The notes under the pieces: model-generated
Told to the model about the DNA's origin: nothing
What the model saw: only the letters and a program-made list of their open reading frames with translations
Database searches by the model: none
Translations under genes and position numbers: made by a program
Origin: Clostridia bacterium
GTDB lineage: Bacteria > Bacillota > Clostridia > Christensenellales > CAG-138
Direction: 5' to 3'
Length of the DNA stretch: 64,000 nucleotides
NCBI GenBank assembly: GCA_017514685.1
Contig: JAFWJN010000025.1
Coordinates: forward strand, 31,251-95,250
Shown here: positions 1-64,000 of the stretch, in pieces
Numbering within the stretch: position 1 is the first letter of the stretch
How the letters are laid out: each line of letters begins with the position of its first letter

Positions 1-297
1 ATTTCCGAACTCGGCAAATCCTGCGCACCCGGCACCAAGGAGAAAGTTGACGAAGTTATCGCGGCAATCAAAGCCGGCACGCTCCATCCGTTCGATGCTG
101 CAACATTCACCGTCGGCGGCGCTGCAGTTCCGTCTGTAGTTTACAACTTCTCGACCTGGAACTCTGACTATACTGCATATCAGTATATCGGCGAAGAAAT
201 CGAGTGCATCAAGGACGGTTACTTCCATGAGTCTGAATTCCGTAGTGCACCGTACTTCGAACTGCGCATTGATGGCATTACTGAACTCAACAACTGA
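1..297 (+). CDS. BMP-family ABC transporter substrate-binding protein, C-terminal part
   Basis: Only the last 98 residues are in the window; the reading frame is open from base 1 and stops with TGA at 295-297. The end reads DGYFHESEFRSAPYF and then IDGITELNN, a C-terminus typical of clostridial BMP (basic membrane protein, PnrA-like) lipoproteins. These bind purine nucleosides or related solutes outside the membrane and deliver them to an ABC permease. The following genes encode exactly the double-domain ATPase and two permeases expected for such a system, so this is the binding subunit of the same importer. The signal peptide and lipobox lie outside the window. A strong terminator follows at once, which suggests this subunit is made in excess over the membrane complex. 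The family is clear; the substrate is not known. Confidence 0.85.
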   Translation: MSELGKSCAPGTKEKVDEVIAAIKAGTLHPFDAATFTVGGAAVPSVVYNFSTWNSDYTAYQYIGEEIECIKDGYFHESEFRSAPYFELRIDGITELNN

Positions 298-308
298 TTC
301 TGATCTGA

Positions 309-347
309 AAAGGTGGCTGTGAAAACACAGCCACTTTTCCTTTTTTT
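309..347 (+). terminator. Rho-independent terminator after the BMP binding-protein gene
   Basis: Inverted repeat 309-321 / 326-338 (core GTGGCTGTG, loop AAAA, CACAGCCAC) followed by seven T at 341-347. It lies between the binding-protein gene and the rest of the importer, so it can limit transcription into the ATPase and permease genes. Confidence 0.9.
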
Positions 348-384
348 ACGGGAAATTCTACGTTCCTTTTTTCATCGTTTTCAG

Positions 385-413
385 TTTACAAAGAGCATTC
401 AATTTGGTAAAAT
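385..413 (+). promoter_or_regulatory. Probable promoter of the ATPase-permease genes
   Basis: TTTACA (385-390), 17-bp spacer, TAAAAT (408-413). It lies after the terminator and about 50 bp before the ATPase start. A small hairpin (TAGAAA 420-425 / TTTCTA 436-441) would sit near the 5' end of the transcript. Confidence 0.6.
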
Positions 414-466
414 GAAGGATAGAAATATAGGAATGTTTCTAGTTTTTGACGGAAAGGATGACGCTC

Positions 467-2053
467 TTGGAATACGCCATTGAACTTCGAAATATCACCA
501 AGCGGTTCGGAAAGGTCGTTGCCAATCATAATATCAATCTTGGATTGAGAAAGGGAGAGATCCTGTCTCTGCTCGGAGAAAACGGTAGTGGAAAAACGAC
601 ACTGATGAACATGCTTTCGGGTATTTACTATCCCGATGAGGGTGAGATTTTTGTCAACGGAGAACGTGTTGAAATCCGTTCCCCGAAAGACGCGTTTGAT
701 CTGCACATCGGCATGATCCACCAGCATTTTAAACTGGTAGATGTTTTGACTGCAGCAGAAAACATCATTCTCGGATTGAATGAAAAGACTCTCGTCGATC
801 TGAAAGGTGTTCGCAAAGCCGTCCGCGAAATCTGCGACAGATATGGATTTGTGGTAGAACCGGATAAAAAAGTGTATGACATGTCGGTTTCTGAAAAGCA
901 GACATTGGAAATCGTCAAGGTCCTTTATCGCGGCGCAGACATATTGATCCTAGATGAGCCGACCGCTGTTCTGACTCCGCAGGAAACGCGTAAGTTGTTT
1001 TCTGTTATGCGTAACATGCGTGAAGACGGCAAATCGATTGTTATTATCACGCATAAACTGCATGAGGTTATGGAAATCTCCGATCGTGTTGCGGTTCTCC
1101 GTAAGGGCGAATATATCGGGGACATTCCCACCTGCCAGACGAATCCGCAGGAATTGACCGACATGATGGTAGGGCGTGCCGTGAGACTGAACATCGACCG
1201 CCCGCAAGCGGAGAACGTCAAGGAACGGCTTCGCGTGGAGCATCTGACTGTGAAGGATGTCGAGGGCGTTAAGAAACTGGATGATGTTTCGTTCAGCGCC
1301 AACGCGGGCGAGATCCTTGGAATCGCAGGTATCGCCGGCAGCGGGCAGAAGGAACTGCTTGAAGCGATTGCCGGATTACAGACGATGGAGCCGGAGAGCA
1401 GGATCATTTACCGAGAGTCGGATGGAAAAGAAATGCAGATGAACGGTATGAAGCCGATCGAAATCATTAAAAAAGGCATTCTGCTTTCATTCGTTCCCGA
1501 AGACCGTTTCGGAATGGGACTTGTCGGAGGCATGACGATTACACAGAACGTAATGCTCCGCAGTTACCGGATCGGAAAGAGCCCGCTTCTGGATCAGCAG
1601 ACGCCGAAAAAACTGGCAGAAAAGATTGTGAATGATCTGGAAGTCGTTACCCCTGATATCAACCGTATTCCGCTCAGAAGACTATCCGGCGGTAACGTGC
1701 AGAAAGTTCTCGTCGGACGTGAAATTGAGCAAAGCCCGACTGTTCTGATGACGGCTTATGCTGTACGCGGTCTGGATATCAATACATCCTATACGATTTA
1801 CAACCTCTTAACCGATCAGAAGATGAAGGGCGTTGCCGTTATCTATGTCGGTGAGGATCTTGACGTTCTGCTGGAACTGTGCGACCGGATTCTGGTGCTC
1901 TGCGCCGGAAAGGTATCCGGCATCGTAGACGGCAGATCAACGACGAAAGAGGAAGTCGGCCTGATGATGACGCATCTCGGCAAACCGTCCGAAAAAGAAC
2001 TGGAACAATCCAAGCAGGATGAGACAATTGCAGAAGAGGAGGTGGAAGCATGA
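467..2053 (+). CDS. ABC transporter ATPase, double domain (NupO/YufO-like)
   Basis: Energises import of the BMP-family substrate by hydrolysing ATP on the cytoplasmic side. It has two nucleotide-binding domains in one chain. The first has Walker A GENGSGKTT, Walker B ILILDEPTAVLTP and a weak signature (MSVSEKQ in place of LSGGQ). The second has a degenerate Walker A (GIAGSGQKELL), signature LSGGNVQK and a Walker B region LMTAYAVRGLD; such asymmetry is normal in this family. The start is a choice: TTG at 467 gives MEYAIELRNITKRFG, which matches how YufO-type proteins begin, with GGAAAGG nine bases upstream. ATG 458 touches that site directly, and TTG 446 is also in frame. The stop overlaps the next ATG (ATGA), so translation is coupled. 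Function is secure, substrate inferred as nucleoside-like. Confidence 0.9.
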   Translation: MEYAIELRNITKRFGKVVANHNINLGLRKGEILSLLGENGSGKTTLMNMLSGIYYPDEGEIFVNGERVEIRSPKDAFDLHIGMIHQHFKLVDVLTAAENIILGLNEKTLVDLKGVRKAVREICDRYGFVVEPDKKVYDMSVSEKQTLEIVKVLYRGADILILDEPTAVLTPQETRKLFSVMRNMREDGKSIVIITHKLHEVMEISDRVAVLRKGEYIGDIPTCQTNPQELTDMMVGRAVRLNIDRPQAENVKERLRVEHLTVKDVEGVKKLDDVSFSANAGEILGIAGIAGSGQKELLEAIAGLQTMEPESRIIYRESDGKEMQMNGMKPIEIIKKGILLSFVPEDRFGMGLVGGMTITQNVMLRSYRIGKSPLLDQQTPKKLAEKIVNDLEVVTPDINRIPLRRLSGGNVQKVLVGREIEQSPTVLMTAYAVRGLDINTSYTIYNLLTDQKMKGVAVIYVGEDLDVLLELCDRILVLCAGKVSGIVDGRSTTKEEVGLMMTHLGKPSEKELEQSKQDETIAEEEVEA

Positions 2054-3156
2054 GCATCAAGAGCGAACCGTTGATCCGCATCAGCAAGCGGGACGGCATG
2101 GGCAGATTGAAAAGCTGGCTGATCCGACTGGCTGCAGTTTTGATCTCTCTGATTATCAACGCGATTATCATTTATATGATCGCGGGATTAAATCCGCTGC
2201 TCGTTTATAAGGAGATGTTCGAGGGCGTCTTCGGCACGAACCGCCGTATGTGGGCGTGGATCCGTGACATGATGCTGCTTCTGTGCATTGCTGTTGGTCT
2301 TGCACCTGCATTCAAGATGCGATTCTGGAACATCGGTGCGGAAGGCCAGATCCTCGTTGGCGGTATCGGAGCTGCGGCTATCATGATATACCTTGGAAGC
2401 GCAGGACTTCCGAACTGGCTGCTCCTGATCATCATGGCAGTTGTGAGTCTGGTGGCAGGCGCTGTATGGGGCATGATTCCGGCGGTTTTCAAGGCACAGT
2501 GGAACACGAACGAGACCCTGTTCACCCTGATGATGAACTATATCGCGATTCAGCTGACATCGTTCTTCATCCCAATCTGGGAACATCCGGCAGGCAGTAA
2601 TACAGTCGGAACCATCAACTCGGTCTCGAAAGCAGGCTGGTTCCCGTCCATGTTCGGACAGATGTACGGACTCAACGTCCTGATTGTTCTTCTGCTGACC
2701 GTTCTGATGTATGTCTACCTCAAGTACAGCAAACACGGATATGAGATCGGCGTCGTGGGTGAAAGTGAGAACACAGCCCGCTATGCGGCAATCAATGTAA
2801 AGACCGTTGTAGTCCGTTCCATGACGCTTTCCGGCGCCATCTGCGGACTGGCAGGATTCCTGGCTGTCGCAGGCGCTGACCATACGATTTCAACGGATAC
2901 ATCCGGAGGCAGAGGCTTTATCGCGATTATCGTTGCGTGGCTTGCCAAATTCAATACGCTTGTCATGATACTGATCGCCGCCCTGATCGTTTTCCTGGAT
3001 AAAGGCGCAATCGCAATTGCTTCCAAGTTCCAGCTGAGCAACGACGTTTCGAACATTCTGACCGGCGTGATTCTGTTCTTCATTCTCGGCAGTGAGTTCT
3101 TTATCAACTACAAGCTGAAATTCGGATTTGTCAATAAGGAGGAGAAAGCAAGATGA
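2050..3156 (+). CDS. ABC transporter permease (NupP/YufP-like)
   Basis: Integral membrane subunit of the BMP-type importer, 368 residues, of the branched-chain-amino-acid/ribose permease superfamily (BPD_transp_2). A basic N-terminal stretch (RISKRDGMGRLKSWLIR) is followed by about nine hydrophobic segments. The loop MRFWNIGAEGQILVGGIGA is the hallmark of this permease group, and EIGVVGESENTARYAAINV is the cytoplasmic coupling loop that contacts the ATPase. The start ATG overlaps the ATPase stop and the stop overlaps the next gene by four bases, so the three genes are one operon. YufP-type permeases pair as heterodimers with the next protein. Confidence 0.92.
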   Translation: MSIKSEPLIRISKRDGMGRLKSWLIRLAAVLISLIINAIIIYMIAGLNPLLVYKEMFEGVFGTNRRMWAWIRDMMLLLCIAVGLAPAFKMRFWNIGAEGQILVGGIGAAAIMIYLGSAGLPNWLLLIIMAVVSLVAGAVWGMIPAVFKAQWNTNETLFTLMMNYIAIQLTSFFIPIWEHPAGSNTVGTINSVSKAGWFPSMFGQMYGLNVLIVLLLTVLMYVYLKYSKHGYEIGVVGESENTARYAAINVKTVVVRSMTLSGAICGLAGFLAVAGADHTISTDTSGGRGFIAIIVAWLAKFNTLVMILIAALIVFLDKGAIAIASKFQLSNDVSNILTGVILFFILGSEFFINYKLKFGFVNKEEKAR

Positions 3157-4136
3157 CACAATTTATTTCCCTCTTTACAACAGCAGTCAGCTTTGGAACA
3201 GTTATCATGTTCGGCGCGATGGGTGAGATCCTGACAGAAAAATCCGGTCAGTTGAACCTTGGTGTTCCCGGCATCATGTACCTTGGCGGTATTGCAGGTC
3301 TGATCGGAGCCTTCCTGTATGAGCTGAACAATCCCAATGCAGTCGGCTTTGTCGGCATGCTGATCGCTCTGGTATGCACACTGGTTGCATCGGCAATCGG
3401 CGGACTGATCTATGCGTTTCTGACCATTACACTTCGCGCCAATCAGAATGTAACCGGTCTTACTCTGACCATCTTCGGATCCGGTATTGCGAATTTCTTC
3501 GGCGGTTCTCTGAACAAGATGGCGGGCGGCGTCGGTCAGATTTCCGTTGCCCTTACAAGCCGTGTGTTCTGCAAGACCCTGACCATCACGGAACCGCTCG
3601 GTGTTGTACATAAGTTGTTTTTCAACTTCGGGTATATGACTTATCTTGCACTGATCGTAGCAATCTTTTTGAGCTGGTTTCTGAATCGCACAAGCGTCGG
3701 TCTGAACCTGAGAGCGGTCGGTGAAAATCCTGCAACCGCGGATGCTGCGGGTATCAGTGTTACCAAGTATAAATACCTTTCGACCTGTGTCGGTGCGGCG
3801 ATCTCCGGCCTTGGCGGATTGTACTATGTCATGGACTATATCAACGGTACCTGGGCTAACGACGGCAACATCGAAGCACTTGGCTGGCTGGCGGTTGCAC
3901 TGGTCATTTTCGCGACTTGGAAACCTTTGAGATCGGTCTGGGGCGCATACCTGTTCGGTGCTCTCTGCTGGCTCTACAACTTCATCCCGGGGCTGAACCG
4001 CAGTTCACAGGAAATCTTCAAGATGCTGCCCTACGCAGTTACGATTCTTGTCCTGATCACGGTTTCGCTTCGCCATAAGCGCGAGGATCAGCCGCCGACA
4101 TCTCTCGGACTGTCATACTTCAGAGAGGAACGCTGA
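3153..4136 (+). CDS. ABC transporter permease (NupQ/YufQ-like)
   Basis: Second membrane subunit of the BMP-type importer, 327 residues, predicted to dimerise with the preceding permease. Seen in sequence: the early motif MGEILTEKSGQLNLGVPGIM, matching the NIGAEGQ loop of its partner, and the coupling loop LNLRAVGENPATADAAGISV. About eight hydrophobic segments can be counted. It overlaps the upstream gene by ATGA and has its own AGGAGG-like site inside that gene. It is the last gene of the operon and is followed by a hairpin. Together the genes resemble the Bacillus NupNOPQ guanosine transporter in order and subunit type, but specificity cannot be read from the permease. Confidence 0.92.
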   Translation: MTQFISLFTTAVSFGTVIMFGAMGEILTEKSGQLNLGVPGIMYLGGIAGLIGAFLYELNNPNAVGFVGMLIALVCTLVASAIGGLIYAFLTITLRANQNVTGLTLTIFGSGIANFFGGSLNKMAGGVGQISVALTSRVFCKTLTITEPLGVVHKLFFNFGYMTYLALIVAIFLSWFLNRTSVGLNLRAVGENPATADAAGISVTKYKYLSTCVGAAISGLGGLYYVMDYINGTWANDGNIEALGWLAVALVIFATWKPLRSVWGAYLFGALCWLYNFIPGLNRSSQEIFKMLPYAVTILVLITVSLRHKREDQPPTSLGLSYFREER

Positions 4137-4161
4137 CAGTTTACTAATGTATCAAACAAGA

Positions 4162-4188
4162 AGAGCGGGGATGAAATGTCTCCGCTCT
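4162..4188 (+). terminator. Hairpin ending the ABC importer operon
   Basis: Stem 4162-4171 / 4179-4188 (AGAGCGG paired with CCGCTCT, extended by a G-T pair), loop TGAAATG. It is 25 bases after the permease stop and is followed only by a weak T-rich stretch. Confidence 0.6.
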
Positions 4189-4204
4189 CTTAATCTGAAA
4201 ATGA

Positions 4205-4236
4205 AAACAGGCAGGTACGCATGTACCTGTCTGTTT
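4205..4236 (-). terminator. Terminator at the end of the rhamnose operon
   Basis: Long inverted repeat, 14 bp with one G-T pair: 4205-4218 / 4223-4236, loop GCAT. On the minus strand it is followed by TTTTCATTTTC. It sits between two convergent operons and may also stop the plus-strand importer transcript. Confidence 0.75.
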
Positions 4237-4256
4237 CTGACGAAAGATGATATTGT

Positions 4257-5069
4257 TTAGGAAAGATAACCTTCTCTTGCTTTGACGTTGAATCGCTGCT
4301 CTAAAAGGTGCATCTGATCATCCGTGATCGTGTTGACAAGAGGCAGATGCGCAATTTTCATGTAGATTTCAGCAGCTTTTTCAGCAGTTTCAATCAGTCC
4401 GAAGGTCTCGTCCAGATCTTTTCCGGCTCCATAGATACCGTGCTGTGACCAGACGACAAGACGGGCAGTTTCCATTTTCTTTGCCGTCGTTTCGCCAATC
4501 TCATTGGTGCCGCAGAGCATCCAGGGAAGGACATTCACGCCGTCCGGGAAGACTACGATGCATTCTGTGCACATCTGCCAGAGCGTGCGGGTAAAAGCCT
4601 TTTCATCCAGGTCGTGAACATAGGTCATGGCAAGAAGATTGGCGGGATGGCAGTGCATGACGACCCGGTTTTCAGGGTCGACAGCAAGGCGGGCTACATG
4701 ACTCATCATATGGGCAGGGAATTCAGAAGTGAACTTGCCGCCATCGGAAAAGCCCCAGAGAAGTTCAGCCTGCGTACCGCCGCATGTTAAGCGAACAATA
4801 CCGAGATTGACGTCCGGCGCATACTGTACATTCTTAAAATATTTGCCGGTTCCGGTGACCAGGAAAATCTTTCCTTCCAGTTCCGGCGCGGCAAAACCGG
4901 TGGGAATCGTGCGGATCACTTTCGTGATGTCAAGATATTCTTTTACCTCAGCTTCGTTGAGCAACAGGGAGATGTTTCCGCCATTGCGTTCATCCCAGCC
5001 ATGTGCATACATATTAGTCGTTGTACGGATCATCTCCACGAGAAATGGTGCGTTTTCAATCGCTTTCAT
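4257..5069 (-). CDS. rhaD: Rhamnulose-1-phosphate aldolase
   Basis: Class II, zinc-dependent aldolase that splits L-rhamnulose 1-phosphate into dihydroxyacetone phosphate and L-lactaldehyde, the last step of the phosphorylated rhamnose pathway. 270 residues, close to the E. coli enzyme (about 274). Visible motifs are the phosphate-binding NGGNISLLL near residue 30, the zinc-site pair in VVMHCHPANLL and a third histidine in WSQHGIYGAG. The start ATG overlaps the rhaA stop (ATGA), so it is translationally coupled. It is the last gene of the operon, before the terminator at 4205-4236. Confidence 0.96.
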   Translation of the reverse strand: MKAIENAPFLVEMIRTTTNMYAHGWDERNGGNISLLLNEAEVKEYLDITKVIRTIPTGFAAPELEGKIFLVTGTGKYFKNVQYAPDVNLGIVRLTCGGTQAELLWGFSDGGKFTSEFPAHMMSHVARLAVDPENRVVMHCHPANLLAMTYVHDLDEKAFTRTLWQMCTECIVVFPDGVNVLPWMLCGTNEIGETTAKKMETARLVVWSQHGIYGAGKDLDETFGLIETAEKAAEIYMKIAHLPLVNTITDDQMHLLEQRFNVKAREGYLS

Positions 5070-6319
5070 GCTCTTTCCTCCAATACTTTCTTTTCATATG
5101 CTTCAATTTTCTGATACCATTCGCCGTCTGCGGGTTTTCCGCATCTGCGGCAGTATTCATCCCAGATCTCTCCGAACGGAAGGGTCTTGAGCTCTTCCTG
5201 AAGAACCATAAGTTTGCTGAAGTTGCCCGCATCCTGGAGCGCTTTCAGATCTGCATTTGGCTGGAGAAGCGCGAACAGAAGAGCTTTCTGTAAATTCCGG
5301 TATCCCGTTACCCACGCGGAAATACGGTTGATGCTGGCATCGAAGTAATCGAGAGCAATATGGACCCGTCCGTCCAGTCCGCCGCAGCGCACGATCTCCC
5401 TTGCAATTTCCTTGGTCTCATCATCGAACAGAACGACATGGTCGCTGTCCCAGCGAATGGGGCGTGTCACATGGAGCGCTATTTCGGGGAAGAAAGCGAG
5501 GAGGGCAGGGATCTTATCGGAAACGACTTCTGTCGGATGATAATGACCGTTGTCCATTAACGGAATACATTTGTCCCGGTTCATTGCGGCATAAGACAGT
5601 GCGAATTCACCGCTTCCGACTGTGTAGGCTTCTACGCCGATTCCGAAAACCTTGGATTCGATGCAGGGTTTGACCTTGTTAAAATCAAACGGCTCTTTCA
5701 GAATTTCATCGATACTTTCTTTGTATCTCACTCTCGGCCCCATGCGGTCTGCGGGGATATCCTTGAAACCGTCACCGGTCCAGATATTCATGACACACTC
5801 TTCACCGAGCTGCTCCGCTAGATAGGAGGAGATGCGGATGGAAGCTTTCCCGTGTTCAATCCAGAACTTCCGTGTCTCCTCATGCGGGGAGGACAGCGTC
5901 AGAGGATCGCAGTTCGGGTGTGAAAAAAAGGTCGGGTTGAAATCGCAGCCGAGTTTTCTTTCCTTGCAGAAATCGACCCATTTCTGGAAATGCTTCGGTT
6001 CCAGTTTGTCGCGGTCAACCCAGCCGTCTTCGAAAATTGCATAACTGGCGTGAAGGTTCATTTTGGGCTTGCCGGGAATCAGCGCAAGCACTTCGTCAAT
6101 ATCAGCCATCAGTTCTTCGGGAGTTCTTGCTCTGCCCGGATAATTGCCTGTGGTCTGAATTCCACCGGTCAAGGGCTTGTTGGGATCCGTGTCAAATCCG
6201 CGGACATCATCGCCTTGCCAGCAATGCAGGGATACAGGTACCTGTTTGACCTTTTCGATTGCGGCTTCGGCATCTACGCCGTATGCGGCGTATTTTGCTT
6301 TTGCTTCTGTGTAGCTCAT
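5066..6319 (-). CDS. rhaA: L-rhamnose isomerase
   Basis: Converts L-rhamnose to L-rhamnulose in the cytoplasm, the first step of rhamnose breakdown. 417 residues against about 419 for E. coli RhaA, so full length. The TIM-barrel metal-site region is intact: VGSGEFALSY, LMDNGHYHPTEVVSDK, RPIRWDSDHVV and HIALDYFDASINRI carry the acidic and histidine ligands. The start follows the rhaB stop by two bases, with GGAGGC as ribosome site inside the rhaB end, and the stop overlaps rhaD. Gene order B-A-D is the same as in enteric bacteria. Confidence 0.97.
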   Translation of the reverse strand: MSYTEAKAKYAAYGVDAEAAIEKVKQVPVSLHCWQGDDVRGFDTDPNKPLTGGIQTTGNYPGRARTPEELMADIDEVLALIPGKPKMNLHASYAIFEDGWVDRDKLEPKHFQKWVDFCKERKLGCDFNPTFFSHPNCDPLTLSSPHEETRKFWIEHGKASIRISSYLAEQLGEECVMNIWTGDGFKDIPADRMGPRVRYKESIDEILKEPFDFNKVKPCIESKVFGIGVEAYTVGSGEFALSYAAMNRDKCIPLMDNGHYHPTEVVSDKIPALLAFFPEIALHVTRPIRWDSDHVVLFDDETKEIAREIVRCGGLDGRVHIALDYFDASINRISAWVTGYRNLQKALLFALLQPNADLKALQDAGNFSKLMVLQEELKTLPFGEIWDEYCRRCGKPADGEWYQKIEAYEKKVLEERA

Positions 6320-6321
6320 GT

Positions 6322-7587
6322 TTATGCCTCCATCTGTATTTTTAAATTACCAAGCGCCGTTGCCTCAATTGGCAGGGCGATTACTTTTTTACCTGTTGCG
6401 TCTTCGGTCAGACGGTTCAGAAAACTGTTTTTCGCACCGCCGCCGACAATATAAATCCTGTCGTATTGTTCACCTGTATTATGCTGAAGCTCCTGAACAG
6501 CCTCTTTATAGCTGCAGGCCAGGGAACGGTAAGCGCAGCGGAAGTAGTCTCCAATGCTTTCCGGTTTGGCGGAAAGGGCTGTGTCGAACGCGGCCTTCAT
6601 GCTTTCAGGTGCCAGGAAGAGAGAACTGTTTGCATTTACGGTTTCTTCAAAACGGCTGGCTTTTGCTTCCTCTACGATTTCCGACCATGGTTTGTCGGGG
6701 CACAGTTCAGCGCGGAGACGATTGGGAAGCCACATTCCCATGATGTTCTTCTGATAGCGGTTATAGCCGACGCCGCCTTCATTGGACCAGTTCGCCCGGC
6801 AGGATGCCTGATCGGTTAGAGGCTTTTCCGTTTTGACGCCGAGAAGGCTCCATGTACCGCTGGAAATATAGGGCGCGGATCCCTCCATGGGGATACCTTC
6901 CACAGCGCTGCCGGTATCATGCGTTGCACAGAGAATCACTTTGATTCCTTCATATTCACCGATTACCGTTCCGGGACGCTGTAACGCACAGAACAGGTGC
7001 TTTGGAAGCCCGAGAATATCAATTACTGTTGAATCATATTCTCCCGTTTCAGCGCTTACCATGCCGCCTGTGGTGGCATTGGTATATTCATGTGCTTTTA
7101 CACCGCACAGCCGGTACATCAGATACTCGGGAACCATCAGAAAGTCCGTGACGCCTTCCAGCCTGCCGGCAAGCTTATCGGAATAAAGTTGGTATATGGT
7201 GTTGAACGGCTGAAACTGGATCCCTGTTTTGCGGTACAATTCGGAAAAAGGAATCTGCTGATGGACAGCGTCGATTACTTTCTCTGTACGGGAGTCGCGG
7301 TATGCGTAACAGGGCATAACCGATTCATCACCCTTCAGCAAAACATAATCCACGCCCCAGGTATCAATAGATAGGCTTTCGATTGCTCCAAAGCGGGATT
7401 TTGCTTTTTCAATGCCGGTTTTTACATGATAAACCAGAGCCTCGATATCCCAGATAAGATGTCCGTCCTGTTCGGTGACACCATTTGGAAAGCGATAGAC
7501 TTCTTCGGTCTGCAGCAAACCGTTTTCCTTCCATCCGACGATGTGCCGACCGGAGGAAGCGCCGATGTCGATTGCCAGATAGTACAT
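6322..7587 (-). CDS. rhaB: Rhamnulokinase
   Basis: FGGY-family sugar kinase that phosphorylates L-rhamnulose at O1 with ATP. With the start chosen here it has 421 residues, somewhat shorter than E. coli RhaB (489). The N-terminus YLAIDIGASSGRHIVG is the phosphate-1 motif, CATHDTGSAV and SSGTWSLLG form the central ATPase-fold motifs, and IVGGGAKNSFLNRL is the adenosine motif. The frame is open upstream, but ATG at 7587 has a GGAG ribosome site and gives the family N-terminus, so the longer form is rejected. It lies 63 bp after the GH78 gene of the same operon. Confidence 0.96.
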   Translation of the reverse strand: MYYLAIDIGASSGRHIVGWKENGLLQTEEVYRFPNGVTEQDGHLIWDIEALVYHVKTGIEKAKSRFGAIESLSIDTWGVDYVLLKGDESVMPCYAYRDSRTEKVIDAVHQQIPFSELYRKTGIQFQPFNTIYQLYSDKLAGRLEGVTDFLMVPEYLMYRLCGVKAHEYTNATTGGMVSAETGEYDSTVIDILGLPKHLFCALQRPGTVIGEYEGIKVILCATHDTGSAVEGIPMEGSAPYISSGTWSLLGVKTEKPLTDQASCRANWSNEGGVGYNRYQKNIMGMWLPNRLRAELCPDKPWSEIVEEAKASRFEETVNANSSLFLAPESMKAAFDTALSAKPESIGDYFRCAYRSLACSYKEAVQELQHNTGEQYDRIYIVGGGAKNSFLNRLTEDATGKKVIALPIEATALGNLKIQMEA

Positions 7588-7650
7588 AAATGCTCCTTTA
7601 AATGCAGTATTTTTGCTCAGAGTCTGAAAAAACACGATGAACCGGTTCCA

Positions 7651-10203
7651 TTATATTACCGTTGACTGAAAGATATGCTTTCCGCTGCCAACGGTTTCTG
7701 CTTTTCCGTCCGGAAGAATAATCTCGCAGGTCGTTCCCATAGGTACAACCGCTTCCAGGGTGAAAGTCTTATCTTCGAAGCGCCAAGATGATTTCGCAAG
7801 ACCATAAGGTGTTCTAACAGAAGCTTCAGCCCTGGTCAGCCCGCCGCCCGGGATGGGCTTAATGCGGAAGCTCCGGTAACCGGGTTCTAAAGGTTCAAGT
7901 CCGGCGAGCCTGCGGTACAGGAAATCGCCGACAGCACCGGAGGCGTAATGGTTATAGGAGATCATTGCATCGGTGCCGTCGTTCCCAATCGGACAGACAC
8001 CGTTTTCATCCAGACCGTCCCACCGTTCCCAGATGGTCGTTGCGCCTTGCCTGACTTCATATAGCCAGGAAGGGCATTCCGTATTCAGCAGCATCCGGTA
8101 AGCATCGTCCACATGCCCGTTGTCAGCCAAAGCGAACAGAATGTAGGGAGTGCCGGGGAAGCCGGTTCCGATCCGGTAACCATTATTCTTGACCAGCCGG
8201 GCAAGATTGTCCGCTGCCTTCTGCATTGTATCATTCCGGAACATATGGAAATACAGCGGGAGGACATAAGCGGTCTGGAATTCTTCATTCAGTTTGCCGT
8301 TTCCGTCTGTCAGCAGACTCTCGTAAGCATCCGCGACCTTTGCGGCAAGCTTTTGATACTCTGCAGCTTCGTCCGCTTTACCGAGAATTCCCGCAACCTT
8401 GGCAACGGTAGCGCTCGTGTTGTGCAGACTGGCGGTTGCAGTCCATTTGCTGCGCTTCTGCCATTGGGACATTTGCGGAACATCCGGCGCCACCCAGTCT
8501 CCGAAATGAAAGACGGAAGGTGTATGCCACAGATACCGGTGTTTACCGAATCCGATCAGGTTCGCCCAGAATTTGCAGGCACGGACGTATTTTTTCATCA
8601 TGGAATAGTTTTGTTCCAGGATGGAACGGTCGCCCGTAGCCCGGTAAAGCGCCCACGGAACCAGAACGCAGGCATCGCCCCACCAGTCGATTGCCATTTC
8701 GGGCATCGTGGCAGGGAAGCCGTATCCGTTGACAGGAACGGTGTTCGGCAGTCCGCCGCCTTTCCGCTGTTCGGCGCGTACATCGCAAAGCCATTTATCA
8801 AGAAAACGGCGCATGTCAAAGTTGAAGCATGCAGTCGGACCGAACACTGCAATATCGCCGGTCCAGCCCATCCGTTCATCGCGCTGGGGACAGTCAGTCG
8901 GGATGTCCACAATGTTTGATTTCGCACCCCACTGAATATTACTCTGCAGCTGATTCAGCAGTTCGTTTGAACAGGAGAAGGAGCCGATCTCATCCATATC
9001 GGAATATAAGGCAACCGCCTCAATTTCAAGATCCTTTTCATCCACCCCTTCAACGGAAGCGTAGCGGAACCCCATGTACGTAAGACACGGCATATAGGTC
9101 TGAAGCCCTTCCTTGCAGGTATAGGTGGCAGTTGCTTTTGCGGTACGCAGAAAAATCGTATTCAAAGTACCGTCAGGATTGAGGATCTCTGCATGACGGA
9201 CGGTTACGACCTGCCCGGCTGTCCCGTTCAGTTTCAGAGAGACGACACCGGCGAGGTTCTGTCCGAAATCATAAATCAATTCGTTTCCGATTTTGCTGCA
9301 GGAGACCGGCTTGAACCGTTCCTTTGCCCGGACGGGAGCACCGGTTTCCGCATAAATTCTGGGATTTACGCGAAGCGTTTCTTTTGTGGCGTTTCGCCAT
9401 GCGATGTTTCCGGAATCGATGGTTGCATCATACGTTTCACCATCGTACAGGTCAGCCATACGATAAGGTCCGTCTTCACTGACCATCCAGTTGGTATCCG
9501 TGCCGATGACTTCCGTCGTGCCGTCCTGATAATTCAGATGAATCTCCGCAAGGAGAGCCTGACGGTCTGCAGCGTAGCGATTGATGCGCGTAAAGACGAA
9601 TGATCCGACCGCCCAGCCGCCGGCGACGGTAAAGATCAACTCGTTGTTCCCGGATAACTGATCTGTGATATTGTAAGTCTGATACTGGAGATTGGAAGGG
9701 TATGAAGTGAACCCGGGGGCAAAGAAACGATTGCCAATCTTCTCGCCGTTCAGGGAAACTTCATAGACACCCATCGCTGTCGCATAAAGTTTTGCCGATG
9801 CAACCGGCTTTTTCAGCTGGAACTGCCGCTTAAAAACCATAGGAACCGGAGAAACTTTCTTTTCTGTGAAAGTATAAGCGGAATCGCTGATCCACTCGGC
9901 AGTCCACGGCTCATCCATCCGGCCTGTTTCAAATGACAGGGAAGCAGTTGCTTCTTCGCCTTCGGAATCAAGAACGGACAGAGAGGCATGATAAACGGTA
10001 TATGGTTTTAAAGCCTTGCCAAGGTAGGGAACAGCAATCTGGGCAGACGCGTCGATTGTCTCATCATTCACAGACAGAACAGCCTTCCGGATAGATACAT
10101 TTGACCGGTCGCTTTCGGAAATGAATGAAAAAACAGGATTCTTTTCGTCGGTTACGCAACCGGCTGACAGCCCCTGGCAGCGAAAATCAGCAATACTGAG
10201 CAT
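7651..10203 (-). CDS. Alpha-L-rhamnosidase, GH78
   Basis: 850 residues with the full GH78 layout: N-terminal beta domains (the jelly-roll part includes KLYATAMGVYEVSLNG), a central (alpha/alpha)6 barrel and a C-terminal beta domain. The signature TDCPQRDERMGWTGD, which carries the catalytic acid region, is intact, as is MAIDWWGDA. There is no signal peptide or membrane segment, so it should act in the cytoplasm on rhamnosides that have been imported, releasing L-rhamnose for RhaA. The ribosome site GGAGG lies about eight bases before the start. It is between the GH43 gene and rhaB on the same strand; product and pathway fit one another exactly. Confidence 0.94.
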   Translation of the reverse strand: MLSIADFRCQGLSAGCVTDEKNPVFSFISESDRSNVSIRKAVLSVNDETIDASAQIAVPYLGKALKPYTVYHASLSVLDSEGEEATASLSFETGRMDEPWTAEWISDSAYTFTEKKVSPVPMVFKRQFQLKKPVASAKLYATAMGVYEVSLNGEKIGNRFFAPGFTSYPSNLQYQTYNITDQLSGNNELIFTVAGGWAVGSFVFTRINRYAADRQALLAEIHLNYQDGTTEVIGTDTNWMVSEDGPYRMADLYDGETYDATIDSGNIAWRNATKETLRVNPRIYAETGAPVRAKERFKPVSCSKIGNELIYDFGQNLAGVVSLKLNGTAGQVVTVRHAEILNPDGTLNTIFLRTAKATATYTCKEGLQTYMPCLTYMGFRYASVEGVDEKDLEIEAVALYSDMDEIGSFSCSNELLNQLQSNIQWGAKSNIVDIPTDCPQRDERMGWTGDIAVFGPTACFNFDMRRFLDKWLCDVRAEQRKGGGLPNTVPVNGYGFPATMPEMAIDWWGDACVLVPWALYRATGDRSILEQNYSMMKKYVRACKFWANLIGFGKHRYLWHTPSVFHFGDWVAPDVPQMSQWQKRSKWTATASLHNTSATVAKVAGILGKADEAAEYQKLAAKVADAYESLLTDGNGKLNEEFQTAYVLPLYFHMFRNDTMQKAADNLARLVKNNGYRIGTGFPGTPYILFALADNGHVDDAYRMLLNTECPSWLYEVRQGATTIWERWDGLDENGVCPIGNDGTDAMISYNHYASGAVGDFLYRRLAGLEPLEPGYRSFRIKPIPGGGLTRAEASVRTPYGLAKSSWRFEDKTFTLEAVVPMGTTCEIILPDGKAETVGSGKHIFQSTVI

Positions 10204-10287
10204 TTAACTTCCTCCATAATATCGTTTCATTAGTTGTAGATTTCAAATCCATAATCTGAAAAAATATCAGGTCCGGGTTTGGAATCT

Positions 10288-11754
10288 TTATGCGAGATCG
10301 AAAGCTGTAAAATCGAATGTTCCGCCTTTTCCTTCAACAGAGAAATACAGCGCTTCCTTCTTACCGAGACCTGCCGGCAGTTTGCCTGTGAACACCTTCG
10401 GTTCAAGTGCGGTTTCAACCGGAATCCTGCAGATGATCTCACCATTTTCCTGAGTCCGTACCGTCACAGCGCATCCGTTGCCATAGCCTTGCAAATGAAC
10501 CGCTACCGTTTCGGTTTCAGACAGATCAAAGTACTTAAAGCCGACGGTGCAATCGGTACAGAAATTGGAAACATACTGATCTTCACCTTCTTCACGGTCT
10601 TTGCCGTGCTGCGTCAGGAACGGATTGTCAGCTTTCCGGTATTTGAGCATCGACATAAACCGCGTACCGCTCTTGCCATAAACGTTGCAAGCGATATAGG
10701 TGGGATAGGTTCCCTTGCCGGAAAGAGGCTCGTTGTTCAATCCGCAGGATGTCATTTCCGCCTGATAGAATTTGCCGTCTTCAAAGCGGATATGCTCGGC
10801 ACATGCCTGGCGGGAAGACTGCTTGCGGTTGCTGTGACGATGATAGAAGATATAGTACTTACCGCCGATTTCAATCAGGGAACCGTGCGTATTGCCGGTG
10901 CACATTCTTGCGTGATTCGGATCGGGAACACCCGGCAGACCGATATCTCCGCAGGAGACCAGAATTCCGCCGTACTCGAATCCATGATCGGGATAATCGG
11001 AAACGGCATAGCAGAGGTTGTGACTGTTCAGAGAACTGTAAATGAAATAGTATTTGCCGTTGAATTTACGCATGGAGGATGCTTCGCCGAAAGGCTGCTG
11101 CTCATACGCGGTGCCCTTTGCTTCTTCGCCGGTCAGCACACCGATGTAGCGGAGCTCATCGCCTGAAAGAACAGTCAGCATGTCTTTGGAATCGAGTTCA
11201 AAGAACATCGGACCTTTTTTTGTCGGCTGAGAGCCATCGAGAAGGATCGGATTGCCTCCGAACGCGAAACCGGTGTAGAGATAGAGGCGACCGTCATCAT
11301 CCTTCAGACAACCGGGGTCAAACTGAAAAGGTTCGCCGCGTTTTCCAATCGGAGTACCGTCCTGATACTTGACATAGCCGTAAAATTCGTATTTTCCAGC
11401 GGGTTCATCACATACCGCTACGGAAATCATCTTGGTTCCGCCCATGAAATAATAGAGATAATAGCGCCCGTCATCACCGACTACCATATCCGGAGCGGCC
11501 AGCCCGTTCGTGACGCGAATCCGCGGAGCCGCCGGATCCTGTTCCCGCTTATAGATACAGCCGTGATAGGTCCAGTTTCCAAGATCATCAACCGGTGCGG
11601 ACCAGCAAACATAATCTCCAAGGCAGAAGTTAATGCCGTTAAAAAGGTCATGAGAGCCGTAGACATAGACTCTGCCGTTCACAATGTGCGGTTCAGCATC
11701 CGGTACGTATTCCCAACTCGGAAGATATGGGTTGTAGGCCTGTTTGGTTTTCAT
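10288..11754 (-). CDS. GH43-type glycoside hydrolase with C-terminal beta-sandwich
   Basis: 488 residues. The first 310 or so form a five-bladed beta-propeller of the GH43 type: WEYVPDAEPHIVNGRVYVYG carries the candidate base Asp19, GLAAPDMVVG carries Asp89 and EASSMRKFNGKYYF carries the candidate acid Glu224. The last 130 residues look like a CBM6-type beta-sandwich (YFDLSETETVAVHLQGYG). GH43 enzymes usually remove arabinose or xylose from plant polysaccharides. Here, in a rhamnose operon and without a signal peptide, it may trim side groups from imported pectin-derived oligosaccharides. That role is inferred from context. Start ATG has a GGAG site. Confidence 0.85.
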   Translation of the reverse strand: MKTKQAYNPYLPSWEYVPDAEPHIVNGRVYVYGSHDLFNGINFCLGDYVCWSAPVDDLGNWTYHGCIYKREQDPAAPRIRVTNGLAAPDMVVGDDGRYYLYYFMGGTKMISVAVCDEPAGKYEFYGYVKYQDGTPIGKRGEPFQFDPGCLKDDDGRLYLYTGFAFGGNPILLDGSQPTKKGPMFFELDSKDMLTVLSGDELRYIGVLTGEEAKGTAYEQQPFGEASSMRKFNGKYYFIYSSLNSHNLCYAVSDYPDHGFEYGGILVSCGDIGLPGVPDPNHARMCTGNTHGSLIEIGGKYYIFYHRHSNRKQSSRQACAEHIRFEDGKFYQAEMTSCGLNNEPLSGKGTYPTYIACNVYGKSGTRFMSMLKYRKADNPFLTQHGKDREEGEDQYVSNFCTDCTVGFKYFDLSETETVAVHLQGYGNGCAVTVRTQENGEIICRIPVETALEPKVFTGKLPAGLGKKEALYFSVEGKGGTFDFTAFDLA

Positions 11755-11790
11755 GATGACTCCTTTCGCGTTCTATGGATTCATTTAGAA

Positions 11791-13335
11791 TTATAAAAGA
11801 TTGTTTCTCAGAAAATAAGAGGGAGAGCAGCTCCAGGCATGACAGTAGCTGTTTACAATCGTTCCGCCATAGGGGGAAGCGTCAGGGTCTTCGGGATTCC
11901 AGATTTCCCAGAACGTATCCGCGTTTTGCTGAATCATTCCGCCCCAGTAAAACTTCAGATGCTGCAGAGCGGCCTCTTTCTCACCGGCTGTCAGAAGCGC
12001 TTCCAGATAATAGTGATGAATGTAGGGTGAAACAAGCGGGACTTCTGCAGGAAGCACGAGAAGGGCATGCTTTGCTTCTTCTTGAGTCAAAACGCCTCCG
12101 AGCGTCAGCCAGATGCGGGCAGCGGACGAATCCTGAATACCGGAAGAAATTGCTCCGTTGGTGCTGTCCCAGAAACGGGCACGCGCTCCTGCACGACCTA
12201 ATTCCTGAGCTTTTGCAAAAGCTTTTTCCCGATCAGCATCCTGTGCCTTTCTGGCCAGATAACGTCCGTATGAAAGTGTGTACAGGAAAAGACCCTGCAT
12301 GCATGCGGATTTTTCATGGTTTGGCGCCCAGTCGATAAACGCAGCTTCTATATCCTCTGCGGAAACGATCCCGTCGGTATCGCAGGCGGCGACAGCACGG
12401 TCAAGCTGAAAAACAGCAGTCTCGTATAGATCGTGAAGAGCTTCCCGATCATCGCTGTGGGCGATATATTCCGCCAGAGCAACCGGATACAGCAGGGCAT
12501 AATCTGAAAACCAGGTATCGTCAGCAACTGCTTCTCCGTCTGTAAAAAGGCAGGCGGAGACCCGGTCGTCGGGGAAACGCGTTCCTGCGAAAAGATACAA
12601 ACAGCGCCGGACGGAGTTCAGGTCGTTAAAGGTCGCATAATTAGCAAGTGCTTCCAGACGAAGGTCGCCCAGCCATAAACGGCGGTCGCGTTTGGGACCG
12701 TCTTCAAACACTTCCTGCATGCATTCGGAAAGCGTTTTGACAGATACGGCATCGATTCTGCTGAGCATAGAATCCTCGAATGAAACATCCGGAACAGCTG
12801 ACAGATCTACTGCGGAAACGGCATCCAGGGACAGGTCGTTTATCCGGACACTGAACTTGCGTGAGGTGTCAAGAACGGTCAGTTTCAGAAAACGGAATGC
12901 ATATCTGCGGGGAAGACGAAGCGAAGCGGGCAGTTTGTCAACGTGCAGATACTCCTGCTGAATCCAGCTTTTGGAAATCCATCCGTGATAGTTTTCTTCG
13001 CTTTCATACAGCTCGCTTTCGCGCTCAGCAAACTGCAGGCGGATATAAGCCGGAGCATCCGGATGACTGCCGGTAAAAGAAAGGGCAAGCGTCACGTATC
13101 CGACCCAGTGCGTTCCGAAATCATAACAGATATGCGAGCCGGGGCCGAGTGAAAGTGAAAAGGAAGCATCTAAATCAACCGGTGTATTGGCGGTACCGGA
13201 AGACTCGGAAAGAAAAAAAGCGGCCTTCGGAGATACCTCGGTATGTTTCAGAACCGGAAGAAACGACTGCGCTTTTGCAAGCAGCAGAGGATCGTTTTTC
13301 GGTTCGAAATTTTCAATAATGGTATAACGTTCCAT
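11791..13335 (-). CDS. GH78-like alpha-L-rhamnosidase, short form
   Basis: 514 residues from ATG 13335, which has GGAG four bases upstream; an in-frame longer form adds 25 residues that do not look like protein of this family and would cover the promoter. The middle has EDGPKRDRRLWLGDLRLEA, the counterpart of the TDCPQRDER-GWTGD signature of the larger GH78 enzyme in this operon, followed by a six-hairpin barrel up to YCHAWSCSPSYFL. The N-terminus carries one beta domain instead of several, so it is a compact GH78-related enzyme. It is the first gene of the operon and has no signal peptide. Rhamnosidase activity is likely; the preferred linkage is unknown. Confidence 0.8.
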   Translation of the reverse strand: MERYTIIENFEPKNDPLLLAKAQSFLPVLKHTEVSPKAAFFLSESSGTANTPVDLDASFSLSLGPGSHICYDFGTHWVGYVTLALSFTGSHPDAPAYIRLQFAERESELYESEENYHGWISKSWIQQEYLHVDKLPASLRLPRRYAFRFLKLTVLDTSRKFSVRINDLSLDAVSAVDLSAVPDVSFEDSMLSRIDAVSVKTLSECMQEVFEDGPKRDRRLWLGDLRLEALANYATFNDLNSVRRCLYLFAGTRFPDDRVSACLFTDGEAVADDTWFSDYALLYPVALAEYIAHSDDREALHDLYETAVFQLDRAVAACDTDGIVSAEDIEAAFIDWAPNHEKSACMQGLFLYTLSYGRYLARKAQDADREKAFAKAQELGRAGARARFWDSTNGAISSGIQDSSAARIWLTLGGVLTQEEAKHALLVLPAEVPLVSPYIHHYYLEALLTAGEKEAALQHLKFYWGGMIQQNADTFWEIWNPEDPDASPYGGTIVNSYCHAWSCSPSYFLRNNLL

Positions 13336-13368
13336 ATGACTCCAAATTACAGGTTCTTTACATAATTT

Positions 13369-13377
13369 ATTATAACA
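13369..13377 (-). promoter_or_regulatory. Extended -10 element of the rhamnose operon
   Basis: On the minus strand TGTTATAAT (TGn plus a perfect TATAAT) about 35 bp before the first gene of the operon. No good -35 is seen, which fits a promoter needing an activator. No AraC or DeoR-type regulator gene is nearby. Confidence 0.55.
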
Positions 13378-13440
13378 AAGCGTCAGGCAAAAAGACACAT
13401 GCTTGCGCAATCGGGCGATTTTAAAGCGTGAACGGTCAGC

Positions 13441-13471
13441 AAAGAAAAACGGCAGATATCGGAAACTGCCG
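13441..13471 (-). terminator. Terminator of the LytTR two-component operon
   Basis: Stem 13450-13455 / 13466-13471 (CGGCAG / CTGCCG). On the minus strand it is followed by TTTTTCTTT, 14 bases after the kinase stop. Confidence 0.75.
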
Positions 13472-13484
13472 GAGCACAGAAAAT

Positions 13485-14807
13485 TCAGTTCATTTTTAGG
13501 GGAATCAGAATATCAAGGCCGAACCAACCGTCTTCACCGGTAATGGATATCGTTCCGCCGTATTTTTCAACGGTAGAACGGATGGATTTCAGCCCATAAC
13601 CATGATAACGCTTATCGGGTTTGGTGGTTTCAGGCAGGATTCCGTCAATATACGGACCGGCCTCATACCTGTTCTTGATACGGATGCTGAGAAAACCCTT
13701 CTGACGGGAGACCGAGAGAAGAATAAGGCGCTGCTCCGGGTCCTTGACCTGCACGACGGCTTCTATCGCATTATCGATCGCGTTGCCGAACAAAGCCGAC
13801 AGATCCATGACATCCATAAAATCGAGGGAATGACCGTCGGCAACAACCGTCAGAGTAATTCCCGATGCCTGGCAGGTCAGACTTTTTCCAGTCAGGATCG
13901 TATCGAGAACAGCATTGCCTGTTTTATTCTGCGCTTCAAAGGCACGGATTTCCTGTTCCATACGATCCAGATACTCGAGCTTTTGTCCCGAACCGACTTC
14001 AGAGCGGAGGATCGCAATCTGATGTTTCAGATCATGATATTTCTGGTTGATCAGATCGACTGTTTCCTGACGGACCCGGTAGTTTTCATATTGCTGGTCG
14101 AGAATGTGCTGCAAGGCATCGCGTTCGGTTCTGGTATACAGATCGCATTGATGCAGATGGAACGCAAACAGAACCGATGCTCCGCCGAGGTACACGATGG
14201 TACGGGTCATGAAGACCTGCGATTGGGTTCTTGCTGTGAACGGAGTATCAAGAAGAGTGTAACTCAGGGAACTGAGAATATAAATAGCGAGTGCGACAAA
14301 AACGGTCATCAGTGCATACCAGAGCGGAACCCGCATGTCGGCAATTTCATTCCGGTGCAGTCTTTCAAGAACCCATGACAGCACGATTATGATGCCTCCG
14401 AGCAGGAGCATTGCGAAGAATTCCCACTCACGTGTCTGCAAAAAAGGAAAATGGTTCATATAGAACCAGTAAATCTGCCAGGCAAAGGATACGGCAAATG
14501 CACCGATAATAAATGCGCGGGCACAATAATATACTTTGTTCCAGAAAGAAGTATCTGTCAGGATGATAAACGGGAAAAGCGTCCATACGGCAAACAGCGT
14601 CATACCAAGATTGAAAGGCATGCCGCGCAGAGGAGCTATTACACTGTACAAGGCAATCTGGACAGGCAATAGTAATATGGAAATCAGAATGACCCACGCC
14701 TGTTTGATTCTTTTGGGCAGCAGAGCGATAAACAGAATATCGGCGAGCCAGTGGTAAAGTGCTGTCCAGATAAAAGGGATGTCGGTGTCGAAATGAAGCT
14801 GAGTCAT
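13485..14807 (-). CDS. Sensor histidine kinase, AgrC/LytS-like (GHKL)
   Basis: Membrane sensor of a LytTR-type two-component system, 440 residues. About six hydrophobic segments fill the first 210 residues (for example WVILISILLLPVQIALY and YALMTVFVALAIYIL). A coiled linker and the phospho-acceptor motif YHDLKHQIAILR follow, with His262 as the likely site. The ATP-binding domain shows an N box (LFGNAIDNAIEAV) and a G box (GYGLKSIRSTVEKYGG). The layout matches AgrC-type kinases of the HPK10 class, which often sense peptides, but here the ligand is unknown. The start overlaps the stop of the regulator gene upstream by four bases, so they are co-made. Confidence 0.92.
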   Translation of the reverse strand: MTQLHFDTDIPFIWTALYHWLADILFIALLPKRIKQAWVILISILLLPVQIALYSVIAPLRGMPFNLGMTLFAVWTLFPFIILTDTSFWNKVYYCARAFIIGAFAVSFAWQIYWFYMNHFPFLQTREWEFFAMLLLGGIIIVLSWVLERLHRNEIADMRVPLWYALMTVFVALAIYILSSLSYTLLDTPFTARTQSQVFMTRTIVYLGGASVLFAFHLHQCDLYTRTERDALQHILDQQYENYRVRQETVDLINQKYHDLKHQIAILRSEVGSGQKLEYLDRMEQEIRAFEAQNKTGNAVLDTILTGKSLTCQASGITLTVVADGHSLDFMDVMDLSALFGNAIDNAIEAVVQVKDPEQRLILLSVSRQKGFLSIRIKNRYEAGPYIDGILPETTKPDKRYHGYGLKSIRSTVEKYGGTISITGEDGWFGLDILIPLKMN

Positions 14808-15514
14808 GAGCCGACCTCGTTGATATATTGATTCAGGGCGTCCAGAAACAGCTTTTTCTTTGCGCGGCTGACGGGAACGATCTGATTTCCGATGACCGCA
14901 TCGCCGTCCTTGATTCCATCCACATGAGCAAGATTCACAAGATCACCTTTATTGCATCTGAAAAAGGGAAGGTCCTTGAGCGAATCCTCGACTTCTCTCA
15001 TTGCGCCGATCGTGGTGATGTCGCCGTCCCGCATGTGGTAGATCAAGGTATGCCCGTGTACCTCGACATAAAGAAGCTCAGAGGCATCGATCTTTCTGCT
15101 GCCTTGAGACCCGTTGACAAAGAGATAGGTTTTATTGCTGCGCTTGAGACGCTTCAGAATACGGTTGAGGCATTGGGAAAACGCATAATAAGACAGGGGC
15201 TTCAGAATATAATCAAGGGCACCGACCGAATATCCTTCTATGGCAAACTGTGGCATGTTCGTGATAAAGACGATGACGGTTTCCTCGTCGATCTCGCGGA
15301 TTTTTTTTGCGGCAGTCATACCATCCATGTTAGGCATTTCGATATCCATCAGGATAATATCATACTGACCGTGGTACGACTCTAACAGATCAGAGCCGTC
15401 TGAATACATGCTTACGGACAGATCACAACCGGTTTCCTTCTTATATTGCGCAAGGAATTGTTTCAGCTGCTTTTGAAACAGGGCTGTATCCTCTGCAATG
15501 GCGATCCGAATCAT
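14804..15514 (-). CDS. LytTR-family response regulator
   Basis: 236 residues: receiver domain with acidic pocket (AEDTALF) and phospho-acceptor Asp57 in IILMDIEMPNMDGM, then a LytTR DNA-binding domain (from about residue 135; SELLYVEVHGHTLIYHM, LPFFRCNKGDLVNLAHV). LytTR proteins bind pairs of short direct repeats spaced two helical turns apart. Exactly such a pair lies in the divergent intergenic region at 15590-15621, so autoregulation or control of the GH3 operon is expected. The gene has an AGGAGG site and a probable promoter at 15541-15569. It is transcribed before its kinase, an arrangement seen in some AgrC/AgrA-like pairs though not in agr itself. Confidence 0.93.
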   Translation of the reverse strand: MIRIAIAEDTALFQKQLKQFLAQYKKETGCDLSVSMYSDGSDLLESYHGQYDIILMDIEMPNMDGMTAAKKIREIDEETVIVFITNMPQFAIEGYSVGALDYILKPLSYYAFSQCLNRILKRLKRSNKTYLFVNGSQGSRKIDASELLYVEVHGHTLIYHMRDGDITTIGAMREVEDSLKDLPFFRCNKGDLVNLAHVDGIKDGDAVIGNQIVPVSRAKKKLFLDALNQYINEVGS

Positions 15515-15540
15515 AGTGAAATCCTCCTGCTGTTAGTAAA

Positions 15541-15569
15541 AGAATAACATAAAGAACATGCAAAGACAA
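15541..15569 (-). promoter_or_regulatory. Probable promoter of the LytTR two-component operon
   Basis: Minus strand TTGTCT (15569-15564), 17-bp spacer, TATTCT (15546-15541). It lies 27 bp before the regulator start and about 20 bp from the nearer LytTR repeat. Confidence 0.5.
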
Positions 15570-15589
15570 GATAATCTTACCTTCCCTTT

Positions 15590-15621
15590 ACGGTTCATGC
15601 GTCGAAAACGACGGTTCATGC
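15590..15621 (+). promoter_or_regulatory. Tandem LytTR-type binding site
   Basis: The 11-base sequence ACGGTTCATGC occurs twice, at 15590-15600 and 15611-15621, identical and exactly 21 bp apart. This spacing and the GTT core are those of AgrA/LytTR operators. The second copy ends eight bases before the -35 of the GH3 promoter, a normal activator position. Confidence 0.8.
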
Positions 15622-15629
15622 AGATCGTA

Positions 15630-15658
15630 TTGCAGGGAATTTACCGCGTTGTTACAAT
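15630..15658 (+). promoter_or_regulatory. Promoter of the GH3 operon
   Basis: TTGCAG (15630-15635), 17-bp spacer, TACAAT (15653-15658). The predicted 5' leader of about 45 bases holds a perfect 8-bp hairpin (CGATATGG 15667-15674 / CCATATCG 15681-15688) before the ribosome site GAGGAGGAG. Confidence 0.8.
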
Positions 15659-15710
15659 GTATCCGACGATATGGGAGTATCCATATCGAAATCATTAGAG
15701 GAGGAGTAAG

Positions 15711-18700
15711 ATGAAGACACAGAAAATTGCCCCGGTCATGCGCGGTTTGTGCGCACTGATGGCAGTGCTCTTTGTTCTTGCAACCATCGGAACAACCATC
15801 GCAGAAGGATACCGCTCCGCACTTGACAGCGTTCTGGGAACGCAGAGTTATGTGACGAATACGGATGCAGACGCGGCCAGGTTCAAGACCGATTATGCAA
15901 CGATCGAAGAGATGGGCGCAGCAGCCAAAAACATTTCGATTCGTGAGGGAGAAGAAGGAACAGTTGTCATGAAGAATGATAACGCGGTTCTGCCGCTTCC
16001 GGCGAATGCGCAGGTTGTACTGTTCGGCCTTGCCGCTTATGCGCCGTATCCCTACGCCAACGGCGACCTGAAAGGCGGAAACGAGGATCAGGTTGATCTC
16101 GTTGATGCACTGACTGCAGAAGGTATTCAGATCAATGAAACCGTTAAGAAGTTCTACACGGAGAACATTCTCAACAAACATATTGAGATGGTTCCGAACA
16201 TGTGGACAGGCGAAGAAGTTCCGACGATCTCGTATGACCACATTTATGTAGCTTCCCCGGGTGATTGGGGAGAATATCAGATCGTTGAGATTCCGCCGGT
16301 TGAATTTGAAACAATGGGCGCTCCCGCGAACTGGAAGGATTCCATTGACAAAGCGAACAGCACGGCAATCTGCGTGTTTGCCCGCGGCGCAGGCGAAGGC
16401 AACACCTACAAGCCTGGTTCTGCAATTGACTATTACGGAAATGCAACAGGAAAAGACCCGCTGGCTCTGTCTGCGGACGAACTGGCCGTTATCGATGTTG
16501 CAAAAGAGACCTGCTCCAAGGTTCTCGTTCTGATCAACTCCGGCAACAACATGGTTCTGAAAGAGATCGCAGCTGGCGGTTCCCATGAAGTCGACGGTAT
16601 TGCCTATATCGGCGTGATCAATGACTATCAGCTCACCGGCGCAGCGCGCGTACTGACCGGAAAAGTCAACGCGACCGGTGCTCTTCCGGACACCTATGTG
16701 GCGGATAACGCAGCGATTCCCGCAGTCGTCAACTTCGGCGGCGATATGTACGCGGACTATGAAATCGTTGCTACAGAAGGTACAGATTCCCGCTTCCCCG
16801 GTGAATCGGTTGCCAACATTCCGGCCGGTTCTTTCGGCGGAAGCTCGACTTACAACGGCGGCATGTACATCGTTGAAGCAGAAGGCATCTATGTAGGCTA
16901 TAAGTACTTTGAGACCCGTTACTATGATGCGGTCATGAATCCGTCCTCCAATGCAGCTTCTGCCAAGGGCGCAACCCAGGGCTCTGCATGGGATTACGGC
17001 AAGGAAGTTCTCTACACTTTCGGTCATGGACTGTCCTATCTGGATTACACACAGACTCTGAAGAGCGTTGATGTGGACAAGACCCCTGAAGGCAATGTTA
17101 CTGCGGTTGTTGAGATCAAGAACAACGGCAACACTGCAGGCAAATTCCTCGCACAGCTTTATGTCCAGAAACCGTATACGGAATATGACAAGACGAACCT
17201 GGTCGAGAAATCTGCAGTTGATTTCCTGAATTCCGCTAAGGTGGATGTCCCCGCAGGCGGAACGGCTGAAGTCACCATTACGGTTCCGACCAAGTATCTG
17301 GCTTCTTATGACTATAAGAACGCAAAGACCTACATCCTTGATGAAGGCGACTATCTGTTCACCGCAGCGGCAGGATCCCATGCGGCAGTCAACAACTTCA
17401 TCGTTGTGCAGGGCGGAACACCCGACGGAACGACGAAGGAAGGCGTTGTTGTAAAATGGAACCTCGGTTCGTTTGACGATACGACCTTTGCTGTTGAGAA
17501 CGGTGTTGTTGTAACCAACGTTGCGGACGATGCCGATCTGAACTACTGGACCGGAAAAGACACCGTAACTTATCTCTCCCGTGCGGATTGGGACAAGACC
17601 TATCCGATCAACTATAACGAGGTAGAGGTCAAGATCGGCGACAGCCCGAAGAAGGACGAGTGGATCAAGGAACTGCAGGGCAGAACCTATGAGATCTCCA
17701 ATACCGGCGCAGCTGCCGAGGGAACCGATCAGGGTGCACGCTTCAACGCGGAACAGGTTGGTTACGAGCAGTTCACGAACATCAACGATCCGTACTGGGA
17801 CAAACTGGTTTCCGAGATCACGATCGATCAGGCAGTCGGTGCTGTCATTCACGGCGGAAGCCGTTCCGATGTGCTGGAAAATGTTGAGAACCCGGTCGTC
17901 ATTCAGAACGAAGGCGTTTCCGGCTTCACCACCGGTTACACGGATGAAGCTTCCGGCAAGACCTATAAGTTCAACATCCATTCCCAGACTTTGATCGGAT
18001 CCTCCTTCAACCCTGAACTCGCATATGAATGGGGCAGAGTCGAGGGCAACTCCGGTCTCTGGATCAACCGTTTCCATCTCTGGGGCACCGGCCTTACACA
18101 GCGCCGTACTCCTTACAACGGACGTAACTACGAGTACGTTTCCGAAGATCCTATGCTGACCAACCGTATCGGCAATGCGATTCTGCAGGGCTGTGCTGAC
18201 AAGGGTATCCTGAACGGACCGAAGCACATGGGCTTCAACGATCAGGAACACAACCGCGGCGGCATCTCCGCCTACATGACGGAGCAGAAGTTCCGTGAGA
18301 CAGACCTGAGAGGCTTCCAGGGTGCTTTGGAAGATGTAACAGGCTGCCGTGCTGTCATGATCGCGTTCAACCGTATCGGTGCAACGAATGCTGCGCATCA
18401 TGTCGGAATGCTGCAGAAGATCCTGCGCGGTGAGTGGGGTTACACCGATCTCGTCTCGACTGACATGATGAATAACAAGTACTACTTCAACGCGGAATCC
18501 ATGGTAATGTCTTCCATTACTCAGGTCGCAGACTTCGCCGGTGATGATGCTCATATCAACCAGGGCGAGGGCGGTGTCGACAAGACTTGGGCTCACATCT
18601 CCGTGGATGCTGTGAAGAACGATAAGAACCTCGTTGAGCAGGCAAGACAGAACCTGAAGTATCAGCTGTTCGCCTATGCCAACAGTGCAATTCTGAATGT

Positions 18701-18836
18701 TTCGACCGTTAAGGTCGCAACATGGTGGGACAATGCATTGACCGCTGCCCGTACCTGCACGGCGATTCTCGCCTGCGTGGCAGGTCTCGCGTGGATTGCT
18801 TTGACCCTGCTTCCCGAAAAGAAAGGAGAAAAGTAA
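15711..18836 (+). CDS. Membrane-anchored GH3 protein with permuted domain order
   Basis: 1041 residues. A membrane segment (about 10-31) is followed by the GH3 C-terminal alpha/beta sandwich domain (opening EEGTVVMKNDNAVLPLP near residue 85), a fibronectin-III-like domain (to about 570) and then the GH3 N-terminal TIM barrel (about 690-970). The barrel keeps the Lys838-His839 motif (GPKHMGFN) and the nucleophile motif with Asp918 (LVSTDMM). A second membrane segment lies near 1010-1030. Normal GH3 enzymes have the barrel first; swapped forms are known in rumen Firmicutes beta-glucosidases. Both ends appear membrane-bound, with the catalytic part outside. GAGGAGG precedes the ATG. Codon choice is strongly biased (AAC, TTC, TAC), suggesting high expression. 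Substrate unknown; a beta-glucoside or cell-wall sugar is likely. Confidence 0.88.
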   Translation: MKTQKIAPVMRGLCALMAVLFVLATIGTTIAEGYRSALDSVLGTQSYVTNTDADAARFKTDYATIEEMGAAAKNISIREGEEGTVVMKNDNAVLPLPANAQVVLFGLAAYAPYPYANGDLKGGNEDQVDLVDALTAEGIQINETVKKFYTENILNKHIEMVPNMWTGEEVPTISYDHIYVASPGDWGEYQIVEIPPVEFETMGAPANWKDSIDKANSTAICVFARGAGEGNTYKPGSAIDYYGNATGKDPLALSADELAVIDVAKETCSKVLVLINSGNNMVLKEIAAGGSHEVDGIAYIGVINDYQLTGAARVLTGKVNATGALPDTYVADNAAIPAVVNFGGDMYADYEIVATEGTDSRFPGESVANIPAGSFGGSSTYNGGMYIVEAEGIYVGYKYFETRYYDAVMNPSSNAASAKGATQGSAWDYGKEVLYTFGHGLSYLDYTQTLKSVDVDKTPEGNVTAVVEIKNNGNTAGKFLAQLYVQKPYTEYDKTNLVEKSAVDFLNSAKVDVPAGGTAEVTITVPTKYLASYDYKNAKTYILDEGDYLFTAAAGSHAAVNNFIVVQGGTPDGTTKEGVVVKWNLGSFDDTTFAVENGVVVTNVADDADLNYWTGKDTVTYLSRADWDKTYPINYNEVEVKIGDSPKKDEWIKELQGRTYEISNTGAAAEGTDQGARFNAEQVGYEQFTNINDPYWDKLVSEITIDQAVGAVIHGGSRSDVLENVENPVVIQNEGVSGFTTGYTDEASGKTYKFNIHSQTLIGSSFNPELAYEWGRVEGNSGLWINRFHLWGTGLTQRRTPYNGRNYEYVSEDPMLTNRIGNAILQGCADKGILNGPKHMGFNDQEHNRGGISAYMTEQKFRETDLRGFQGALEDVTGCRAVMIAFNRIGATNAAHHVGMLQKILRGEWGYTDLVSTDMMNNKYYFNAESMVMSSITQVADFAGDDAHINQGEGGVDKTWAHISVDAVKNDKNLVEQARQNLKYQLFAYANSAILNVSTVKVATWWDNALTAARTCTAILACVAGLAWIALTLLPEKKGEK

Positions 18837-18837
18837 C

Positions 18838-19314
18838 ATGAAAAACAAGAAATTCTCCATCGGCGCATGGATCACCTGCTGCGCTGCAGTTCTCGCTCTG
18901 ATTGCACTGATCGTTTATGCGATTAACGTCGGTGCAGCCGGATATTTCCAGGGCGCATCCGTCCGCAACCTCGTGCTGTTCTCGATTCTTGCAATCGTGC
19001 TGCTTGCAGCAGCGATCGTGATTGGACAGCTGAAGTGTGACGGAGTTGTCGGCAAAGTGCTGAAACTCGTCGCAGGATGCTGCCAGATTGTTGCACCCGT
19101 GCTGCTTGCAGCCTGCCTGATCAACCTGATCTCCGCACGTGTCGAAGGCCTCGGCTTCATCTACTTCTCCAACGCGGACGTTGCGCTGGAAGTTCAGACG
19201 CCGGAGAACCTTTCCTCTGCGACAGGTTCGATCGCAGCAATGGTTTGCTACGGCGTTTCGATGCTGGCTGCGATCATTGCGGCATTTACCAACGTATGGA
19301 AAAAGGAAGCATAA
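18838..19314 (+). CDS. Small four-helix membrane protein, partner of the GH3 protein
   Basis: 158 residues with about four hydrophobic segments: ITCCAAVLALIALIVYAI, LVLFSILAIVLLAAAIVI, VLLAACLINLI and MVCYGVSMLAAIIAAF. Between the third and fourth is a hydrophilic stretch (EGLGFIYFSNADVALEVQTP) probably outside the cell. The ATG is two bases after the GH3 stop, with GGAG inside the end of that gene, so the two are co-translated. I do not recognise a named family. It shares the biased codon use of the GH3 gene. The likely role, inferred from coupling alone, is as a membrane partner or chaperone of the GH3 protein. Confidence 0.8.
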   Translation: MKNKKFSIGAWITCCAAVLALIALIVYAINVGAAGYFQGASVRNLVLFSILAIVLLAAAIVIGQLKCDGVVGKVLKLVAGCCQIVAPVLLAACLINLISARVEGLGFIYFSNADVALEVQTPENLSSATGSIAAMVCYGVSMLAAIIAAFTNVWKKEA

Positions 19315-19334
19315 TCAACTGATTCTGTGACCAC

Positions 19335-19371
19335 AGCGGCGACCGGAACATCTTCTCCTCCGGCCGCCGCT
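19335..19371 (+). terminator. Hairpin ending the GH3 operon
   Basis: Stem 19335-19347 / 19359-19371 (13 bp, one mismatch, very G+C rich), 20 bases after the small membrane protein gene. The following T tract is weak. Confidence 0.65.
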
Positions 19372-19396
19372 TTCTGTATCCGGACAGGACAAATTC

Positions 19397-19425
19397 TTGA
19401 CCGATGAGGTCTGGAACGATAGAAT
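19397..19425 (+). promoter_or_regulatory. Promoter of the SGNH-MBOAT gene set
   Basis: TTGACC (19397-19402), 17-bp spacer, TAGAAT (19420-19425), with a ribosome site AAGGAGG at about 19436-19442. No LytTR repeat is seen here. Confidence 0.75.
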
Positions 19426-19450
19426 AATATGGAAAAGGAGGGATGCCGGA

Positions 19451-21247
19451 ATGAACAAAAAAACGATTGTTTTCGTTTCGCTGATTCTGGCGTCTTTTTT
19501 TGTGCTTTTCCTGATTCCTTCCGCAAAAGCAGATAATGCCGTTCCGCACCGAATGATCCGGTATGATGGAAACGGAGGGACATCGGAAGCATTCGGCAAC
19601 AGTTATGATGCGCAGGTGACAGGCATTCATGACAGGGAAAATACACTCCAGGGAGTAAGTTATTTCTCACGTGAAGGGTATCTTCTTGCCGGCTGGAATA
19701 CTGCCCCTGACGGAAGCGGAATTCATATCGGACTCGGGAGCCGGATCACGTACTCCGAGGGATTGATCTTGTATGCGGAATGGGCGGAAGCGACGGATGA
19801 GTCGCTCTTTGCCTCAGAGAACGGAACGATTCTTTCCTATATCGGGTCTGGGAATACGGTTGTTATTCCGGACACGATTGAAGGACAGGCCGTAAAAAAA
19901 ATTGCAGAGGGAGCGTTCAGCAATCTCGCACTGAAGTCTCTGATCCTGCCGCCTTCCCTGGAAACGATTGAAAACGGGGCCTTCTCAAAATGCATGATCG
20001 AGAACCTGACCCTTTATGACCGTATAAAAACTCTTTCAGATGATTCGTTCGCAGAATGTACGGTTCATACTGTTCATGTGAATGCAGCGCGTCCGCCGGT
20101 TTACAGCGGTTCCTATTTTGATACTTTTTCCGATAAATATGATTATCTGCTGACGATCACCGACAAACAAAAGCTAGTCCTGTTTTCCGGCTCATCCGGA
20201 CGCTACGGATATGACAGCCCTGCCATAGAGTCAGCATTTCCGCAGTATCGCGTCGTGAATATGGGTGTATATGCCTACACCAACGCGCTCCCGCAGTATG
20301 AACTGATCCGCCCGCTGATGCGGGAAGGCGATATTCTGCTGGTTGCACCGGAGTTTGACGCGGTGAGAGAGCAGTTCTGTACTGAAAACTGCCTTGATTC
20401 AGGATTCTGGGCGATGATGGAATCCAATTATGACGCTGCTGCAACCCTTGATCTTGCCCGTTATACAAATATATTCAACAGTTTTGCTGATTATCAGAAA
20501 GTACGAAGCGGCATGGCCTACCGGGGATACGGGGAGAGTCCCTGGTCCTTTGATGACGATGGAAACCGTTACACGTTCGCGACATACAACACGCAGGGCG
20601 ATTTTATTCTTCCGAGACCGAACAGTGAACGGGATGAACTGCACCGGCATAATATAGCGGATTATACGACGGAGACCGTTACACCGGACGCGGCTGATTC
20701 TCTGGACCGGACCCTCAGGATCTTTACGAAATCCGGTATTAAGGTCTATTTTACATATGCGCCGCGCAACCGGTCATCTCTTACGGAACGGAGCACAAAG
20801 GGGGAGAGGGAAGCCGTACACAGTATGCTGTGCAGCAGACTCTCTGTTCCTGTAATTTCCGAGATAGAGGATTCTTTGTATTCCGGAATATATTTCTGGA
20901 ATATAGACAATCACCTCTCAACAGAAGGGGTATCGATCCGTACGGCGCAGGTCATTCGTGATCTGAAAGCTGCTGTTTCCGGAGGGAAGACCGAAAGGCC
21001 TTCTGCTATGAAAGACTTCCGGATTCCTTATCCTGCGGCTTTGGGATTGTATGCGCTTTCGCTCCTGCTGATCCTGCTCGGCAGATGGAGAAGGCTTGAA
21101 TGGGCAGAGTTTGCTTCCGGAATTATCTGGGCGACGGCGACAATCACAGCTCTGGTCTATGGAGCGCCGGGATCCTTTTTGCTGATCTGCACGCTGCTGC
21201 TTTTGCTGGCTTCAATTCCCTATAGAAAGCGGGGTGAGCAGGCATGA
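19451..21247 (+). CDS. Exported SGNH-like protein with InlB-type and BspA-type repeats
   Basis: 598 residues from ATG 19451, chosen for its AAGGAGG site and perfect signal peptide; the open frame begins 18 codons earlier inside the promoter. Order of parts: signal peptide (1-26), an InlB/Flg_new-type beta repeat (RYDGNGG ... GYLLAGWNTAPDG, about 35-105), a BspA-like leucine-rich repeat block (VVIPDTIEGQAVKKIAEGAF, about 115-220), an SGNH-type domain with LFSGSSGRYGYDS (Ser246-Ser249) and IDNHLSTEG (Asp486, His488), and two or three C-terminal membrane helices. The DxH motif resembles AlgX/AlgJ acetyltransfer proteins. With the MBOAT gene next to it (four-base overlap) it probably moves acyl groups to a surface polymer; this is inferred. 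Confidence 0.82.
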   Translation: MNKKTIVFVSLILASFFVLFLIPSAKADNAVPHRMIRYDGNGGTSEAFGNSYDAQVTGIHDRENTLQGVSYFSREGYLLAGWNTAPDGSGIHIGLGSRITYSEGLILYAEWAEATDESLFASENGTILSYIGSGNTVVIPDTIEGQAVKKIAEGAFSNLALKSLILPPSLETIENGAFSKCMIENLTLYDRIKTLSDDSFAECTVHTVHVNAARPPVYSGSYFDTFSDKYDYLLTITDKQKLVLFSGSSGRYGYDSPAIESAFPQYRVVNMGVYAYTNALPQYELIRPLMREGDILLVAPEFDAVREQFCTENCLDSGFWAMMESNYDAAATLDLARYTNIFNSFADYQKVRSGMAYRGYGESPWSFDDDGNRYTFATYNTQGDFILPRPNSERDELHRHNIADYTTETVTPDAADSLDRTLRIFTKSGIKVYFTYAPRNRSSLTERSTKGEREAVHSMLCSRLSVPVISEIEDSLYSGIYFWNIDNHLSTEGVSIRTAQVIRDLKAAVSGGKTERPSAMKDFRIPYPAALGLYALSLLLILLGRWRRLEWAEFASGIIWATATITALVYGAPGSFLLICTLLLLLASIPYRKRGEQA

Positions 21248-22650
21248 GCTTTGACTCTCTGTTTTATCCTTTTTTTCTGCTGATTGTCGTTGTTCTGCAT
21301 CATGTTCTGCCGCATCGCTACCGCAGATTCCTTCTGCTGATCGCCAGCGCTGTTTTCTACGCCTCATGGAACATCCCGCTGACCCTTCTTCTGTACGGGG
21401 TGATTGCGGTGACCTATTGTGCAGGGCTGCTGATCGGAAAATGGAGTTCTTATCAGAAACGCAGAAAAGCAGTTGTGTCTGCAGCTCTCGTAGTCTGTGT
21501 CTGCCTGCTGCTGTATTTCAAGTATTTCCGGTTTCTGATGGATGGAATTTCCTCCCTGGTCCGTCTGCTGGGAGGCAGAGGAGAATGGCAGCTTTGGAAT
21601 GTACTTTTGCCGGTCGGCGTCTCGTTCTATACCTTCCAGGCAATGTCGTATGTGATCGATGTGTATCGAGGACGGGCTCCGGAGCGGGATTTCGGATATT
21701 ATGCCCTGTATATTTCATTTTTTCCGCAGCTGGTTGCAGGCCCGATCGAGAGGGCGGATGCGCTTTTGCCGCAATTGAAAGCGGAGCGTACCGTAACGGA
21801 GAATGACAGAAAAGAGGCGTACAGATTTCTGCTTTCAGGATATTTTCGCAAAATTGTTCTGGCAGATTTCTGCGGGATATTTGTCGACCGTGTCTATAGC
21901 GCTTCCATGCCGGACGGCAGCGCGGTTATGATAGGCACCTTGCTGTTTGCCGTTCAGATCTATTGTGACTTTGCGGGTTATTCTGAAATTGCCCGCGGAA
22001 GCGCGAGGCTTCTGGGAATTCACCTGATGCAGAATTTTGCCCGGCCGTATCTTGCACCGGATATCCGGACTTTCTGGCGACGTTGGCATATCAGCCTGTC
22101 AGGCTGGCTGACTGATTATGTCTATATTCCGCTCGGCGGCTCCCGGAAAGGTTTGCTGCGGCAGATTACTGCAACGGTTGCCGTGTTCCTGATCTCCGGT
22201 CTCTGGCACGGAGCAAACTGGACTTTTGTTCTGTGGGGACTGCTGCACGGACTCCTTGTTGTTCTGTGTGTTTTGATAAGCAGAGCGGATAGAAAAGTCA
22301 TTAAGAGCAGGTTTCTGACAATCTGTTCGACTGCACTCACTTTCTTCTGTGTAACGCTTCTCTGGATCTTTTTCCGGGCTTCGAGTGTTTCACAGGCATG
22401 GAACCTGTTTTCCGTTTTGTTCTCAAGATGGAATGTTTTGGAGGGGATCGGGATTCTTCAGATGACATGGCAGGATTCCGTGCGTCTGCTGCTTTCCGTT
22501 GCCGGAATGATTTATCTTCCGTATTTGACCGCAAAGAATGAAAACCCGCGTTATATGAGTCAGGTATTTTTGCTTCTGGCGATCCTTGTAGCATGGTGGA
22601 TCCGGCTTGATTCGGGAACCGCAAGTGCTTTTATCTATTTTCAGTTCTGA
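21244..22650 (+). CDS. MBOAT-family membrane O-acyltransferase (AlgI/DltB-like)
   Basis: 468 residues, about eleven hydrophobic segments. MBOAT proteins take acyl groups, usually acetyl, across or at the membrane for O-acylation of alginate, teichoic acids or peptidoglycan. Family motifs are clear: LPVGVSFYTFQAMSYVIDVY, SFFPQLVAGPIERADALLPQ, YCDFAGYSEIARG, FWRRWHISLSGWLTDYVYIPLGGS and the active-site ISGLWHGANWTF with His322. The ATG overlaps the upstream SGNH gene by four bases, and the second SGNH gene follows after 23 bases, so it sits between two likely partner proteins. Acceptor polymer unknown; AlgI-type context is closer than DltB because no dltA/C is present. Confidence 0.94.
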   Translation: MSFDSLFYPFFLLIVVVLHHVLPHRYRRFLLLIASAVFYASWNIPLTLLLYGVIAVTYCAGLLIGKWSSYQKRRKAVVSAALVVCVCLLLYFKYFRFLMDGISSLVRLLGGRGEWQLWNVLLPVGVSFYTFQAMSYVIDVYRGRAPERDFGYYALYISFFPQLVAGPIERADALLPQLKAERTVTENDRKEAYRFLLSGYFRKIVLADFCGIFVDRVYSASMPDGSAVMIGTLLFAVQIYCDFAGYSEIARGSARLLGIHLMQNFARPYLAPDIRTFWRRWHISLSGWLTDYVYIPLGGSRKGLLRQITATVAVFLISGLWHGANWTFVLWGLLHGLLVVLCVLISRADRKVIKSRFLTICSTALTFFCVTLLWIFFRASSVSQAWNLFSVLFSRWNVLEGIGILQMTWQDSVRLLLSVAGMIYLPYLTAKNENPRYMSQVFLLLAILVAWWIRLDSGTASAFIYFQF

Positions 22651-22673
22651 TTACTTGGAAAGGAGGGATATCA

Positions 22674-24092
22674 ATGCGGAAAATAACCCGGTATATTCTG
22701 ACTGCCGTGATCGTGCTTCTGGTTCCGGTAATGCTCCTTTGCTTTGCATTTCTGCTCCCTCCTCAATATGATGAGACTTATCTGGCCGGGCTGCAGGATA
22801 AAACAGAGCGGTTGAAAACAGTAAAGGGACAAAAAATTATCCTGATTGGAGGAAGCGGCGCCGCGTTTGATGTGCGTTCGGATCTTCTGGAACAGGAATT
22901 ACCCGGCTATACGGTTGTCAACTATGGTTTATATGCAGGCTTGGGGACAACCGTGATGCTCGAACTGGCGGAGCCTTATGTCCGTCAGGGCGATTTGATC
23001 GTGTTTTTACCGGAACAGAGCGGACAGACTCTTTCCACTTATTTCGATGCGAAATCACTTTGGCAGGCGGAAGACGGGGCACTGCCTCCGCTTTTGTCTC
23101 TCGGAGCCAAGGAACAAAAAGCAATGATCGGTGCTTTCGGAAGATTTGCGGCGGATAAAATGAATCTGTACCTGTCCGGCGCAAAACCGAAAGGCGAGAA
23201 GGTTTATGCGCGATCCTCTTTCAATGTCTATGGAGATATCGCATGCCGGGGAAGGGAACATAATATAATGCCGGAGGGATACGATCCGAACATGCTGATC
23301 GCCTTTGATCCGGATCTGCCGACAGATGACTTTTTCTCCATTGTAAACACATTCTCTGAAAAGTGCAGAAAAAAAGGCGCTGAACTATATTACTGCTTTT
23401 GTCCGATGAACGCTTCTGCTGTTTCAGCGGAAGAACTGGAGCATATCGGAGACTATACTTCAAAGCTGAAGGATCGTCTGAACTGCTCCGTTCTGGGAAC
23501 AGCAGAAGAAGCGATCATGGAGCAAGGGTGGTTCTTCGATACCAATTATCATCTGAACGAAGCCGGGCAGATTGTATATACCGCATGGCTTTCCGGGCAG
23601 CTGAAGACAGTGACGGGAAACAGAACCTCTGTTTCCATTGAGCTGCCGTCAATGCCTGAAAGCGATTCTGCGCATATCTGGGATGGCGATAACAGTGATG
23701 AGGAATACTTCCTTTATGAACCATACTCGGATGGTTTTCGCATTACGGGATTGACAGAGCAGGGAAAAGGGCGGAATTCGCTGATCCTGCCCGCAATGTA
23801 TAACGGACTTCCCGTACGAAGCTTCACTTCATCCGTTTTCTCTTATAATCAGGTGATTCGGACGATCTTTGTTAGCCGGAATATTGTGTGGATTCCGGAT
23901 GATTCCTTCTTGGGATGCATCGCGCTGGAAAAGATCATTCTGGAAAATCCGGAACCGGAAACCTGCTCAGTCGGTCAGAATCTGCTGAACGGCACGGATG
24001 CGGTGATCACGGTCCCTGCTGAAGCGTATTCTTCCTACGCGACAAACTATTTCTGGGCGATGCACGTGCCGCGCATGGAAACGGAAAAATGA
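22674..24092 (+). CDS. Membrane-anchored SGNH-like protein with leucine-rich repeat tail
   Basis: 472 residues. N-terminal anchor helix (ILTAVIVLLVPVMLLCFAFLL), then an SGNH-type domain with IILIGGSGAAFDVRS (Ser61), an internal NYGLYAGLG block and the late motif FDTNYHLNEAG (Asp289, His293), then a short BspA-like leucine-rich region (about 350-450; GLPVRSFTSSVF, IPDDSFLGCIALEKI). It is related in plan to the first SGNH protein, but with the repeats at the other end. AlgJ/AlgX-like proteins work with MBOAT partners to transfer acetyl groups outside the membrane; the same is inferred here. Ribosome site AAAGGAGGG precedes the ATG. It is the last gene of the set. Confidence 0.82.
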   Translation: MRKITRYILTAVIVLLVPVMLLCFAFLLPPQYDETYLAGLQDKTERLKTVKGQKIILIGGSGAAFDVRSDLLEQELPGYTVVNYGLYAGLGTTVMLELAEPYVRQGDLIVFLPEQSGQTLSTYFDAKSLWQAEDGALPPLLSLGAKEQKAMIGAFGRFAADKMNLYLSGAKPKGEKVYARSSFNVYGDIACRGREHNIMPEGYDPNMLIAFDPDLPTDDFFSIVNTFSEKCRKKGAELYYCFCPMNASAVSAEELEHIGDYTSKLKDRLNCSVLGTAEEAIMEQGWFFDTNYHLNEAGQIVYTAWLSGQLKTVTGNRTSVSIELPSMPESDSAHIWDGDNSDEEYFLYEPYSDGFRITGLTEQGKGRNSLILPAMYNGLPVRSFTSSVFSYNQVIRTIFVSRNIVWIPDDSFLGCIALEKIILENPEPETCSVGQNLLNGTDAVITVPAEAYSSYATNYFWAMHVPRMETEK

Positions 24093-24123
24093 AGAACGGG
24101 AAAACAAGAAGAAATCAAGACGA

Positions 24124-24154
24124 AAAACGGAGCAGCCAAAGCTACTCCGTTTTT
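24124..24154. terminator. Two-way terminator between the SGNH set and the GlsB-like gene
   Basis: Inverted repeat 24124-24136 / 24141-24153 (AAAACGGAG arms, one mismatch, loop CAAA), flanked by T tracts on both strands. It can end the plus-strand SGNH operon and the minus-strand gene at 24230-24481. Confidence 0.85.
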
Positions 24155-24229
24155 AGATTGCTTGAAAGAATGCGTGTGTGCGCTGCCTGAAAGCCCTAAA
24201 AAGCTGTTTAAGCAGGCTGGACAGGGAAA

Positions 24230-24481
24230 CTATCTTCCGCCTTTAAAGACCTTTTTATAAAGCCACAGAAGCAGACAGGAGCAGGCAATCGCTAGGATCA
24301 TACTGACGATCCAGCTGGTGGGTTCGATGTTCAGAAGACCGCCTAAGAATCCGCCGAGAGCGGAACCTAAGATGCCCAGAATAATATTGCCGAGCACGGA
24401 ATTCTTTGTTTTCATGATTTTACCGGCAACCCATCCGATGATGGCACCGATTACAACAGAAACAAGCAGTTTGACCAACAT
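24230..24481 (-). CDS. GlsB/YeaQ/YmgE-family small membrane protein
   Basis: 83 residues, three hydrophobic segments. Gly-rich motifs IGAIIGWVAGKIMK and GILGSALGGFLGGLL are those of the transglycosylase-associated (YeaQ/YmgE) family, small stress-linked membrane proteins of unknown mechanism. The full length is normal. Start ATG has AAAGGAGG eight bases upstream. It lies between the DUF4956 operon terminator and the two-way terminator, so it is probably transcribed alone. Confidence 0.9.
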   Translation of the reverse strand: MLVKLLVSVVIGAIIGWVAGKIMKTKNSVLGNIILGILGSALGGFLGGLLNIEPTSWIVSMILAIACSCLLLWLYKKVFKGGR

Positions 24482-24508
24482 GGCAGAAACCTCCTTTGCA
24501 TTTCAGAA

Positions 24509-24534
24509 AAGGAACAGCAAAAAAGCTGTTCCTT
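24509..24534 (-). terminator. Terminator of the CotH-VTC-DUF4956 operon
   Basis: Stem AAGGAACAGC 24509-24518 / GCTGTTCCTT 24525-24534, loop of six T on the minus strand, followed there by TTCTG. It begins 14 bases after the DUF4956 stop. Confidence 0.75.
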
Positions 24535-24547
24535 CAATCTTCGGTGA

Positions 24548-25231
24548 TTACGAGATCAGGTCGCCCTGATGTGCGATCAGGGTTGCATCATAGATGCCGT
24601 CGACACGCAGGAACTTGTCGACAAAACCTGTTTCACTGGATTTGACGCGAAGCTCAACTGCAAGCTCGATACCTTCTCTCTGAACGGTCTTGGATTTGAC
24701 ACGCGCATAGGGAATCTGAGCAATCATGGACTTGACTGCCTTGGAAGCACGTTCTTCGTAGTGCAGGATCAGAAGGTAGGGCAGGGATGCTTTGCGCTTC
24801 GAGGAAGCCAGCAGAAGCATGAGAACTCCGATCAGAATCGTACCGACGACAGCCGCAAATACGAATCCGGCACCGAGCGCAATACCGACGCCGATTGCCC
24901 AGAACATAAAGACCGTATCGATTGGATCCTTGATCGCAGTACGGAAACGGACGATAGAAAGTGCGCCGACCATACCAAGAGACAGCTTCAGGTTGTTGGA
25001 CATAAACAGAATGACCATTGTGGAGACCATCGTCAGCATGACAAGGCTCATGTTGAAGGTTTTGCTGTAAACAACACCTGAAAAGGAAAGACGGTAGATC
25101 AGATAGATGAACATTCCGAGAACGAACGCCACGAGGACGCTGCCGATCAAAGGAACGACCTGATTCGTCTGAAAGTCGAACAGTTGCAGAAACGCTGCGC
25201 GAAGAGTGCTGAAGTAGCTAGTTGATTCCAT
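24548..25231 (-). CDS. DUF4956 membrane protein
   Basis: 227 residues. Three or four membrane segments fill residues 20-145, then a cytoplasmic alpha/beta tail of about 85 residues (YARVKSKTVQREGIELAVEL, FLRVDGIYDATLIAHQGD). The segment LGMVGALSIVRFRTAIKDP, with its charged RFR between helices, is the hallmark of the DUF4956 family. Members are uncharacterised. The tail resembles a small ferredoxin-like regulatory fold; that is a guess from its length and pattern. It is the last gene after cotH and the VTC gene, 50 bp downstream, and that grouping suggests a shared polyphosphate or surface-phosphorylation role. Confidence 0.88.
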   Translation of the reverse strand: MESTSYFSTLRAAFLQLFDFQTNQVVPLIGSVLVAFVLGMFIYLIYRLSFSGVVYSKTFNMSLVMLTMVSTMVILFMSNNLKLSLGMVGALSIVRFRTAIKDPIDTVFMFWAIGVGIALGAGFVFAAVVGTILIGVLMLLLASSKRKASLPYLLILHYEERASKAVKSMIAQIPYARVKSKTVQREGIELAVELRVKSSETGFVDKFLRVDGIYDATLIAHQGDLIS

Positions 25232-25281
25232 AATTCCTCCAATATAGTTGAAATAATTTCATTAAATGTTGGTTCTGTATG

Positions 25282-25998
25282 TTAACAGTCATATTGTCTG
25301 CAGAACAGATATTTACTTGCAGCGCTCCGCTGTGCGGCATTCAGCTGCAGCAGTTCCATGACATATTCCTCAAGATAGTCATTGAACTTCACTTCCAGGA
25401 TGCATTGACCGAGATACTCGGTAGCAGGGTAGGTGATGATGTTCGGATTAAACAGATCCGTGCTTCGCATGCCGGTTCGGATATTGCGGTCCAGAGTAAT
25501 ACGGACATCCTGCACAGGGAAGACGAATGGCTCACGGTCATAATCGACAATAACTTTCGGTCTGAGGTGATTTGTCACCATCTCTGCGTAAGCTTCCTTT
25601 GCAAAGGGTTCTTTGCGATGCAGAAGAAATCCATATGCTCCGGCACACAGAGCATTGCATTCCCGCTTGGAGATCGTCAGACTATGCTTCAGAATAAACT
25701 GCCCGCTTTTATGTTTGCGTTCCAGTTTGATGATGCTATCCGAAAGGTTATAGATTCGAATGCGCCATTTGTCACGGTATTCCACTCCGTCAACTTTCTC
25801 ACTTACGGCAGTATCGAACGGATCATCGAAGTAAAGACTGCGGATGAAGTACTCGCCGCCTGACTGTACGGCGTACGGATCAGGCTGAAGCACCGCTCTG
25901 AGCCGGATCGCCAGCAGAGCGGCATCTTCTTCGGAGATGACAAATTTCAATTCATGCCGGTATCCTTTTGAATTTTCTTTCAGCTTGAAAGGGGTCAT
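25282..25998 (-). CDS. VTC-domain protein (polyphosphate polymerase-like)
   Basis: 238 residues, a single VTC domain. The VTC fold is a tunnel of the CYTH/triphosphate-tunnel type that in yeast Vtc4 makes polyphosphate from ATP. The basic tunnel residues are present: Arg14, Glu16 and Lys18 in YRHELKF, Arg79 and Arg81 in KWRIRIYN, Lys91, Glu93, Arg94 and Lys95 in KLERKHKSG, Asp154 and Arg155 in VDYDREPFV, Arg171, and the metal-binding Glu202 with Lys204 in LEVKFND. There is no SPX domain or membrane helix; the DUF4956 protein next door could supply the membrane part. The start overlaps the cotH stop by four bases. Catalysis is likely but unproven. Confidence 0.9.
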   Translation of the reverse strand: MTPFKLKENSKGYRHELKFVISEEDAALLAIRLRAVLQPDPYAVQSGGEYFIRSLYFDDPFDTAVSEKVDGVEYRDKWRIRIYNLSDSIIKLERKHKSGQFILKHSLTISKRECNALCAGAYGFLLHRKEPFAKEAYAEMVTNHLRPKVIVDYDREPFVFPVQDVRITLDRNIRTGMRSTDLFNPNIITYPATEYLGQCILEVKFNDYLEEYVMELLQLNAAQRSAASKYLFCRQYDC

Positions 25999-28900
25999 AG
26001 TGAGCTTACCCTCCCGAACAGTTCAATCATTTTTGCGTCAGTCAGCTTATAGTTCGTATACTTGTTGATGTAATTCTGGCAGTAACGCAGGAAATAGTTC
26101 TGATAGTTATTCGCATAATTGCGGATGTTGTTGCAGTGAGAATTCCATCCTTTTACCGAAAGACCGATGAACGGTCTCCAGCGTTCAAGATCGTAGTTTT
26201 CCATCTCGAAACGGATGTTCTCCTGAAGTTCATCTACCTTTGAGACGATTTTTTCAGGCGTATATACGTTGTTGAAGAAATCGGCGCAGTACTTTAGGAA
26301 AATCTCGACGAACTGGTTGTTCTGAAGCAATGACCGGCCCAGCGTTGTATCGAATCCTCTGCCGGATCCATGTCCTGCCGGATCGAAATACTTCCAGAAG
26401 AAGTCTCTGCGGTAGCCGGAAGTGGTGTTGATGTTCGTGTTCGGATCTTCCCGGTTGAAAGCCCAGCAGAAATCGTAGGCGATCCATCTCCACTTGTTGT
26501 CCAGTTCGCTGCTCCGCCAGTATTTGATATTTCCGGAGTCAGTGTTGCCGACGATGATCTCAAACGCGCAATACTGTGCGAAGTTTTCCACATCGATCCG
26601 GTCGCAGACATACCGGTAATCGGAGTCGTTGGAAAGATTGTAGTTCTTGCTCTTGCAGAACTCAATCAGAGCCTGATAGTCTGCAAGACCGTCTCCTGCC
26701 ACAACACAGGCGCTGTTGTTGCCGTTCCCGACCAGAATATCGATTGTGGAAGGATCACTGATTCCGTAGTGCTGAGCCAGAAAGAACTTGCTGACCTTTT
26801 CCCTGAGATTATAGACGCCCCAGTATTGATCGTTCAGATATACGATGCACTGGACGTAAGCCTGATTCGCCATGTCGACATTATTGTCGTTGAGCAGTCC
26901 GAGAACCGTGATGTCGCGGATGCGGGACAGAGCGGAATCCTGACCGGATGCACGCAGAACCAGCGACTTATACTCCGTAAAAGGTCTGTTGTCAAAGAAC
27001 GGATATTCGAGCCAGGAAGGTCCGACGCCTTTGCGGGCAATCAGAGCAATTCCTTTTTGTCCCTTGTAACGGGAGAAAGCACCGAAGATTCGAATATTCA
27101 GATCAGCCTGATAGAGAACTTCCTTTGCGTTTTCGCTGCAGTAGGTAAATGTCGCGGGACGTTCCCACATCTTGCCGCTCATGTTGAAATTCGCCCAGCT
27201 TCCGACTTTTTCATTGCCGGAGATATACAGATCGCTTGGGGACCCTTTTCCGGTATAGTCCTCGCCTTTCACGTAAATGCCTTTTTTCGTATCAAACAGA
27301 TTTGCACTGTCCGTTACTAAGAAGACTACAGGAAGATTGGTCTCGTGCGAGTTATATGTGGGCGAGCTTCCGACAATGATATAAGTGTAAGACTTGGTAT
27401 CACTGGGATAATTGGCATTGCTTGGGGAGAAAGTCCTGACTCTCAGAACCGTATTGTCGGTAACTGAGATCGGACCGGAGACCCGTGTGGAATCTTTTGT
27501 CGGTATCGTCGTGTCCGTCGTATAGGTCGCAACCAGTCCGTCCGGGACTTTGATGCTGACGGTCTGAGCGGAGGTATAGATTCCGCTTGGGAGATCCGCT
27601 TCCGCCGCTTCACAGTACAGCCCGAATCCGGAAGCAGGATTCGGCGCGCCTTCCGTCGGAGTATCGAACAGGACCCAGTCACCTTTCTGATCACGTCCGT
27701 AGGAAATGCAGGAATGACACTCGGGAACTGTGACACGATCGATCATAGTGCCGTCCGGCTGGAACAGGCAGATCGTTTCGCCGCTGGAGCTGATATCAAA
27801 ACTCAGCTGATAACGAAGCTGGCTTTCGGTAGCTTTTGTCTGACCGGCACGCGGGAGACTTCCGTCCAGCTGGAGGGCGAGATATCCTTTTGCGGCGATA
27901 CTCGTTCCGTTAGGAAAAACCCATTTATACGGTTCGGTATAATCATCCGTCACCGAATAACCTCCGAGATCCACCGGGTAATCGGCGCTGTTGTAGATTT
28001 CGATCCAGCTGCCGAGATCGGCATCAAACGGTCGGTCGCTCTTTGTGGAAGAACTGTATTTGTATTCGATGTAGTAACCGTTGACCAGAACTTCACTGAA
28101 CATGATGTCGTGAATGCCCATCTCACCGTTCTCAGCCTTATCAAAGAGCGTATAGCCCGATTCCGTATTCGGATAGCCGGGGGTGATGCGGTCAGTCGGC
28201 GTAAATTCAGAAGTAGGATCAAAAGAGCCGTTCGGGAATGCACGGGCCATGGAATAGTTCTTGGTCTGCGCACCGAAATCGATCATATCGATGATCTTAT
28301 CATCTGCTGATGTCAGAATCAGAGTTTCGCCCCTGGATGAAAGACCGAAGTCGATACAGTGATAGCCTGCAACGGGAACCGTCGTGCTGTAGAGAAGCAG
28401 GAATTCATTGGGCTGGATCACAATACCGTCAAACGTATATTTTTTCGGCTTGCTGATATCGTCGGACAGTCCGTATCCGGTCAGATCCACAGGAGAGTTG
28501 CTGCTGTTGTAAAGCTCGATCCAGTCACAGTAGGTTCCGTCCGGACCTTTGTGCGCGGTGCTGTTGCTGGCCATGAATTCGCTGATGCGAACTGCGCTGT
28601 AGGCAAGCGTTTCTGCAGTGCCGATGGACGGATCGACCATTTTGGTCTTTTCATACGCGGCGATGCCCATTTCCGTATTCGGATACCCGGGGGAAGGAGC
28701 TTTGTTTGACCATGTGCCTGTCGCAGAATCATAGCAGTACGCAAGTCCGGAATAAGTTTCTGCAAGGGAAACTGTCGCGATGTTGACACCGCCACCGTCT
28801 GTGAAGCGGAGTACATCATCCTTGGAAAGAGCGAAATCTGCAACATTGGAGAGTCCGGTCGCTGAGCCGGAGCACCAGATAACAAGATACTCATTTGGCT

Positions 28901-29219
28901 TCAGGATGGTTCCTTCCGGGAAGACCCAGACGCTGACCTCATCATCAGATAATCCGTAGCCGGAGATATTGACAGTATCTGTTCCCGTGTTATACAGCTC
29001 TACATAATCGCTGTATGTTCCCATGGGATCGCGCACAGCCTGCTTGTTGCTGGCAAGGATCTCACTGATAATGACGGGGGAGCGTGCCTGCACGTTTGTA
29101 TTCTGACGCACGGATTTACCAGCACAATTCAGGATCAGAGAAATGGCAAGCAAAATCACCAAAAGCACGCCGAGCCCGATTGCGAGAATCTCCAGTTTTC
29201 TTTTCTGTTTATTATTCAT
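25995..29219 (-). CDS. CotH-type protein kinase with three lamin-tail domains
   Basis: 1074 residues. Membrane anchor (about 8-28), three lamin-tail domains (about 45-165, 205-340 and 370-500; each has an ISEILASN- or SEVL-like opening and a YVELYN/WIELYN/WIEIYN core with SGYGLSDD-like turns), a chitobiase-C-like beta domain (about 545-630), then a CotH kinase domain (about 635-1060). The kinase region keeps VGNTDSGNIKYWR and WIAYDFCWAFNRED, which hold the Asp residues of the CotH active site. Spore-coat CotH phosphorylates coat proteins; this exported, repeat-decorated form probably acts on surface proteins. The stop overlaps the VTC gene start. First gene of the operon. Confidence 0.9.
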   Translation of the reverse strand: MNNKQKRKLEILAIGLGVLLVILLAISLILNCAGKSVRQNTNVQARSPVIISEILASNKQAVRDPMGTYSDYVELYNTGTDTVNISGYGLSDDEVSVWVFPEGTILKPNEYLVIWCSGSATGLSNVADFALSKDDVLRFTDGGGVNIATVSLAETYSGLAYCYDSATGTWSNKAPSPGYPNTEMGIAAYEKTKMVDPSIGTAETLAYSAVRISEFMASNSTAHKGPDGTYCDWIELYNSSNSPVDLTGYGLSDDISKPKKYTFDGIVIQPNEFLLLYSTTVPVAGYHCIDFGLSSRGETLILTSADDKIIDMIDFGAQTKNYSMARAFPNGSFDPTSEFTPTDRITPGYPNTESGYTLFDKAENGEMGIHDIMFSEVLVNGYYIEYKYSSSTKSDRPFDADLGSWIEIYNSADYPVDLGGYSVTDDYTEPYKWVFPNGTSIAAKGYLALQLDGSLPRAGQTKATESQLRYQLSFDISSSGETICLFQPDGTMIDRVTVPECHSCISYGRDQKGDWVLFDTPTEGAPNPASGFGLYCEAAEADLPSGIYTSAQTVSIKVPDGLVATYTTDTTIPTKDSTRVSGPISVTDNTVLRVRTFSPSNANYPSDTKSYTYIIVGSSPTYNSHETNLPVVFLVTDSANLFDTKKGIYVKGEDYTGKGSPSDLYISGNEKVGSWANFNMSGKMWERPATFTYCSENAKEVLYQADLNIRIFGAFSRYKGQKGIALIARKGVGPSWLEYPFFDNRPFTEYKSLVLRASGQDSALSRIRDITVLGLLNDNNVDMANQAYVQCIVYLNDQYWGVYNLREKVSKFFLAQHYGISDPSTIDILVGNGNNSACVVAGDGLADYQALIEFCKSKNYNLSNDSDYRYVCDRIDVENFAQYCAFEIIVGNTDSGNIKYWRSSELDNKWRWIAYDFCWAFNREDPNTNINTTSGYRRDFFWKYFDPAGHGSGRGFDTTLGRSLLQNNQFVEIFLKYCADFFNNVYTPEKIVSKVDELQENIRFEMENYDLERWRPFIGLSVKGWNSHCNNIRNYANNYQNYFLRYCQNYINKYTNYKLTDAKMIELFGRVSSL

Positions 29220-29316
29220 TGATTAAAACCCTTCGAGTTGAAAATGCTTTCACAGTTATTCATCATAACATATTTTCCTGGGAAAGAATAGCATGGATAT
29301 GATAAATTAACACTTT

Positions 29317-30654
29317 TTATGCTTTTTTGACACATATATCCCGGGCAATCCGGAGAAGTTTGTCAGGTCGGTTGTCACCGGGATGACAGACACAGTGGAG
29401 AAGCAGCTTTTCCTTTAGTTTTGCAACCTCCGGAGAAGGTGGAAGATCCAGCGCATCCATCAGTTCGCGGCCGGTAAGAGCCAGATCATCGGAAGACCAC
29501 GGACATTCTTTTTCCAGCATGTCAGCGTAAATTCTCCGCCATTTTTCAGCCCGGTAGCCATTCCGGATACCGCTTCCGTTCACATCCGCTTCCCTCAATC
29601 CGATTAAATCTTCAACACCTTGTTTTCCAATCGAGACGAAACGCTTTTTCACAGTGTCTTCACGTGCATTCTCATCCAGATCAAACATGTGCCAGCGGAC
29701 GGCTGAATGGACTCTTCGGATGACAGCGTTGGGATAGACGAGTCTTTTCATCACATTATCTGATATTGCTGCGCCGATCTCCGGATGCCGATAGTAGTTG
29801 CCATCCCGCTCCAGTGCCGCCGGTTTGCCGATATCATGTAGCAGTCCCATCAGGCGCAGCTCAACAGAGAACGGCGCTTGTTCACAGGTATGGAACAGAT
29901 GGCGTAGCACATCGTGACGATGGTAATCTGCCCGCTGAGCAAGACCGTCACAGGCACGAAGTTCCGGAATCACGAGAAAGAGAGCCTGCAGTTCAGTCAG
30001 CATCTCAAGCGCGCGGACAACATCCTTGAGAAGGAGAATCCGGTCTAGTTCTTCCCGCTTACGCTCCCAAGCGATGTCTTCCAGCAGATTAACGTGCTCT
30101 TTCGCAGCGGAAAAGGTGCCGGGATCCACATCAAAGCCTGTTGAAACAGCAAATCTGACAAGACGAAGAATCCGAAGTCCGTCATCTTTCAGAATCAGGG
30201 AGGGGTCATCCGTTGTTGTGCGGATCAGACGGTTTTTTATATCCGTCAGACCGTTGCAGGGATCTTCAAACTGCCCCGTTACGACATTCTGATAGATTGC
30301 GTTGATTGAAAAATCACGCCGTCTTGCATCCAGTTCCAAAGATTCTGTGAAAGAAATCGTTTCAGGTGAATGATTTCCGCCGGACGGATAGGATTCTGTG
30401 CGGAATGTAGTATGTTCATATTTGATTCCGTCGATACAGAGAAGAACGGTTCCGAGCCGCTGGTTGACGAGAGGACAGGGAAAGCCGTGTTCTTTTGCTA
30501 AAGTCTGCATTGTTTCCGGCGTAATAGCGCTGCAGAGATCAATATCGTGCGACTGTTTTCCCAAAAGAGAATCACGCACACAGCCGCCGACCGCATAAAG
30601 CGGGGACGGCAGCTGTGATGCAAAATGGATTAGTCTTTCAGGATAATTGCTCAT
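29317..30654 (-). CDS. cca: CCA-adding tRNA nucleotidyltransferase (poly(A) polymerase family) with HD domain
   Basis: 445 residues. The head domain has [13 protein letters not shown] and HDIDLCSA, the class II nucleotidyltransferase motif with the two metal-binding Asp. [13 protein letters not shown] and the neck follow, then an HD domain ([14 protein letters not shown]). It adds or repairs the 3'-terminal CCA of tRNA. HD-containing members can also have phosphatase activity. The ATG overlaps the gyrA stop by four bases, so it is the last gene of the recF-gyr operon. An A-adding-only role cannot be ruled out from sequence, but no second family member is in the window. Confidence 0.93.
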
Positions 30655-33185
30655 TCTTCTGTGGTTTGATCTGCTTCACCCGTTGAAGACTCGGCAGGTG
30701 AATCGACGGTCTCCGGCACGGCTTCGATAGAAGCAACCGGATCGGAATCTTCGTTTTCTTCCGTAATTTCCTGATGCGGGAGCAGAGCAACGCATGCAAC
30801 GATATTTTCATCACCGATCTGCATGAGCCTTACGCCCTGGGTATTTCTTCCGATAACGGAGATCTGCTCGACCGGGGTGCGGAGGAGAATTCCGTCGTCG
30901 CGGACAAGGAGGACATCTTCGCCTGCTTCCGTCATACGGAGAGCAGCAAGTCCGCCGGTTTTTTCAGTAGCCTTCATGGCCAGGATGCCCTTGCCGCCAC
31001 GGCCCTGGATGGTATACTGATCTTCCGGAGTGCGCTTGCCGAGACCTTTTTCGGTGACAGTCAGAAGCATTCCGCCCTTGATAATCTTGACCATATCGAT
31101 CAACACATCATCTTCCGTCAGATTAATTCCGCGGACACCCATGCCGCCTCTTCCAGTTGCGCGTACATCGGCTTCACGGAAGCGGATGCACTTGCCGAGG
31201 CGGGACGCCATGATGAATTCGTCGTCTCCGCTGCTCATCTCACAGGAGATCAGCTCATCGCCTTCACGGATCGTCTGCATCAGAAGCCCGCCTTTGCGGA
31301 TGTTGGAGCAATCTGAGATACGCGTCTTCTTGATCAGACCTTTGCGCGTAGCGGTGACATAGTAGCCGGTCTCTTCAACTTCACGGGGTACAACGAACAT
31401 CGCGGTGACCTTTTCACCGGTTTGCAGCTGCAGGAAATTGACAACGGGGATTCCTTTTGAGGTACGGCTTGCTTCGGGGATTGCATAGCACTTAATGCGG
31501 TATACGCGTCCGAAGTTGGTAAAGAACATGATTGGAGCGTGTGTGCTTGAAACAAGCATACGTTCCACATAATCTTCATCACGTGTTGCCTGGCCTTTTA
31601 CGCCTTTGCCACCGCGGTTCTGTGCGCGGAATGCATCGGTCGATGTACGCTTGATATAACCGAAGTGCGTCATAGTAACGGTCATCTGCTCTTCCTGAAT
31701 GATGTCATCCAGTTCGATATCGTCCGGCATGGGCGCGATTTCCGTACGGCGGGGATCGCTGCAGCGGGCTTTGACATCGAGAGCCTCTTCTTTGATGACT
31801 TCCATCAGCCGGAACTCATTCGCGAGGATTTCTTCCAGATAGGCAACGCGTTCCCGCAACTGCCGGTCTTCCTCGATCAGCTTGTCGCGTTCGAGACCGG
31901 TCAGACGCTGCAGACGCATATCGAGGATCGCCTGAGCCTGACGCTCGGAAAAACCGAAGCGCTCACAGAGACGTTCCTTCGCAACAGCCGCGTTTTCGCT
32001 TCCGCGGATGATCCTAATGACTTCATCAATATGATCCAGCGCCTTTAACAGACCTTCGATGATATGAAGGCGTTCCTTTGCACGGTTCAGATCGAATCTG
32101 GTACGGCGGGTCACAACTTCCTTCTGATGTTCCAGATAATAGTAGAGGATCTGTTTGAGCGTCAGGATTTTCGGCTCGCCGTCTACAAGAGCCAGATTAA
32201 TCACGCCGAACGTGGTCTGCATGTCGGTGTGCTTATAAAGATTGTTCAGAACAACACTCGCGTTGATGTCCTTCTTCAGTTCAATGACGATACGGGTTCC
32301 GTTGCGGTCCGTTTCATCACGCAAATCGGAAATACCCTCGATTCTCTTTTCATGAACCAGCTCAGCAATCCGCTGAACGAGAGACGCCTTATTGACCTGA
32401 TAAGGAATCTCGGTCACAATGATGCGGCTCTTGGACGCGCTCATCTGCTCAATTTCCGTACGGGCACGGACATAGATTTTGCCGCGACCTGTGCGATATG
32501 CCTGCGCGATTCCGATTTTCCCGAGGATAATTCCGCCGGTCGGAAAATCAGGACCGGGGATATAGGTCATCAGCTCATCGTTGGTGATGTCCGGGTTGTC
32601 GATCAGCGCAATCAGGCCGTCGATTGTTTCACCCAGATTATGAGGAGGCATATTGGTCGCCATACCGACCGCGATACCGTTGCTGCCGTTGACCAGCAGA
32701 TTCGGGAAGCGGGCGGGGAGGACAACCGGTTCCTGCTGTGTGCCGTCGAAGTTCGGCTGGAAATCCACCGTATCTTTGTCGATGTCACGCATCAGTTCCA
32801 TAGCCATTTTGCTCAGACGGGCTTCTGTATAACGCATGGCGGCAGCGCTATCACCGTCAACAGAACCGAAGTTGCCCTGTCCTTCAACGAGCGGATAGCG
32901 TGTGTTGAAATCCTGCGCAAGACGCACCATTGCATCATATACGGAACTGTCACCATGGGGATGATAACGGCCCATGCAGTCCCCGACGATACGCGCACTC
33001 TTACGAGTGGGTTTGTCGGGAGTGACGCCGAGTTCCTCCATCGTGTGCATGATGCGGCGGTGAACAGGCTTCATGCCATCCCTGACATCGGGAAGAGCAC
33101 GGCTTGTAATAACCGACATCGCATAGGCGATGAAGCTTTTTTGCATTTCATGTTCCAGATTGATCGGACGAATTTTCTCGCTCAT
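30651..33185 (-). CDS. gyrA: DNA gyrase subunit A
   Basis: 844 residues, full length. The subunit cuts and rejoins DNA during negative supercoiling. Catalytic Tyr119 lies in [14 protein letters not shown]. The quinolone-resistance region reads [15 protein letters not shown], with Ser80 and Asp84 at the two main resistance positions, the usual sensitive residues. The GyrA box QNRGGKG, needed for DNA wrapping, starts the C-terminal beta-pinwheel. The tail is acidic (ENEDSDP ... TTEE). It follows gyrB by 11 bp, with AGGTGA as ribosome site. Confidence 0.98.
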
Positions 33186-33196
33186 GTTTCACCTCA

Positions 33197-35182
<1,986 letters not shown>

Positions 35183-35192
35183 TTAAAACAAA

Positions 35193-35441
35193 TTATTGCC
35201 GAAGTTCTTCAATCCGTTCTTTGAGCGTGCGGATCGCTGTAGAAGCGGCATAAACATAGGTCTGGTCGTCGCGGACACAGACAACATAGGACTTTGGCGT
35301 GCCGTACGAAGGGTAGTAGCGACCGGCTTCGGCACAGCTGTGAATCAGGCGGTCTGTTTCCGCTGGAACATTGTCCGCGGGAACAATCGCCACAATGGAC
35401 GCGCTTGGAACAAAACGGTTTTCTCCGATATGAAGAAGCAT
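35193..35441 (-). CDS. remB: DUF370 protein, RemB/YaaB-like
   Basis: 82 residues. MLLHIGENRFVPSASIVAIV and the C-terminal TAIRTLKERIEEL are typical of DUF370 (extracellular matrix regulator RemA/RemB). In Bacillus yaaB (remB) occupies the same place between recF and gyrB, so order and sequence agree. RemA is a DNA-binding ring protein; RemB's role is less clear. It begins three bases after the recF stop. Confidence 0.9.
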   Translation of the reverse strand: MLLHIGENRFVPSASIVAIVPADNVPAETDRLIHSCAEAGRYYPSYGTPKSYVVCVRDDQTYVYAASTAIRTLKERIEELRQ

Positions 35442-35444
35442 CCT

Positions 35445-36539
35445 TTAAACCTCCGATACCATTCCGTTTTCAACATGCCAGACCTGCATGGACAGTTCTT
35501 CGATGGAAGCAAACTCCTCAAGATGCGTACATGTCACAAATGACTGACAGTCCGAAACAACTTCCAGAAGCCTTGCCTGACGATCGGCATCCAATTCGGA
35601 AAATACATCATCCAGAAGAAGAACAGGCCGTTCACCGCGACTTTTGCGGATCAGCTCGATTTCCGACAGTTTCAGCGAGAGAGCAGTGGTGCGCTGCTGC
35701 CCCTGGGAACCGTATATCCGTACGTCCCGGCCGTTCAGCTGAAGAACAAGATCATCGCGGTGAGGACCCACGGAAGTATAGCCCCGGAAAATGTCTCGCT
35801 CAAGTCGCTCAGTCAGCTGCTCCTGAAGCGTTTCCATGAGACGGTCGGGATTTGCAACAGGGACGGATGGCTGGTAAACAACTTCGAGATGTTCCTTTCC
35901 GTCACTCATTCGAAGATGCAGATCGCGCGCAAGAAGAGAAAGCTCTTCGATGAACTGGGAACGGTCTAGAATAATACGGCTGCCTAGCTTGGCAAGCTGT
36001 TCGTCCCAAAGTTCGATCATATCGTAGCGAAGAGGATCTTCCTTGAGAAGAAGGTTTCTGTTTTTCAGCGCAGCGTTGTACTGCTGAAGATTGAAATAGT
36101 ACGCAGGCTTGAGCTGACTGAGTTCCATGTCCAGAAAACGCCGCCGTTCCGCCGGACCTTCCTTGACAAGCTGAAGGTCTTCAGGAGAAAACATAACGAC
36201 ATTCAAACAGCCCATCAGTTCACCGGAACGGGCAATCAGCGATTCATCCAGATAAATCTTCTTCCGATCATCTTCGAAAAGTTCAATCCGGATGGAACGG
36301 GAACCACCCCGCGTTTCCAGAAACAGACGCACACTTCCAAATGGCTCGCGTTCCTGAAGGAGTTCCGCGTCTCGCGGCGTTCGGTGACTGCGACCGAGAG
36401 CGCACAGAAAAATCGATTCGAGTATATTGGTTTTTCCGGCAGCATTCAGTCCTTCAAACACATTCAGACCGGAAGCAGGCGCCAGGTCGAGCATATCGTA
36501 ATTTCGATAATGCTTCAGCTGCAGTTGTTTGATCCGCAA
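35445..36539 (-). CDS. recF: DNA repair protein RecF
   Basis: 364 residues, an SMC-like ATPase that loads RecA at DNA gaps with RecO and RecR. Walker A is FEGLNAAGKTNILESI, the signature is YGSQGQQRTTALSLKL and Walker B is RPVLLLDDVFSELD. The start is TTG at 36539 (MRIKQLQLKHYRNYD), nine bases after GGAGG, so an uncommon start codon is used. It is the first gene of the gyrase operon, behind the promoter at 36570-36598. The dnaA and dnaN genes that often precede it are absent; secA is divergent instead. Confidence 0.97.
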   Translation of the reverse strand: MRIKQLQLKHYRNYDMLDLAPASGLNVFEGLNAAGKTNILESIFLCALGRSHRTPRDAELLQEREPFGSVRLFLETRGGSRSIRIELFEDDRKKIYLDESLIARSGELMGCLNVVMFSPEDLQLVKEGPAERRRFLDMELSQLKPAYYFNLQQYNAALKNRNLLLKEDPLRYDMIELWDEQLAKLGSRIILDRSQFIEELSLLARDLHLRMSDGKEHLEVVYQPSVPVANPDRLMETLQEQLTERLERDIFRGYTSVGPHRDDLVLQLNGRDVRIYGSQGQQRTTALSLKLSEIELIRKSRGERPVLLLDDVFSELDADRQARLLEVVSDCQSFVTCTHLEEFASIEELSMQVWHVENGMVSEV

Positions 36540-36569
36540 GGTCGGATACCTCCACTTTGATTCTTTTGA

Positions 36570-36598
36570 ATTATATCACTGTTCCGGGGTGATGTAAA
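36570..36598 (-). promoter_or_regulatory. Promoter of recF-remB-gyrB-gyrA-cca
   Basis: Minus strand TTTACA (36598-36593), 17-bp spacer, TATAAT (36575-36570). About 30 bp before the recF TTG. Confidence 0.75.
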
Positions 36599-36797
36599 TA
36601 ATAATATAGAAGAAACTCCCGATTTTGCATATTTGTTACATGAATTTTGCATAGATAATTCAATTGAAAATCATGCAAACAAACGTAATAAATTGCGAAA
36701 CGATTAATCGATATAATGAAGAAGTTCGGCGATGATAAAATGCCATGATTCGTTTTCTTCCCTGTCACATTTCAGTCTTTTCGAAAAGAAAAAACTA

Positions 36798-36806
36798 TGG
36801 TATACT
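36798..36806 (+). promoter_or_regulatory. Extended -10 promoter element of secA
   Basis: TGGTATACT (TGn plus TATACT), 32 bp before the secA start; the -35 is weak. The 36540-36838 stretch between recF and secA is A+T rich and otherwise holds only these two divergent promoters. I saw no cluster of TTATCCACA-like DnaA boxes in it. Confidence 0.6.
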
Positions 36807-36838
36807 TAACCGTAATATAAAATGACAGGAGTATGGTC

Positions 36839-39589
36839 ATGGGATTTTTGGACCGTCTGCTTGGCAACACAAGTGAAAGTAAATTGAAAAAACTAAGGCC
36901 CCGCGTAAATACAATCAATGAACTGGAGCCGAAATATAAAGCCATGAGCGATGAGGAACTTCGGAAATGTACCGAGGTGTTCCGCTCAAGGCTTCAGAAC
37001 GGTGAATCGATGGACGACCTTCTCTGCGATGCTTTCGCAGCCGTCAGGGAGGCTGCCGTTCGTACAGTCGGGATGCGGCATTTTGATGTTCAGCTACTTG
37101 GCGGTATGGTGCTCCATCAGGGCAGAATCGCCGAAATGAAGACCGGTGAAGGAAAGACACTGGTGGCGACGCTTCCAGCATATTTAAACGCTCTGGAAGG
37201 GCGAGGAGTACATATCGTCACGGTTAACGATTATCTTGCAAAACGTGACGCTCAGTGGATGGGGAAGATTTATCGTTTTTTGGGCATGACAGTCGGATGT
37301 ATCGTTCATGATATGGATAACGATCAGCGCCGTCTTGCCTACGCATGCGATATTACATATGGTACAAATAATGAGTTTGGATTTGATTACCTCCGAGACA
37401 ACATGTGCGTCTATAAAGAAAACATGGTACAGCGTGAACTGCACTATGCGATCGTTGACGAGGTCGACTCGATTTTGATCGATGAAGCAAGAACGCCTCT
37501 TATCATCAGCGGACACGGGGAAGAATCCTCGTTCATGTATCAGGAAGCGGACCGTTTCGTGAGAAGACTTCAGAGAGGCGAGAACCTGATCGAGATGTCC
37601 AAGACAGATCAGATCATGGGGGAGACGCAGCCGGAGAGCGGCGACTATATGTGCGATATCAAGCACAGGACGGTTATGCTGACTCAGGAAGGTATCCGGA
37701 AAGCGGAAGCATTCTTCAAGATTGACAGCCTTGCGGATGTTGAGAACACCGAACTGAACCACTACATCAAGCAGGCGCTGAGAGCGCACGCTCTATTCGA
37801 ACGGGATAAGGACTACGTTGTTCAGAACGGACAGGTCCTGATCGTGGATGAATTTACAGGCCGTCTGATGATCGGGAGAAGATACAGCGAAGGACTTCAT
37901 CAGGCTCTGGAAGCAAAGGAAGGCGTAAAAGTCGAAAGAGAGAATAAAACACTCGCTACGATTACATTCCAGAACTATTTCAGAATGTTCCATAAACTCG
38001 CCGGCATGACAGGTACCGCAAAAACGGAGGAGGATGAGTTCTCCGGAATCTACAACCTTGATGTTGTAGAGATACCGACGAATAAACCAAATATCCGTCT
38101 GGATTACAAAGATTGCGTCTACATGACCGAAGAGGGAAAATTCCGTGCTGTCGTGAACGAGATTGAAGAGGTTCATGCGACAGGACAGCCGATTCTGGTT
38201 GGCACGATCTCGGTCGAGCGAAGCGAATATCTTTCCTCTCTGCTGAAGCGCAGAGGAATCAGGCATGAAGTGCTGAACGCAAAATATCACGCGAAAGAGG
38301 CAGAGATCGTTGCTCAGGCCGGTAAATATGGGCAGATCACGATTGCGACCAACATGGCCGGGCGCGGAACAGATATTCTTCTTGGCGGTAACCCCGATTT
38401 TCTGGCTCGTAAAGCGCTCCGGCAGAAAGGCCTTGATGAGGAGCTGATTGAAGAAGCAACAGGACATGCGGAAACAGATGATGAGGAAATCCTTGCAGCC
38501 CGCGCTGAATATAAACGTCTGTATGATGAGTTCAGGATTGAGACCGAGAAAGAGCACGAACAGGTCGTTGCGCTGGGAGGCCTTCATATTATAGGAACAG
38601 AGCGTCATGAAAGCAGACGTATTGACAATCAGCTGCGCGGTCGCGCTGCACGTCAGGGTGATCCCGGAAGCACACGGTTTTATGTTTCCATGAAGGACGA
38701 TCTCATGCGCAGGTTCGGGGCTGACCGTATGGAAGGCCTTATGAGCAGATTGTCACCGGATGATGATGTACCGATCGAGAACGCGCTGATCACAAAGCAG
38801 ATTGAATCTGCTCAGAAGCGGGTGGAAGCAGCAAACTTCGAGATGCGCAAAAATGTTCTACGCTATGATGATGTCATGAACCAGCAGCGTGAAATCATTT
38901 ATGGTGAGCGCCGCAAAGTGCTGATGGGAGAGGACCTGTCTTCGTCGTTCGACAGCATGATTAAGGAAACGGTCGAAAATATTGTCCGCACGTACTGCAG
39001 TGAACATGGCAAAAATACAGATTGGAATCTTGACGCCGTCAGCAAAGAATTGGCAGATCTGTGCGGAATCGAAGCAAAGGATTTCTTTGCCGATTGCCGG
39101 AAAAAGAATACTTCAGTCGCGGATGTGATTGCTTGCGCAGAGAAGGTAATCGCTGATAGAAGAGCGGAAAAAGAGGCGGAGCTGAAAGAGCAGGGACTGG
39201 ACATGCGGGAAGTGGAGCGAATCGTACTGCTACGATCTGTTGACACACACTGGATGGATCATATCGATGCGATGGATCAGCTCAGGCAGGGAATCGGTCT
39301 GAGAGCTTATGGGCAGACGGATCCTGTGAATGCATATACAACGGAAGGTACGGACATGTTCGACCAGATGGTAGGAGAGATCCGTGAAAATGCTGTCAGA
39401 GGGCTTCTGCACGTTGCTGTAAGAAAAGCTCCGGTAGTTCGCCAGCAGGTAGCAAAACCGGTAGAAACGCCTTCTGAAGACGGCAGAAAACCCGTTGTGA
39501 AAGCAAGAAGTGCAAAGATCGGACGCAATGATCCGTGTCCATGCGGCAGTGGGAAAAAATATAAGAACTGCTGCGGAAAAAACGTATAA
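36839..39589 (+). CDS. secA: Preprotein translocase ATPase SecA
   Basis: 916 residues, the motor that pushes secretory proteins through SecYEG. Walker [19 protein letters not shown], Walker [18 protein letters not shown], the motif [15 protein letters not shown] and the C-terminal zinc-binding tail [15 protein letters not shown] (SEC-C, binds SecB or ribosomes) are all present, so the full housekeeping form is encoded. ATG at 36839 has AGGAG at a seven-base spacing; another in-frame ATG six bases earlier is too close to that site. It is transcribed away from recF, and followed by a strong terminator. Confidence 0.98.
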
Positions 39590-39605
39590 GTGAAAATAAA
39601 AAATA

Positions 39606-39646
39606 TCCCTGTAAAGCGTATCGATTCGCTTTCCAGGGAATTTTTT
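39606..39646. terminator. Two-way terminator between secA and the kinase gene
   Basis: Inverted repeat 39606-39618 / 39627-39639 (TCCCTG-AAAGCG arms, one mismatch), TTTTTT at 39641-39646 on the plus strand and an equal T-rich run on the minus strand. Confidence 0.9.
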
Positions 39647-39654
39647 ATGTGTTG

Positions 39655-40623
39655 TTAATCTTCATGGAAGGTGGGGAACGTGATGGAGATCTCGGTTCCG
39701 ACGCCTTCACGGCTTTCCAGCCGGATCTGAGCATGATGCTGTTCGCAGATTTCCCGAACAATCGCTAAGCCGAGACCTGTTCCGCCGGTTGCTTTGGAGC
39801 GGCTTTTATCGACACGGTAAAAACGCTCGAATATTCTTGCCTGATGTGATTTCGGAATCCCTATTCCGGTATCCCGTACTGTCAGCACATGGTGACGTAC
39901 ACGGACTGCGACTGAACCGTTGTCCCTGTTATAGCGAATGGCATTATCGATCAGATTAAATACCAGCTCGGAAAGGAGCGCTCTGTTTCCGGTAACGACT
40001 GACGACTCGCCGGAAAGGCTCAGCGTCGTATGATGTCTCATTGCAGAAGGTTCAAGAGTTTCAATAGTATCTTTCGCAATTTCATAGAGATCAACCTGCT
40101 CAGCTTCTTCCATTATCTGCGTTTCGTCAAGCTCGTTCAGCTTTATGATATCGCCGACAAGTTTGAGCATTCGCGTGGCTTCCCGGTTGATTCTGGATGC
40201 AAAATTGGGAATATCATCCGGCTTTGCCATACCGGTTTCTATCATTTCAGCGTAACCCGAAATAGAGGTCAGAGGTGTTTTCAGCTCGTGTGAAACATTG
40301 GCAGTGAATTCCTGCTTGTGACGATCAACGATATCGGTCAAATAAAGTGCTGCACCGACGCGCAATCCGTTTGAGAAGCGGTCAAGATAATGAAGCTGAA
40401 TAGATTTACCGGACAACTGAATTACTTCCACGTCATCGTTCCGGGCGGTGCCGAGGAATTGCTTGATACGATCATCTATGACCGGAGAATGATGGGATTT
40501 TGAGATGTGCAGAAATGTATCCGCCGCCCGATTGGAATAGATCAAATTACCATCCAGATCAAAAGCCATAATGCCGTTTGGCAGATCATCCAGCAGATCC
40601 CGAAAGAGAGTGGACTCTTCCAT
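39655..40623 (-). CDS. Soluble PAS-domain histidine kinase (PhoR-like)
   Basis: 322 residues. It opens directly with a PAS domain (LPNGIMAFDLDGNLIYSNRA, about 10-95), then a dimerisation helix with His112 in FTANVSHELKTPLTSISGYAE, an N box (ELVFNLIDNAIRYN) and a G box region (GTGLGLAIVREIC). There is no membrane segment, unlike most PhoR/WalK kinases, so it senses something in the cytoplasm. The ATG at 40623 is four bases after the regulator stop; TTG 40638 and GTG in frame overlap that gene and lack a better site. It is paired with the OmpR-type regulator upstream. Confidence 0.9.
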   Translation of the reverse strand: MEESTLFRDLLDDLPNGIMAFDLDGNLIYSNRAADTFLHISKSHHSPVIDDRIKQFLGTARNDDVEVIQLSGKSIQLHYLDRFSNGLRVGAALYLTDIVDRHKQEFTANVSHELKTPLTSISGYAEMIETGMAKPDDIPNFASRINREATRMLKLVGDIIKLNELDETQIMEEAEQVDLYEIAKDTIETLEPSAMRHHTTLSLSGESSVVTGNRALLSELVFNLIDNAIRYNRDNGSVAVRVRHHVLTVRDTGIGIPKSHQARIFERFYRVDKSRSKATGGTGLGLAIVREICEQHHAQIRLESREGVGTEISITFPTFHED

Positions 40624-40627
40624 ATGG

Positions 40628-41311
40628 TCATTCACCAAGACGGTAACCGACGTTGCGGATGGTGATGATCAGTTTTCCGGCTTCGCCGAGCTTCTGACGC
40701 AGCGTTTTGATATGCATATCGACGGTACGTGTTTCACCGGCGAAGGCAAAACCCCAGACAGTATCCATCAGACGGCTGCGGGTGACAACGGTACCTTTGT
40801 TCTGAAGGAGGAACTTCAGCAATTCAAATTCTTTGAATGTCAGTTCAACATTCTTACCGTTTACCGTGACCTTGTGAGTTTCGATATTCATTTCGATCGG
40901 ATCGTAACGATAAATCGTGGCGATTCCTTCTCCGAAATTGCTCTGCGTGCGGCGCAGAAGGGCTTTCACGCGGGAAACGAGTTCGTTTACGCTGAACGGC
41001 TTGGTGATATAATCATCGGCACCGGTATCCAGGCCGGAAATCTTATCCGATTCGGTTGTTTTCGCTGTTACCATAATGATCGGTACAGTCTTGGTTTCGG
41101 ATTCTGCGCGGAGATGCTGCAGAATACTCATTCCGTCTTCTCCGGGAAGCATGATGTCCAAAAGAACCAGATCAGGAATACGCTTTCCGAGTGCGGCATA
41201 GAGTTCCTGGCTCTCTGTAAAGGCCTGAACCTCCAGATCACTGCTCTGCAGCGCATAGGTTTCCAGTTCGCGGATGTCGGCATCGTCTTCAACCAAATAA
41301 ATCAATGACAT
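40628..41311 (-). CDS. OmpR/PhoB-family response regulator
   Basis: 227 residues. Receiver domain with acidic pair (VEDDADI) and phospho-acceptor Asp52 in LVLLDIMLPGEDGM, and the C-terminal winged helix of the OmpR class (ELTFKEFELLKFLLQNKGTVV; TRTVDMHIKTLRQKLGE; TIRNVGYRLGE). With the kinase behind it this forms a PhoP/PhoR- or WalRK-like pair. Its targets are not visible. It begins 13 bp after the dipeptidase gene, so all three may be on one transcript. Confidence 0.95.
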   Translation of the reverse strand: MSLIYLVEDDADIRELETYALQSSDLEVQAFTESQELYAALGKRIPDLVLLDIMLPGEDGMSILQHLRAESETKTVPIIMVTAKTTESDKISGLDTGADDYITKPFSVNELVSRVKALLRRTQSNFGEGIATIYRYDPIEMNIETHKVTVNGKNVELTFKEFELLKFLLQNKGTVVTRSRLMDTVWGFAFAGETRTVDMHIKTLRQKLGEAGKLIITIRNVGYRLGE

Positions 41312-41324
41312 AATTCTATCTCCT

Positions 41325-42659
41325 TTACATTACTGCTAATCTTTTAATCGCTTCCGCCATGACCTCGGTATTGAACCGAAGGTCCTCGAGAGCGACATAT
41401 TCATCGGGAACGTGGCAAAGATTGGGAGCACCCTCTCGGACAACCCCGAAAGCCACGGCGTTTGGAAGCTCACGGGCATAGGTTCCGCCGCCCATCGTCA
41501 GTGGTTTGCTGTCGCTTCCGTTTATTTCATTATAAACCTGCATCAGAGTTGAAACAAGTTCACTGTCGGCAGGGATAAAATGCCCCGGTTTAATGACCTG
41601 CCCAATCCGGCGAAAACCGAGTTTTCCGTATGCGTCATCCCAGCACGCCAGCAAGTCTTCAGCCTTGAGAGAGAACGGATGTCTGCAATCGGCAATAAAG
41701 GTTACGCCGTTCTCGTCGATCGTAAATACATCAGGTGAATAAGTAGTGCGTCCGGATTCGTCCTTGATATCGATCCCGAGCGTTTCGCCATGTGTATCCA
41801 GCTTCCAGAGCTCAGTCAGTCCCTTTACCATGGAACAATCCGGTTCCAGGAGATCCTGTTGTGACAAGATCACGAGGGAGGCGAGCAAGGCGTTTTTTGC
41901 GTATTGAGGCATAGAAGCATGTCCGCCGCATCCAGTCACACAAATTGTGTTACCTTCAAAAACAGCAGTAAATCCTTTCGGAACAGGAACAGGTTTTGCA
42001 GGAACAGGGAGGATGGCAGTGACGACGCCGGGAATCACGTTCGCGGCAGTGCCAACCGATAACTTCAAGCTAAACTTTCCTTCCAGTCTGTAGGTGGATT
42101 GCAGGATGCCCATTTCGGAATTGACAACCGGATATTCTGCATCCGGCGTGAATGCCATAGTCGGCGCACCCTCTACTTTGAGATAATGCTCGACGCCCAA
42201 AGAACCGATCTCTTCATCTGTTCCGAGAATGATCCGCACCTTGCGTTTCATTTTCAAACCGCTGTTCTTAACAGCAGCGAGCGCATACAGTGCGGAAACG
42301 GCGGGTCCTTTATCATCCACAGTACCACGTCCGTACATTTTACCGTCATGGATTTCTGCGCCATAAGGGGGATAAGTCCATCCCTGTCCTTCGGGAACAA
42401 CATCAAGATGAGCTAGTATACCAAGCGTCTCTTCGCCTTCACCATACTCGATCACACCTGCATATCCGTCCGTATGCCAGACTTTTTCAAATCCAAGATT
42501 GCGTGCTATTTCAAGAGCTTTTTCAAGTGCACGGAAAACTGTCTTTCCAAATGGCTTTCCGATATCAGGAGGTTCACCGCGAGATACAGAAGGAATACGT
42601 ACAAGGTCAGCCAGATCGCAAATCTGGGCATTCATCGTGGCACGGATAAAATCTTTCAT
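41325..42659 (-). CDS. pepV: M20-family dipeptidase, PepV-like
   Basis: 444 residues. Two-zinc peptidase of the M20A group: LGILAHLDVVPEGQGW holds the first zinc His and Asp, GRGTVDDKGPAVSALYA the bridging Asp, LGTDEEIGSLGVEHYL the catalytic Glu. The lid domain is inserted in the middle, as in Lactobacillus PepV, which cleaves Xaa-His and other dipeptides in the cytoplasm. The substrate range cannot be read from sequence. The ATG has AGGAGC close upstream. It is the first gene of a likely operon with the two-component pair. Confidence 0.92.
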   Translation of the reverse strand: MKDFIRATMNAQICDLADLVRIPSVSRGEPPDIGKPFGKTVFRALEKALEIARNLGFEKVWHTDGYAGVIEYGEGEETLGILAHLDVVPEGQGWTYPPYGAEIHDGKMYGRGTVDDKGPAVSALYALAAVKNSGLKMKRKVRIILGTDEEIGSLGVEHYLKVEGAPTMAFTPDAEYPVVNSEMGILQSTYRLEGKFSLKLSVGTAANVIPGVVTAILPVPAKPVPVPKGFTAVFEGNTICVTGCGGHASMPQYAKNALLASLVILSQQDLLEPDCSMVKGLTELWKLDTHGETLGIDIKDESGRTTYSPDVFTIDENGVTFIADCRHPFSLKAEDLLACWDDAYGKLGFRRIGQVIKPGHFIPADSELVSTLMQVYNEINGSDSKPLTMGGGTYARELPNAVAFGVVREGAPNLCHVPDEYVALEDLRFNTEVMAEAIKRLAVM

Positions 42660-42784
42660 TAAAGCTCCTATTCATGTGGCGAAATCATGAGCAATCATAC
42701 ATAATATACAACATTGATTTGCCAAAAAGATATAATAACCATGAAACGAGGAAAATGCTTATACTTTTCCACTTTTACTGATAT

Positions 42785-42813
42785 ATTATACTGTAAAAAA
42801 CGATATTACGCAA
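42785..42813 (-). promoter_or_regulatory. Promoter of the dipeptidase / two-component operon
   Basis: Minus strand TTGCGT (42813-42808), 17-bp spacer, TATAAT (42790-42785). The leader would be about 120 bases and includes a small hairpin (GGAAAA 42750-42755 / TTTTCC 42765-42770). Confidence 0.7.
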
Positions 42814-42886
42814 GTTCTTTATATGAAATACAGGGTATCATTAATAAGAATATATAATGTGAAAATCGTTTTCTCTTGATTCAGAG

Positions 42887-42917
42887 TCAAGAAACAAAGA
42901 AGGAGCCTTGCGGCTCC
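42887..42917 (-). terminator. Terminator of rpsU
   Basis: Minus strand stem GGAGCC (42917-42912), GCAA tetraloop, GGCTCC (42907-42902), followed by TTCTTTGTTTCTT. It lies 16 bases after the rpsU stop. Confidence 0.8.
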
Positions 42918-42932
42918 CATTTGTATAAAAAA

Positions 42933-43103
42933 TTAATATTTACGCTTTCTAGCAGCTTCAGCCTTCTTTTTGCGCTTTACGCTCGGCTTTTCATAGTGTT
43001 CACGCTTACGGACTTCCGCGAGGACGCCACTGCGGGCACATTTGCGCTTCCAACGTTTCAGTGCGCTTTCCAGGGATTCGTTTTCGCCGACTCTGATTTC
43101 CAT
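42933..43103 (-). CDS. rpsU: 30S ribosomal protein S21
   Basis: 56 residues, very basic: [20 protein letters not shown], then [20 protein letters not shown]. This is the small S21 protein of the 30S subunit that binds near the 3' end of 16S rRNA and helps choose mRNAs. The ATG at 43103 follows GGAGGGAG; a longer open frame of ten extra codons lies in the leader and is not used. It has its own promoter and terminator, so it is a single-gene unit. Confidence 0.97.
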
Positions 43104-43159
43104 TCTTTTCTCCCTCCCCTCTGTGAACGGCATTGCGTCGAACTCATGACGCGAAAAAT

Positions 43160-43188
43160 ATTATACTCGTAACTTTTGAATTCGTCAA
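43160..43188 (-). promoter_or_regulatory. Promoter of rpsU
   Basis: Minus strand TTGACG (43188-43183), 17-bp spacer, TATAAT (43165-43160). The leader has a small hairpin (GCGTC 43135-43139 / GACGC 43148-43152). Confidence 0.85.
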
Positions 43189-43272
43189 TCTTTTTTTTAT
43201 GCCATTTTTGCAGGTACTCATAACAACAAAATAGGGTAATGAAGATTCAGTAACTTGGAAGAAAAGCTTGTT

Positions 43273-43301
43273 TTGACAGAGAATATTTCATAGGCTATAA
43301 T
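43273..43301 (+). promoter_or_regulatory. Consensus promoter of tdk
   Basis: TTGACA (43273-43278), 17-bp spacer, TATAAT (43296-43301): a perfect match to the sigma-A consensus. The -10 contains the first in-frame ATG (43300), showing that the real start is later. Confidence 0.9.
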
Positions 43302-43329
43302 GAGAAAGAACAAAAACACGGAGGAAAAG

Positions 43330-43908
43330 ATGGCAAAGTTATATTTTCGATATGGAGCAATGGGATCCAGTAAAACGGCGAACGCTTTGATGGTCCGTTA
43401 TAATTATTGGGAAAGAGGAAAAAATGCTCTCCTTTTAAAACCTGCGATTGATGTCCGGGACGGTGTTAACCGGATTTGGTCCAGATGCGGACTGGAAGCA
43501 GAATGCGAACTGGTACAGAACCTGGATCTAGAAAAAGTAAAAAACGGAGAATATGACTGTCTGATTGTTGATGAAGCACAGTTCCTGACGAAAGACGAAG
43601 TCGAAATGATGTGCAAGATTGTTGATGAGTATGATGTTCCGGTCATCTGCTACGGTTTGAAAACTGATTTCCAGGGGAACTTTTTTGAAGGAAGCCATTG
43701 GCTCTTGGCGAGAGCGGATACGATCGAAGAGGTCAAAACAATCTGCTGGTGCGGGAAAAAAGCTACCTGCAATGCACGTCTGGATGGGAAAGGCGGCATA
43801 ACGAAAGAAGGCGAGCAGGTTGTGCTCGGAGCAAATGATGCCTACATCGGCCTTTGCCGGAAGCACTGGAGGCTGGGAGATCCCGGACCGGGACTCCGGG
43901 CAGAGTAA
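43330..43908 (+). CDS. tdk: Thymidine kinase
   Basis: 192 residues. Salvage enzyme that phosphorylates thymidine with ATP. Type II kinase features: P-loop FRYGAMGSSKTANAL, Walker B CLIVDEAQFL, the structural zinc ribbon (CWCGKKATC and LCRKHW, with the fourth ligand a His) and the lasso loop VLGANDAYIGLC. The length is typical. ATG 43330 with GGAGG five bases before is the start; the upstream ATG at 43300 is inside the promoter. Confidence 0.97.
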   Translation: MAKLYFRYGAMGSSKTANALMVRYNYWERGKNALLLKPAIDVRDGVNRIWSRCGLEAECELVQNLDLEKVKNGEYDCLIVDEAQFLTKDEVEMMCKIVDEYDVPVICYGLKTDFQGNFFEGSHWLLARADTIEEVKTICWCGKKATCNARLDGKGGITKEGEQVVLGANDAYIGLCRKHWRLGDPGPGLRAE

Positions 43909-43917
43909 AAAAGATAC

Positions 43918-43944
43918 AACGGCTGTCCATCAAGGACAGCCGTT
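43918..43944. terminator. Two-way terminator between tdk and the M15 peptidase gene
   Basis: Perfect 11-bp stem AACGGCTGTCC 43918-43928 / 43934-43944, loop ATCAA. T-rich on the plus side (ATCATTTCTAT) and a run of T on the minus side. Confidence 0.85.
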
Positions 43945-43962
43945 ATCATTTCTATCAGAGGA

Positions 43963-45405
43963 TTAATCAGCGGAAGATGTGCTTTCAGAACTCTCAGGAA
44001 CTTCATCCGGTGCGGAGGTTTCTGCCGGTTCGGACGATTCCGGAAGATCCTCAATATAGGTGAAGACTTTCCTCATTGCGAATTCGCCATCTGTAAAATA
44101 GGAAGGGGAGAGCTCTGTCAAAGTGAAGTGCATGGCATCCGAAGTATGAGGATAATATACACCCCATGAAAAACCGGCGCGGTAGAATCCGAACTCATAA
44201 AGGAGATAATTCATCAATGGTTCGGGAACCTTTGCAAGCCCTGCTTTTGCAGTACCCGTATAGGTGAAGTCGTAGCACTGTTTTCCATTGATTTCAACAA
44301 TACCGTTATAGGTTAGATTCTTTGTAACTTCATTATAGATTTTCTTCCGGTTCTCCAATACGTCACGATGACTTGGGTAATAGGCGTTGATGTCCACCGC
44401 AGTACCGAAGGAATGGTGACTCAGAAAATTACGGTTGTTTGTAAAGCGTCTGACAATGGTACCGTTGAATGTAACAAGATCAGCAAGACAGACGGCTCCG
44501 GTATCCAGCTTTTTGCCTGAAATATGAATGTAGGTGGTTTCAAGATAGCGGCATGCTTTTTCAAAATAGGGCACAGCATCGATATGGCAGCGCCATTTTT
44601 TTCCGTTAATAGCAATTGCTTCGCCGTCATAAGCTTTTCGCCATTCAGGATCAACGGTAATATGAGTGGACCCCTCCTGAAGCTTGTAACGGAACATAAA
44701 CTTTTCAGGAGAACCGAAAAAGTTGAGAGCAATCGTATAATTTCCACGCAGATTGTTCGGAACAAGCTGAATCCATTGCTCGTTTGAGACTTCGAAGGGA
44801 CAGTTGGCTAATGAAACAACATTGCCAACGGAGTCTTCCGCTTGGAGGACCAGCTGATACGTTCCGACCGGAAGCGAACCGAGATTAAGCTGTTCGGACA
44901 GGCAGGAAACCGATTTGGAAAAAGTATTATCCAGCAGCTGATACTGCATGACGTTATGGGATGCTTTGAACGTAACATCGTTTCTCTGCTTGATGACATT
45001 ATCCTGATAAACAATGGAGGAGACCTTTACAAGGGGCTCAGAGGAGATAACGGTACCGTCAATCCAGTAATAACTATCCTTCTGGATTTTTGTGCTCCCG
45101 TCAGGAAGAGGATAATCCAGAGAGGCAACAAATACGATCGATGGAGTTGGTGTTGCTTCGGGCGTCGGTTCAGGTGAAGGGGTAGGGGTTGGAGTCGGCT
45201 CAGGCGTAGGCGCAGGTGTCGGGGTCGGAATAGGGGTCAGCTTCGGCACTTCGGAACCGTCGACGTTGATTGTAATGCTCTCGACTTCCGGGGCAGCGGT
45301 AATGACAACTGTTCCTCCTGCGGGCAGACTCTGCGCAGGTGTTTTACAGCCGATCGCTACACAGAAAAGTATGATGATACTGACGAAAAATAATAATCGC
45401 TTCAT
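43963..45405 (-). CDS. M15-family peptidase lipoprotein (VanY-like)
   Basis: 480 residues. Lipoprotein signal peptide with lipobox VAIGC near residue 20, then a wall-spanning Pro/Thr-rich repeat (about 55-90; PTPTP and PEPTP units), a middle beta region (about 95-260) and a C-terminal M15 domain. The zinc site is intact: His331 and Asp338 in SHHSFGTAVDIN, and Asp423 with His426 in TSDAMHFTL. The DxxHF form fits the M15_4/VanY group, which trims D-Ala-D-Ala ends or cuts L-Ala-D-Glu bonds of peptidoglycan. An acidic tail with many Ser and Glu follows. The start ATG lies only seven bases after the -10 box and has no ribosome site. Confidence 0.9.
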   Translation of the reverse strand: MKRLLFFVSIIILFCVAIGCKTPAQSLPAGGTVVITAAPEVESITINVDGSEVPKLTPIPTPTPAPTPEPTPTPTPSPEPTPEATPTPSIVFVASLDYPLPDGSTKIQKDSYYWIDGTVISSEPLVKVSSIVYQDNVIKQRNDVTFKASHNVMQYQLLDNTFSKSVSCLSEQLNLGSLPVGTYQLVLQAEDSVGNVVSLANCPFEVSNEQWIQLVPNNLRGNYTIALNFFGSPEKFMFRYKLQEGSTHITVDPEWRKAYDGEAIAINGKKWRCHIDAVPYFEKACRYLETTYIHISGKKLDTGAVCLADLVTFNGTIVRRFTNNRNFLSHHSFGTAVDINAYYPSHRDVLENRKKIYNEVTKNLTYNGIVEINGKQCYDFTYTGTAKAGLAKVPEPLMNYLLYEFGFYRAGFSWGVYYPHTSDAMHFTLTELSPSYFTDGEFAMRKVFTYIEDLPESSEPAETSAPDEVPESSESTSSAD

Positions 45406-45412
45406 AATTTAT

Positions 45413-45441
45413 ATTATACCATATCCATGATTGATTGACAA
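45413..45441 (-). promoter_or_regulatory. Promoter of the M15 peptidase gene
   Basis: Minus strand TTGTCA (45441-45436), 17-bp spacer, TATAAT (45418-45413). Transcription should begin at or next to the start codon at 45405, giving an mRNA almost without a leader. Confidence 0.75.
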
Positions 45442-45493
45442 AGGAACAGAACCGGGAAAAAAAGAAGATATTGTAAACATTCGGCAAAGAAGA

Positions 45494-45522
45494 AGCCGGC
45501 GCCTTTCTAGAAGGTGCCGGCT
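45494..45522 (-). terminator. Terminator of hppA
   Basis: 12-bp stem with one G-T pair (AGCCGGCGCCTT 45494-45505 / AAGGTGCCGGCT 45511-45522), followed on the minus strand by TTCTTCTTT. It begins 21 bases after the hppA stop. Confidence 0.85.
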
Positions 45523-45543
45523 ATTCTTAATGCAGACAAGAGA

Positions 45544-47676
45544 TTATCCGAGCAGATGAACAAGCGCAATCAGACCGGAGAAGACAATCGAAACTGTTGC
45601 GCAAAGCTTGATCAGAATGTTCAGAGAAGGACCGGAAGTATCTTTGAACGGATCGCCGATTGTGTCACCGACAACAGCAGCTTTGAAGGGCTTGCTGCCT
45701 TTTCCTCCAAAGTGACCTTCTTCAATGTACTTCTTGGCGTTGTCCCATGCGCCACCAGCATTGGACATGAAGACTGAAAGAGCAAAACCGGCAACAGATA
45801 CACCAGAAAGAAGACCGACAACTCCTGTTGGCCCCAGGAGAAGTCCGGTGATAATCGGAACCGCGACAGCCATGACAGCAGGAACGACCATTTCCTTCAG
45901 GGCGCTGTGCGTGCAAATGGTGATGCACTGGGCATATTCCGGAGTAGCTTCACCTTCTAAAATACCGGGAATTTCACGGAACTGTCGTCTGACCTCAATT
46001 ACGACCTTCTGTGCAGCGCGTTCCACGCCGTTCATAGTGACAGCTGCGAACACAAAGACAAGCATTGCTCCAATAAACATACCAATCAGAACGGTAGGAT
46101 TAATAATAGAAAAGTTCAGGATGGCATCCGTTTTCGACTGTATGATATTGACATATGAAACCAGCAGGGCAAGCGACGTTAGAGATGCGGAACCGATTGC
46201 GAATCCTTTTCCGGTCGCGGCGGTCGTATTGCCCAAAGAATCAAGAGCATCGGTGCGTTCACGAACAATGGGGTCCAGACCGGACATCTGAGCAATGCCG
46301 CCGGCGTTATCGGCAACAGGACCGTAAGCATCTGTTGCAAGAGTGATTCCGAGCGTGGAAAGCATGCCTACACCTGCAATGCCGATGCCGTATAAACCGC
46401 GGTTAAATGACTGGAGAAAATGACCGTTTCCGTCTACAATTGCGTTGGTACCGCCGGAGCAGTAATAACTAACCAGAACCGCAGCGCACACAATCAGAAT
46501 GGAAGTCAGAGCAGATTCCATACCGAGAGAGATACCGCCGATGACGATGGTTGCATAGCCAGCCTGGGAAGTTGCAGCCAGATCACGTGTCGGGCGATAG
46601 GATTCAGATGTAAAGTATTCGGTAAAGAAACCAATCAGACAACCTGCAATCAGACCGCAGAGGATGGAAATATAGATTCCAAGCCAGTTGGACCCTTCCA
46701 CATTACGGAAAATAAAGTATGTAAGAGGAAGCGCAGCGACAGCGGAAAGGATTGCAGCTGTATAGGTGCCGGTGCGGAGTGTGCGGAGAAGAGCAATCTG
46801 GGAAGCGCCTTCCTTAACGCGGACGAGCCTTGCACCAATCACGGAGCAGACAATGCCGGCAACAGCAAGGCATAAGGGGAGAAACATCCCTTCAAATCCA
46901 TAGCCGCAGATCGCAGATAGGGCGAATGTCGCAAGGATGCTGCCTACATAGGATTCATAAAGGTCGGCGCCCATACCGGCAACGTCACCGACATTATCAC
47001 CGACGTTGTCTGCAATGGTTGCGGGGTTGCGTGGATCATCTTCCGGAATCTTCTTTTCAACTTTGCCGACAAGGTCAGCACCGACATCAGCTGCTTTTGT
47101 ATAGATTCCACCGCCTACGCGGGCAAAAAGAGCCATAAAGGAAGCGCCCATTCCGTTCATAACCATGATATTTCCAATGGTATATGCATCCGTTATTCCA
47201 AAGATATAGCGAAGCAGAAAGTACCAGATGGAGATATCAAGCAGACCAAGTCCGACAACAGTAAAGCCCATGACGGAGCCTGCAGAGAAAGCAACATTTA
47301 GACCACGGTTCAAGCCCTCGGAAGCAGCCTGTGCAGTACGGGAGTTTGCATGCGTTGCAATTTTCATACCGATATAACCTGCAAGAAGGGACCAAAGACC
47401 GCCGGAAATAAAAGCGAACGGGGTAAATTGTGACAGAAGCTGTCCTTTGGAAACAAAAGCCATGACTGCAAGAATGACAAACACAATGGCGAAGACAGGG
47501 AGTATCGTTTTATACTGTCTTTTCAGATAAGCGTTTGCACCTTCGCGGATTGCGCCTGCAATCTGCTTCATTTTGTCTGTTCCTTCCGGGAACTTCATGA
47601 CTTTTCTTGCTTGCAGCAGGGCATAGATGCCTGCCAGTGCTGCGCCTGCGAATCCAATCCAGAATAAGTTTTCCAT
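45544..47676 (-). CDS. hppA: Membrane-bound pyrophosphatase, K+-dependent, probably Na+-pumping
   Basis: 710 residues, about sixteen membrane helices. It hydrolyses pyrophosphate and pumps Na+ or H+ out, recovering energy from biosynthesis. The substrate site is complete: DVGADLVGKVEKKIPEDDPR, then NPATIADNVGDNVGD, and near the end GDTIGDPFKDTSGPS. In GNTTAATGKG the key positions are Ala486 and Gly489, the residues of the K+-dependent class; the K+-independent class has Lys there. K+-dependent forms from Clostridia are mostly Na+ pumps, so that is inferred. Monocistronic: its own terminator, and a promoter with a LacI-type operator upstream. Confidence 0.95.
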   Translation of the reverse strand: MENLFWIGFAGAALAGIYALLQARKVMKFPEGTDKMKQIAGAIREGANAYLKRQYKTILPVFAIVFVILAVMAFVSKGQLLSQFTPFAFISGGLWSLLAGYIGMKIATHANSRTAQAASEGLNRGLNVAFSAGSVMGFTVVGLGLLDISIWYFLLRYIFGITDAYTIGNIMVMNGMGASFMALFARVGGGIYTKAADVGADLVGKVEKKIPEDDPRNPATIADNVGDNVGDVAGMGADLYESYVGSILATFALSAICGYGFEGMFLPLCLAVAGIVCSVIGARLVRVKEGASQIALLRTLRTGTYTAAILSAVAALPLTYFIFRNVEGSNWLGIYISILCGLIAGCLIGFFTEYFTSESYRPTRDLAATSQAGYATIVIGGISLGMESALTSILIVCAAVLVSYYCSGGTNAIVDGNGHFLQSFNRGLYGIGIAGVGMLSTLGITLATDAYGPVADNAGGIAQMSGLDPIVRERTDALDSLGNTTAATGKGFAIGSASLTSLALLVSYVNIIQSKTDAILNFSIINPTVLIGMFIGAMLVFVFAAVTMNGVERAAQKVVIEVRRQFREIPGILEGEATPEYAQCITICTHSALKEMVVPAVMAVAVPIITGLLLGPTGVVGLLSGVSVAGFALSVFMSNAGGAWDNAKKYIEEGHFGGKGSKPFKAAVVGDTIGDPFKDTSGPSLNILIKLCATVSIVFSGLIALVHLLG

Positions 47677-47774
47677 AGTAACCTCTCTTTTTGTAGAATT
47701 GGGAGAAAATCCCGTGTCCTGTTGTTCTCAAAGCGGAACGATAAATGTGGAAAATATCGAACCGAAACTATTAA

Positions 47775-47804
47775 ATTATCAAATATAATCACCTTGCTAC
47801 GCAA
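47775..47804 (-). promoter_or_regulatory. Probable hppA promoter overlapping a LacI-type operator
   Basis: Minus strand TTGCGT (47804-47799), 18-bp spacer, GATAAT (47780-47775). The -35 forms one half of the palindrome at 47799-47814. The leader of about 90 bases has a GGGA/TCCC hairpin near 47701-47713. Confidence 0.55.
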
Positions 47805-47814
47805 ACGTTTGCGT
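47799..47814. promoter_or_regulatory. LacI-family operator at the hppA promoter
   Basis: Perfect 16-bp palindrome ACGCAAACGTTTGCGT with the central CG of LacI/GalR-family sites. It equals the E. coli PurR box consensus, but it is read here only as a LacI-family site; no regulator gene of that type is in the window. Confidence 0.75.
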
Positions 47815-47826
47815 TTGAAAAGAAAT

Positions 47827-47967
47827 GGCTCTGCTCCTTATATAGAAGCCATATCTTTCAGGAAAGAATTGCCCGTGCTGCAGTGATCTCCCAAAAGCAT
47901 GACATCAATATGGAATGCTCTGCCAGATTGAGAAGAGGAGGAAAGAATGCCCGTAAGGAGCAGAGCC
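47827..47967. repeat. 141-bp element bounded by 14-bp inverted repeats
   Basis: GGCTCTGCTCCTTA at 47827-47840 is exactly the reverse complement of 47954-47967. Inside are two direct repeats, AGGAAAGAATTGCCCGT (47860-47876) and AGGAAAGAATGCCCGT (47939-47954). On the plus strand a nine-codon frame (MPVRSRAAH, 47948-47977) has the ribosome site GAGGAGG. No other coding sequence is seen in 47677-48082, the only gap over 300 bases. Confidence 0.6.
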
Positions 47968-47973
47968 GCTCAT

Positions 47974-47997
47974 TGATTCGTAAACGTTTACGAATCA
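47974..47997. promoter_or_regulatory. 24-bp perfect palindrome, second LacI-type operator
   Basis: Each arm is TGATTCGTAAAC, meeting at the CG centre; no mismatch over 24 bp. Its centre is 179 bp from that of the operator at 47799-47814, about 17 helical turns, so the two could be bridged by one protein. Confidence 0.7.
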
Positions 47998-48082
47998 GAC
48001 TGGAAGAATAACAGGCGCCTGGTGTTGATAAGATGGATACAGCAGACGCCTGCTAAAAGAGATTAAGCGTCCTGAAAAAGGA

Positions 48083-51000
48083 TCATTTCGCAATCTTTTT
48101 CCGATAACGTATGATTGCGGCTACAAGTATGATCACAGCGATTGTCAGGATCCCAAGACAGATCCACAGACCGGTACGTCCTTTTTGCGCAGGTTCAGGG
48201 GCGGGGGATGGATCGGCCGGCTTGGGTTCTGGTTCGTTCTGCTGAGGGACGGTTGTAGCATCCGGTACAGCTGGTTCTGTGACGTCGTCAGATGTCTTTT
48301 CAGGAGATTTCACTTCTTTTTCAAGTGTGAACGAATCTACAACGTTATAGACGGAACAACTTGCTTTGGATGCTGCAGCAGAGGAAGCTCTCTGATAGAC
48401 GGTGACAGTGATACTGCCCTCTGCAACTTCCACATGGGCAAGATACTGACGCGGATCTGAAATGCCTCCTGTCTGGAACTGAAGAATATCATCGATCTCA
48501 CCGCCGTAATCATCGAACTTGGGTCCCATGGGGCTGATGGTTATAAACGTAGTTGCTTCTCCGAGTTCTTTTGCATTTCCTTCTCCGTCAACAGTCGCAC
48601 GGAAATAATTGTGAATATGACCGTTGAAGAAGAGATCGACATCTAGCTCATCACACATTTGTTCCAGAAAAGCGGTTGCCTCCGGGTCTTTCTGTACGAG
48701 TCCGGCATGGCCTAAGATAATACGCCAGTTGCATCCGGAAGATTCGAAAATTTCTTTCGCCCATTCCTTCTGCATTTGATAGAAATTCATTTTATCGTTC
48801 TGCGCGTTCGCACCGTCGATTCCCGTGTAAGGTTCAGTATTGAGCGTTATGAAGCATACATCGCCAACAATGAAAGCGGAAGTCGATTCGGCCAGCATCG
48901 CATCGTCGATACCGTCAGGAAGATTTGTACGGCCTTTAAAATGCGTATAAACAACATCACCTTTTGATTCATGATTCCCGGGAGCAAATGCAGTTAAAGT
49001 ACTCGCGTAGATATCTCCTATCGTATCATACATGAAACTCCATTCGGCCATTGTATCGTCTTCCGTCAGATCGCCGACATTGGCAACAAAATCCGGATGG
49101 ATCGTATCTTTCAGGAATGTATTGGCTGTCTGCAAGTAGGTCTTGTATCCTTCTTCGTTCGTAGACTGGAGGTCGGAGATGACGATGAAGGAGAATGGAT
49201 CGCTGTCAGGCAGAGTTGTGAAGCTGTAGACTTTACTGAAATAATCAGTTTTGCCATCATTAGTGACAGCCATATATTCATACTCGGTCTGCGGCTCCAG
49301 ACCATCGAGATCGACAGAATAGCTTGTGAAACTTCCGCGGTCTCCGCGAACTTCCGCACGGTACTGCTCGGTAACGGGGACTGACTGCTCCCACGAAGAA
49401 GCGCCCGCTTTCCGGATTTTCAGTTCGGATGTCAGTCCTTCTGCATCCGTAATCCAGTTAAAGAGAACCTGCGAGAAGGTTTTTCCAGGGGTCAGAGTGA
49501 GCTGCTCAGGAGCATACCTGGATGCGGAGGAAACGACATTGAGCTGCATGGATCCCTCCGAAGGGAACCGAAGGACATCATCATCTTCACCATAAGTTAC
49601 AGAAACTCTGTAGTAAAGTTTTCCAACTGCATCAGCCGGAATGGATCCGGTGAGTTCGCTGCCGGAAACGGTCATGGGAACGGAAGAGGTAAATTTGGAA
49701 GGATCTTTGGAGGAACCGTATTCAATCACGCCTGTTTTTAGTTCCTCTCCTTCCGGGAGTCTGACAAATGCAGAAATAAGAGCAACATCGTTTTCGTACG
49801 CGTCGTTGATCATCGGTTCAGTTAGGCGGAGGACCGGTTTCCTGAAAACCAGATCCGTATTGATCCGCTCCGCCAGATCGATGATACCGGCAAAACCGCT
49901 GATCATAGGATATCCGTTATCTTCCTCGCCGACCCAGCTCCATACAGATTCAAAATCCCAGCCAAGAAGGTCAGTATACAGGGACTTTGATTTCAGTTCA
50001 GCGGCAGAAACATCTGTGAATGAGGCGATTTTTGGATGATCGCTTGCTACACCGCCTAAAAGTCTGGAGCCTTCCCAGACATAATTGTTATGAATGTGCG
50101 ATCCGCTGTCCCCTCCGAAGCTTCCGCAGAGCAGGCCGGTATTTGTACTGGCATCACCGCCGTCAATTTTGGTTAGAAGCATGACGTTGTTGTCAACTGC
50201 AATACCGCCTTTCAGATTCCCGACGAGACCGCCGATGCTGTCGGCATCTTCTCCGAGAACCGTGATGGAACCGCCGGCAAAGCAATTGACCACCTGGCCG
50301 CCGCCGGAACTGGATGCGGTGATTCCTCCGGCAGCACCGTTTTCATTCCCTTTTCCATGAACGAGAATATCCGCATAAGCGACGCAGTTTCTTGCGATAC
50401 CGTAATAGCCGTTGTCGTTGCGTTTGATTTTACCGGCAAGTCCGCCTGCTGTTTTTTCCTGACAGTCTATCGTGCCGGTGCATACGATATTATCCGCATC
50501 ACCGTAAAGAGAACCGCACAGGATACCGCAGGAGGCGAGACCTTCGATCCGGGCATCCCAAATAGCAAGGTTTTTTGCATAACCTTCGCCGAAATCATGT
50601 CCGATATTTCCGAACAGACCGCAGTATTTACTACCGCGGCGGACAACTCTGAGGTTACGTATAACGTGATATTGCCCGTCAAGAGTTCCGAAGAACGCAC
50701 AATGGATTCCTTCTTCCTCCTTTTCATCCGCAAGAGCGGCAATCGGAGGAATGTAGCCTGCGGTTTGCAAACCTGTTTTTTCGGTCAGAATCTCACCGAT
50801 AGCTGCATTGAGAGAAACCATATCAAGATCGTTGACCAGAACATAGAAACCATTGCAAGGAGCATCCGGAGCACCGTCGCCATTTGAATCCTCGGGTTTC
50901 CAGATACCTGTCATAAAAAGAAGCTGTTCGGGGGTTGAGATTTCATAACGGTTCAGATCAGGATTATAAGCAGGAGGGACGGCTCCCAGTTCAGTAAGAA

Positions 51001-51127
51001 CTTCAACAGACCAATAATCCTGTTCCCACCAGTTGGAAACATTATCTTCCGCATACGTGATATATGGCGGTAACACCGTAAGTATTAGGAGCAACGAAAG
51101 AAAAAACATAAAGAACCGTTTTTTCAT
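48083..51127 (-). CDS. Membrane-anchored metallophosphoesterase with GLUG and PAP-N domains
   Basis: 1014 residues from ATG 51127 (MKKRFFMFFLSLLL); the longer open frame is in the upstream gene's terminator. Order: signal peptide (1-25), a beta-helical GLUG-repeat region (about 140-400; AGGLAGKIKRN, IGGLVGNLKGG), a linker beta domain, a fibronectin-like purple-acid-phosphatase N-terminal domain (about 520-635), the calcineurin-like phosphoesterase domain (about 640-880), a Pro-rich stalk and a C-terminal membrane helix with basic tail. Metal-site motifs: SDLQS, ANVGDLTEDD, PGNHES, LGHAGL and NGHIHN. DxQ takes the place of the common DxH. It probably releases phosphate from organic esters at the cell surface. 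Substrate unknown. Confidence 0.88.
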   Translation of the reverse strand: MKKRFFMFFLSLLLILTVLPPYITYAEDNVSNWWEQDYWSVEVLTELGAVPPAYNPDLNRYEISTPEQLLFMTGIWKPEDSNGDGAPDAPCNGFYVLVNDLDMVSLNAAIGEILTEKTGLQTAGYIPPIAALADEKEEEGIHCAFFGTLDGQYHVIRNLRVVRRGSKYCGLFGNIGHDFGEGYAKNLAIWDARIEGLASCGILCGSLYGDADNIVCTGTIDCQEKTAGGLAGKIKRNDNGYYGIARNCVAYADILVHGKGNENGAAGGITASSSGGGQVVNCFAGGSITVLGEDADSIGGLVGNLKGGIAVDNNVMLLTKIDGGDASTNTGLLCGSFGGDSGSHIHNNYVWEGSRLLGGVASDHPKIASFTDVSAAELKSKSLYTDLLGWDFESVWSWVGEEDNGYPMISGFAGIIDLAERINTDLVFRKPVLRLTEPMINDAYENDVALISAFVRLPEGEELKTGVIEYGSSKDPSKFTSSVPMTVSGSELTGSIPADAVGKLYYRVSVTYGEDDDVLRFPSEGSMQLNVVSSASRYAPEQLTLTPGKTFSQVLFNWITDAEGLTSELKIRKAGASSWEQSVPVTEQYRAEVRGDRGSFTSYSVDLDGLEPQTEYEYMAVTNDGKTDYFSKVYSFTTLPDSDPFSFIVISDLQSTNEEGYKTYLQTANTFLKDTIHPDFVANVGDLTEDDTMAEWSFMYDTIGDIYASTLTAFAPGNHESKGDVVYTHFKGRTNLPDGIDDAMLAESTSAFIVGDVCFITLNTEPYTGIDGANAQNDKMNFYQMQKEWAKEIFESSGCNWRIILGHAGLVQKDPEATAFLEQMCDELDVDLFFNGHIHNYFRATVDGEGNAKELGEATTFITISPMGPKFDDYGGEIDDILQFQTGGISDPRQYLAHVEVAEGSITVTVYQRASSAAASKASCSVYNVVDSFTLEKEVKSPEKTSDDVTEPAVPDATTVPQQNEPEPKPADPSPAPEPAQKGRTGLWICLGILTIAVIILVAAIIRYRKKIAK

Positions 51128-51159
51128 AGAGGCCTCTTTTCTATACCGCTGGATAGGGA

Positions 51160-51200
51160 AAAAGCAATGTGGAGGCGATCGGAGTGGACCGCGCTCCACA
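51160..51200 (-). terminator. Probable terminator of the four-repeat lipoprotein gene
   Basis: Minus strand arms TGTGGAG (51200-51194) and CTCCACA (51174-51168) with a structured loop, then TTGCTTTTT. It separates the lipoprotein gene from the phosphoesterase gene. Confidence 0.55.
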
Positions 51201-51221
51201 TAAGTCAATCAAATGAGTAAA

Positions 51222-53249
51222 TCAATTTGCAGGGACAAAACCATCGGAGGTCACACCTGCAGCGACAAATTCTGCAATCTTATTCAGATCCTTTTCTTTG
51301 GTGATCTCTTCAAATGACCAATCGTTGATATCTGCTTTGACTGTGATCTTGAAGTTATTACCGAGCGCAGAAGGAGCATTCCAGGTGAATTCCTCACCAT
51401 CTACAGTAACGATAGTGACAGACATTTTTTCGAGTTTCGCAGTCTCACGATAGAGGAAGAGAATAACCTCTTCACTGTCTTCGGGACCTTCACCCTCAGT
51501 TGGCAGGACTTCAGTCAGAACGTTTGCACCGCGATCTTCGTCGGTTGCATGGATGTAGACTTCCTTGAAGCCCTTACCGTAACGGTTCTTAAACTTAAGA
51601 CCGAGAGGAGTATATTCAACTGCTTCAGCAGCGGCTTCGGGAGCAGGCTCGGCAGCGGCAGCTTCCGGCATCACACCGTCAGTCGGTTCGCCCTTCGCGG
51701 CAAGTTCAGCCATAGCTGCGAGGTCGTCCGCATCATCAGTCTCCTTCTGCTTCCAGTCATCCATGGACTCTTTCAGAGTGATCGTGGTGTTTGCAGCAAG
51801 AACATCCTTCAATGCCCAGGTGACTTCTTCTTTCTCGTCGCCCGCATAACGGACGCACAGTTCCATTGCATCGAGTTTCGCAGTCTCGCGGAGTACATAC
51901 GCGTAAGCTTCATGCGGTTTGCCTTCCTTGGACTCATCTTCGGTAGGAAGTGATTCAACAACATTCTTCAGAACATTCTTGCCCTTGTCTTCACCGACAG
52001 GATAGAGGTAAACCTTTGCGATTTCACGGCCGGTCTTGTTCTTGATCAGCAGGGAAATACCGGTGTAACCTTCGGGAACAGCAGCGGCGGCAGGAGCTTC
52101 GGGAGCAGGTTCTGCGGGAGCTTCCGCAGCTGCGTTATCGAGCAACGGAGAAGCGTCGTGTGCAAGCTTCTGACGGGCAGCTTCAAGCGTTTCTGCATCG
52201 ACTGCAGGAGCTTCGCCGTATGTCGGATACCAGACGTCTGCAGACGCGCCTACGACTGTCATTTCATATGCAAGACGCTCATCCATCGGCATCTTGAGAT
52301 CATCATCGGCACCGTCATCATACTTGTATTCCCAGGTGTCCGGATCATCTGAGCTCTTCATGGAGATCTCGTTGATCTGATGACCGTCGCCATCGGGTTT
52401 GAACCATTCATCAGACTCGCCGGTGATGGTCGTGCCGTCGTCGAATACGAGATCAATCAGATATGTTTTGGCTTCAGGACGGAGGAAGAAGCTGAATACA
52501 TATTTGCCGCCTTCCTTGGCCTTGCCGGGAGCCCAGGTATCCAGTTTCACACCGGTGTTGGTGTACAGATACTGAACCATGTTGTTGTAGGACTTGGGAT
52601 CTCCGCCTTCTTCATAGAGATAGAACTCTTTGATGTTTTTGCCGGTCTTGTTCTTGACTTCGGCTGCAACTGCGACGTAGCCGGGGTATGTACGGTCGGC
52701 AGTCATGCCGAGCGCAACGGCGAGATCGATGGCTGCATGATCTTCTTCTTTGGTGGGCTCGATTTCCCAGTCATCTGCAGCAGTGCCTTTGAAGGAGATC
52801 TCGTCGTACATGTTCAGAGCGGAAGTCTTGGTGGCATTTGTACCATCTGCGTAGACAGCGGTAATTTCAAACTCAACACCTGCAGGACGGACAATGTAGA
52901 TGAACTTTTCATAATTGTCTTTGTCAGCATCCTTATCCTGCCAGCCAGGAAGGACAACACTGTTGCCTTTCTCTTCACCGACGGGGGTAATGTAGAGCTC
53001 GTTGATTGTTGCACCGGTCTTGTTCTTGAGCTGGAGACCGAGAGCGGCAAATACAGGTTCAGCTGCAGCGGGCTCTTCTGCTTTAGCCGGTTCCTCTGTT
53101 TTAGCCGGCTCTTCGGCTTTGGCAGGCTCTTCTGCCTTAGCCGGCTCTTCTGCCTTGGGTTCGTTTGCAGCAGGCGCCGGTGTGCTGGTGCAGGCGACTG
53201 CAGCAAAGACCATCATCAGAACGAGAACGATGGAAAGTACCTTTTTCAT
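51222..53249 (-). CDS. Lipoprotein with four copies of an unknown domain
   Basis: 675 residues. Signal peptide with lipobox AAVAC at about residue 20, an Ala/Lys/Glu/Pro spacer made of AKAEEP units (about 31-66), then four related domains beginning near residues 68, 192, 395 and 549. Each starts like LGLQLKNKTG, followed by IxELYI/YLYP, a PVGEEKG or ATDEDRG loop and a FxYxxRExAK-like strand, and ends with a DDW motif. A further Ala/Glu/Pro linker separates domains 2 and 3, and 3 and 4. I do not recognise the family. Surface location and repeated beta-type domains suggest binding to ligands or metals. It begins 59 bp after the MBL gene, with GAGGAGG before the ATG. Confidence 0.85.
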   Translation of the reverse strand: MKKVLSIVLVLMMVFAAVACTSTPAPAANEPKAEEPAKAEEPAKAEEPAKTEEPAKAEEPAAAEPVFAALGLQLKNKTGATINELYITPVGEEKGNSVVLPGWQDKDADKDNYEKFIYIVRPAGVEFEITAVYADGTNATKTSALNMYDEISFKGTAADDWEIEPTKEEDHAAIDLAVALGMTADRTYPGYVAVAAEVKNKTGKNIKEFYLYEEGGDPKSYNNMVQYLYTNTGVKLDTWAPGKAKEGGKYVFSFFLRPEAKTYLIDLVFDDGTTITGESDEWFKPDGDGHQINEISMKSSDDPDTWEYKYDDGADDDLKMPMDERLAYEMTVVGASADVWYPTYGEAPAVDAETLEAARQKLAHDASPLLDNAAAEAPAEPAPEAPAAAAVPEGYTGISLLIKNKTGREIAKVYLYPVGEDKGKNVLKNVVESLPTEDESKEGKPHEAYAYVLRETAKLDAMELCVRYAGDEKEEVTWALKDVLAANTTITLKESMDDWKQKETDDADDLAAMAELAAKGEPTDGVMPEAAAAEPAPEAAAEAVEYTPLGLKFKNRYGKGFKEVYIHATDEDRGANVLTEVLPTEGEGPEDSEEVILFLYRETAKLEKMSVTIVTVDGEEFTWNAPSALGNNFKITVKADINDWSFEEITKEKDLNKIAEFVAAGVTSDGFVPAN
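53055..53160 (-). repeat. 18-bp tandem repeat coding AKAEEP units
   Basis: Inside the lipoprotein gene, about five copies of an 18-base unit encode AKAEEP or AKTEEP. Such repeats can change in number by slippage and would alter the distance of the protein from the membrane. Confidence 0.8.
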
Positions 53250-53308
53250 AGTGTTCCTCCTCTTGATTATGTGTTATTGCACTCCGTATACGCGGAGGAT
53301 AAACCTGA

Positions 53309-54262
53309 TTACTCGATCTCACAGGTGATTTCACCCTCATCAGAGATCTCAAAGCGGATGCCGTTATATGTTGCAGCATCGAATGTAGGCATCGCACGGT
53401 TTTCCGTGCATAAAGCAACCGGAACTGTTTTCTGGACAAAAGCGAACGTTTCTGCGCTCGGCCGTTCCTTGCGAGCGTTCGGATCGTTCTGGCAGGAAAC
53501 GACTGCGTACCTGGGGTGAAGCCGAATCAATAGCGGCTCGGTGATTGATTTCCGGTCTCCGTGGTGCGGCAGTTTCAGAATGTCGCAGGAGGGAATTGGC
53601 TCGTTCTCCCAGTCAAACCCGTATCGGTCACCGGTCAGAAGCACATGCCGTCCGGCATAGATGAAACCAAGCATTAGGCTAGAGTGGTTTCTCTCCTTGG
53701 ATACGCGATAGCATTCATCATAGTCCACGGGTTCATTTCGGTAAAGACGGTTAAACACAGATTGCTGCCGAAGAATGATCTCATTTCGGGGAAGGTAGGT
53801 GGTCATTGTTAACCGATCAGAGAGAGCAATCTCCCCAGGGAAAGCGGTTTCAAGACAACAGCCCAGCTCTTTGGCACGTTCCGTAATATCCCGGAAGATG
53901 TTCAGCGCATAACACAGCCCGTTTACAGCCTTATCGGCAGATTCAAACGATTGTGCAACCCACTCAGCATCCTGAGGAGGGAGATTCAGAACAGTCAGCG
54001 ACTCAGTCGGGATCGCGTTCAGAATCCGGAGCGCGCCACCGATATGATCAATATGAAGATGCGTCAGAATCATTCGATCAAGATGATCAATACCGCGCGC
54101 TTTGAGATAATAGATCGCTTCTTTCCGGAGCGATCCCTGCTTTGGCTCCAGGTAAGGACGTCCGGCGTCAACAAGGATGTTATAATCACGTACGCCTTCG
54201 CGGAATTCACGAAGAAGAATGGCGTCACCGTCACCGACGTTGCAAAAGAATACTTCCAGCAT
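53309..54262 (-). CDS. ComEC-like metallo-beta-lactamase fold hydrolase
   Basis: 317 residues from ATG 54262 (MLEVFFCNVGDGDAILL). The longer frame overlaps the preceding gene. Zinc motifs of the metallo-beta-lactamase fold: THLHIDHIGG (HxHxDH), LTGDRYGFDWE and LPHHGDRKS. This arrangement is like the C-terminal hydrolase of ComEC and stand-alone relatives, some of which degrade DNA or phosphodiesters. There is no signal peptide. It follows the small membrane protein gene by four bases and belongs to the ABC/HAD operon by position. Function unproven. Confidence 0.85.
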   Translation of the reverse strand: MLEVFFCNVGDGDAILLREFREGVRDYNILVDAGRPYLEPKQGSLRKEAIYYLKARGIDHLDRMILTHLHIDHIGGALRILNAIPTESLTVLNLPPQDAEWVAQSFESADKAVNGLCYALNIFRDITERAKELGCCLETAFPGEIALSDRLTMTTYLPRNEIILRQQSVFNRLYRNEPVDYDECYRVSKERNHSSLMLGFIYAGRHVLLTGDRYGFDWENEPIPSCDILKLPHHGDRKSITEPLLIRLHPRYAVVSCQNDPNARKERPSAETFAFVQKTVPVALCTENRAMPTFDAATYNGIRFEISDEGEITCEIE

Positions 54263-54266
54263 GATT

Positions 54267-54803
54267 TCAGGTATTATAGTACGAAGGACGATTCTTTGCT
54301 TCGACTTTGGCTTCCTCATCCAAGACATGCTTCCGATACAGAAGATATGCCGATGTACCGCCAAGGCCGATCGAGAGAATCGCAGGGAAGAACAGGTAGA
54401 TACAGAACATCCACATATCAGTCCAGCCGTAACCTTCCTTCCAGTCGCTCATCAGAAGTGTTGCCGGAATCATAAGAAGCATGAGTACAGCCAGCCAGAT
54501 ATAAGCTCCTACTACATAAGCCTTATGCTGCTTGAATACAAAGAAGAGTGCAACACAGGGGATACTGCCGATGACAGCGGTCAGAATGTACTGAAAAGGA
54601 ATCGCAAGCAGAGAAGCCGGCATCCATCTTCCGAGGAGAAAACCGGCACCGATAAAAACGGCGATATAAAGAAGCGCATACAGAATTGCAAGGAGGAAAG
54701 AATAGAGCCATGCAGCACTCTTTGGACGGCCGTTCTCATCGAGAAATGTCACCCGGGAAAACTCGTTAATTTTCCGATCAAGCGAGGATTGTTTCTTTGC
54801 CAT
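54267..54803 (-). CDS. Four-helix membrane protein of unknown function
   Basis: 178 residues. A basic N-terminus (MAKKQSSLDRKINEF) is followed by four hydrophobic segments (LLAILYALLYIAVFIGAGFLL, YILTAVIGSIPCVALFFVF, AYIWLAVLMLLMIPATLL, YLFFPAILSIGLGGTSAYLL) and a charged tail. I do not recognise a family. It has its own AAAGGA ribosome site. It is between the binding-protein gene and the MBL gene on the same strand. Confidence 0.75.
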   Translation of the reverse strand: MAKKQSSLDRKINEFSRVTFLDENGRPKSAAWLYSFLLAILYALLYIAVFIGAGFLLGRWMPASLLAIPFQYILTAVIGSIPCVALFFVFKQHKAYVVGAYIWLAVLMLLMIPATLLMSDWKEGYGWTDMWMFCIYLFFPAILSIGLGGTSAYLLYRKHVLDEEAKVEAKNRPSYYNT

Positions 54804-54815
54804 AGGATTCCTTTC

Positions 54816-54849
54816 GCTGTCCCGCGGAGAAGATTCCCCACGGGACAGC
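54816..54849 (-). other. Hairpin directly after the binding-protein gene, no T tract
   Basis: Stem GCTGTCCCG 54816-54824 / CGGGACAGC 54841-54849, 15 bases after the binding-protein stop. With no U run, it is more likely an RNA-stabilising or processing hairpin than a terminator. Confidence 0.55.
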
Positions 54850-54864
54850 CGTTTGCTTCAAATC

Positions 54865-56178
54865 TTATTTGCCTCTCCAGTCTGTCCAGGTATCCCAGTA
54901 ACTCTGGATACTCATATAGTAGTCATAGACTTCGGCGAAGTCTGGAGCTTTCAAACCGACCGAGGAGAGTTCAACGCCGGATTCTTTATATATCACGTCA
55001 TCTCGTACGGACCAGTGACCGCGTTTGTCAAATGTTGTGTAGCAGCCACTGTTACCATCTGAACCGCCAAGCAGGTAATTGATAAACAACCTTGCACCTG
55101 CGGGATTGTCCGAATAGGAAGTGACATACACATAACTGGCGGCGTTTTGTGCAGTATAGGGGGAGAGACCTGTGACCCATGCGATATCCATGCCGTTTTC
55201 GCCCATGACTTCCTTGGAGTTGTCAATCTTTGAGGCGGAGCAAAGACCGAGAGTCGGTCCGTTCAGAGACTCATGCACAGCAGCGACAACAGAGTCACCG
55301 CCGTCCAGTTCGGTCGTCTGCATCTGAGTGAAACGCCAGAACAGTTCTACACCTGCGTTGTTCTCGGGGAAGTAGCGATATCCGTTATTCAGAAGTTTAT
55401 CGGTATAAGTGAAAACGAGATCTTTTCCGTACTGGGTCTTGTACTGCTCAGCGAGAGCATCACCGTCAATAATCAGCTGCGCCCAAAGAGCGGCATAAGA
55501 CGGAGCTTTGATGTCTTTTGTGAAGATGACCCATTTCTGTGTGTTTTCACCAGCAGCATTGACGAAGGACTGAGTATCTTCATTGTAGCCTTCCACGATA
55601 TCCCACCAGCTCTGAATCGGACAGCCATCCGGATAGATCCTGGTATTGTAGAACCATGGGTTGAACGTGGAATACAGAGGCATACCGTATTTCAAAAGAT
55701 CATCATCAATATGCGCACAGATATCGGCGGGGTAATAGAGGTTGACTATACCCGGCAAAACGAGATCGTTGAAAATCTCGCCTGAAGAGTCTTTTACAAG
55801 CATCAGGTCGGCACCTTCGTTGCCGCTTTCCCATTCGAATTCAATCTTACCTTTGATCGTATCAGTATCGCAGGAGACATATTCGAATTCGAGATCCGGA
55901 AAGTCTTTTGCGATTTTTTTCTTGGCGGTATTGCCGTCTGCAGTCGTTGAATAAATCTTGATCACACCGCCTTCGGCTTTTGCCATCTCATACAGTTCAT
56001 CCATGGAAAGATGGTTCCAGTCGATTCCATCCGCGCCGATAGTGTCAATTGCTTCAGCACCTGTTTTCACAGTGCTTTCAGCTGGTTCAGCCGGAGTGTT
56101 TCCATTGCCTGGCTTTGAGCATGCAATTACAGAGCCCAGCATGAGTACTGCAAATATCAAAGCTAATACTTTTTTCAT
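54865..56178 (-). CDS. ABC transporter substrate-binding lipoprotein (Fe3+/phosphonate-type family)
   Basis: 437 residues from ATG 56178; lipobox GSVIACS near residue 20, then a linker and a type-II periplasmic-binding fold: GGVIKIYSTTADGNTAKKKI, DLMLVKDSSGEIFND, NPWFYNTRIYPDG, DIAWVTGLSPYT, NPAGARLFINYLLGG. The sequence is in the large class that includes iron (FbpA), thiamine, 2-aminoethylphosphonate and polyamine binders. It is longer than usual (about 340). The ATPase and fused permease follow the same architecture. With a HAD phosphatase at the start of the operon, an organophosphate or phosphonate ligand is a reasonable guess, not shown. Confidence 0.88.
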   Translation of the reverse strand: MKKVLALIFAVLMLGSVIACSKPGNGNTPAEPAESTVKTGAEAIDTIGADGIDWNHLSMDELYEMAKAEGGVIKIYSTTADGNTAKKKIAKDFPDLEFEYVSCDTDTIKGKIEFEWESGNEGADLMLVKDSSGEIFNDLVLPGIVNLYYPADICAHIDDDLLKYGMPLYSTFNPWFYNTRIYPDGCPIQSWWDIVEGYNEDTQSFVNAAGENTQKWVIFTKDIKAPSYAALWAQLIIDGDALAEQYKTQYGKDLVFTYTDKLLNNGYRYFPENNAGVELFWRFTQMQTTELDGGDSVVAAVHESLNGPTLGLCSASKIDNSKEVMGENGMDIAWVTGLSPYTAQNAASYVYVTSYSDNPAGARLFINYLLGGSDGNSGCYTTFDKRGHWSVRDDVIYKESGVELSSVGLKAPDFAEVYDYYMSIQSYWDTWTDWRGK

Positions 56179-56221
56179 ATGGGTTGCTTCCTTTCTATGG
56201 ATCTTTTCGGAAGGAACGGTA

Positions 56222-57379
56222 TCAGTCGTCGACACCGGCCTTGTGCTTGGTCTTTGCAAATTTAATCAGTCTTCCCGTCTCTTTATTATACACATTCATG
56301 CGCCCCGGATGCAAGACTACAAATACATCCTGGTTCATATCATACTCTACAAGACCAACCTGAATTGCCAGGAATTCTGTGTTCTGAACGGTCAGAGTAA
56401 TCAGCGTTTCACTGCCGGCAGGCTGGTTCGCATATACTTTTGCAGGGACTGTGTTCTTGTGATGAGGATCTTCCGTGTAGATGTCGACCATTTCAGGACG
56501 GAGACCGAGCACGCACTCGAACTCTTTGTTTAACGGAATTTCTTCATCCAGTTTCATGGTCTCCTTTTTGTATTCGTAAGTGCCAAACGGGCTTGTGACA
56601 CGGAAGGTTTCCCCATCAAATATTCCTGTTGCATGGATGAAATTGATACGCGGATTGCCGATGAAGTCGGCAGCCTGCAGATCAATCGGGTTCGTATACA
56701 GTTCAAGCGGAGTTGCAATCTGAGAAATCTCACCTTCCTTGAACAAAGCAATCTTTGTCGACATCGTCAGAGCTTCGACCTGATCGTGAGTGACGTAGAT
56801 GATGGTCGTGCCTGTTTCTTTATGCAGACGCTTAAGCTCAGCTCGCATATCGATACGGAGACGCGCGTCAAGGTTAGAAAGCGGTTCATCCAGCAGTAGA
56901 AGCTTCGGACTTGAAGCAATAGCACGGGCAATCGCGACACGCTGCTGCTGACCACCGGAGAGTTCATTCGGATAACGGTTGCGGTATTCCTCGATGCGCA
57001 TCGTTTTCAGCGCGTGCATGACGGTCTCTTCAATCTCCGCCTTGCTCATCTTTTTGATCTTCAGACCGAATGCTACATTCTGGAATACGGTCATGTGCGG
57101 CCACAGTGCGTAACTCTGAAAGACTAGGTTCAAGCCGCGCTTGCTCGGTGCTTCATAGAAGGCCTTCTCAGCGTCAATGATTGGACGGTCATCGATCGTC
57201 ATCGTGCCGTGCTGTGGCTTTTCCAAACCGGAGACCACGCGCAGAGTTGTGGTTTTTCCACAACCGGAAGGTCCGAGCAGCGTCATGAAGTCGCCGTCTT
57301 CGATCGTTAAGTTAATATCACGCAGAACGTGGTTATCACCGTAGAATTTATCAATATGACTTAAAACGATTTTACTCAT
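56222..57379 (-). CDS. ABC transporter ATPase (FbpC/PotA-like)
   Basis: 385 residues from ATG 57379 (MSKIVLSHIDKFYGD). Walker A LGPSGCGKTTTLRVV, Q loop FQSYALWPH, signature LSGGQQQRVAIARA, Walker B LLLLDEPLSNLDARL, H loop VTHDQVEALTM, then a C-terminal TOBE/MOP-type regulatory domain (about 250-385). It powers the fused permease. The gene follows the permease gene by 35 bp. A C-terminal domain of this kind may bind regulators or substrate anions. Confidence 0.94.
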   Translation of the reverse strand: MSKIVLSHIDKFYGDNHVLRDINLTIEDGDFMTLLGPSGCGKTTTLRVVSGLEKPQHGTMTIDDRPIIDAEKAFYEAPSKRGLNLVFQSYALWPHMTVFQNVAFGLKIKKMSKAEIEETVMHALKTMRIEEYRNRYPNELSGGQQQRVAIARAIASSPKLLLLDEPLSNLDARLRIDMRAELKRLHKETGTTIIYVTHDQVEALTMSTKIALFKEGEISQIATPLELYTNPIDLQAADFIGNPRINFIHATGIFDGETFRVTSPFGTYEYKKETMKLDEEIPLNKEFECVLGLRPEMVDIYTEDPHHKNTVPAKVYANQPAGSETLITLTVQNTEFLAIQVGLVEYDMNQDVFVVLHPGRMNVYNKETGRLIKFAKTKHKAGVDD

Positions 57380-57414
57380 AGCTGGATATCCTTTCTGAAA
57401 TTCGGTCAAACAGG

Positions 57415-59295
57415 TTACATGCTCTTGCTTACATTGCCGCCAAGTTTATCCGCAATTCGGTTGGTGACAAGGATGAACACGATAATGATAATACAGATCG
57501 CGTCGGCAACCTGCGGCATCGCTTCCTTTGAATAGTCAAAGGATAGGAAAGACAGCGTGTAGTTGTCAGGCGTCATTAATATGGCGATCAGGTCGAGCTC
57601 TTTTGCGATACTGATAAAGGAAAGCAAAAAGCCGGAAAGGAAGCCGTTCTTTGCAAGCGGAATAACGATGCTTCCGATTCTTCTCCAGAAGCCTGCTCCG
57701 TTGATTGTGGCAGCTTCTTCCAGTTCGACTGAGATTTGCATCATGTTCGAGGAACCGGAACGGCTTGCGAACGGGAAATGCTTGACAATCGAGACGATTA
57801 GGATCAGAAGGAATGTGCCGTACAAAGACGGAATCAGGCCGCCGAACTGTGGTTTACCGAACATGGCAAGATAAATGGCTGAGAACGCAACACCAGGCAT
57901 CAGGTACGGAATGAAGATCAGCTGCTCTACTGCGTTGCCATACCATTTGCCGCGGCCGCGTGTAGTGATATAGCCGAAGAACTGACCGAAAACAGCGGTG
58001 ACGAGGGAAGCTATAAAGCTTAGTTTAACCGTATTCCACAGGGCACCGTAGAACGTGGAGTTGCGGAACAGACCATCTTGCTTGAATGCGGGATGCGGTG
58101 CATTTTCCACCTCGCCGATCCATGCATACAGCGACAGATTGCTGGGTGCATATCCGGCACCGGGAATAATTTGGAAGGATTCCATGACCAGGAAGAACAT
58201 CGGCATGACCATCGCGATGATCAGGAAGATTGCCAGAATGACCAGCATTGGGTATTTAATTTTACCGAGCGGGATCAGGTTTGAACGTGTGCCCTTGCCG
58301 CCGATTGTAGCATAGGACTTACGGGTACCGATGAGTTTCTGGTTGACAACGATTGTTCCGGCAGCAAGTGCGATCATCAGGATAGAGAACACATACCCGA
58401 TGGATTCGGTGCTGCTTGAGCCGAGAAGGTCTTTCATTTTTGTTGCCATAACAAAATAACCGATTGTATTGCCAAGACGTGCGGCAACACCGTAGGTTCC
58501 GATCGATTTGCTGATTGTCATGATCGTTGCTGAGAGAATCGAAGGAAGAACAAGGGGAAGCGTGATGCTTTTCAGAATCTGTGCTTTATTCGCACCCTGA
58601 ATCTCGCCCATTTCTTCGAGTTCCGAGTTGATTGATCGCAATGCACCGGATACCATGATGTAGGAAAATGCATAGTAGTGCATCGTCATGACCAGGATGA
58701 TGGCAAATGGACCGTATGCCAACCAGTCCGGAATGGGAATACCGAGACCTGTCAGAACACCGGTGCTGCCGGACAGTGAGTTGCGGAAAACAGTCAGCCA
58801 TGACAAAGCTTTGCACCAGGAAGGGATCATGTACGGAATCAATATCAGTGCGGACAGAAGACCCTTGCCGGGGATATCCGTGCGGACCATCAGCCAAGCC
58901 ATCAGCGCGCCGAGCGGAACTGATATCACAGTGACGAAGAAACCGATCGTCAGAGAGTGAATCAGCGGAATGAACAGCGTAGAATAGTTTGTCGTGTACT
59001 GGAACCCGCGCCCTGCGGAATCAAATGCTTCCGGCCCGAACAGGTAGCGCCATGAATACAGGGTGTAGTCGCCGACCTGCGCACCCGGATACAGCTTCTG
59101 CACGAACCGCAGAGATCCTCTGGTTACAACAAACGTGTTCTGGACCATCGTCAAAAGAGGAATGACGATGAATACGAACAAGATTAACAGTGTGATCATG
59201 ACGATCACGTTAAACGGATTGCCGACGATATTCCGGAACTGGTTTTTGAACCGTTCCTTTGTCATCGGTGGACGTTTCCATCCTTTCTTAGCCAT
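57415..59295 (-). CDS. ABC transporter permease, two permease domains fused
   Basis: 626 residues, about twelve membrane helices. Two BPD_transp_1 domains are in one chain, each with an EAA loop that docks on the ATPase: LEEMGEIQGANKAQILKSI near residue 230 and LEEAATINGAGFWRRIGSI near residue 535. This fused layout is typical of FbpB, ThiP and some aminoethylphosphonate importers. The gene lies between the HAD phosphatase and the ATPase. Confidence 0.94.
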   Translation of the reverse strand: MAKKGWKRPPMTKERFKNQFRNIVGNPFNVIVMITLLILFVFIVIPLLTMVQNTFVVTRGSLRFVQKLYPGAQVGDYTLYSWRYLFGPEAFDSAGRGFQYTTNYSTLFIPLIHSLTIGFFVTVISVPLGALMAWLMVRTDIPGKGLLSALILIPYMIPSWCKALSWLTVFRNSLSGSTGVLTGLGIPIPDWLAYGPFAIILVMTMHYYAFSYIMVSGALRSINSELEEMGEIQGANKAQILKSITLPLVLPSILSATIMTISKSIGTYGVAARLGNTIGYFVMATKMKDLLGSSSTESIGYVFSILMIALAAGTIVVNQKLIGTRKSYATIGGKGTRSNLIPLGKIKYPMLVILAIFLIIAMVMPMFFLVMESFQIIPGAGYAPSNLSLYAWIGEVENAPHPAFKQDGLFRNSTFYGALWNTVKLSFIASLVTAVFGQFFGYITTRGRGKWYGNAVEQLIFIPYLMPGVAFSAIYLAMFGKPQFGGLIPSLYGTFLLILIVSIVKHFPFASRSGSSNMMQISVELEEAATINGAGFWRRIGSIVIPLAKNGFLSGFLLSFISIAKELDLIAILMTPDNYTLSFLSFDYSKEAMPQVADAICIIIIVFILVTNRIADKLGGNVSKSM

Positions 59296-59344
59296 TCTTC
59301 AACCTCCATTTCCGGATAAGGTAAAACAAGACATGCAAATAGGA

Positions 59345-60103
59345 TCAGATTCCCTGTTCGCGCTCTTTCTTTAATATGGTATAGACATCATAAATATCAG
59401 TTACCTGATAGTCCGGCGCGACATCAAATTTGCCGATGTCCTTTTGCGGCGTCAGGAACGAATTGATCTTGAAGACACGGCCGTATCCCATTTTGCGGGG
59501 ACCGACTACGTCACGGGACAACGTATCTCCGACAAAGGCGCATTCAGAAGGATCCAAATTGGCCTGAGCAAGTGCAACTTTGAAAATGTTGGGATTTGGT
59601 TTGCGGAAACCGGTAATAGAGGAAAGAGTGATATCATCGAAATACTGACGGACCCCGTACTTCTTCAGTGTCGAAAAGACCTGATAGAGACTGCCGGTAT
59701 TACTGACGACGGAAACATACATTCCAAGGTCTTCTTTCAGCCCTTTCAGCATTTCCGCTGCATGCACTCTGAGAGAACGGTCATAGAAAGTCGTTTCCCA
59801 CATGTGAGCAATCTCTTCGCTTATTTCAGCAAGTTTGTCTTTATCAACAGGGATATCTTTGAATCCCCAGTTGCACCAGATTTCATCAGGTTTCAACTCT
59901 ATCAGTGTCCGTTCAGAATCTTTTTTGTATTCGGCAATTCCTTTTCCGACAATTTCCCATAACTGTTCGGCTTCATAAGGAATTTCAATCCCATATTTTT
60001 TTAGAATTTCATACAAAGCATATGCCGTAGCTTTATTGTTCTTCTCATCTGAATAGAGATCTTCCAAAGTGCCGCCCATATCAAACATTACTGCTTTAAT
60101 CAT
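59345..60103 (-). CDS. HAD-superfamily phosphatase with altered motif I
   Basis: 252 residues from ATG 60103. HAD fold: motif I is VMFDMGGTLEDL with nucleophile Asp8, but the second Asp of DxD is Gly10. A helical cap domain (about 25-110) follows, then motif II VVSNTGS, motif III region RKPNPNIFKVAL with Lys and motif IV FVGDTLSRDVVG. Loss of the general acid is also seen in phosphonatases (DxA) and some sugar phosphatases (DLGG), so hydrolysis of an activated phosphate or phosphonate fits. ATG 60115 is in contact with the AAGGA site; 60103 gives the family N-terminus. First gene of the ABC operon. Confidence 0.85.
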   Translation of the reverse strand: MIKAVMFDMGGTLEDLYSDEKNNKATAYALYEILKKYGIEIPYEAEQLWEIVGKGIAEYKKDSERTLIELKPDEIWCNWGFKDIPVDKDKLAEISEEIAHMWETTFYDRSLRVHAAEMLKGLKEDLGMYVSVVSNTGSLYQVFSTLKKYGVRQYFDDITLSSITGFRKPNPNIFKVALAQANLDPSECAFVGDTLSRDVVGPRKMGYGRVFKINSFLTPQKDIGKFDVAPDYQVTDIYDVYTILKKEREQGI

Positions 60104-60144
60104 GATTGCTTTCATTCCTTTCAAGTGTGATCTTTAGGGGAATT

Positions 60145-60173
60145 TTTATAATAAATCAAACCAAGTCACGCAA
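60145..60173 (-). promoter_or_regulatory. Promoter of the HAD/ABC operon
   Basis: Minus strand TTGCGT (60173-60168), 17-bp spacer, TATAAA (60150-60145). The -35 touches the operator at 60173-60188. Confidence 0.6.
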
Positions 60174-60188
60174 CGCAAACGTTTTCGT
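60173..60188. promoter_or_regulatory. LacI-family operator upstream of the HAD/ABC operon
   Basis: ACGCAAACGTTTTCGT: palindrome with one broken pair, differing from the hppA operator (47799-47814) by a single base. Both lie at or against the -35 of their promoters, so they likely answer to the same repressor. Confidence 0.75.
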
Positions 60189-60366
60189 AACTTTCGAGTA
60201 AATTCTACATCGAAACAGTCTGTTTGTCAATTACTTTTTGATAATTCGGATTTAAAAAATATATTATTGAAGTACGCTTTTAGAAAGAAACAAATAAATA
60301 GATAAAATGAAAGAAATATGATAAACTAAAATACAAAGAACAAGACTGAATTTTTCGGAGGGGAAA

Positions 60367-61395
60367 ATGGACGGGATTTCGTATGCATTGCGAGTCAGAC
60401 TGAGTAAAGATGTTCCTGCGGATGGACAGTTTCGCGTAATGAAGCGTATTCCGCAGTTTGACGGGCCTGAAGTGTTTAATATTGCACCGCTTCGGAAAGA
60501 AAGACCGGATACGATCCGCGCAGCAGTTTTTAACATGGAACATGGATACAGAATCCGGGAAATAGCGCCTTTTCTGGAAGAGTGTCCCGAATTAAAAGAT
60601 GCGGATGTTTTGTTCGGAAATGAAATGGATGACGGAACAGAACGCAGCGACAATATAGATACGGCGAAAGAACTTGCAGAACTTCTGGGTTATAACTATG
60701 CTTATGGCCTTGAATTTATCGAGCTGGTCAATCCGAATGATGAAAAAGGGTATGAGGGGAATGTTCTGTTTTCAAAATGGCCGATTGTCCGTGCGAAAAC
60801 CTTGTATCCGCCGGAAGGATATAACTGGTTCTTTGATGAACAGAACCGGATCGGAGCAAGAGTTGCGGTCTTCTGCGAACTGGATGTTGCGGGAAAACAT
60901 GTCGGTGCGGTTTGCATTCATCTGGAAAACCGTACAAGCCCGGAGTTCAGGGCTGTCCAGACCAAAGCGATTTTAGATGAAGCGGACGCCTTTTTCGGTG
61001 ACATTCCCATTCTGGTCGGAGGCGATTTCAACTCGAATGCATTTGAGGACAGCAAAGAATCTGCGAAGGAATATTATGACTGGCAGAGAGCCACGGGCAG
61101 AATGCGGGATGTGGAAAAATATGAGCCGCTGCTCTCAACGGCGGAACGGTCCGGATATGATTACCGAACCCTGAACGGCAATCACATTCCGACACGAAGG
61201 AAGCCGATGGAAGGCGGGAATCTGGAACTGCATCTGGATTGGATCTTCGGTAAAAATGTGAAATGTGTTGAACATGGCTGGGTTTCAACACTGAAAAAGG
61301 ACTGCACATGGGCAAAAGAAGGCTCAGCTGTCCGGAACATGACGCAGGAACAGCTCTCCGACCATAATGCGGTCTGGGCACAGATTCGCCTCTGA
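60367..61395 (+). CDS. Endonuclease/exonuclease/phosphatase-family protein
   Basis: 342 residues. EEP fold with all catalytic motifs: AAVFNMEHG (Asn), FGNEMDDG (Glu), GAVCIHLENR (His), VGGDFNSNAFED (Asp, Asn), LHLDWIFG (Asp) and the final LSDHNAVWA (Asp-His). The family includes nucleases, sphingomyelinases and inositol phosphatases. No signal peptide, so cytoplasmic. It is divergent from the HAD/ABC operon, and the intergenic region with the LacI-type operator is shared, which suggests linked control. Start ATG has GGAGGGG five bases before. The substrate is unknown; a phosphoester from the importer is one option. Confidence 0.88.
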   Translation: MDGISYALRVRLSKDVPADGQFRVMKRIPQFDGPEVFNIAPLRKERPDTIRAAVFNMEHGYRIREIAPFLEECPELKDADVLFGNEMDDGTERSDNIDTAKELAELLGYNYAYGLEFIELVNPNDEKGYEGNVLFSKWPIVRAKTLYPPEGYNWFFDEQNRIGARVAVFCELDVAGKHVGAVCIHLENRTSPEFRAVQTKAILDEADAFFGDIPILVGGDFNSNAFEDSKESAKEYYDWQRATGRMRDVEKYEPLLSTAERSGYDYRTLNGNHIPTRRKPMEGGNLELHLDWIFGKNVKCVEHGWVSTLKKDCTWAKEGSAVRNMTQEQLSDHNAVWAQIRL

Positions 61396-61404
61396 TTTAA
61401 AATG

Positions 61405-61452
61405 GAAGACTGTCGTAGATACCCGCTGACGCAGCGGTATCCGGCAGTCTTC
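61405..61452 (+). terminator. Long hairpin after the EEP gene
   Basis: Outer stem GAAGACTG 61405-61412 / CAGTCTTC 61445-61452 and an inner stem around CCGCTG / CAGCGG. A weak TATTATATTA tail follows. Confidence 0.6.
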
Positions 61453-61463
61453 TATTATATTAC

Positions 61464-61492
61464 TTGCTTTTTACCGACCTGGGTAGTATATT
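61464..61492 (+). promoter_or_regulatory. Promoter of the Mrp/Mbh gene cluster
   Basis: TTGCTT (61464-61469), 17-bp spacer, TATATT (61487-61492), 42 bp before the first gene. Confidence 0.65.
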
Positions 61493-61534
61493 CTTATTAT
61501 TAATAGTGCATTTCGCTTTTTTACGGGGTCATCC

Positions 61535-62002
61535 ATGTATTTGTTTCTGTTTCTTTTCTGGTTGCTTCTGAACGGCAAAGTTTCACTGGAAATCTGCCTG
61601 TTCGGCGTAGGCATCGTTGCTGCTGTCGCCGTTCTGGCTTATTTGCTGTTCGGATACACGCCAAAGAGAGACATTCTTTTTTTGAGAAGAATCCCTGCTT
61701 TTATGTTATATGTTTTTGTACTGATATGGGAGGTTCTGAAAGCGAACTTTAGGGTAATCGGTATTATCTGGAACACAAAGAAGAAACTTAAGCAGAGCCT
61801 TGTAATCGTGGACCCGGGGCTGAAGACCGGATTCGCGCGTTTCGTGCTGGCGAACTCAATCACACTGACACCGGGAACGATTACGGTCAAAGCGGATGGG
61901 AGAAAGTTTGTTGTTCATTGCCTTGACAGGGATATGATAGCAGGCATTGAAGACGGGCTTCTGTGCAGAATTCTCAGGAAGATGGAAAAGATGGAGGGAT
62001 GA
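61535..62002 (+). CDS. Na+/H+ antiporter subunit E (MrpE/MbhA-like)
   Basis: 155 residues. Two or three N-terminal membrane helices (LFLFLFWLLLNGKVSLEI, VGIVAAVAVLAYLLFGY, FMLYVFVLIWEVLKANF) and a C-terminal cytoplasmic domain with the family motif ANSITLTPGTITV. It is a small accessory subunit of the multi-protein Mrp antiporter or of Mbh-type complexes. First gene of the cluster; its stop overlaps the in-frame sequence before mrpF. Confidence 0.94.
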   Translation: MYLFLFLFWLLLNGKVSLEICLFGVGIVAAVAVLAYLLFGYTPKRDILFLRRIPAFMLYVFVLIWEVLKANFRVIGIIWNTKKKLKQSLVIVDPGLKTGFARFVLANSITLTPGTITVKADGRKFVVHCLDRDMIAGIEDGLLCRILRKMEKMEG

Positions 62003-62004
62003 GA

Positions 62005-62313
62005 ATGGAACATGCATATCAGATTCTCTTTTCCATCGTTCTGATTTCTCTGGGAATCGGTATACTGTTTGCTCTGATCCGAGCAATCAGAGGACCGAGA
62101 ACGGCGGACCGCATCGTTGGAATCAATATGATCGGGACGCTTTCCCTTCTCAGTATTGCGGTGATTGCGCTGGCACTGAGGGAAAGCTGGCTTCTGGATG
62201 TCAGTATCATTTACGGAATGATCAGTTTTTTGGCACTTGCGGTACTCTGCATGACGAGACTGGGACAGAAGAAGACGAAATACGGGGATGAGGAGGACGA
62301 GATAGATGAGTGA
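62005..62313 (+). CDS. Na+/H+ antiporter subunit F (MrpF/MbhB-like)
   Basis: 102 residues from ATG 62005, six bases after GGAGGG; other in-frame ATGs are too close or too early. Three hydrophobic helices and the family motif IRAIRGPRTADRIVGINMIG. The tail is acidic (GDEEDEIDE). It starts two bases after the mrpE stop and overlaps mrpG by eight bases. Confidence 0.93.
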   Translation: MEHAYQILFSIVLISLGIGILFALIRAIRGPRTADRIVGINMIGTLSLLSIAVIALALRESWLLDVSIIYGMISFLALAVLCMTRLGQKKTKYGDEEDEIDE

Positions 62314-62650
62314 AGCACGTTTTATCTTGTGTGCGATTCTGTGCGCCGTAGGTATATTCACGATCCTTTCATCCATTATAGGCGTATTCCGGTTCCGCTT
62401 CGTCCTGAACCGGATGCACTGCGCTGCGTTGATCGATACACTTGGCTCTCTCTTTCTTTTCGCCGCGCTGATGATCGCATCCCCTGAGCCGGAGTATTTC
62501 TGGAAACTGTTATCCGTGCTCCTGCTTCTTTGGATCGGCAGTCCGCTTGCTTCCCATCTGGTAAGCCGGATGGAGCTTGCAACGGATAAAGACGCGCTCT
62601 CCTTTATGGAGCATCCCGGGATTGAGGAGGGTGAAGATGCAGTACTTTGA
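62306..62650 (+). CDS. Na+/H+ antiporter subunit G (MrpG/MbhC-like)
   Basis: 114 residues, three hydrophobic helices. The motif SSIIGVFRFRFVLNRMHCAALIDTLGS is close to the usual GxxRxPDxxxRxHA pattern of MrpG. It is translated from within the mrpF end and overlaps the next gene by 14 bases. Small ion-path subunit. Confidence 0.92.
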   Translation: MSEARFILCAILCAVGIFTILSSIIGVFRFRFVLNRMHCAALIDTLGSLFLFAALMIASPEPEYFWKLLSVLLLLWIGSPLASHLVSRMELATDKDALSFMEHPGIEEGEDAVL

Positions 62651-62903
62651 TTTTGAAATGTTGCTATTGGTCCTTCTGGTTATTTGCGGGATCTCCACCT
62701 GTCTGACTAAAAATCTGCTGGCATCGCTTGTGATTTTCATGGCGTACAGCCTTCTGATGGCAATTATCTGGGCGTTGCTCCGGGCACCGGATCTGGCTAT
62801 CACGGAAGCTGCAGTCGGAGCCGGTATTTCAAGTATTCTTCTGTTTATCACGCTGCATATACTGCGCAAACTGCGGAAAGGATCGGAAGATGAAACGAAA
62901 TAA
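62637..62903 (+). CDS. DUF4040 subunit (MbhD-like)
   Basis: 88 residues from ATG 62637 (MQYFDFEMLLLVLL). Three helices; LRAPDLAITEAAVGAGISSIL is the hallmark of DUF4040, the domain that in MrpA forms the C-terminal part. Here it is a separate small protein, as MbhD is in the membrane-bound hydrogenase cluster of Thermococcales. It overlaps the next gene by 14 bases. This split matters for deciding which complex the cluster encodes. Confidence 0.9.
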   Translation: MQYFDFEMLLLVLLVICGISTCLTKNLLASLVIFMAYSLLMAIIWALLRAPDLAITEAAVGAGISSILLFITLHILRKLRKGSEDETK

Positions 62904-63795
62904 TCTGAAAGAATGGTTCCGTGCCTGGGATGAGGACAGGTTCGATTTTACGGAGAAAGCAGCCGGGGAAATGCATCCCGATCTAATACAGGAAACACCG
63001 GAGAAAGTGACAGAAGAGAATCTGATCGGACTGGAGCACAAAGAGAAGGCGGCTTTTCAGAAGTTGTATCCGATTCTTGCCGTGATTCTGATCACGGTCA
63101 TGATTGCCTTTTTCTTGCGGGCGGTATTCGATCTGCCAGAGTTCGGCAAAGCAGGGAATCCAACGGATAATGAGGTGGTTGACCGGTATCTGAGAAACGG
63201 GATGGAGGAGACCGGCGCAGTCAATGCGGTATCAGGCATTATTCTGGATTACCGGGCATTTGATACGTTAGGGGAATCCCATGTTCTGTTTGCAGCACTG
63301 ACCGCGGTTATGATCCTGCTGCTGTATCCGGATGTTTCACCGTTTAAAGCAACGAAGGACTTTGGCGTTGATCTGATCCGGAGAGATGTGATTGTAGGAA
63401 CCACTGCAAAGGTGCTGGTTCCGGTGACGGTTCTTTTCGGCAGTTACCTGATTCTGAACGGACATCTGGGACCGGGTGGCGGTTTTTCCGGAGGAGCGAT
63501 CATCGGTGCAGGCTTTATCCTTTATTCTGTTGCCTTTGGCTATACCGGCATCGAGAGATATTTAAATCTTCGTTCGTTTAGAATCGTCTGCGCATGTGCT
63601 CTCTGCTTTTACAGCGTTTCCAAATGCTACTCTTTCTTCTGCGGTGCGAATGGGTTTCATACCATTTTTTCCGCAGGAACACCGGGAAGAATTCTGTCCG
63701 CGGGGCTGATTCTTCCTTTGAATGCGGCCGTCGGAATCGTTGTTGCCTGTACAATGTACGGACTGTATTCCATGTTTCAGAGAGGTAAAATATAA
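62890..63795 (+). CDS. MbhE-MnhB fusion, Na+/H+ antiporter subunit B
   Basis: 301 residues. A soluble N-terminus (about 1-55), a MbhE-like part with two helices (about 58-155; TLGESHVLFAALTAVMILLL) and then a MnhB domain with four helices (about 165-300; LVPVTVLFGSYLILNGHLGPGGGFSGG). In Mrp the first part belongs to the end of MrpA, in Mbh it is a separate MbhE; the join to MnhB is a cluster-specific variant. The stop TAA shares one base with the ATG of the next gene. Confidence 0.9.
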   Translation: MKRNNLKEWFRAWDEDRFDFTEKAAGEMHPDLIQETPEKVTEENLIGLEHKEKAAFQKLYPILAVILITVMIAFFLRAVFDLPEFGKAGNPTDNEVVDRYLRNGMEETGAVNAVSGIILDYRAFDTLGESHVLFAALTAVMILLLYPDVSPFKATKDFGVDLIRRDVIVGTTAKVLVPVTVLFGSYLILNGHLGPGGGFSGGAIIGAGFILYSVAFGYTGIERYLNLRSFRIVCACALCFYSVSKCYSFFCGANGFHTIFSAGTPGRILSAGLILPLNAAVGIVVACTMYGLYSMFQRGKI

Positions 63796-64000
63796 TGCGT
63801 AGTATCTTACAGCAGATTTGGAATGAACGAATAGCGGTCGTGGCGGTGATTCTGTTCGCGGTGGGATTTGCGACGCTCCTCCTGCACAGGAATCTGCTGA
63901 AAAAAATCATAGGCCTGAACATCATGGATACGGCAGGGTATCTCCTGCTGACATCGCTGGGATATATTGAGAACCGTCTTTCTCCAATCATTCAGAATGC
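63795..64000 (+). CDS. Na+/H+ antiporter subunit C (MrpC/NuoK-like), N-terminal part
   Basis: The first 68 residues are in the window. RIAVVAVILFAVGFATLLLHRNLLKKIIGLNIMDTAGYLLL is an MrpC/NuoK pattern, quoted here in broken form: helix one, HRNLLKKIIGLNIM, and GYLLLTSLGY. The gene continues past the window end. The start is TAATG with the stop of the fusion gene. Subunits D and others should follow. Confidence 0.9.
   Translation, partial: MRSILQQIWNERIAVVAVILFAVGFATLLLHRNLLKKIIGLNIMDTAGYLLLTSLGYIENRLSPIIQN

Follow-up and report, generated by a model that had tools for sequence, protein, structure and literature searches.

Tandem repeats between a LytTR two-component system and a membrane-tethered GH3 gene: a probable glycoside-sensing switch in a Clostridia genome

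The stretch of DNA analysed here (the window, 64,000 nucleotides of a Clostridia bacterium genome) probably carries a dedicated, self-contained two-component switch that senses a glycoside and activates its own surface glycosidase. A LytTR response regulator (RR) and a histidine kinase (HK) are encoded on one side of a divergent gap, a membrane-tethered GH3 protein and a small membrane protein on the other, and a tandem repeat lies just upstream of the GH3 promoter (Table 1). The case can be read from the DNA in the presence of all the parts, in the geometry of the predicted operator and its conservation within the genus, in the genome-wide pairing of LytTR genes with tethered GH3 genes, and in the intact catalytic pair of the enzyme; regulator binding, activation and the class of signal we infer. 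The first-pass annotation had called the locus a self-contained unit of sensor, regulator, site and enzyme, and all of these are present by sequence, the site being a predicted one. If anything it understated the unit, because the genome has nine LytTR systems, each beside a tethered GH3. The recurrence of this kit in the genome and in many other bacteria points to a putative family of dedicated glycan-sensing switches.

Table 1. Coordinates, strand and basis of the features of the locus
Feature	Position in window	Strand	Basis
GH78 alpha-L-rhamnosidase, possible co-substrate enzyme	7651..10203	-	Pfam
GH43 protein, possible co-substrate enzyme	10288..11754	-	Pfam
GH78-like protein beside the kinase, possible co-substrate enzyme	11791..13335	-	Pfam
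HK, about 5 hydrophobic segments and HATPase_c_5	13485..14807	-	Pfam, alignment
RR, receiver and LytTR domain	14804..15514	-	Pfam
Weak candidate promoter of the RR-HK operon, TTGTCT-17-TATTCT	15541..15569	-	Consensus match only
Putative operator repeat 1, ACGGTTCATGC	15590..15600	+	Direct reading and pattern search
Putative operator repeat 2, ACGGTTCATGC, 21 bp from repeat 1	15611..15621	+	Direct reading and pattern search
-35 element of the GH3 promoter, TTGCAG	15630..15635	+	Direct reading
-10 element of the GH3 promoter, TACAAT	15653..15658	+	Direct reading
Membrane-tethered permuted GH3, C domain - Fn3 - N domain	15711..18836	+	Pfam, alignment
Small membrane protein, 158 aa, 4-5 hydrophobic segments, no Pfam match	18838..19314	+	Directly 3' of the GH3 stop

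The two-component system and the GH3 enzyme

The receiver domain (PF00072, E 1.6e-19, 70.6 bits) and the LytTR domain (PF04397, E 5.7e-14, 52.6 bits) of the RR both score above the Pfam cut-offs, as they do in all eight other RRs of the same genome. The HK is of the GHKL/AgrC type, with several transmembrane segments, an HATPase_c_5 domain and a conserved phosphoacceptor-type histidine; His258 (within HDLKH) and Asn346 are invariant in 28 of 28 aligned sequences. AgrC is itself a GHKL-type kinase, as is the HK of the window. The term 'AgrC-like' used in the first-pass annotation fits the class of the kinase domain and goes no further: the AgrC equivalog model scores 21.1 bits against a cut-off of 500, and AgrB has no match in the genome (82.6% complete), in a search with a weak control (0 of 14 known genomes above the cut-off). 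Pfam recognised no extracellular sensor domain in the HK, and no obvious peptide precursor was seen by eye among the small open reading frames of the divergent gap.

The GH3 protein shows the domains of its family in permuted order, the N and C domains scoring 48.3 and 56.5 bits, above the cut-off, and the intervening Fn3-like domain 24.3 bits, just under the cut-off of 25. Its hydrophobic segments at both ends (residues 13-31 and 1016-1034), which would serve as anchors, together with the 158-aa membrane protein, bear out the earlier description of a membrane-tethered GH3 with a small membrane partner. A catalytic Asp/Glu pair is in place: E229 and D918 are present in every aligned sequence (22 of 22 and 30 of 30) and correspond in the alignment to Glu458 and Asp242 of TnBgl3B (PDB 2x40; residues counted by hand), which are the acid/base and the nucleophile of that enzyme according to papers including the available part of PMC11233000. 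R805, K838 and H839 are likewise invariant. The -1-subsite Trp that follows the nucleophile in GlyA1 and BrGH3A was found in 0 of 30 and 0 of 22 aligned sequences (51 distinct, the window protein being shared by the two sets). This position is Met919 in the window GH3, is highly varied across the 51 sequences, and is M, S, C, I, L, Y or F in nine GH3s of the same genome. The Asp of the DGPxG motif, taken as the -1 Asp, is replaced by Glu or Asn in many of the aligned GH3s. These observations suggest that the GH3s are active enzymes with varied sugar preference; the best matches of the window GH3 by sequence among solved structures are beta-glucosidases.

A tandem repeat at the GH3 promoter

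The repeat had been described as an exact duplicate of ACGGTTCATGC, 21 bp apart and ending eight bases before a TTGCAG-17-TACAAT promoter, and direct reading and a pattern search confirmed this, with 8 bp between repeat 2 and the -35 element and a promoter spacer of 17 nt. The interpretation of the repeats as a LytTR operator gains support from their geometry and from the phylogenetic footprint (see below). Taken as 9-bp repeats, the pair has a 12-bp spacer; it consists of tandem direct repeats with a period of about 21 bp, a few bases 5' of a -35 element, and this is the geometry of a canonical LytTR operator, as which we predict it. The GH3 promoter on its own is unremarkable, with 8 of 12 consensus matches over the -35 and -10 elements, below the threshold of the promoter scan and not listed there. 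With respect to the RR promoter in the window, the operator does not lie at the standard distance.

Among 20,000 dinucleotide shuffles of the 196-bp gap, an exact 11-mer repeat appeared in 77 at any spacing and in 4 at a spacing of 20-22 bp. A chance origin of the repeat was rejected on these shuffles together with the phylogenetic footprint and the geometry grid described below.

Conservation of the repeats in related genomes

Orthologs of the GH3, with 85-87% identity, are found in four genus-mates (G062, G065, G067 and G068), two of them cut by contig ends; beyond these, one further genome among 103 genomes of the family matched the GH3 at 1e-50, with 38% identity. The first-pass annotation had proposed a search of related genomes for the 21-bp repeat beside GH3 genes and had staked its reading on the presence of the repeats upstream of orthologs. 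With up to three mismatches allowed, the paired pattern matched in 4 of the 103 genomes. All four matches sit in the gap that precedes the orthologous GH3, and the own genome has no match besides the one in the window. The fifth ortholog, that of G065, has a more diverged pair, and the repeats are present in the orthologous gap of all five genomes with an ortholog (the own genome and the four genus-mates), with diverging flanks. A reversed control pattern gave 6 matches, in other genomes. Because 4 matches stand against 6 in the control, the raw count is not above chance, and we rejected it as evidence by itself.

The footprint is clearest in the mean pairwise identities over the 10 pairs of the five orthologs, aligned on repeat 1: 0.91 for repeat 1, 0.78 for repeat 2 and 0.62 for the spacer between them, against 0.35-0.41 for the 40 bases upstream, the 25 bases downstream and the 8-bp gap. 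The promoter elements give 0.55 (-35) and 0.67 (-10), values that are lowered because the gap in G067 is 9 bp; TTGC of the -35 element is common to all five orthologs, and the -10 element reads TACAAT in four and TACACT in one. When G068 is left out (G062 and G068 are close), the repeats stand at 0.89 and 0.76 versus 0.31-0.34. Operator conservation is weaker outside the genus: a Murimonas relative with 66% identity shows no clear repeat, only a weak, poor pair by eye.

Operator geometry at other GH3 loci

The same geometry was sought in 263 intergenic gaps from 58 loci with a GH3 and a response-regulator match, 15 of them from the own genus; the regulator is LytTR-type in 56 and receiver-only in 2. 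Repeated 10-mers with at most one mismatch occur at the 21-bp spacing in 21 gaps of 18 loci, and at each other spacing from 11 to 44 in 0-7 gaps. A grid of 18 x 19 (342) cells, in which repeat spacing (d) was set against the distance to the -35 element (g) and a -35/-10 pair was required, peaks at d=21 and g=7-9 bp, with 19, 18 and 17 matches versus a mean of 2.1 per cell, in a count where neighbouring cells are not independent, strands are counted apart and orthologs are included. Sixteen of the 58 loci carry a match at 7-9 bp; of these, L120 and L122 look doubtful by sequence, and at L122 and L124 the only regulator within reach is of the receiver type. Because only these 16 of the 58 match, most operators, if present, escape the grid test.

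Within the own genome, the window and the cluster on contig C20 show the conserved geometry, as does C52 by eye. The repeats differ from module to module: ACGGTTCATGC in the window, CAAGRTTACGY and AAAGGTTAYGY in the C20 cluster, ACSSTTCCTGC (by eye) on C52, and on C61 a 21-bp repeat of ATCTGCGACA without standard promoter spacing. No operator of the 21-bp form was found for the modules C5, C2 and C20:80k. The DNA-contact motif of the window RR is FFRCNKG. In a table of contact residues and operators that picks many doubtful operators, ACGGTTC operators are accompanied by FFRCNKG or FYRCNKG, and AAGRTTACG-type operators by FARCNNY/F; with so many of its operators in doubt, we draw no claim of covariation from it.

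Two arrangements were seen in passing. In locus L041 (3153-3986, on C20 of G000), one repeat pair lies between divergent promoter-like pairs, TTGACA-TATCAT toward the regulator and TTGAAT-TATAAA the other way, at the standard distance on both strands, which suggests joint control and autoregulation. In Streptococcus suis (L105, 9751-13629), each of two successive GH3-related units lies downstream in a region opened by tandem repeats, two GATTATG-type pairs in all preceding the units, and the RR and HK genes are divergent.

Pairing of LytTR genes with tethered GH3 genes

Nine LytTR genes were found in the own genome (2.37 Mb in 61 contigs, 82.6% complete), all of the receiver-LytTR type; each has a kinase and a tethered GH3 relative in its vicinity. 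The genome has 19 GH3s. All 10 tethered ones lie at most 4.1 kb from a LytTR gene, and the other 9 lie more than 42 kb from one or on contigs without any (10/10 vs 0/9 within 8 kb, Fisher 1.1e-5). Among the GH3s listed for six genomes of the genus, many of whose contigs are short, 25 of 37 tethered and 0 of 18 other GH3s are within 8 kb of a LytTR gene (8e-7), which leaves 12 of the 37 tethered ones with no LytTR gene within that distance. Both tests assume independent paralogs, an assumption that does not hold in full (the nine LytTR genes occupy about seven separate places), and the label 'tethered' comes from profile and gene-map results with hand-entered coordinates. One 507-aa frame, G065:C321, was called tethered on a weak PF00933 score alone, and its exclusion gives 25/36; a GH3 fragment beside a LytTR gene (G067:C23) was left out because PF00933 had no match. 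One of the listings behind these counts scored no more than 8 candidates in each genome and so covers part of the GH3s in some of them. Counted from the side of the regulator, the LytTR genes near a tethered GH3 number 9/9, 3/3, 6/10, 2/6, 2/5 and 1/1 in the six genomes. The 11 exceptions comprise five frames of 154-196 aa, seemingly too short for a receiver and a LytTR domain, one 68-aa fragment, and five of 247-270 aa, including the one on G067 C23 beside the GH3 fragment.

In the set of nine paralogs from the own genome, the distances among RRs track those among HKs (r 0.68, p 0.0001). The RR-GH3 and HK-GH3 values are r 0.20, p 0.19 and r 0.08, p 0.31, in a test that paired each RR with the nearest GH3 and may have mispaired some in the C20 cluster. 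Because RR and GH3 distances show no clear agreement, one-to-one co-duplication of regulator and enzyme among the nine is not supported, and we set that idea aside. Over all 57 modules the RR-GH3 correlation is r 0.32, p 0.002, a value confounded by species relatedness.

Wider spread and neighbouring genes

A search with the 22-row GH3 alignment gave at least 589 confirmed candidates, and among the best 80 of these a LytTR response regulator is present in the fetched DNA at 42 loci. When only loci of at least 22 kb among the same 80 are considered, LytTR is present in 22 of 31 and absent in 9. Where both genes occur within this set, their median nearest distance is 1.5 kb, and the records with the pair include Murimonas, Butyrivibrio, Bifidobacterium asteroides, Alloscardovia, Olsenella, Thermophilibacter, Fusibacter and Streptococcus suis. 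The highest identity among the matches listed, 66%, belongs to a Murimonas record that is flagged as unverified contamination.

Clustering of 639 neighbours from 99 loci, with domains checked on examples, placed a small multi-TM protein in 37 of the 99 loci, in a cluster that is partly heterogeneous because lipoproteins are also linked in. Other clusters are GH2-like (20 loci), GPH symporter-like (16) and GH78 (5). In the window, three possible co-substrate enzymes follow the kinase gene (Table 1), of which the protein at 7651..10203 matched NCBIfam rhamnosidase models below their cut-offs. Because the neighbours are GH78 and GH43 in the window and GH2, GH78 and GPH symporters at other loci, a plant-type glycoside is favoured as signal and substrate over a wall product, and flavonoid rhamnosides are a lead as substrate. 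L082 and L065 have the order RR-HK-GH78-GPH-GH3, all in one direction. In L082 (3439-13546, Bifidobacterium asteroides) a LytTR RR, an HK, a GH78-like protein, a GPH symporter, a GH3 and a small membrane protein stand in a row, which could serve rhamnoglucoside use.

Several further neighbours were observed. The small membrane protein of the window is followed on the same strand (19430-24092) by genes for a BspA-repeat protein (SGNH-like by eye), an MBOAT protein and a protein without a Pfam match; homologs of these genes also lie beside GH3 in L047 and L050, MBOAT-like genes lie near GH3 in L065, L087 and L104, and a link between surface O-acylation and the GH3 module is possible. In L041, L046, L051 and L055, genes near the GH3s encode putative lipoproteins, either about 190-210 aa or 461-493 aa long, and three examples had no Pfam match. 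Further along the window (24548-29219, minus strand) are genes for a DUF4956 membrane protein and then for 238-aa and 1074-aa proteins, which by eye we take to resemble VTC-like and CotH/lamin-tail proteins.

Proposed mechanism and alternatives

In the mechanism that we favour, the ligand of the membrane HK would be a small molecule; a plant-type glycoside, or a sugar or aglycone that such a glycoside releases, is the likeliest candidate. On detecting it, the HK would phosphorylate the LytTR regulator. Two regulator protomers would then bind the tandem 21-bp repeats just upstream of the weak -35 element and recruit RNA polymerase, turning on the GH3 and its small membrane partner. The GH3 would cleave an exo-linked glycone outside the cell, and the neighbouring enzymes would carry out uptake and further trimming. 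A bolder version, which we hold tentatively and think rather doubtful, is that the genome runs nine parallel insulated glycan-sensing circuits on a common template, with private tandem operators and differing GH3 -1 subsites, in which the product that each GH3 sets free at the membrane is sensed by its own kinase. If true, this would be a Gram-positive counterpart of the one-regulator-per-glycan strategy of Bacteroidetes, with the enzyme closing the loop.

The kinase could also be read as a peptide receptor. Its HATPase_c_5 domain, its weak similarity to AgrC and its multi-TM layout, which we take to resemble that of peptide receptors, would suit a quorum-sensing system in which an AgrC-like kinase detects a secreted peptide and the GH3 is one output of a density response. 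This seems unlikely given how far the AgrC model falls below its cut-off, the lack of an AgrB match (weakly controlled, in an incomplete genome) and of an obvious precursor by eye in the divergent gap, and the carbohydrate genes among the neighbours. LytTR systems are often tied to envelope genes, which would fit a GH3 whose substrates are polymers of the cell's own wall or surface, with a kinase reading a wall product or stress. The ties of LytTR systems to bacteriocin genes (PMC6193735, in its available part) and the MBOAT and SGNH-like (by eye) genes downstream of the small membrane protein would fit this as well, but the best matches among solved structures are beta-glucosidases and the GH78, GH43, GH2 and GPH neighbours point to plant glycans, and we consider envelope sensing unlikely.

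An equally improbable arrangement makes the tethered GH3 and its small partner a part of the receptor, presenting the ligand to the kinase or gating it, with enzyme activity secondary. The genome-wide pairing of GH3 with LytTR-kinase genes, the membrane segments in both proteins and the lack of a sensor domain recognised by Pfam in the kinase all speak for such a role. Against it stand the catalytic residues E229 and D918, which do not vary in any of 30 aligned sequences, a pattern to be expected of an enzyme, and the lack of covariation between GH3 and kinase distances in the nine paralogs.

If the glycoside-sensing switch is real, a testable rule would follow: across many Firmicutes and in some Actinobacteria, a LytTR system with a tethered GH3 would be a dedicated glycoside sensor whose operators and target promoters could be read from sequence. 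Nutrient sensing by a LytTR system is known for pyruvate, with BtsS, and would be extended to glycosides. The ligand and the substrate of a whole enzyme clade might then be predicted together.

Comparison with known systems

The first-pass annotation had not seen such an arrangement described. For the adjacency of LytTR and anchored GH3 genes this does not hold: in the rumen bacterium Butyrivibrio proteoclasticus B316, each of the three LytTR regulators has in its vicinity a secreted GH3 that carries a C-terminal transmembrane helix (Kelly et al. 2010, PMC2914790), an arrangement that by its description resembles the one in the window. That account, in the part of the paper available, is one sentence with no operator, other taxa or paralog expansion, and it is the only report of a GH3-LytTR link in the open-licence literature searched, of which coverage is partial. 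For the operator, the private-operator paralogs and the breadth the statement stands within that partially covered literature, where no account was found; print may differ. One locus tabulated in PMC5320581 (available part) has a LytTR regulator but lacks a GH3.

The enzyme resembles GlyA1 and BrGH3A, permuted GH3 beta-glucosidases that share the order C - Fn3 - N, the acid/base Glu and the nucleophile Asp (PMC11233000, in its available part); it differs from them in the hydrophobic segments at both ends and in lacking the Trp after the nucleophile. With AgrA/AgrC of Staphylococcus aureus (PMC4227749, as far as available), the window shares a LytTR response regulator and two direct repeats upstream of promoters; the DNA-contact motif is FFRCHNS in AgrA and FFRCNKG in the window RR. 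Further differences from the Agr system are the lack of an AgrB match and an output that is a glycosidase.

The LytTR regulatory systems (LRS) of S. mutans, HdrRM and BrsRM, combine a LytTR regulator with an inhibitory membrane protein, whereas the window has a receiver-type RR and a histidine kinase; with receiver domain and kinase present in place of a membrane inhibitor, it is not an LRS (PMC6193735, available part). The operator layout, however, is shared: LytTR operators in S. mutans have 9-bp repeats with mostly 12-bp spacers, 4-11 bp before the -35 element, and that of HdrR lies 8 bp upstream of it (PMC6193735).
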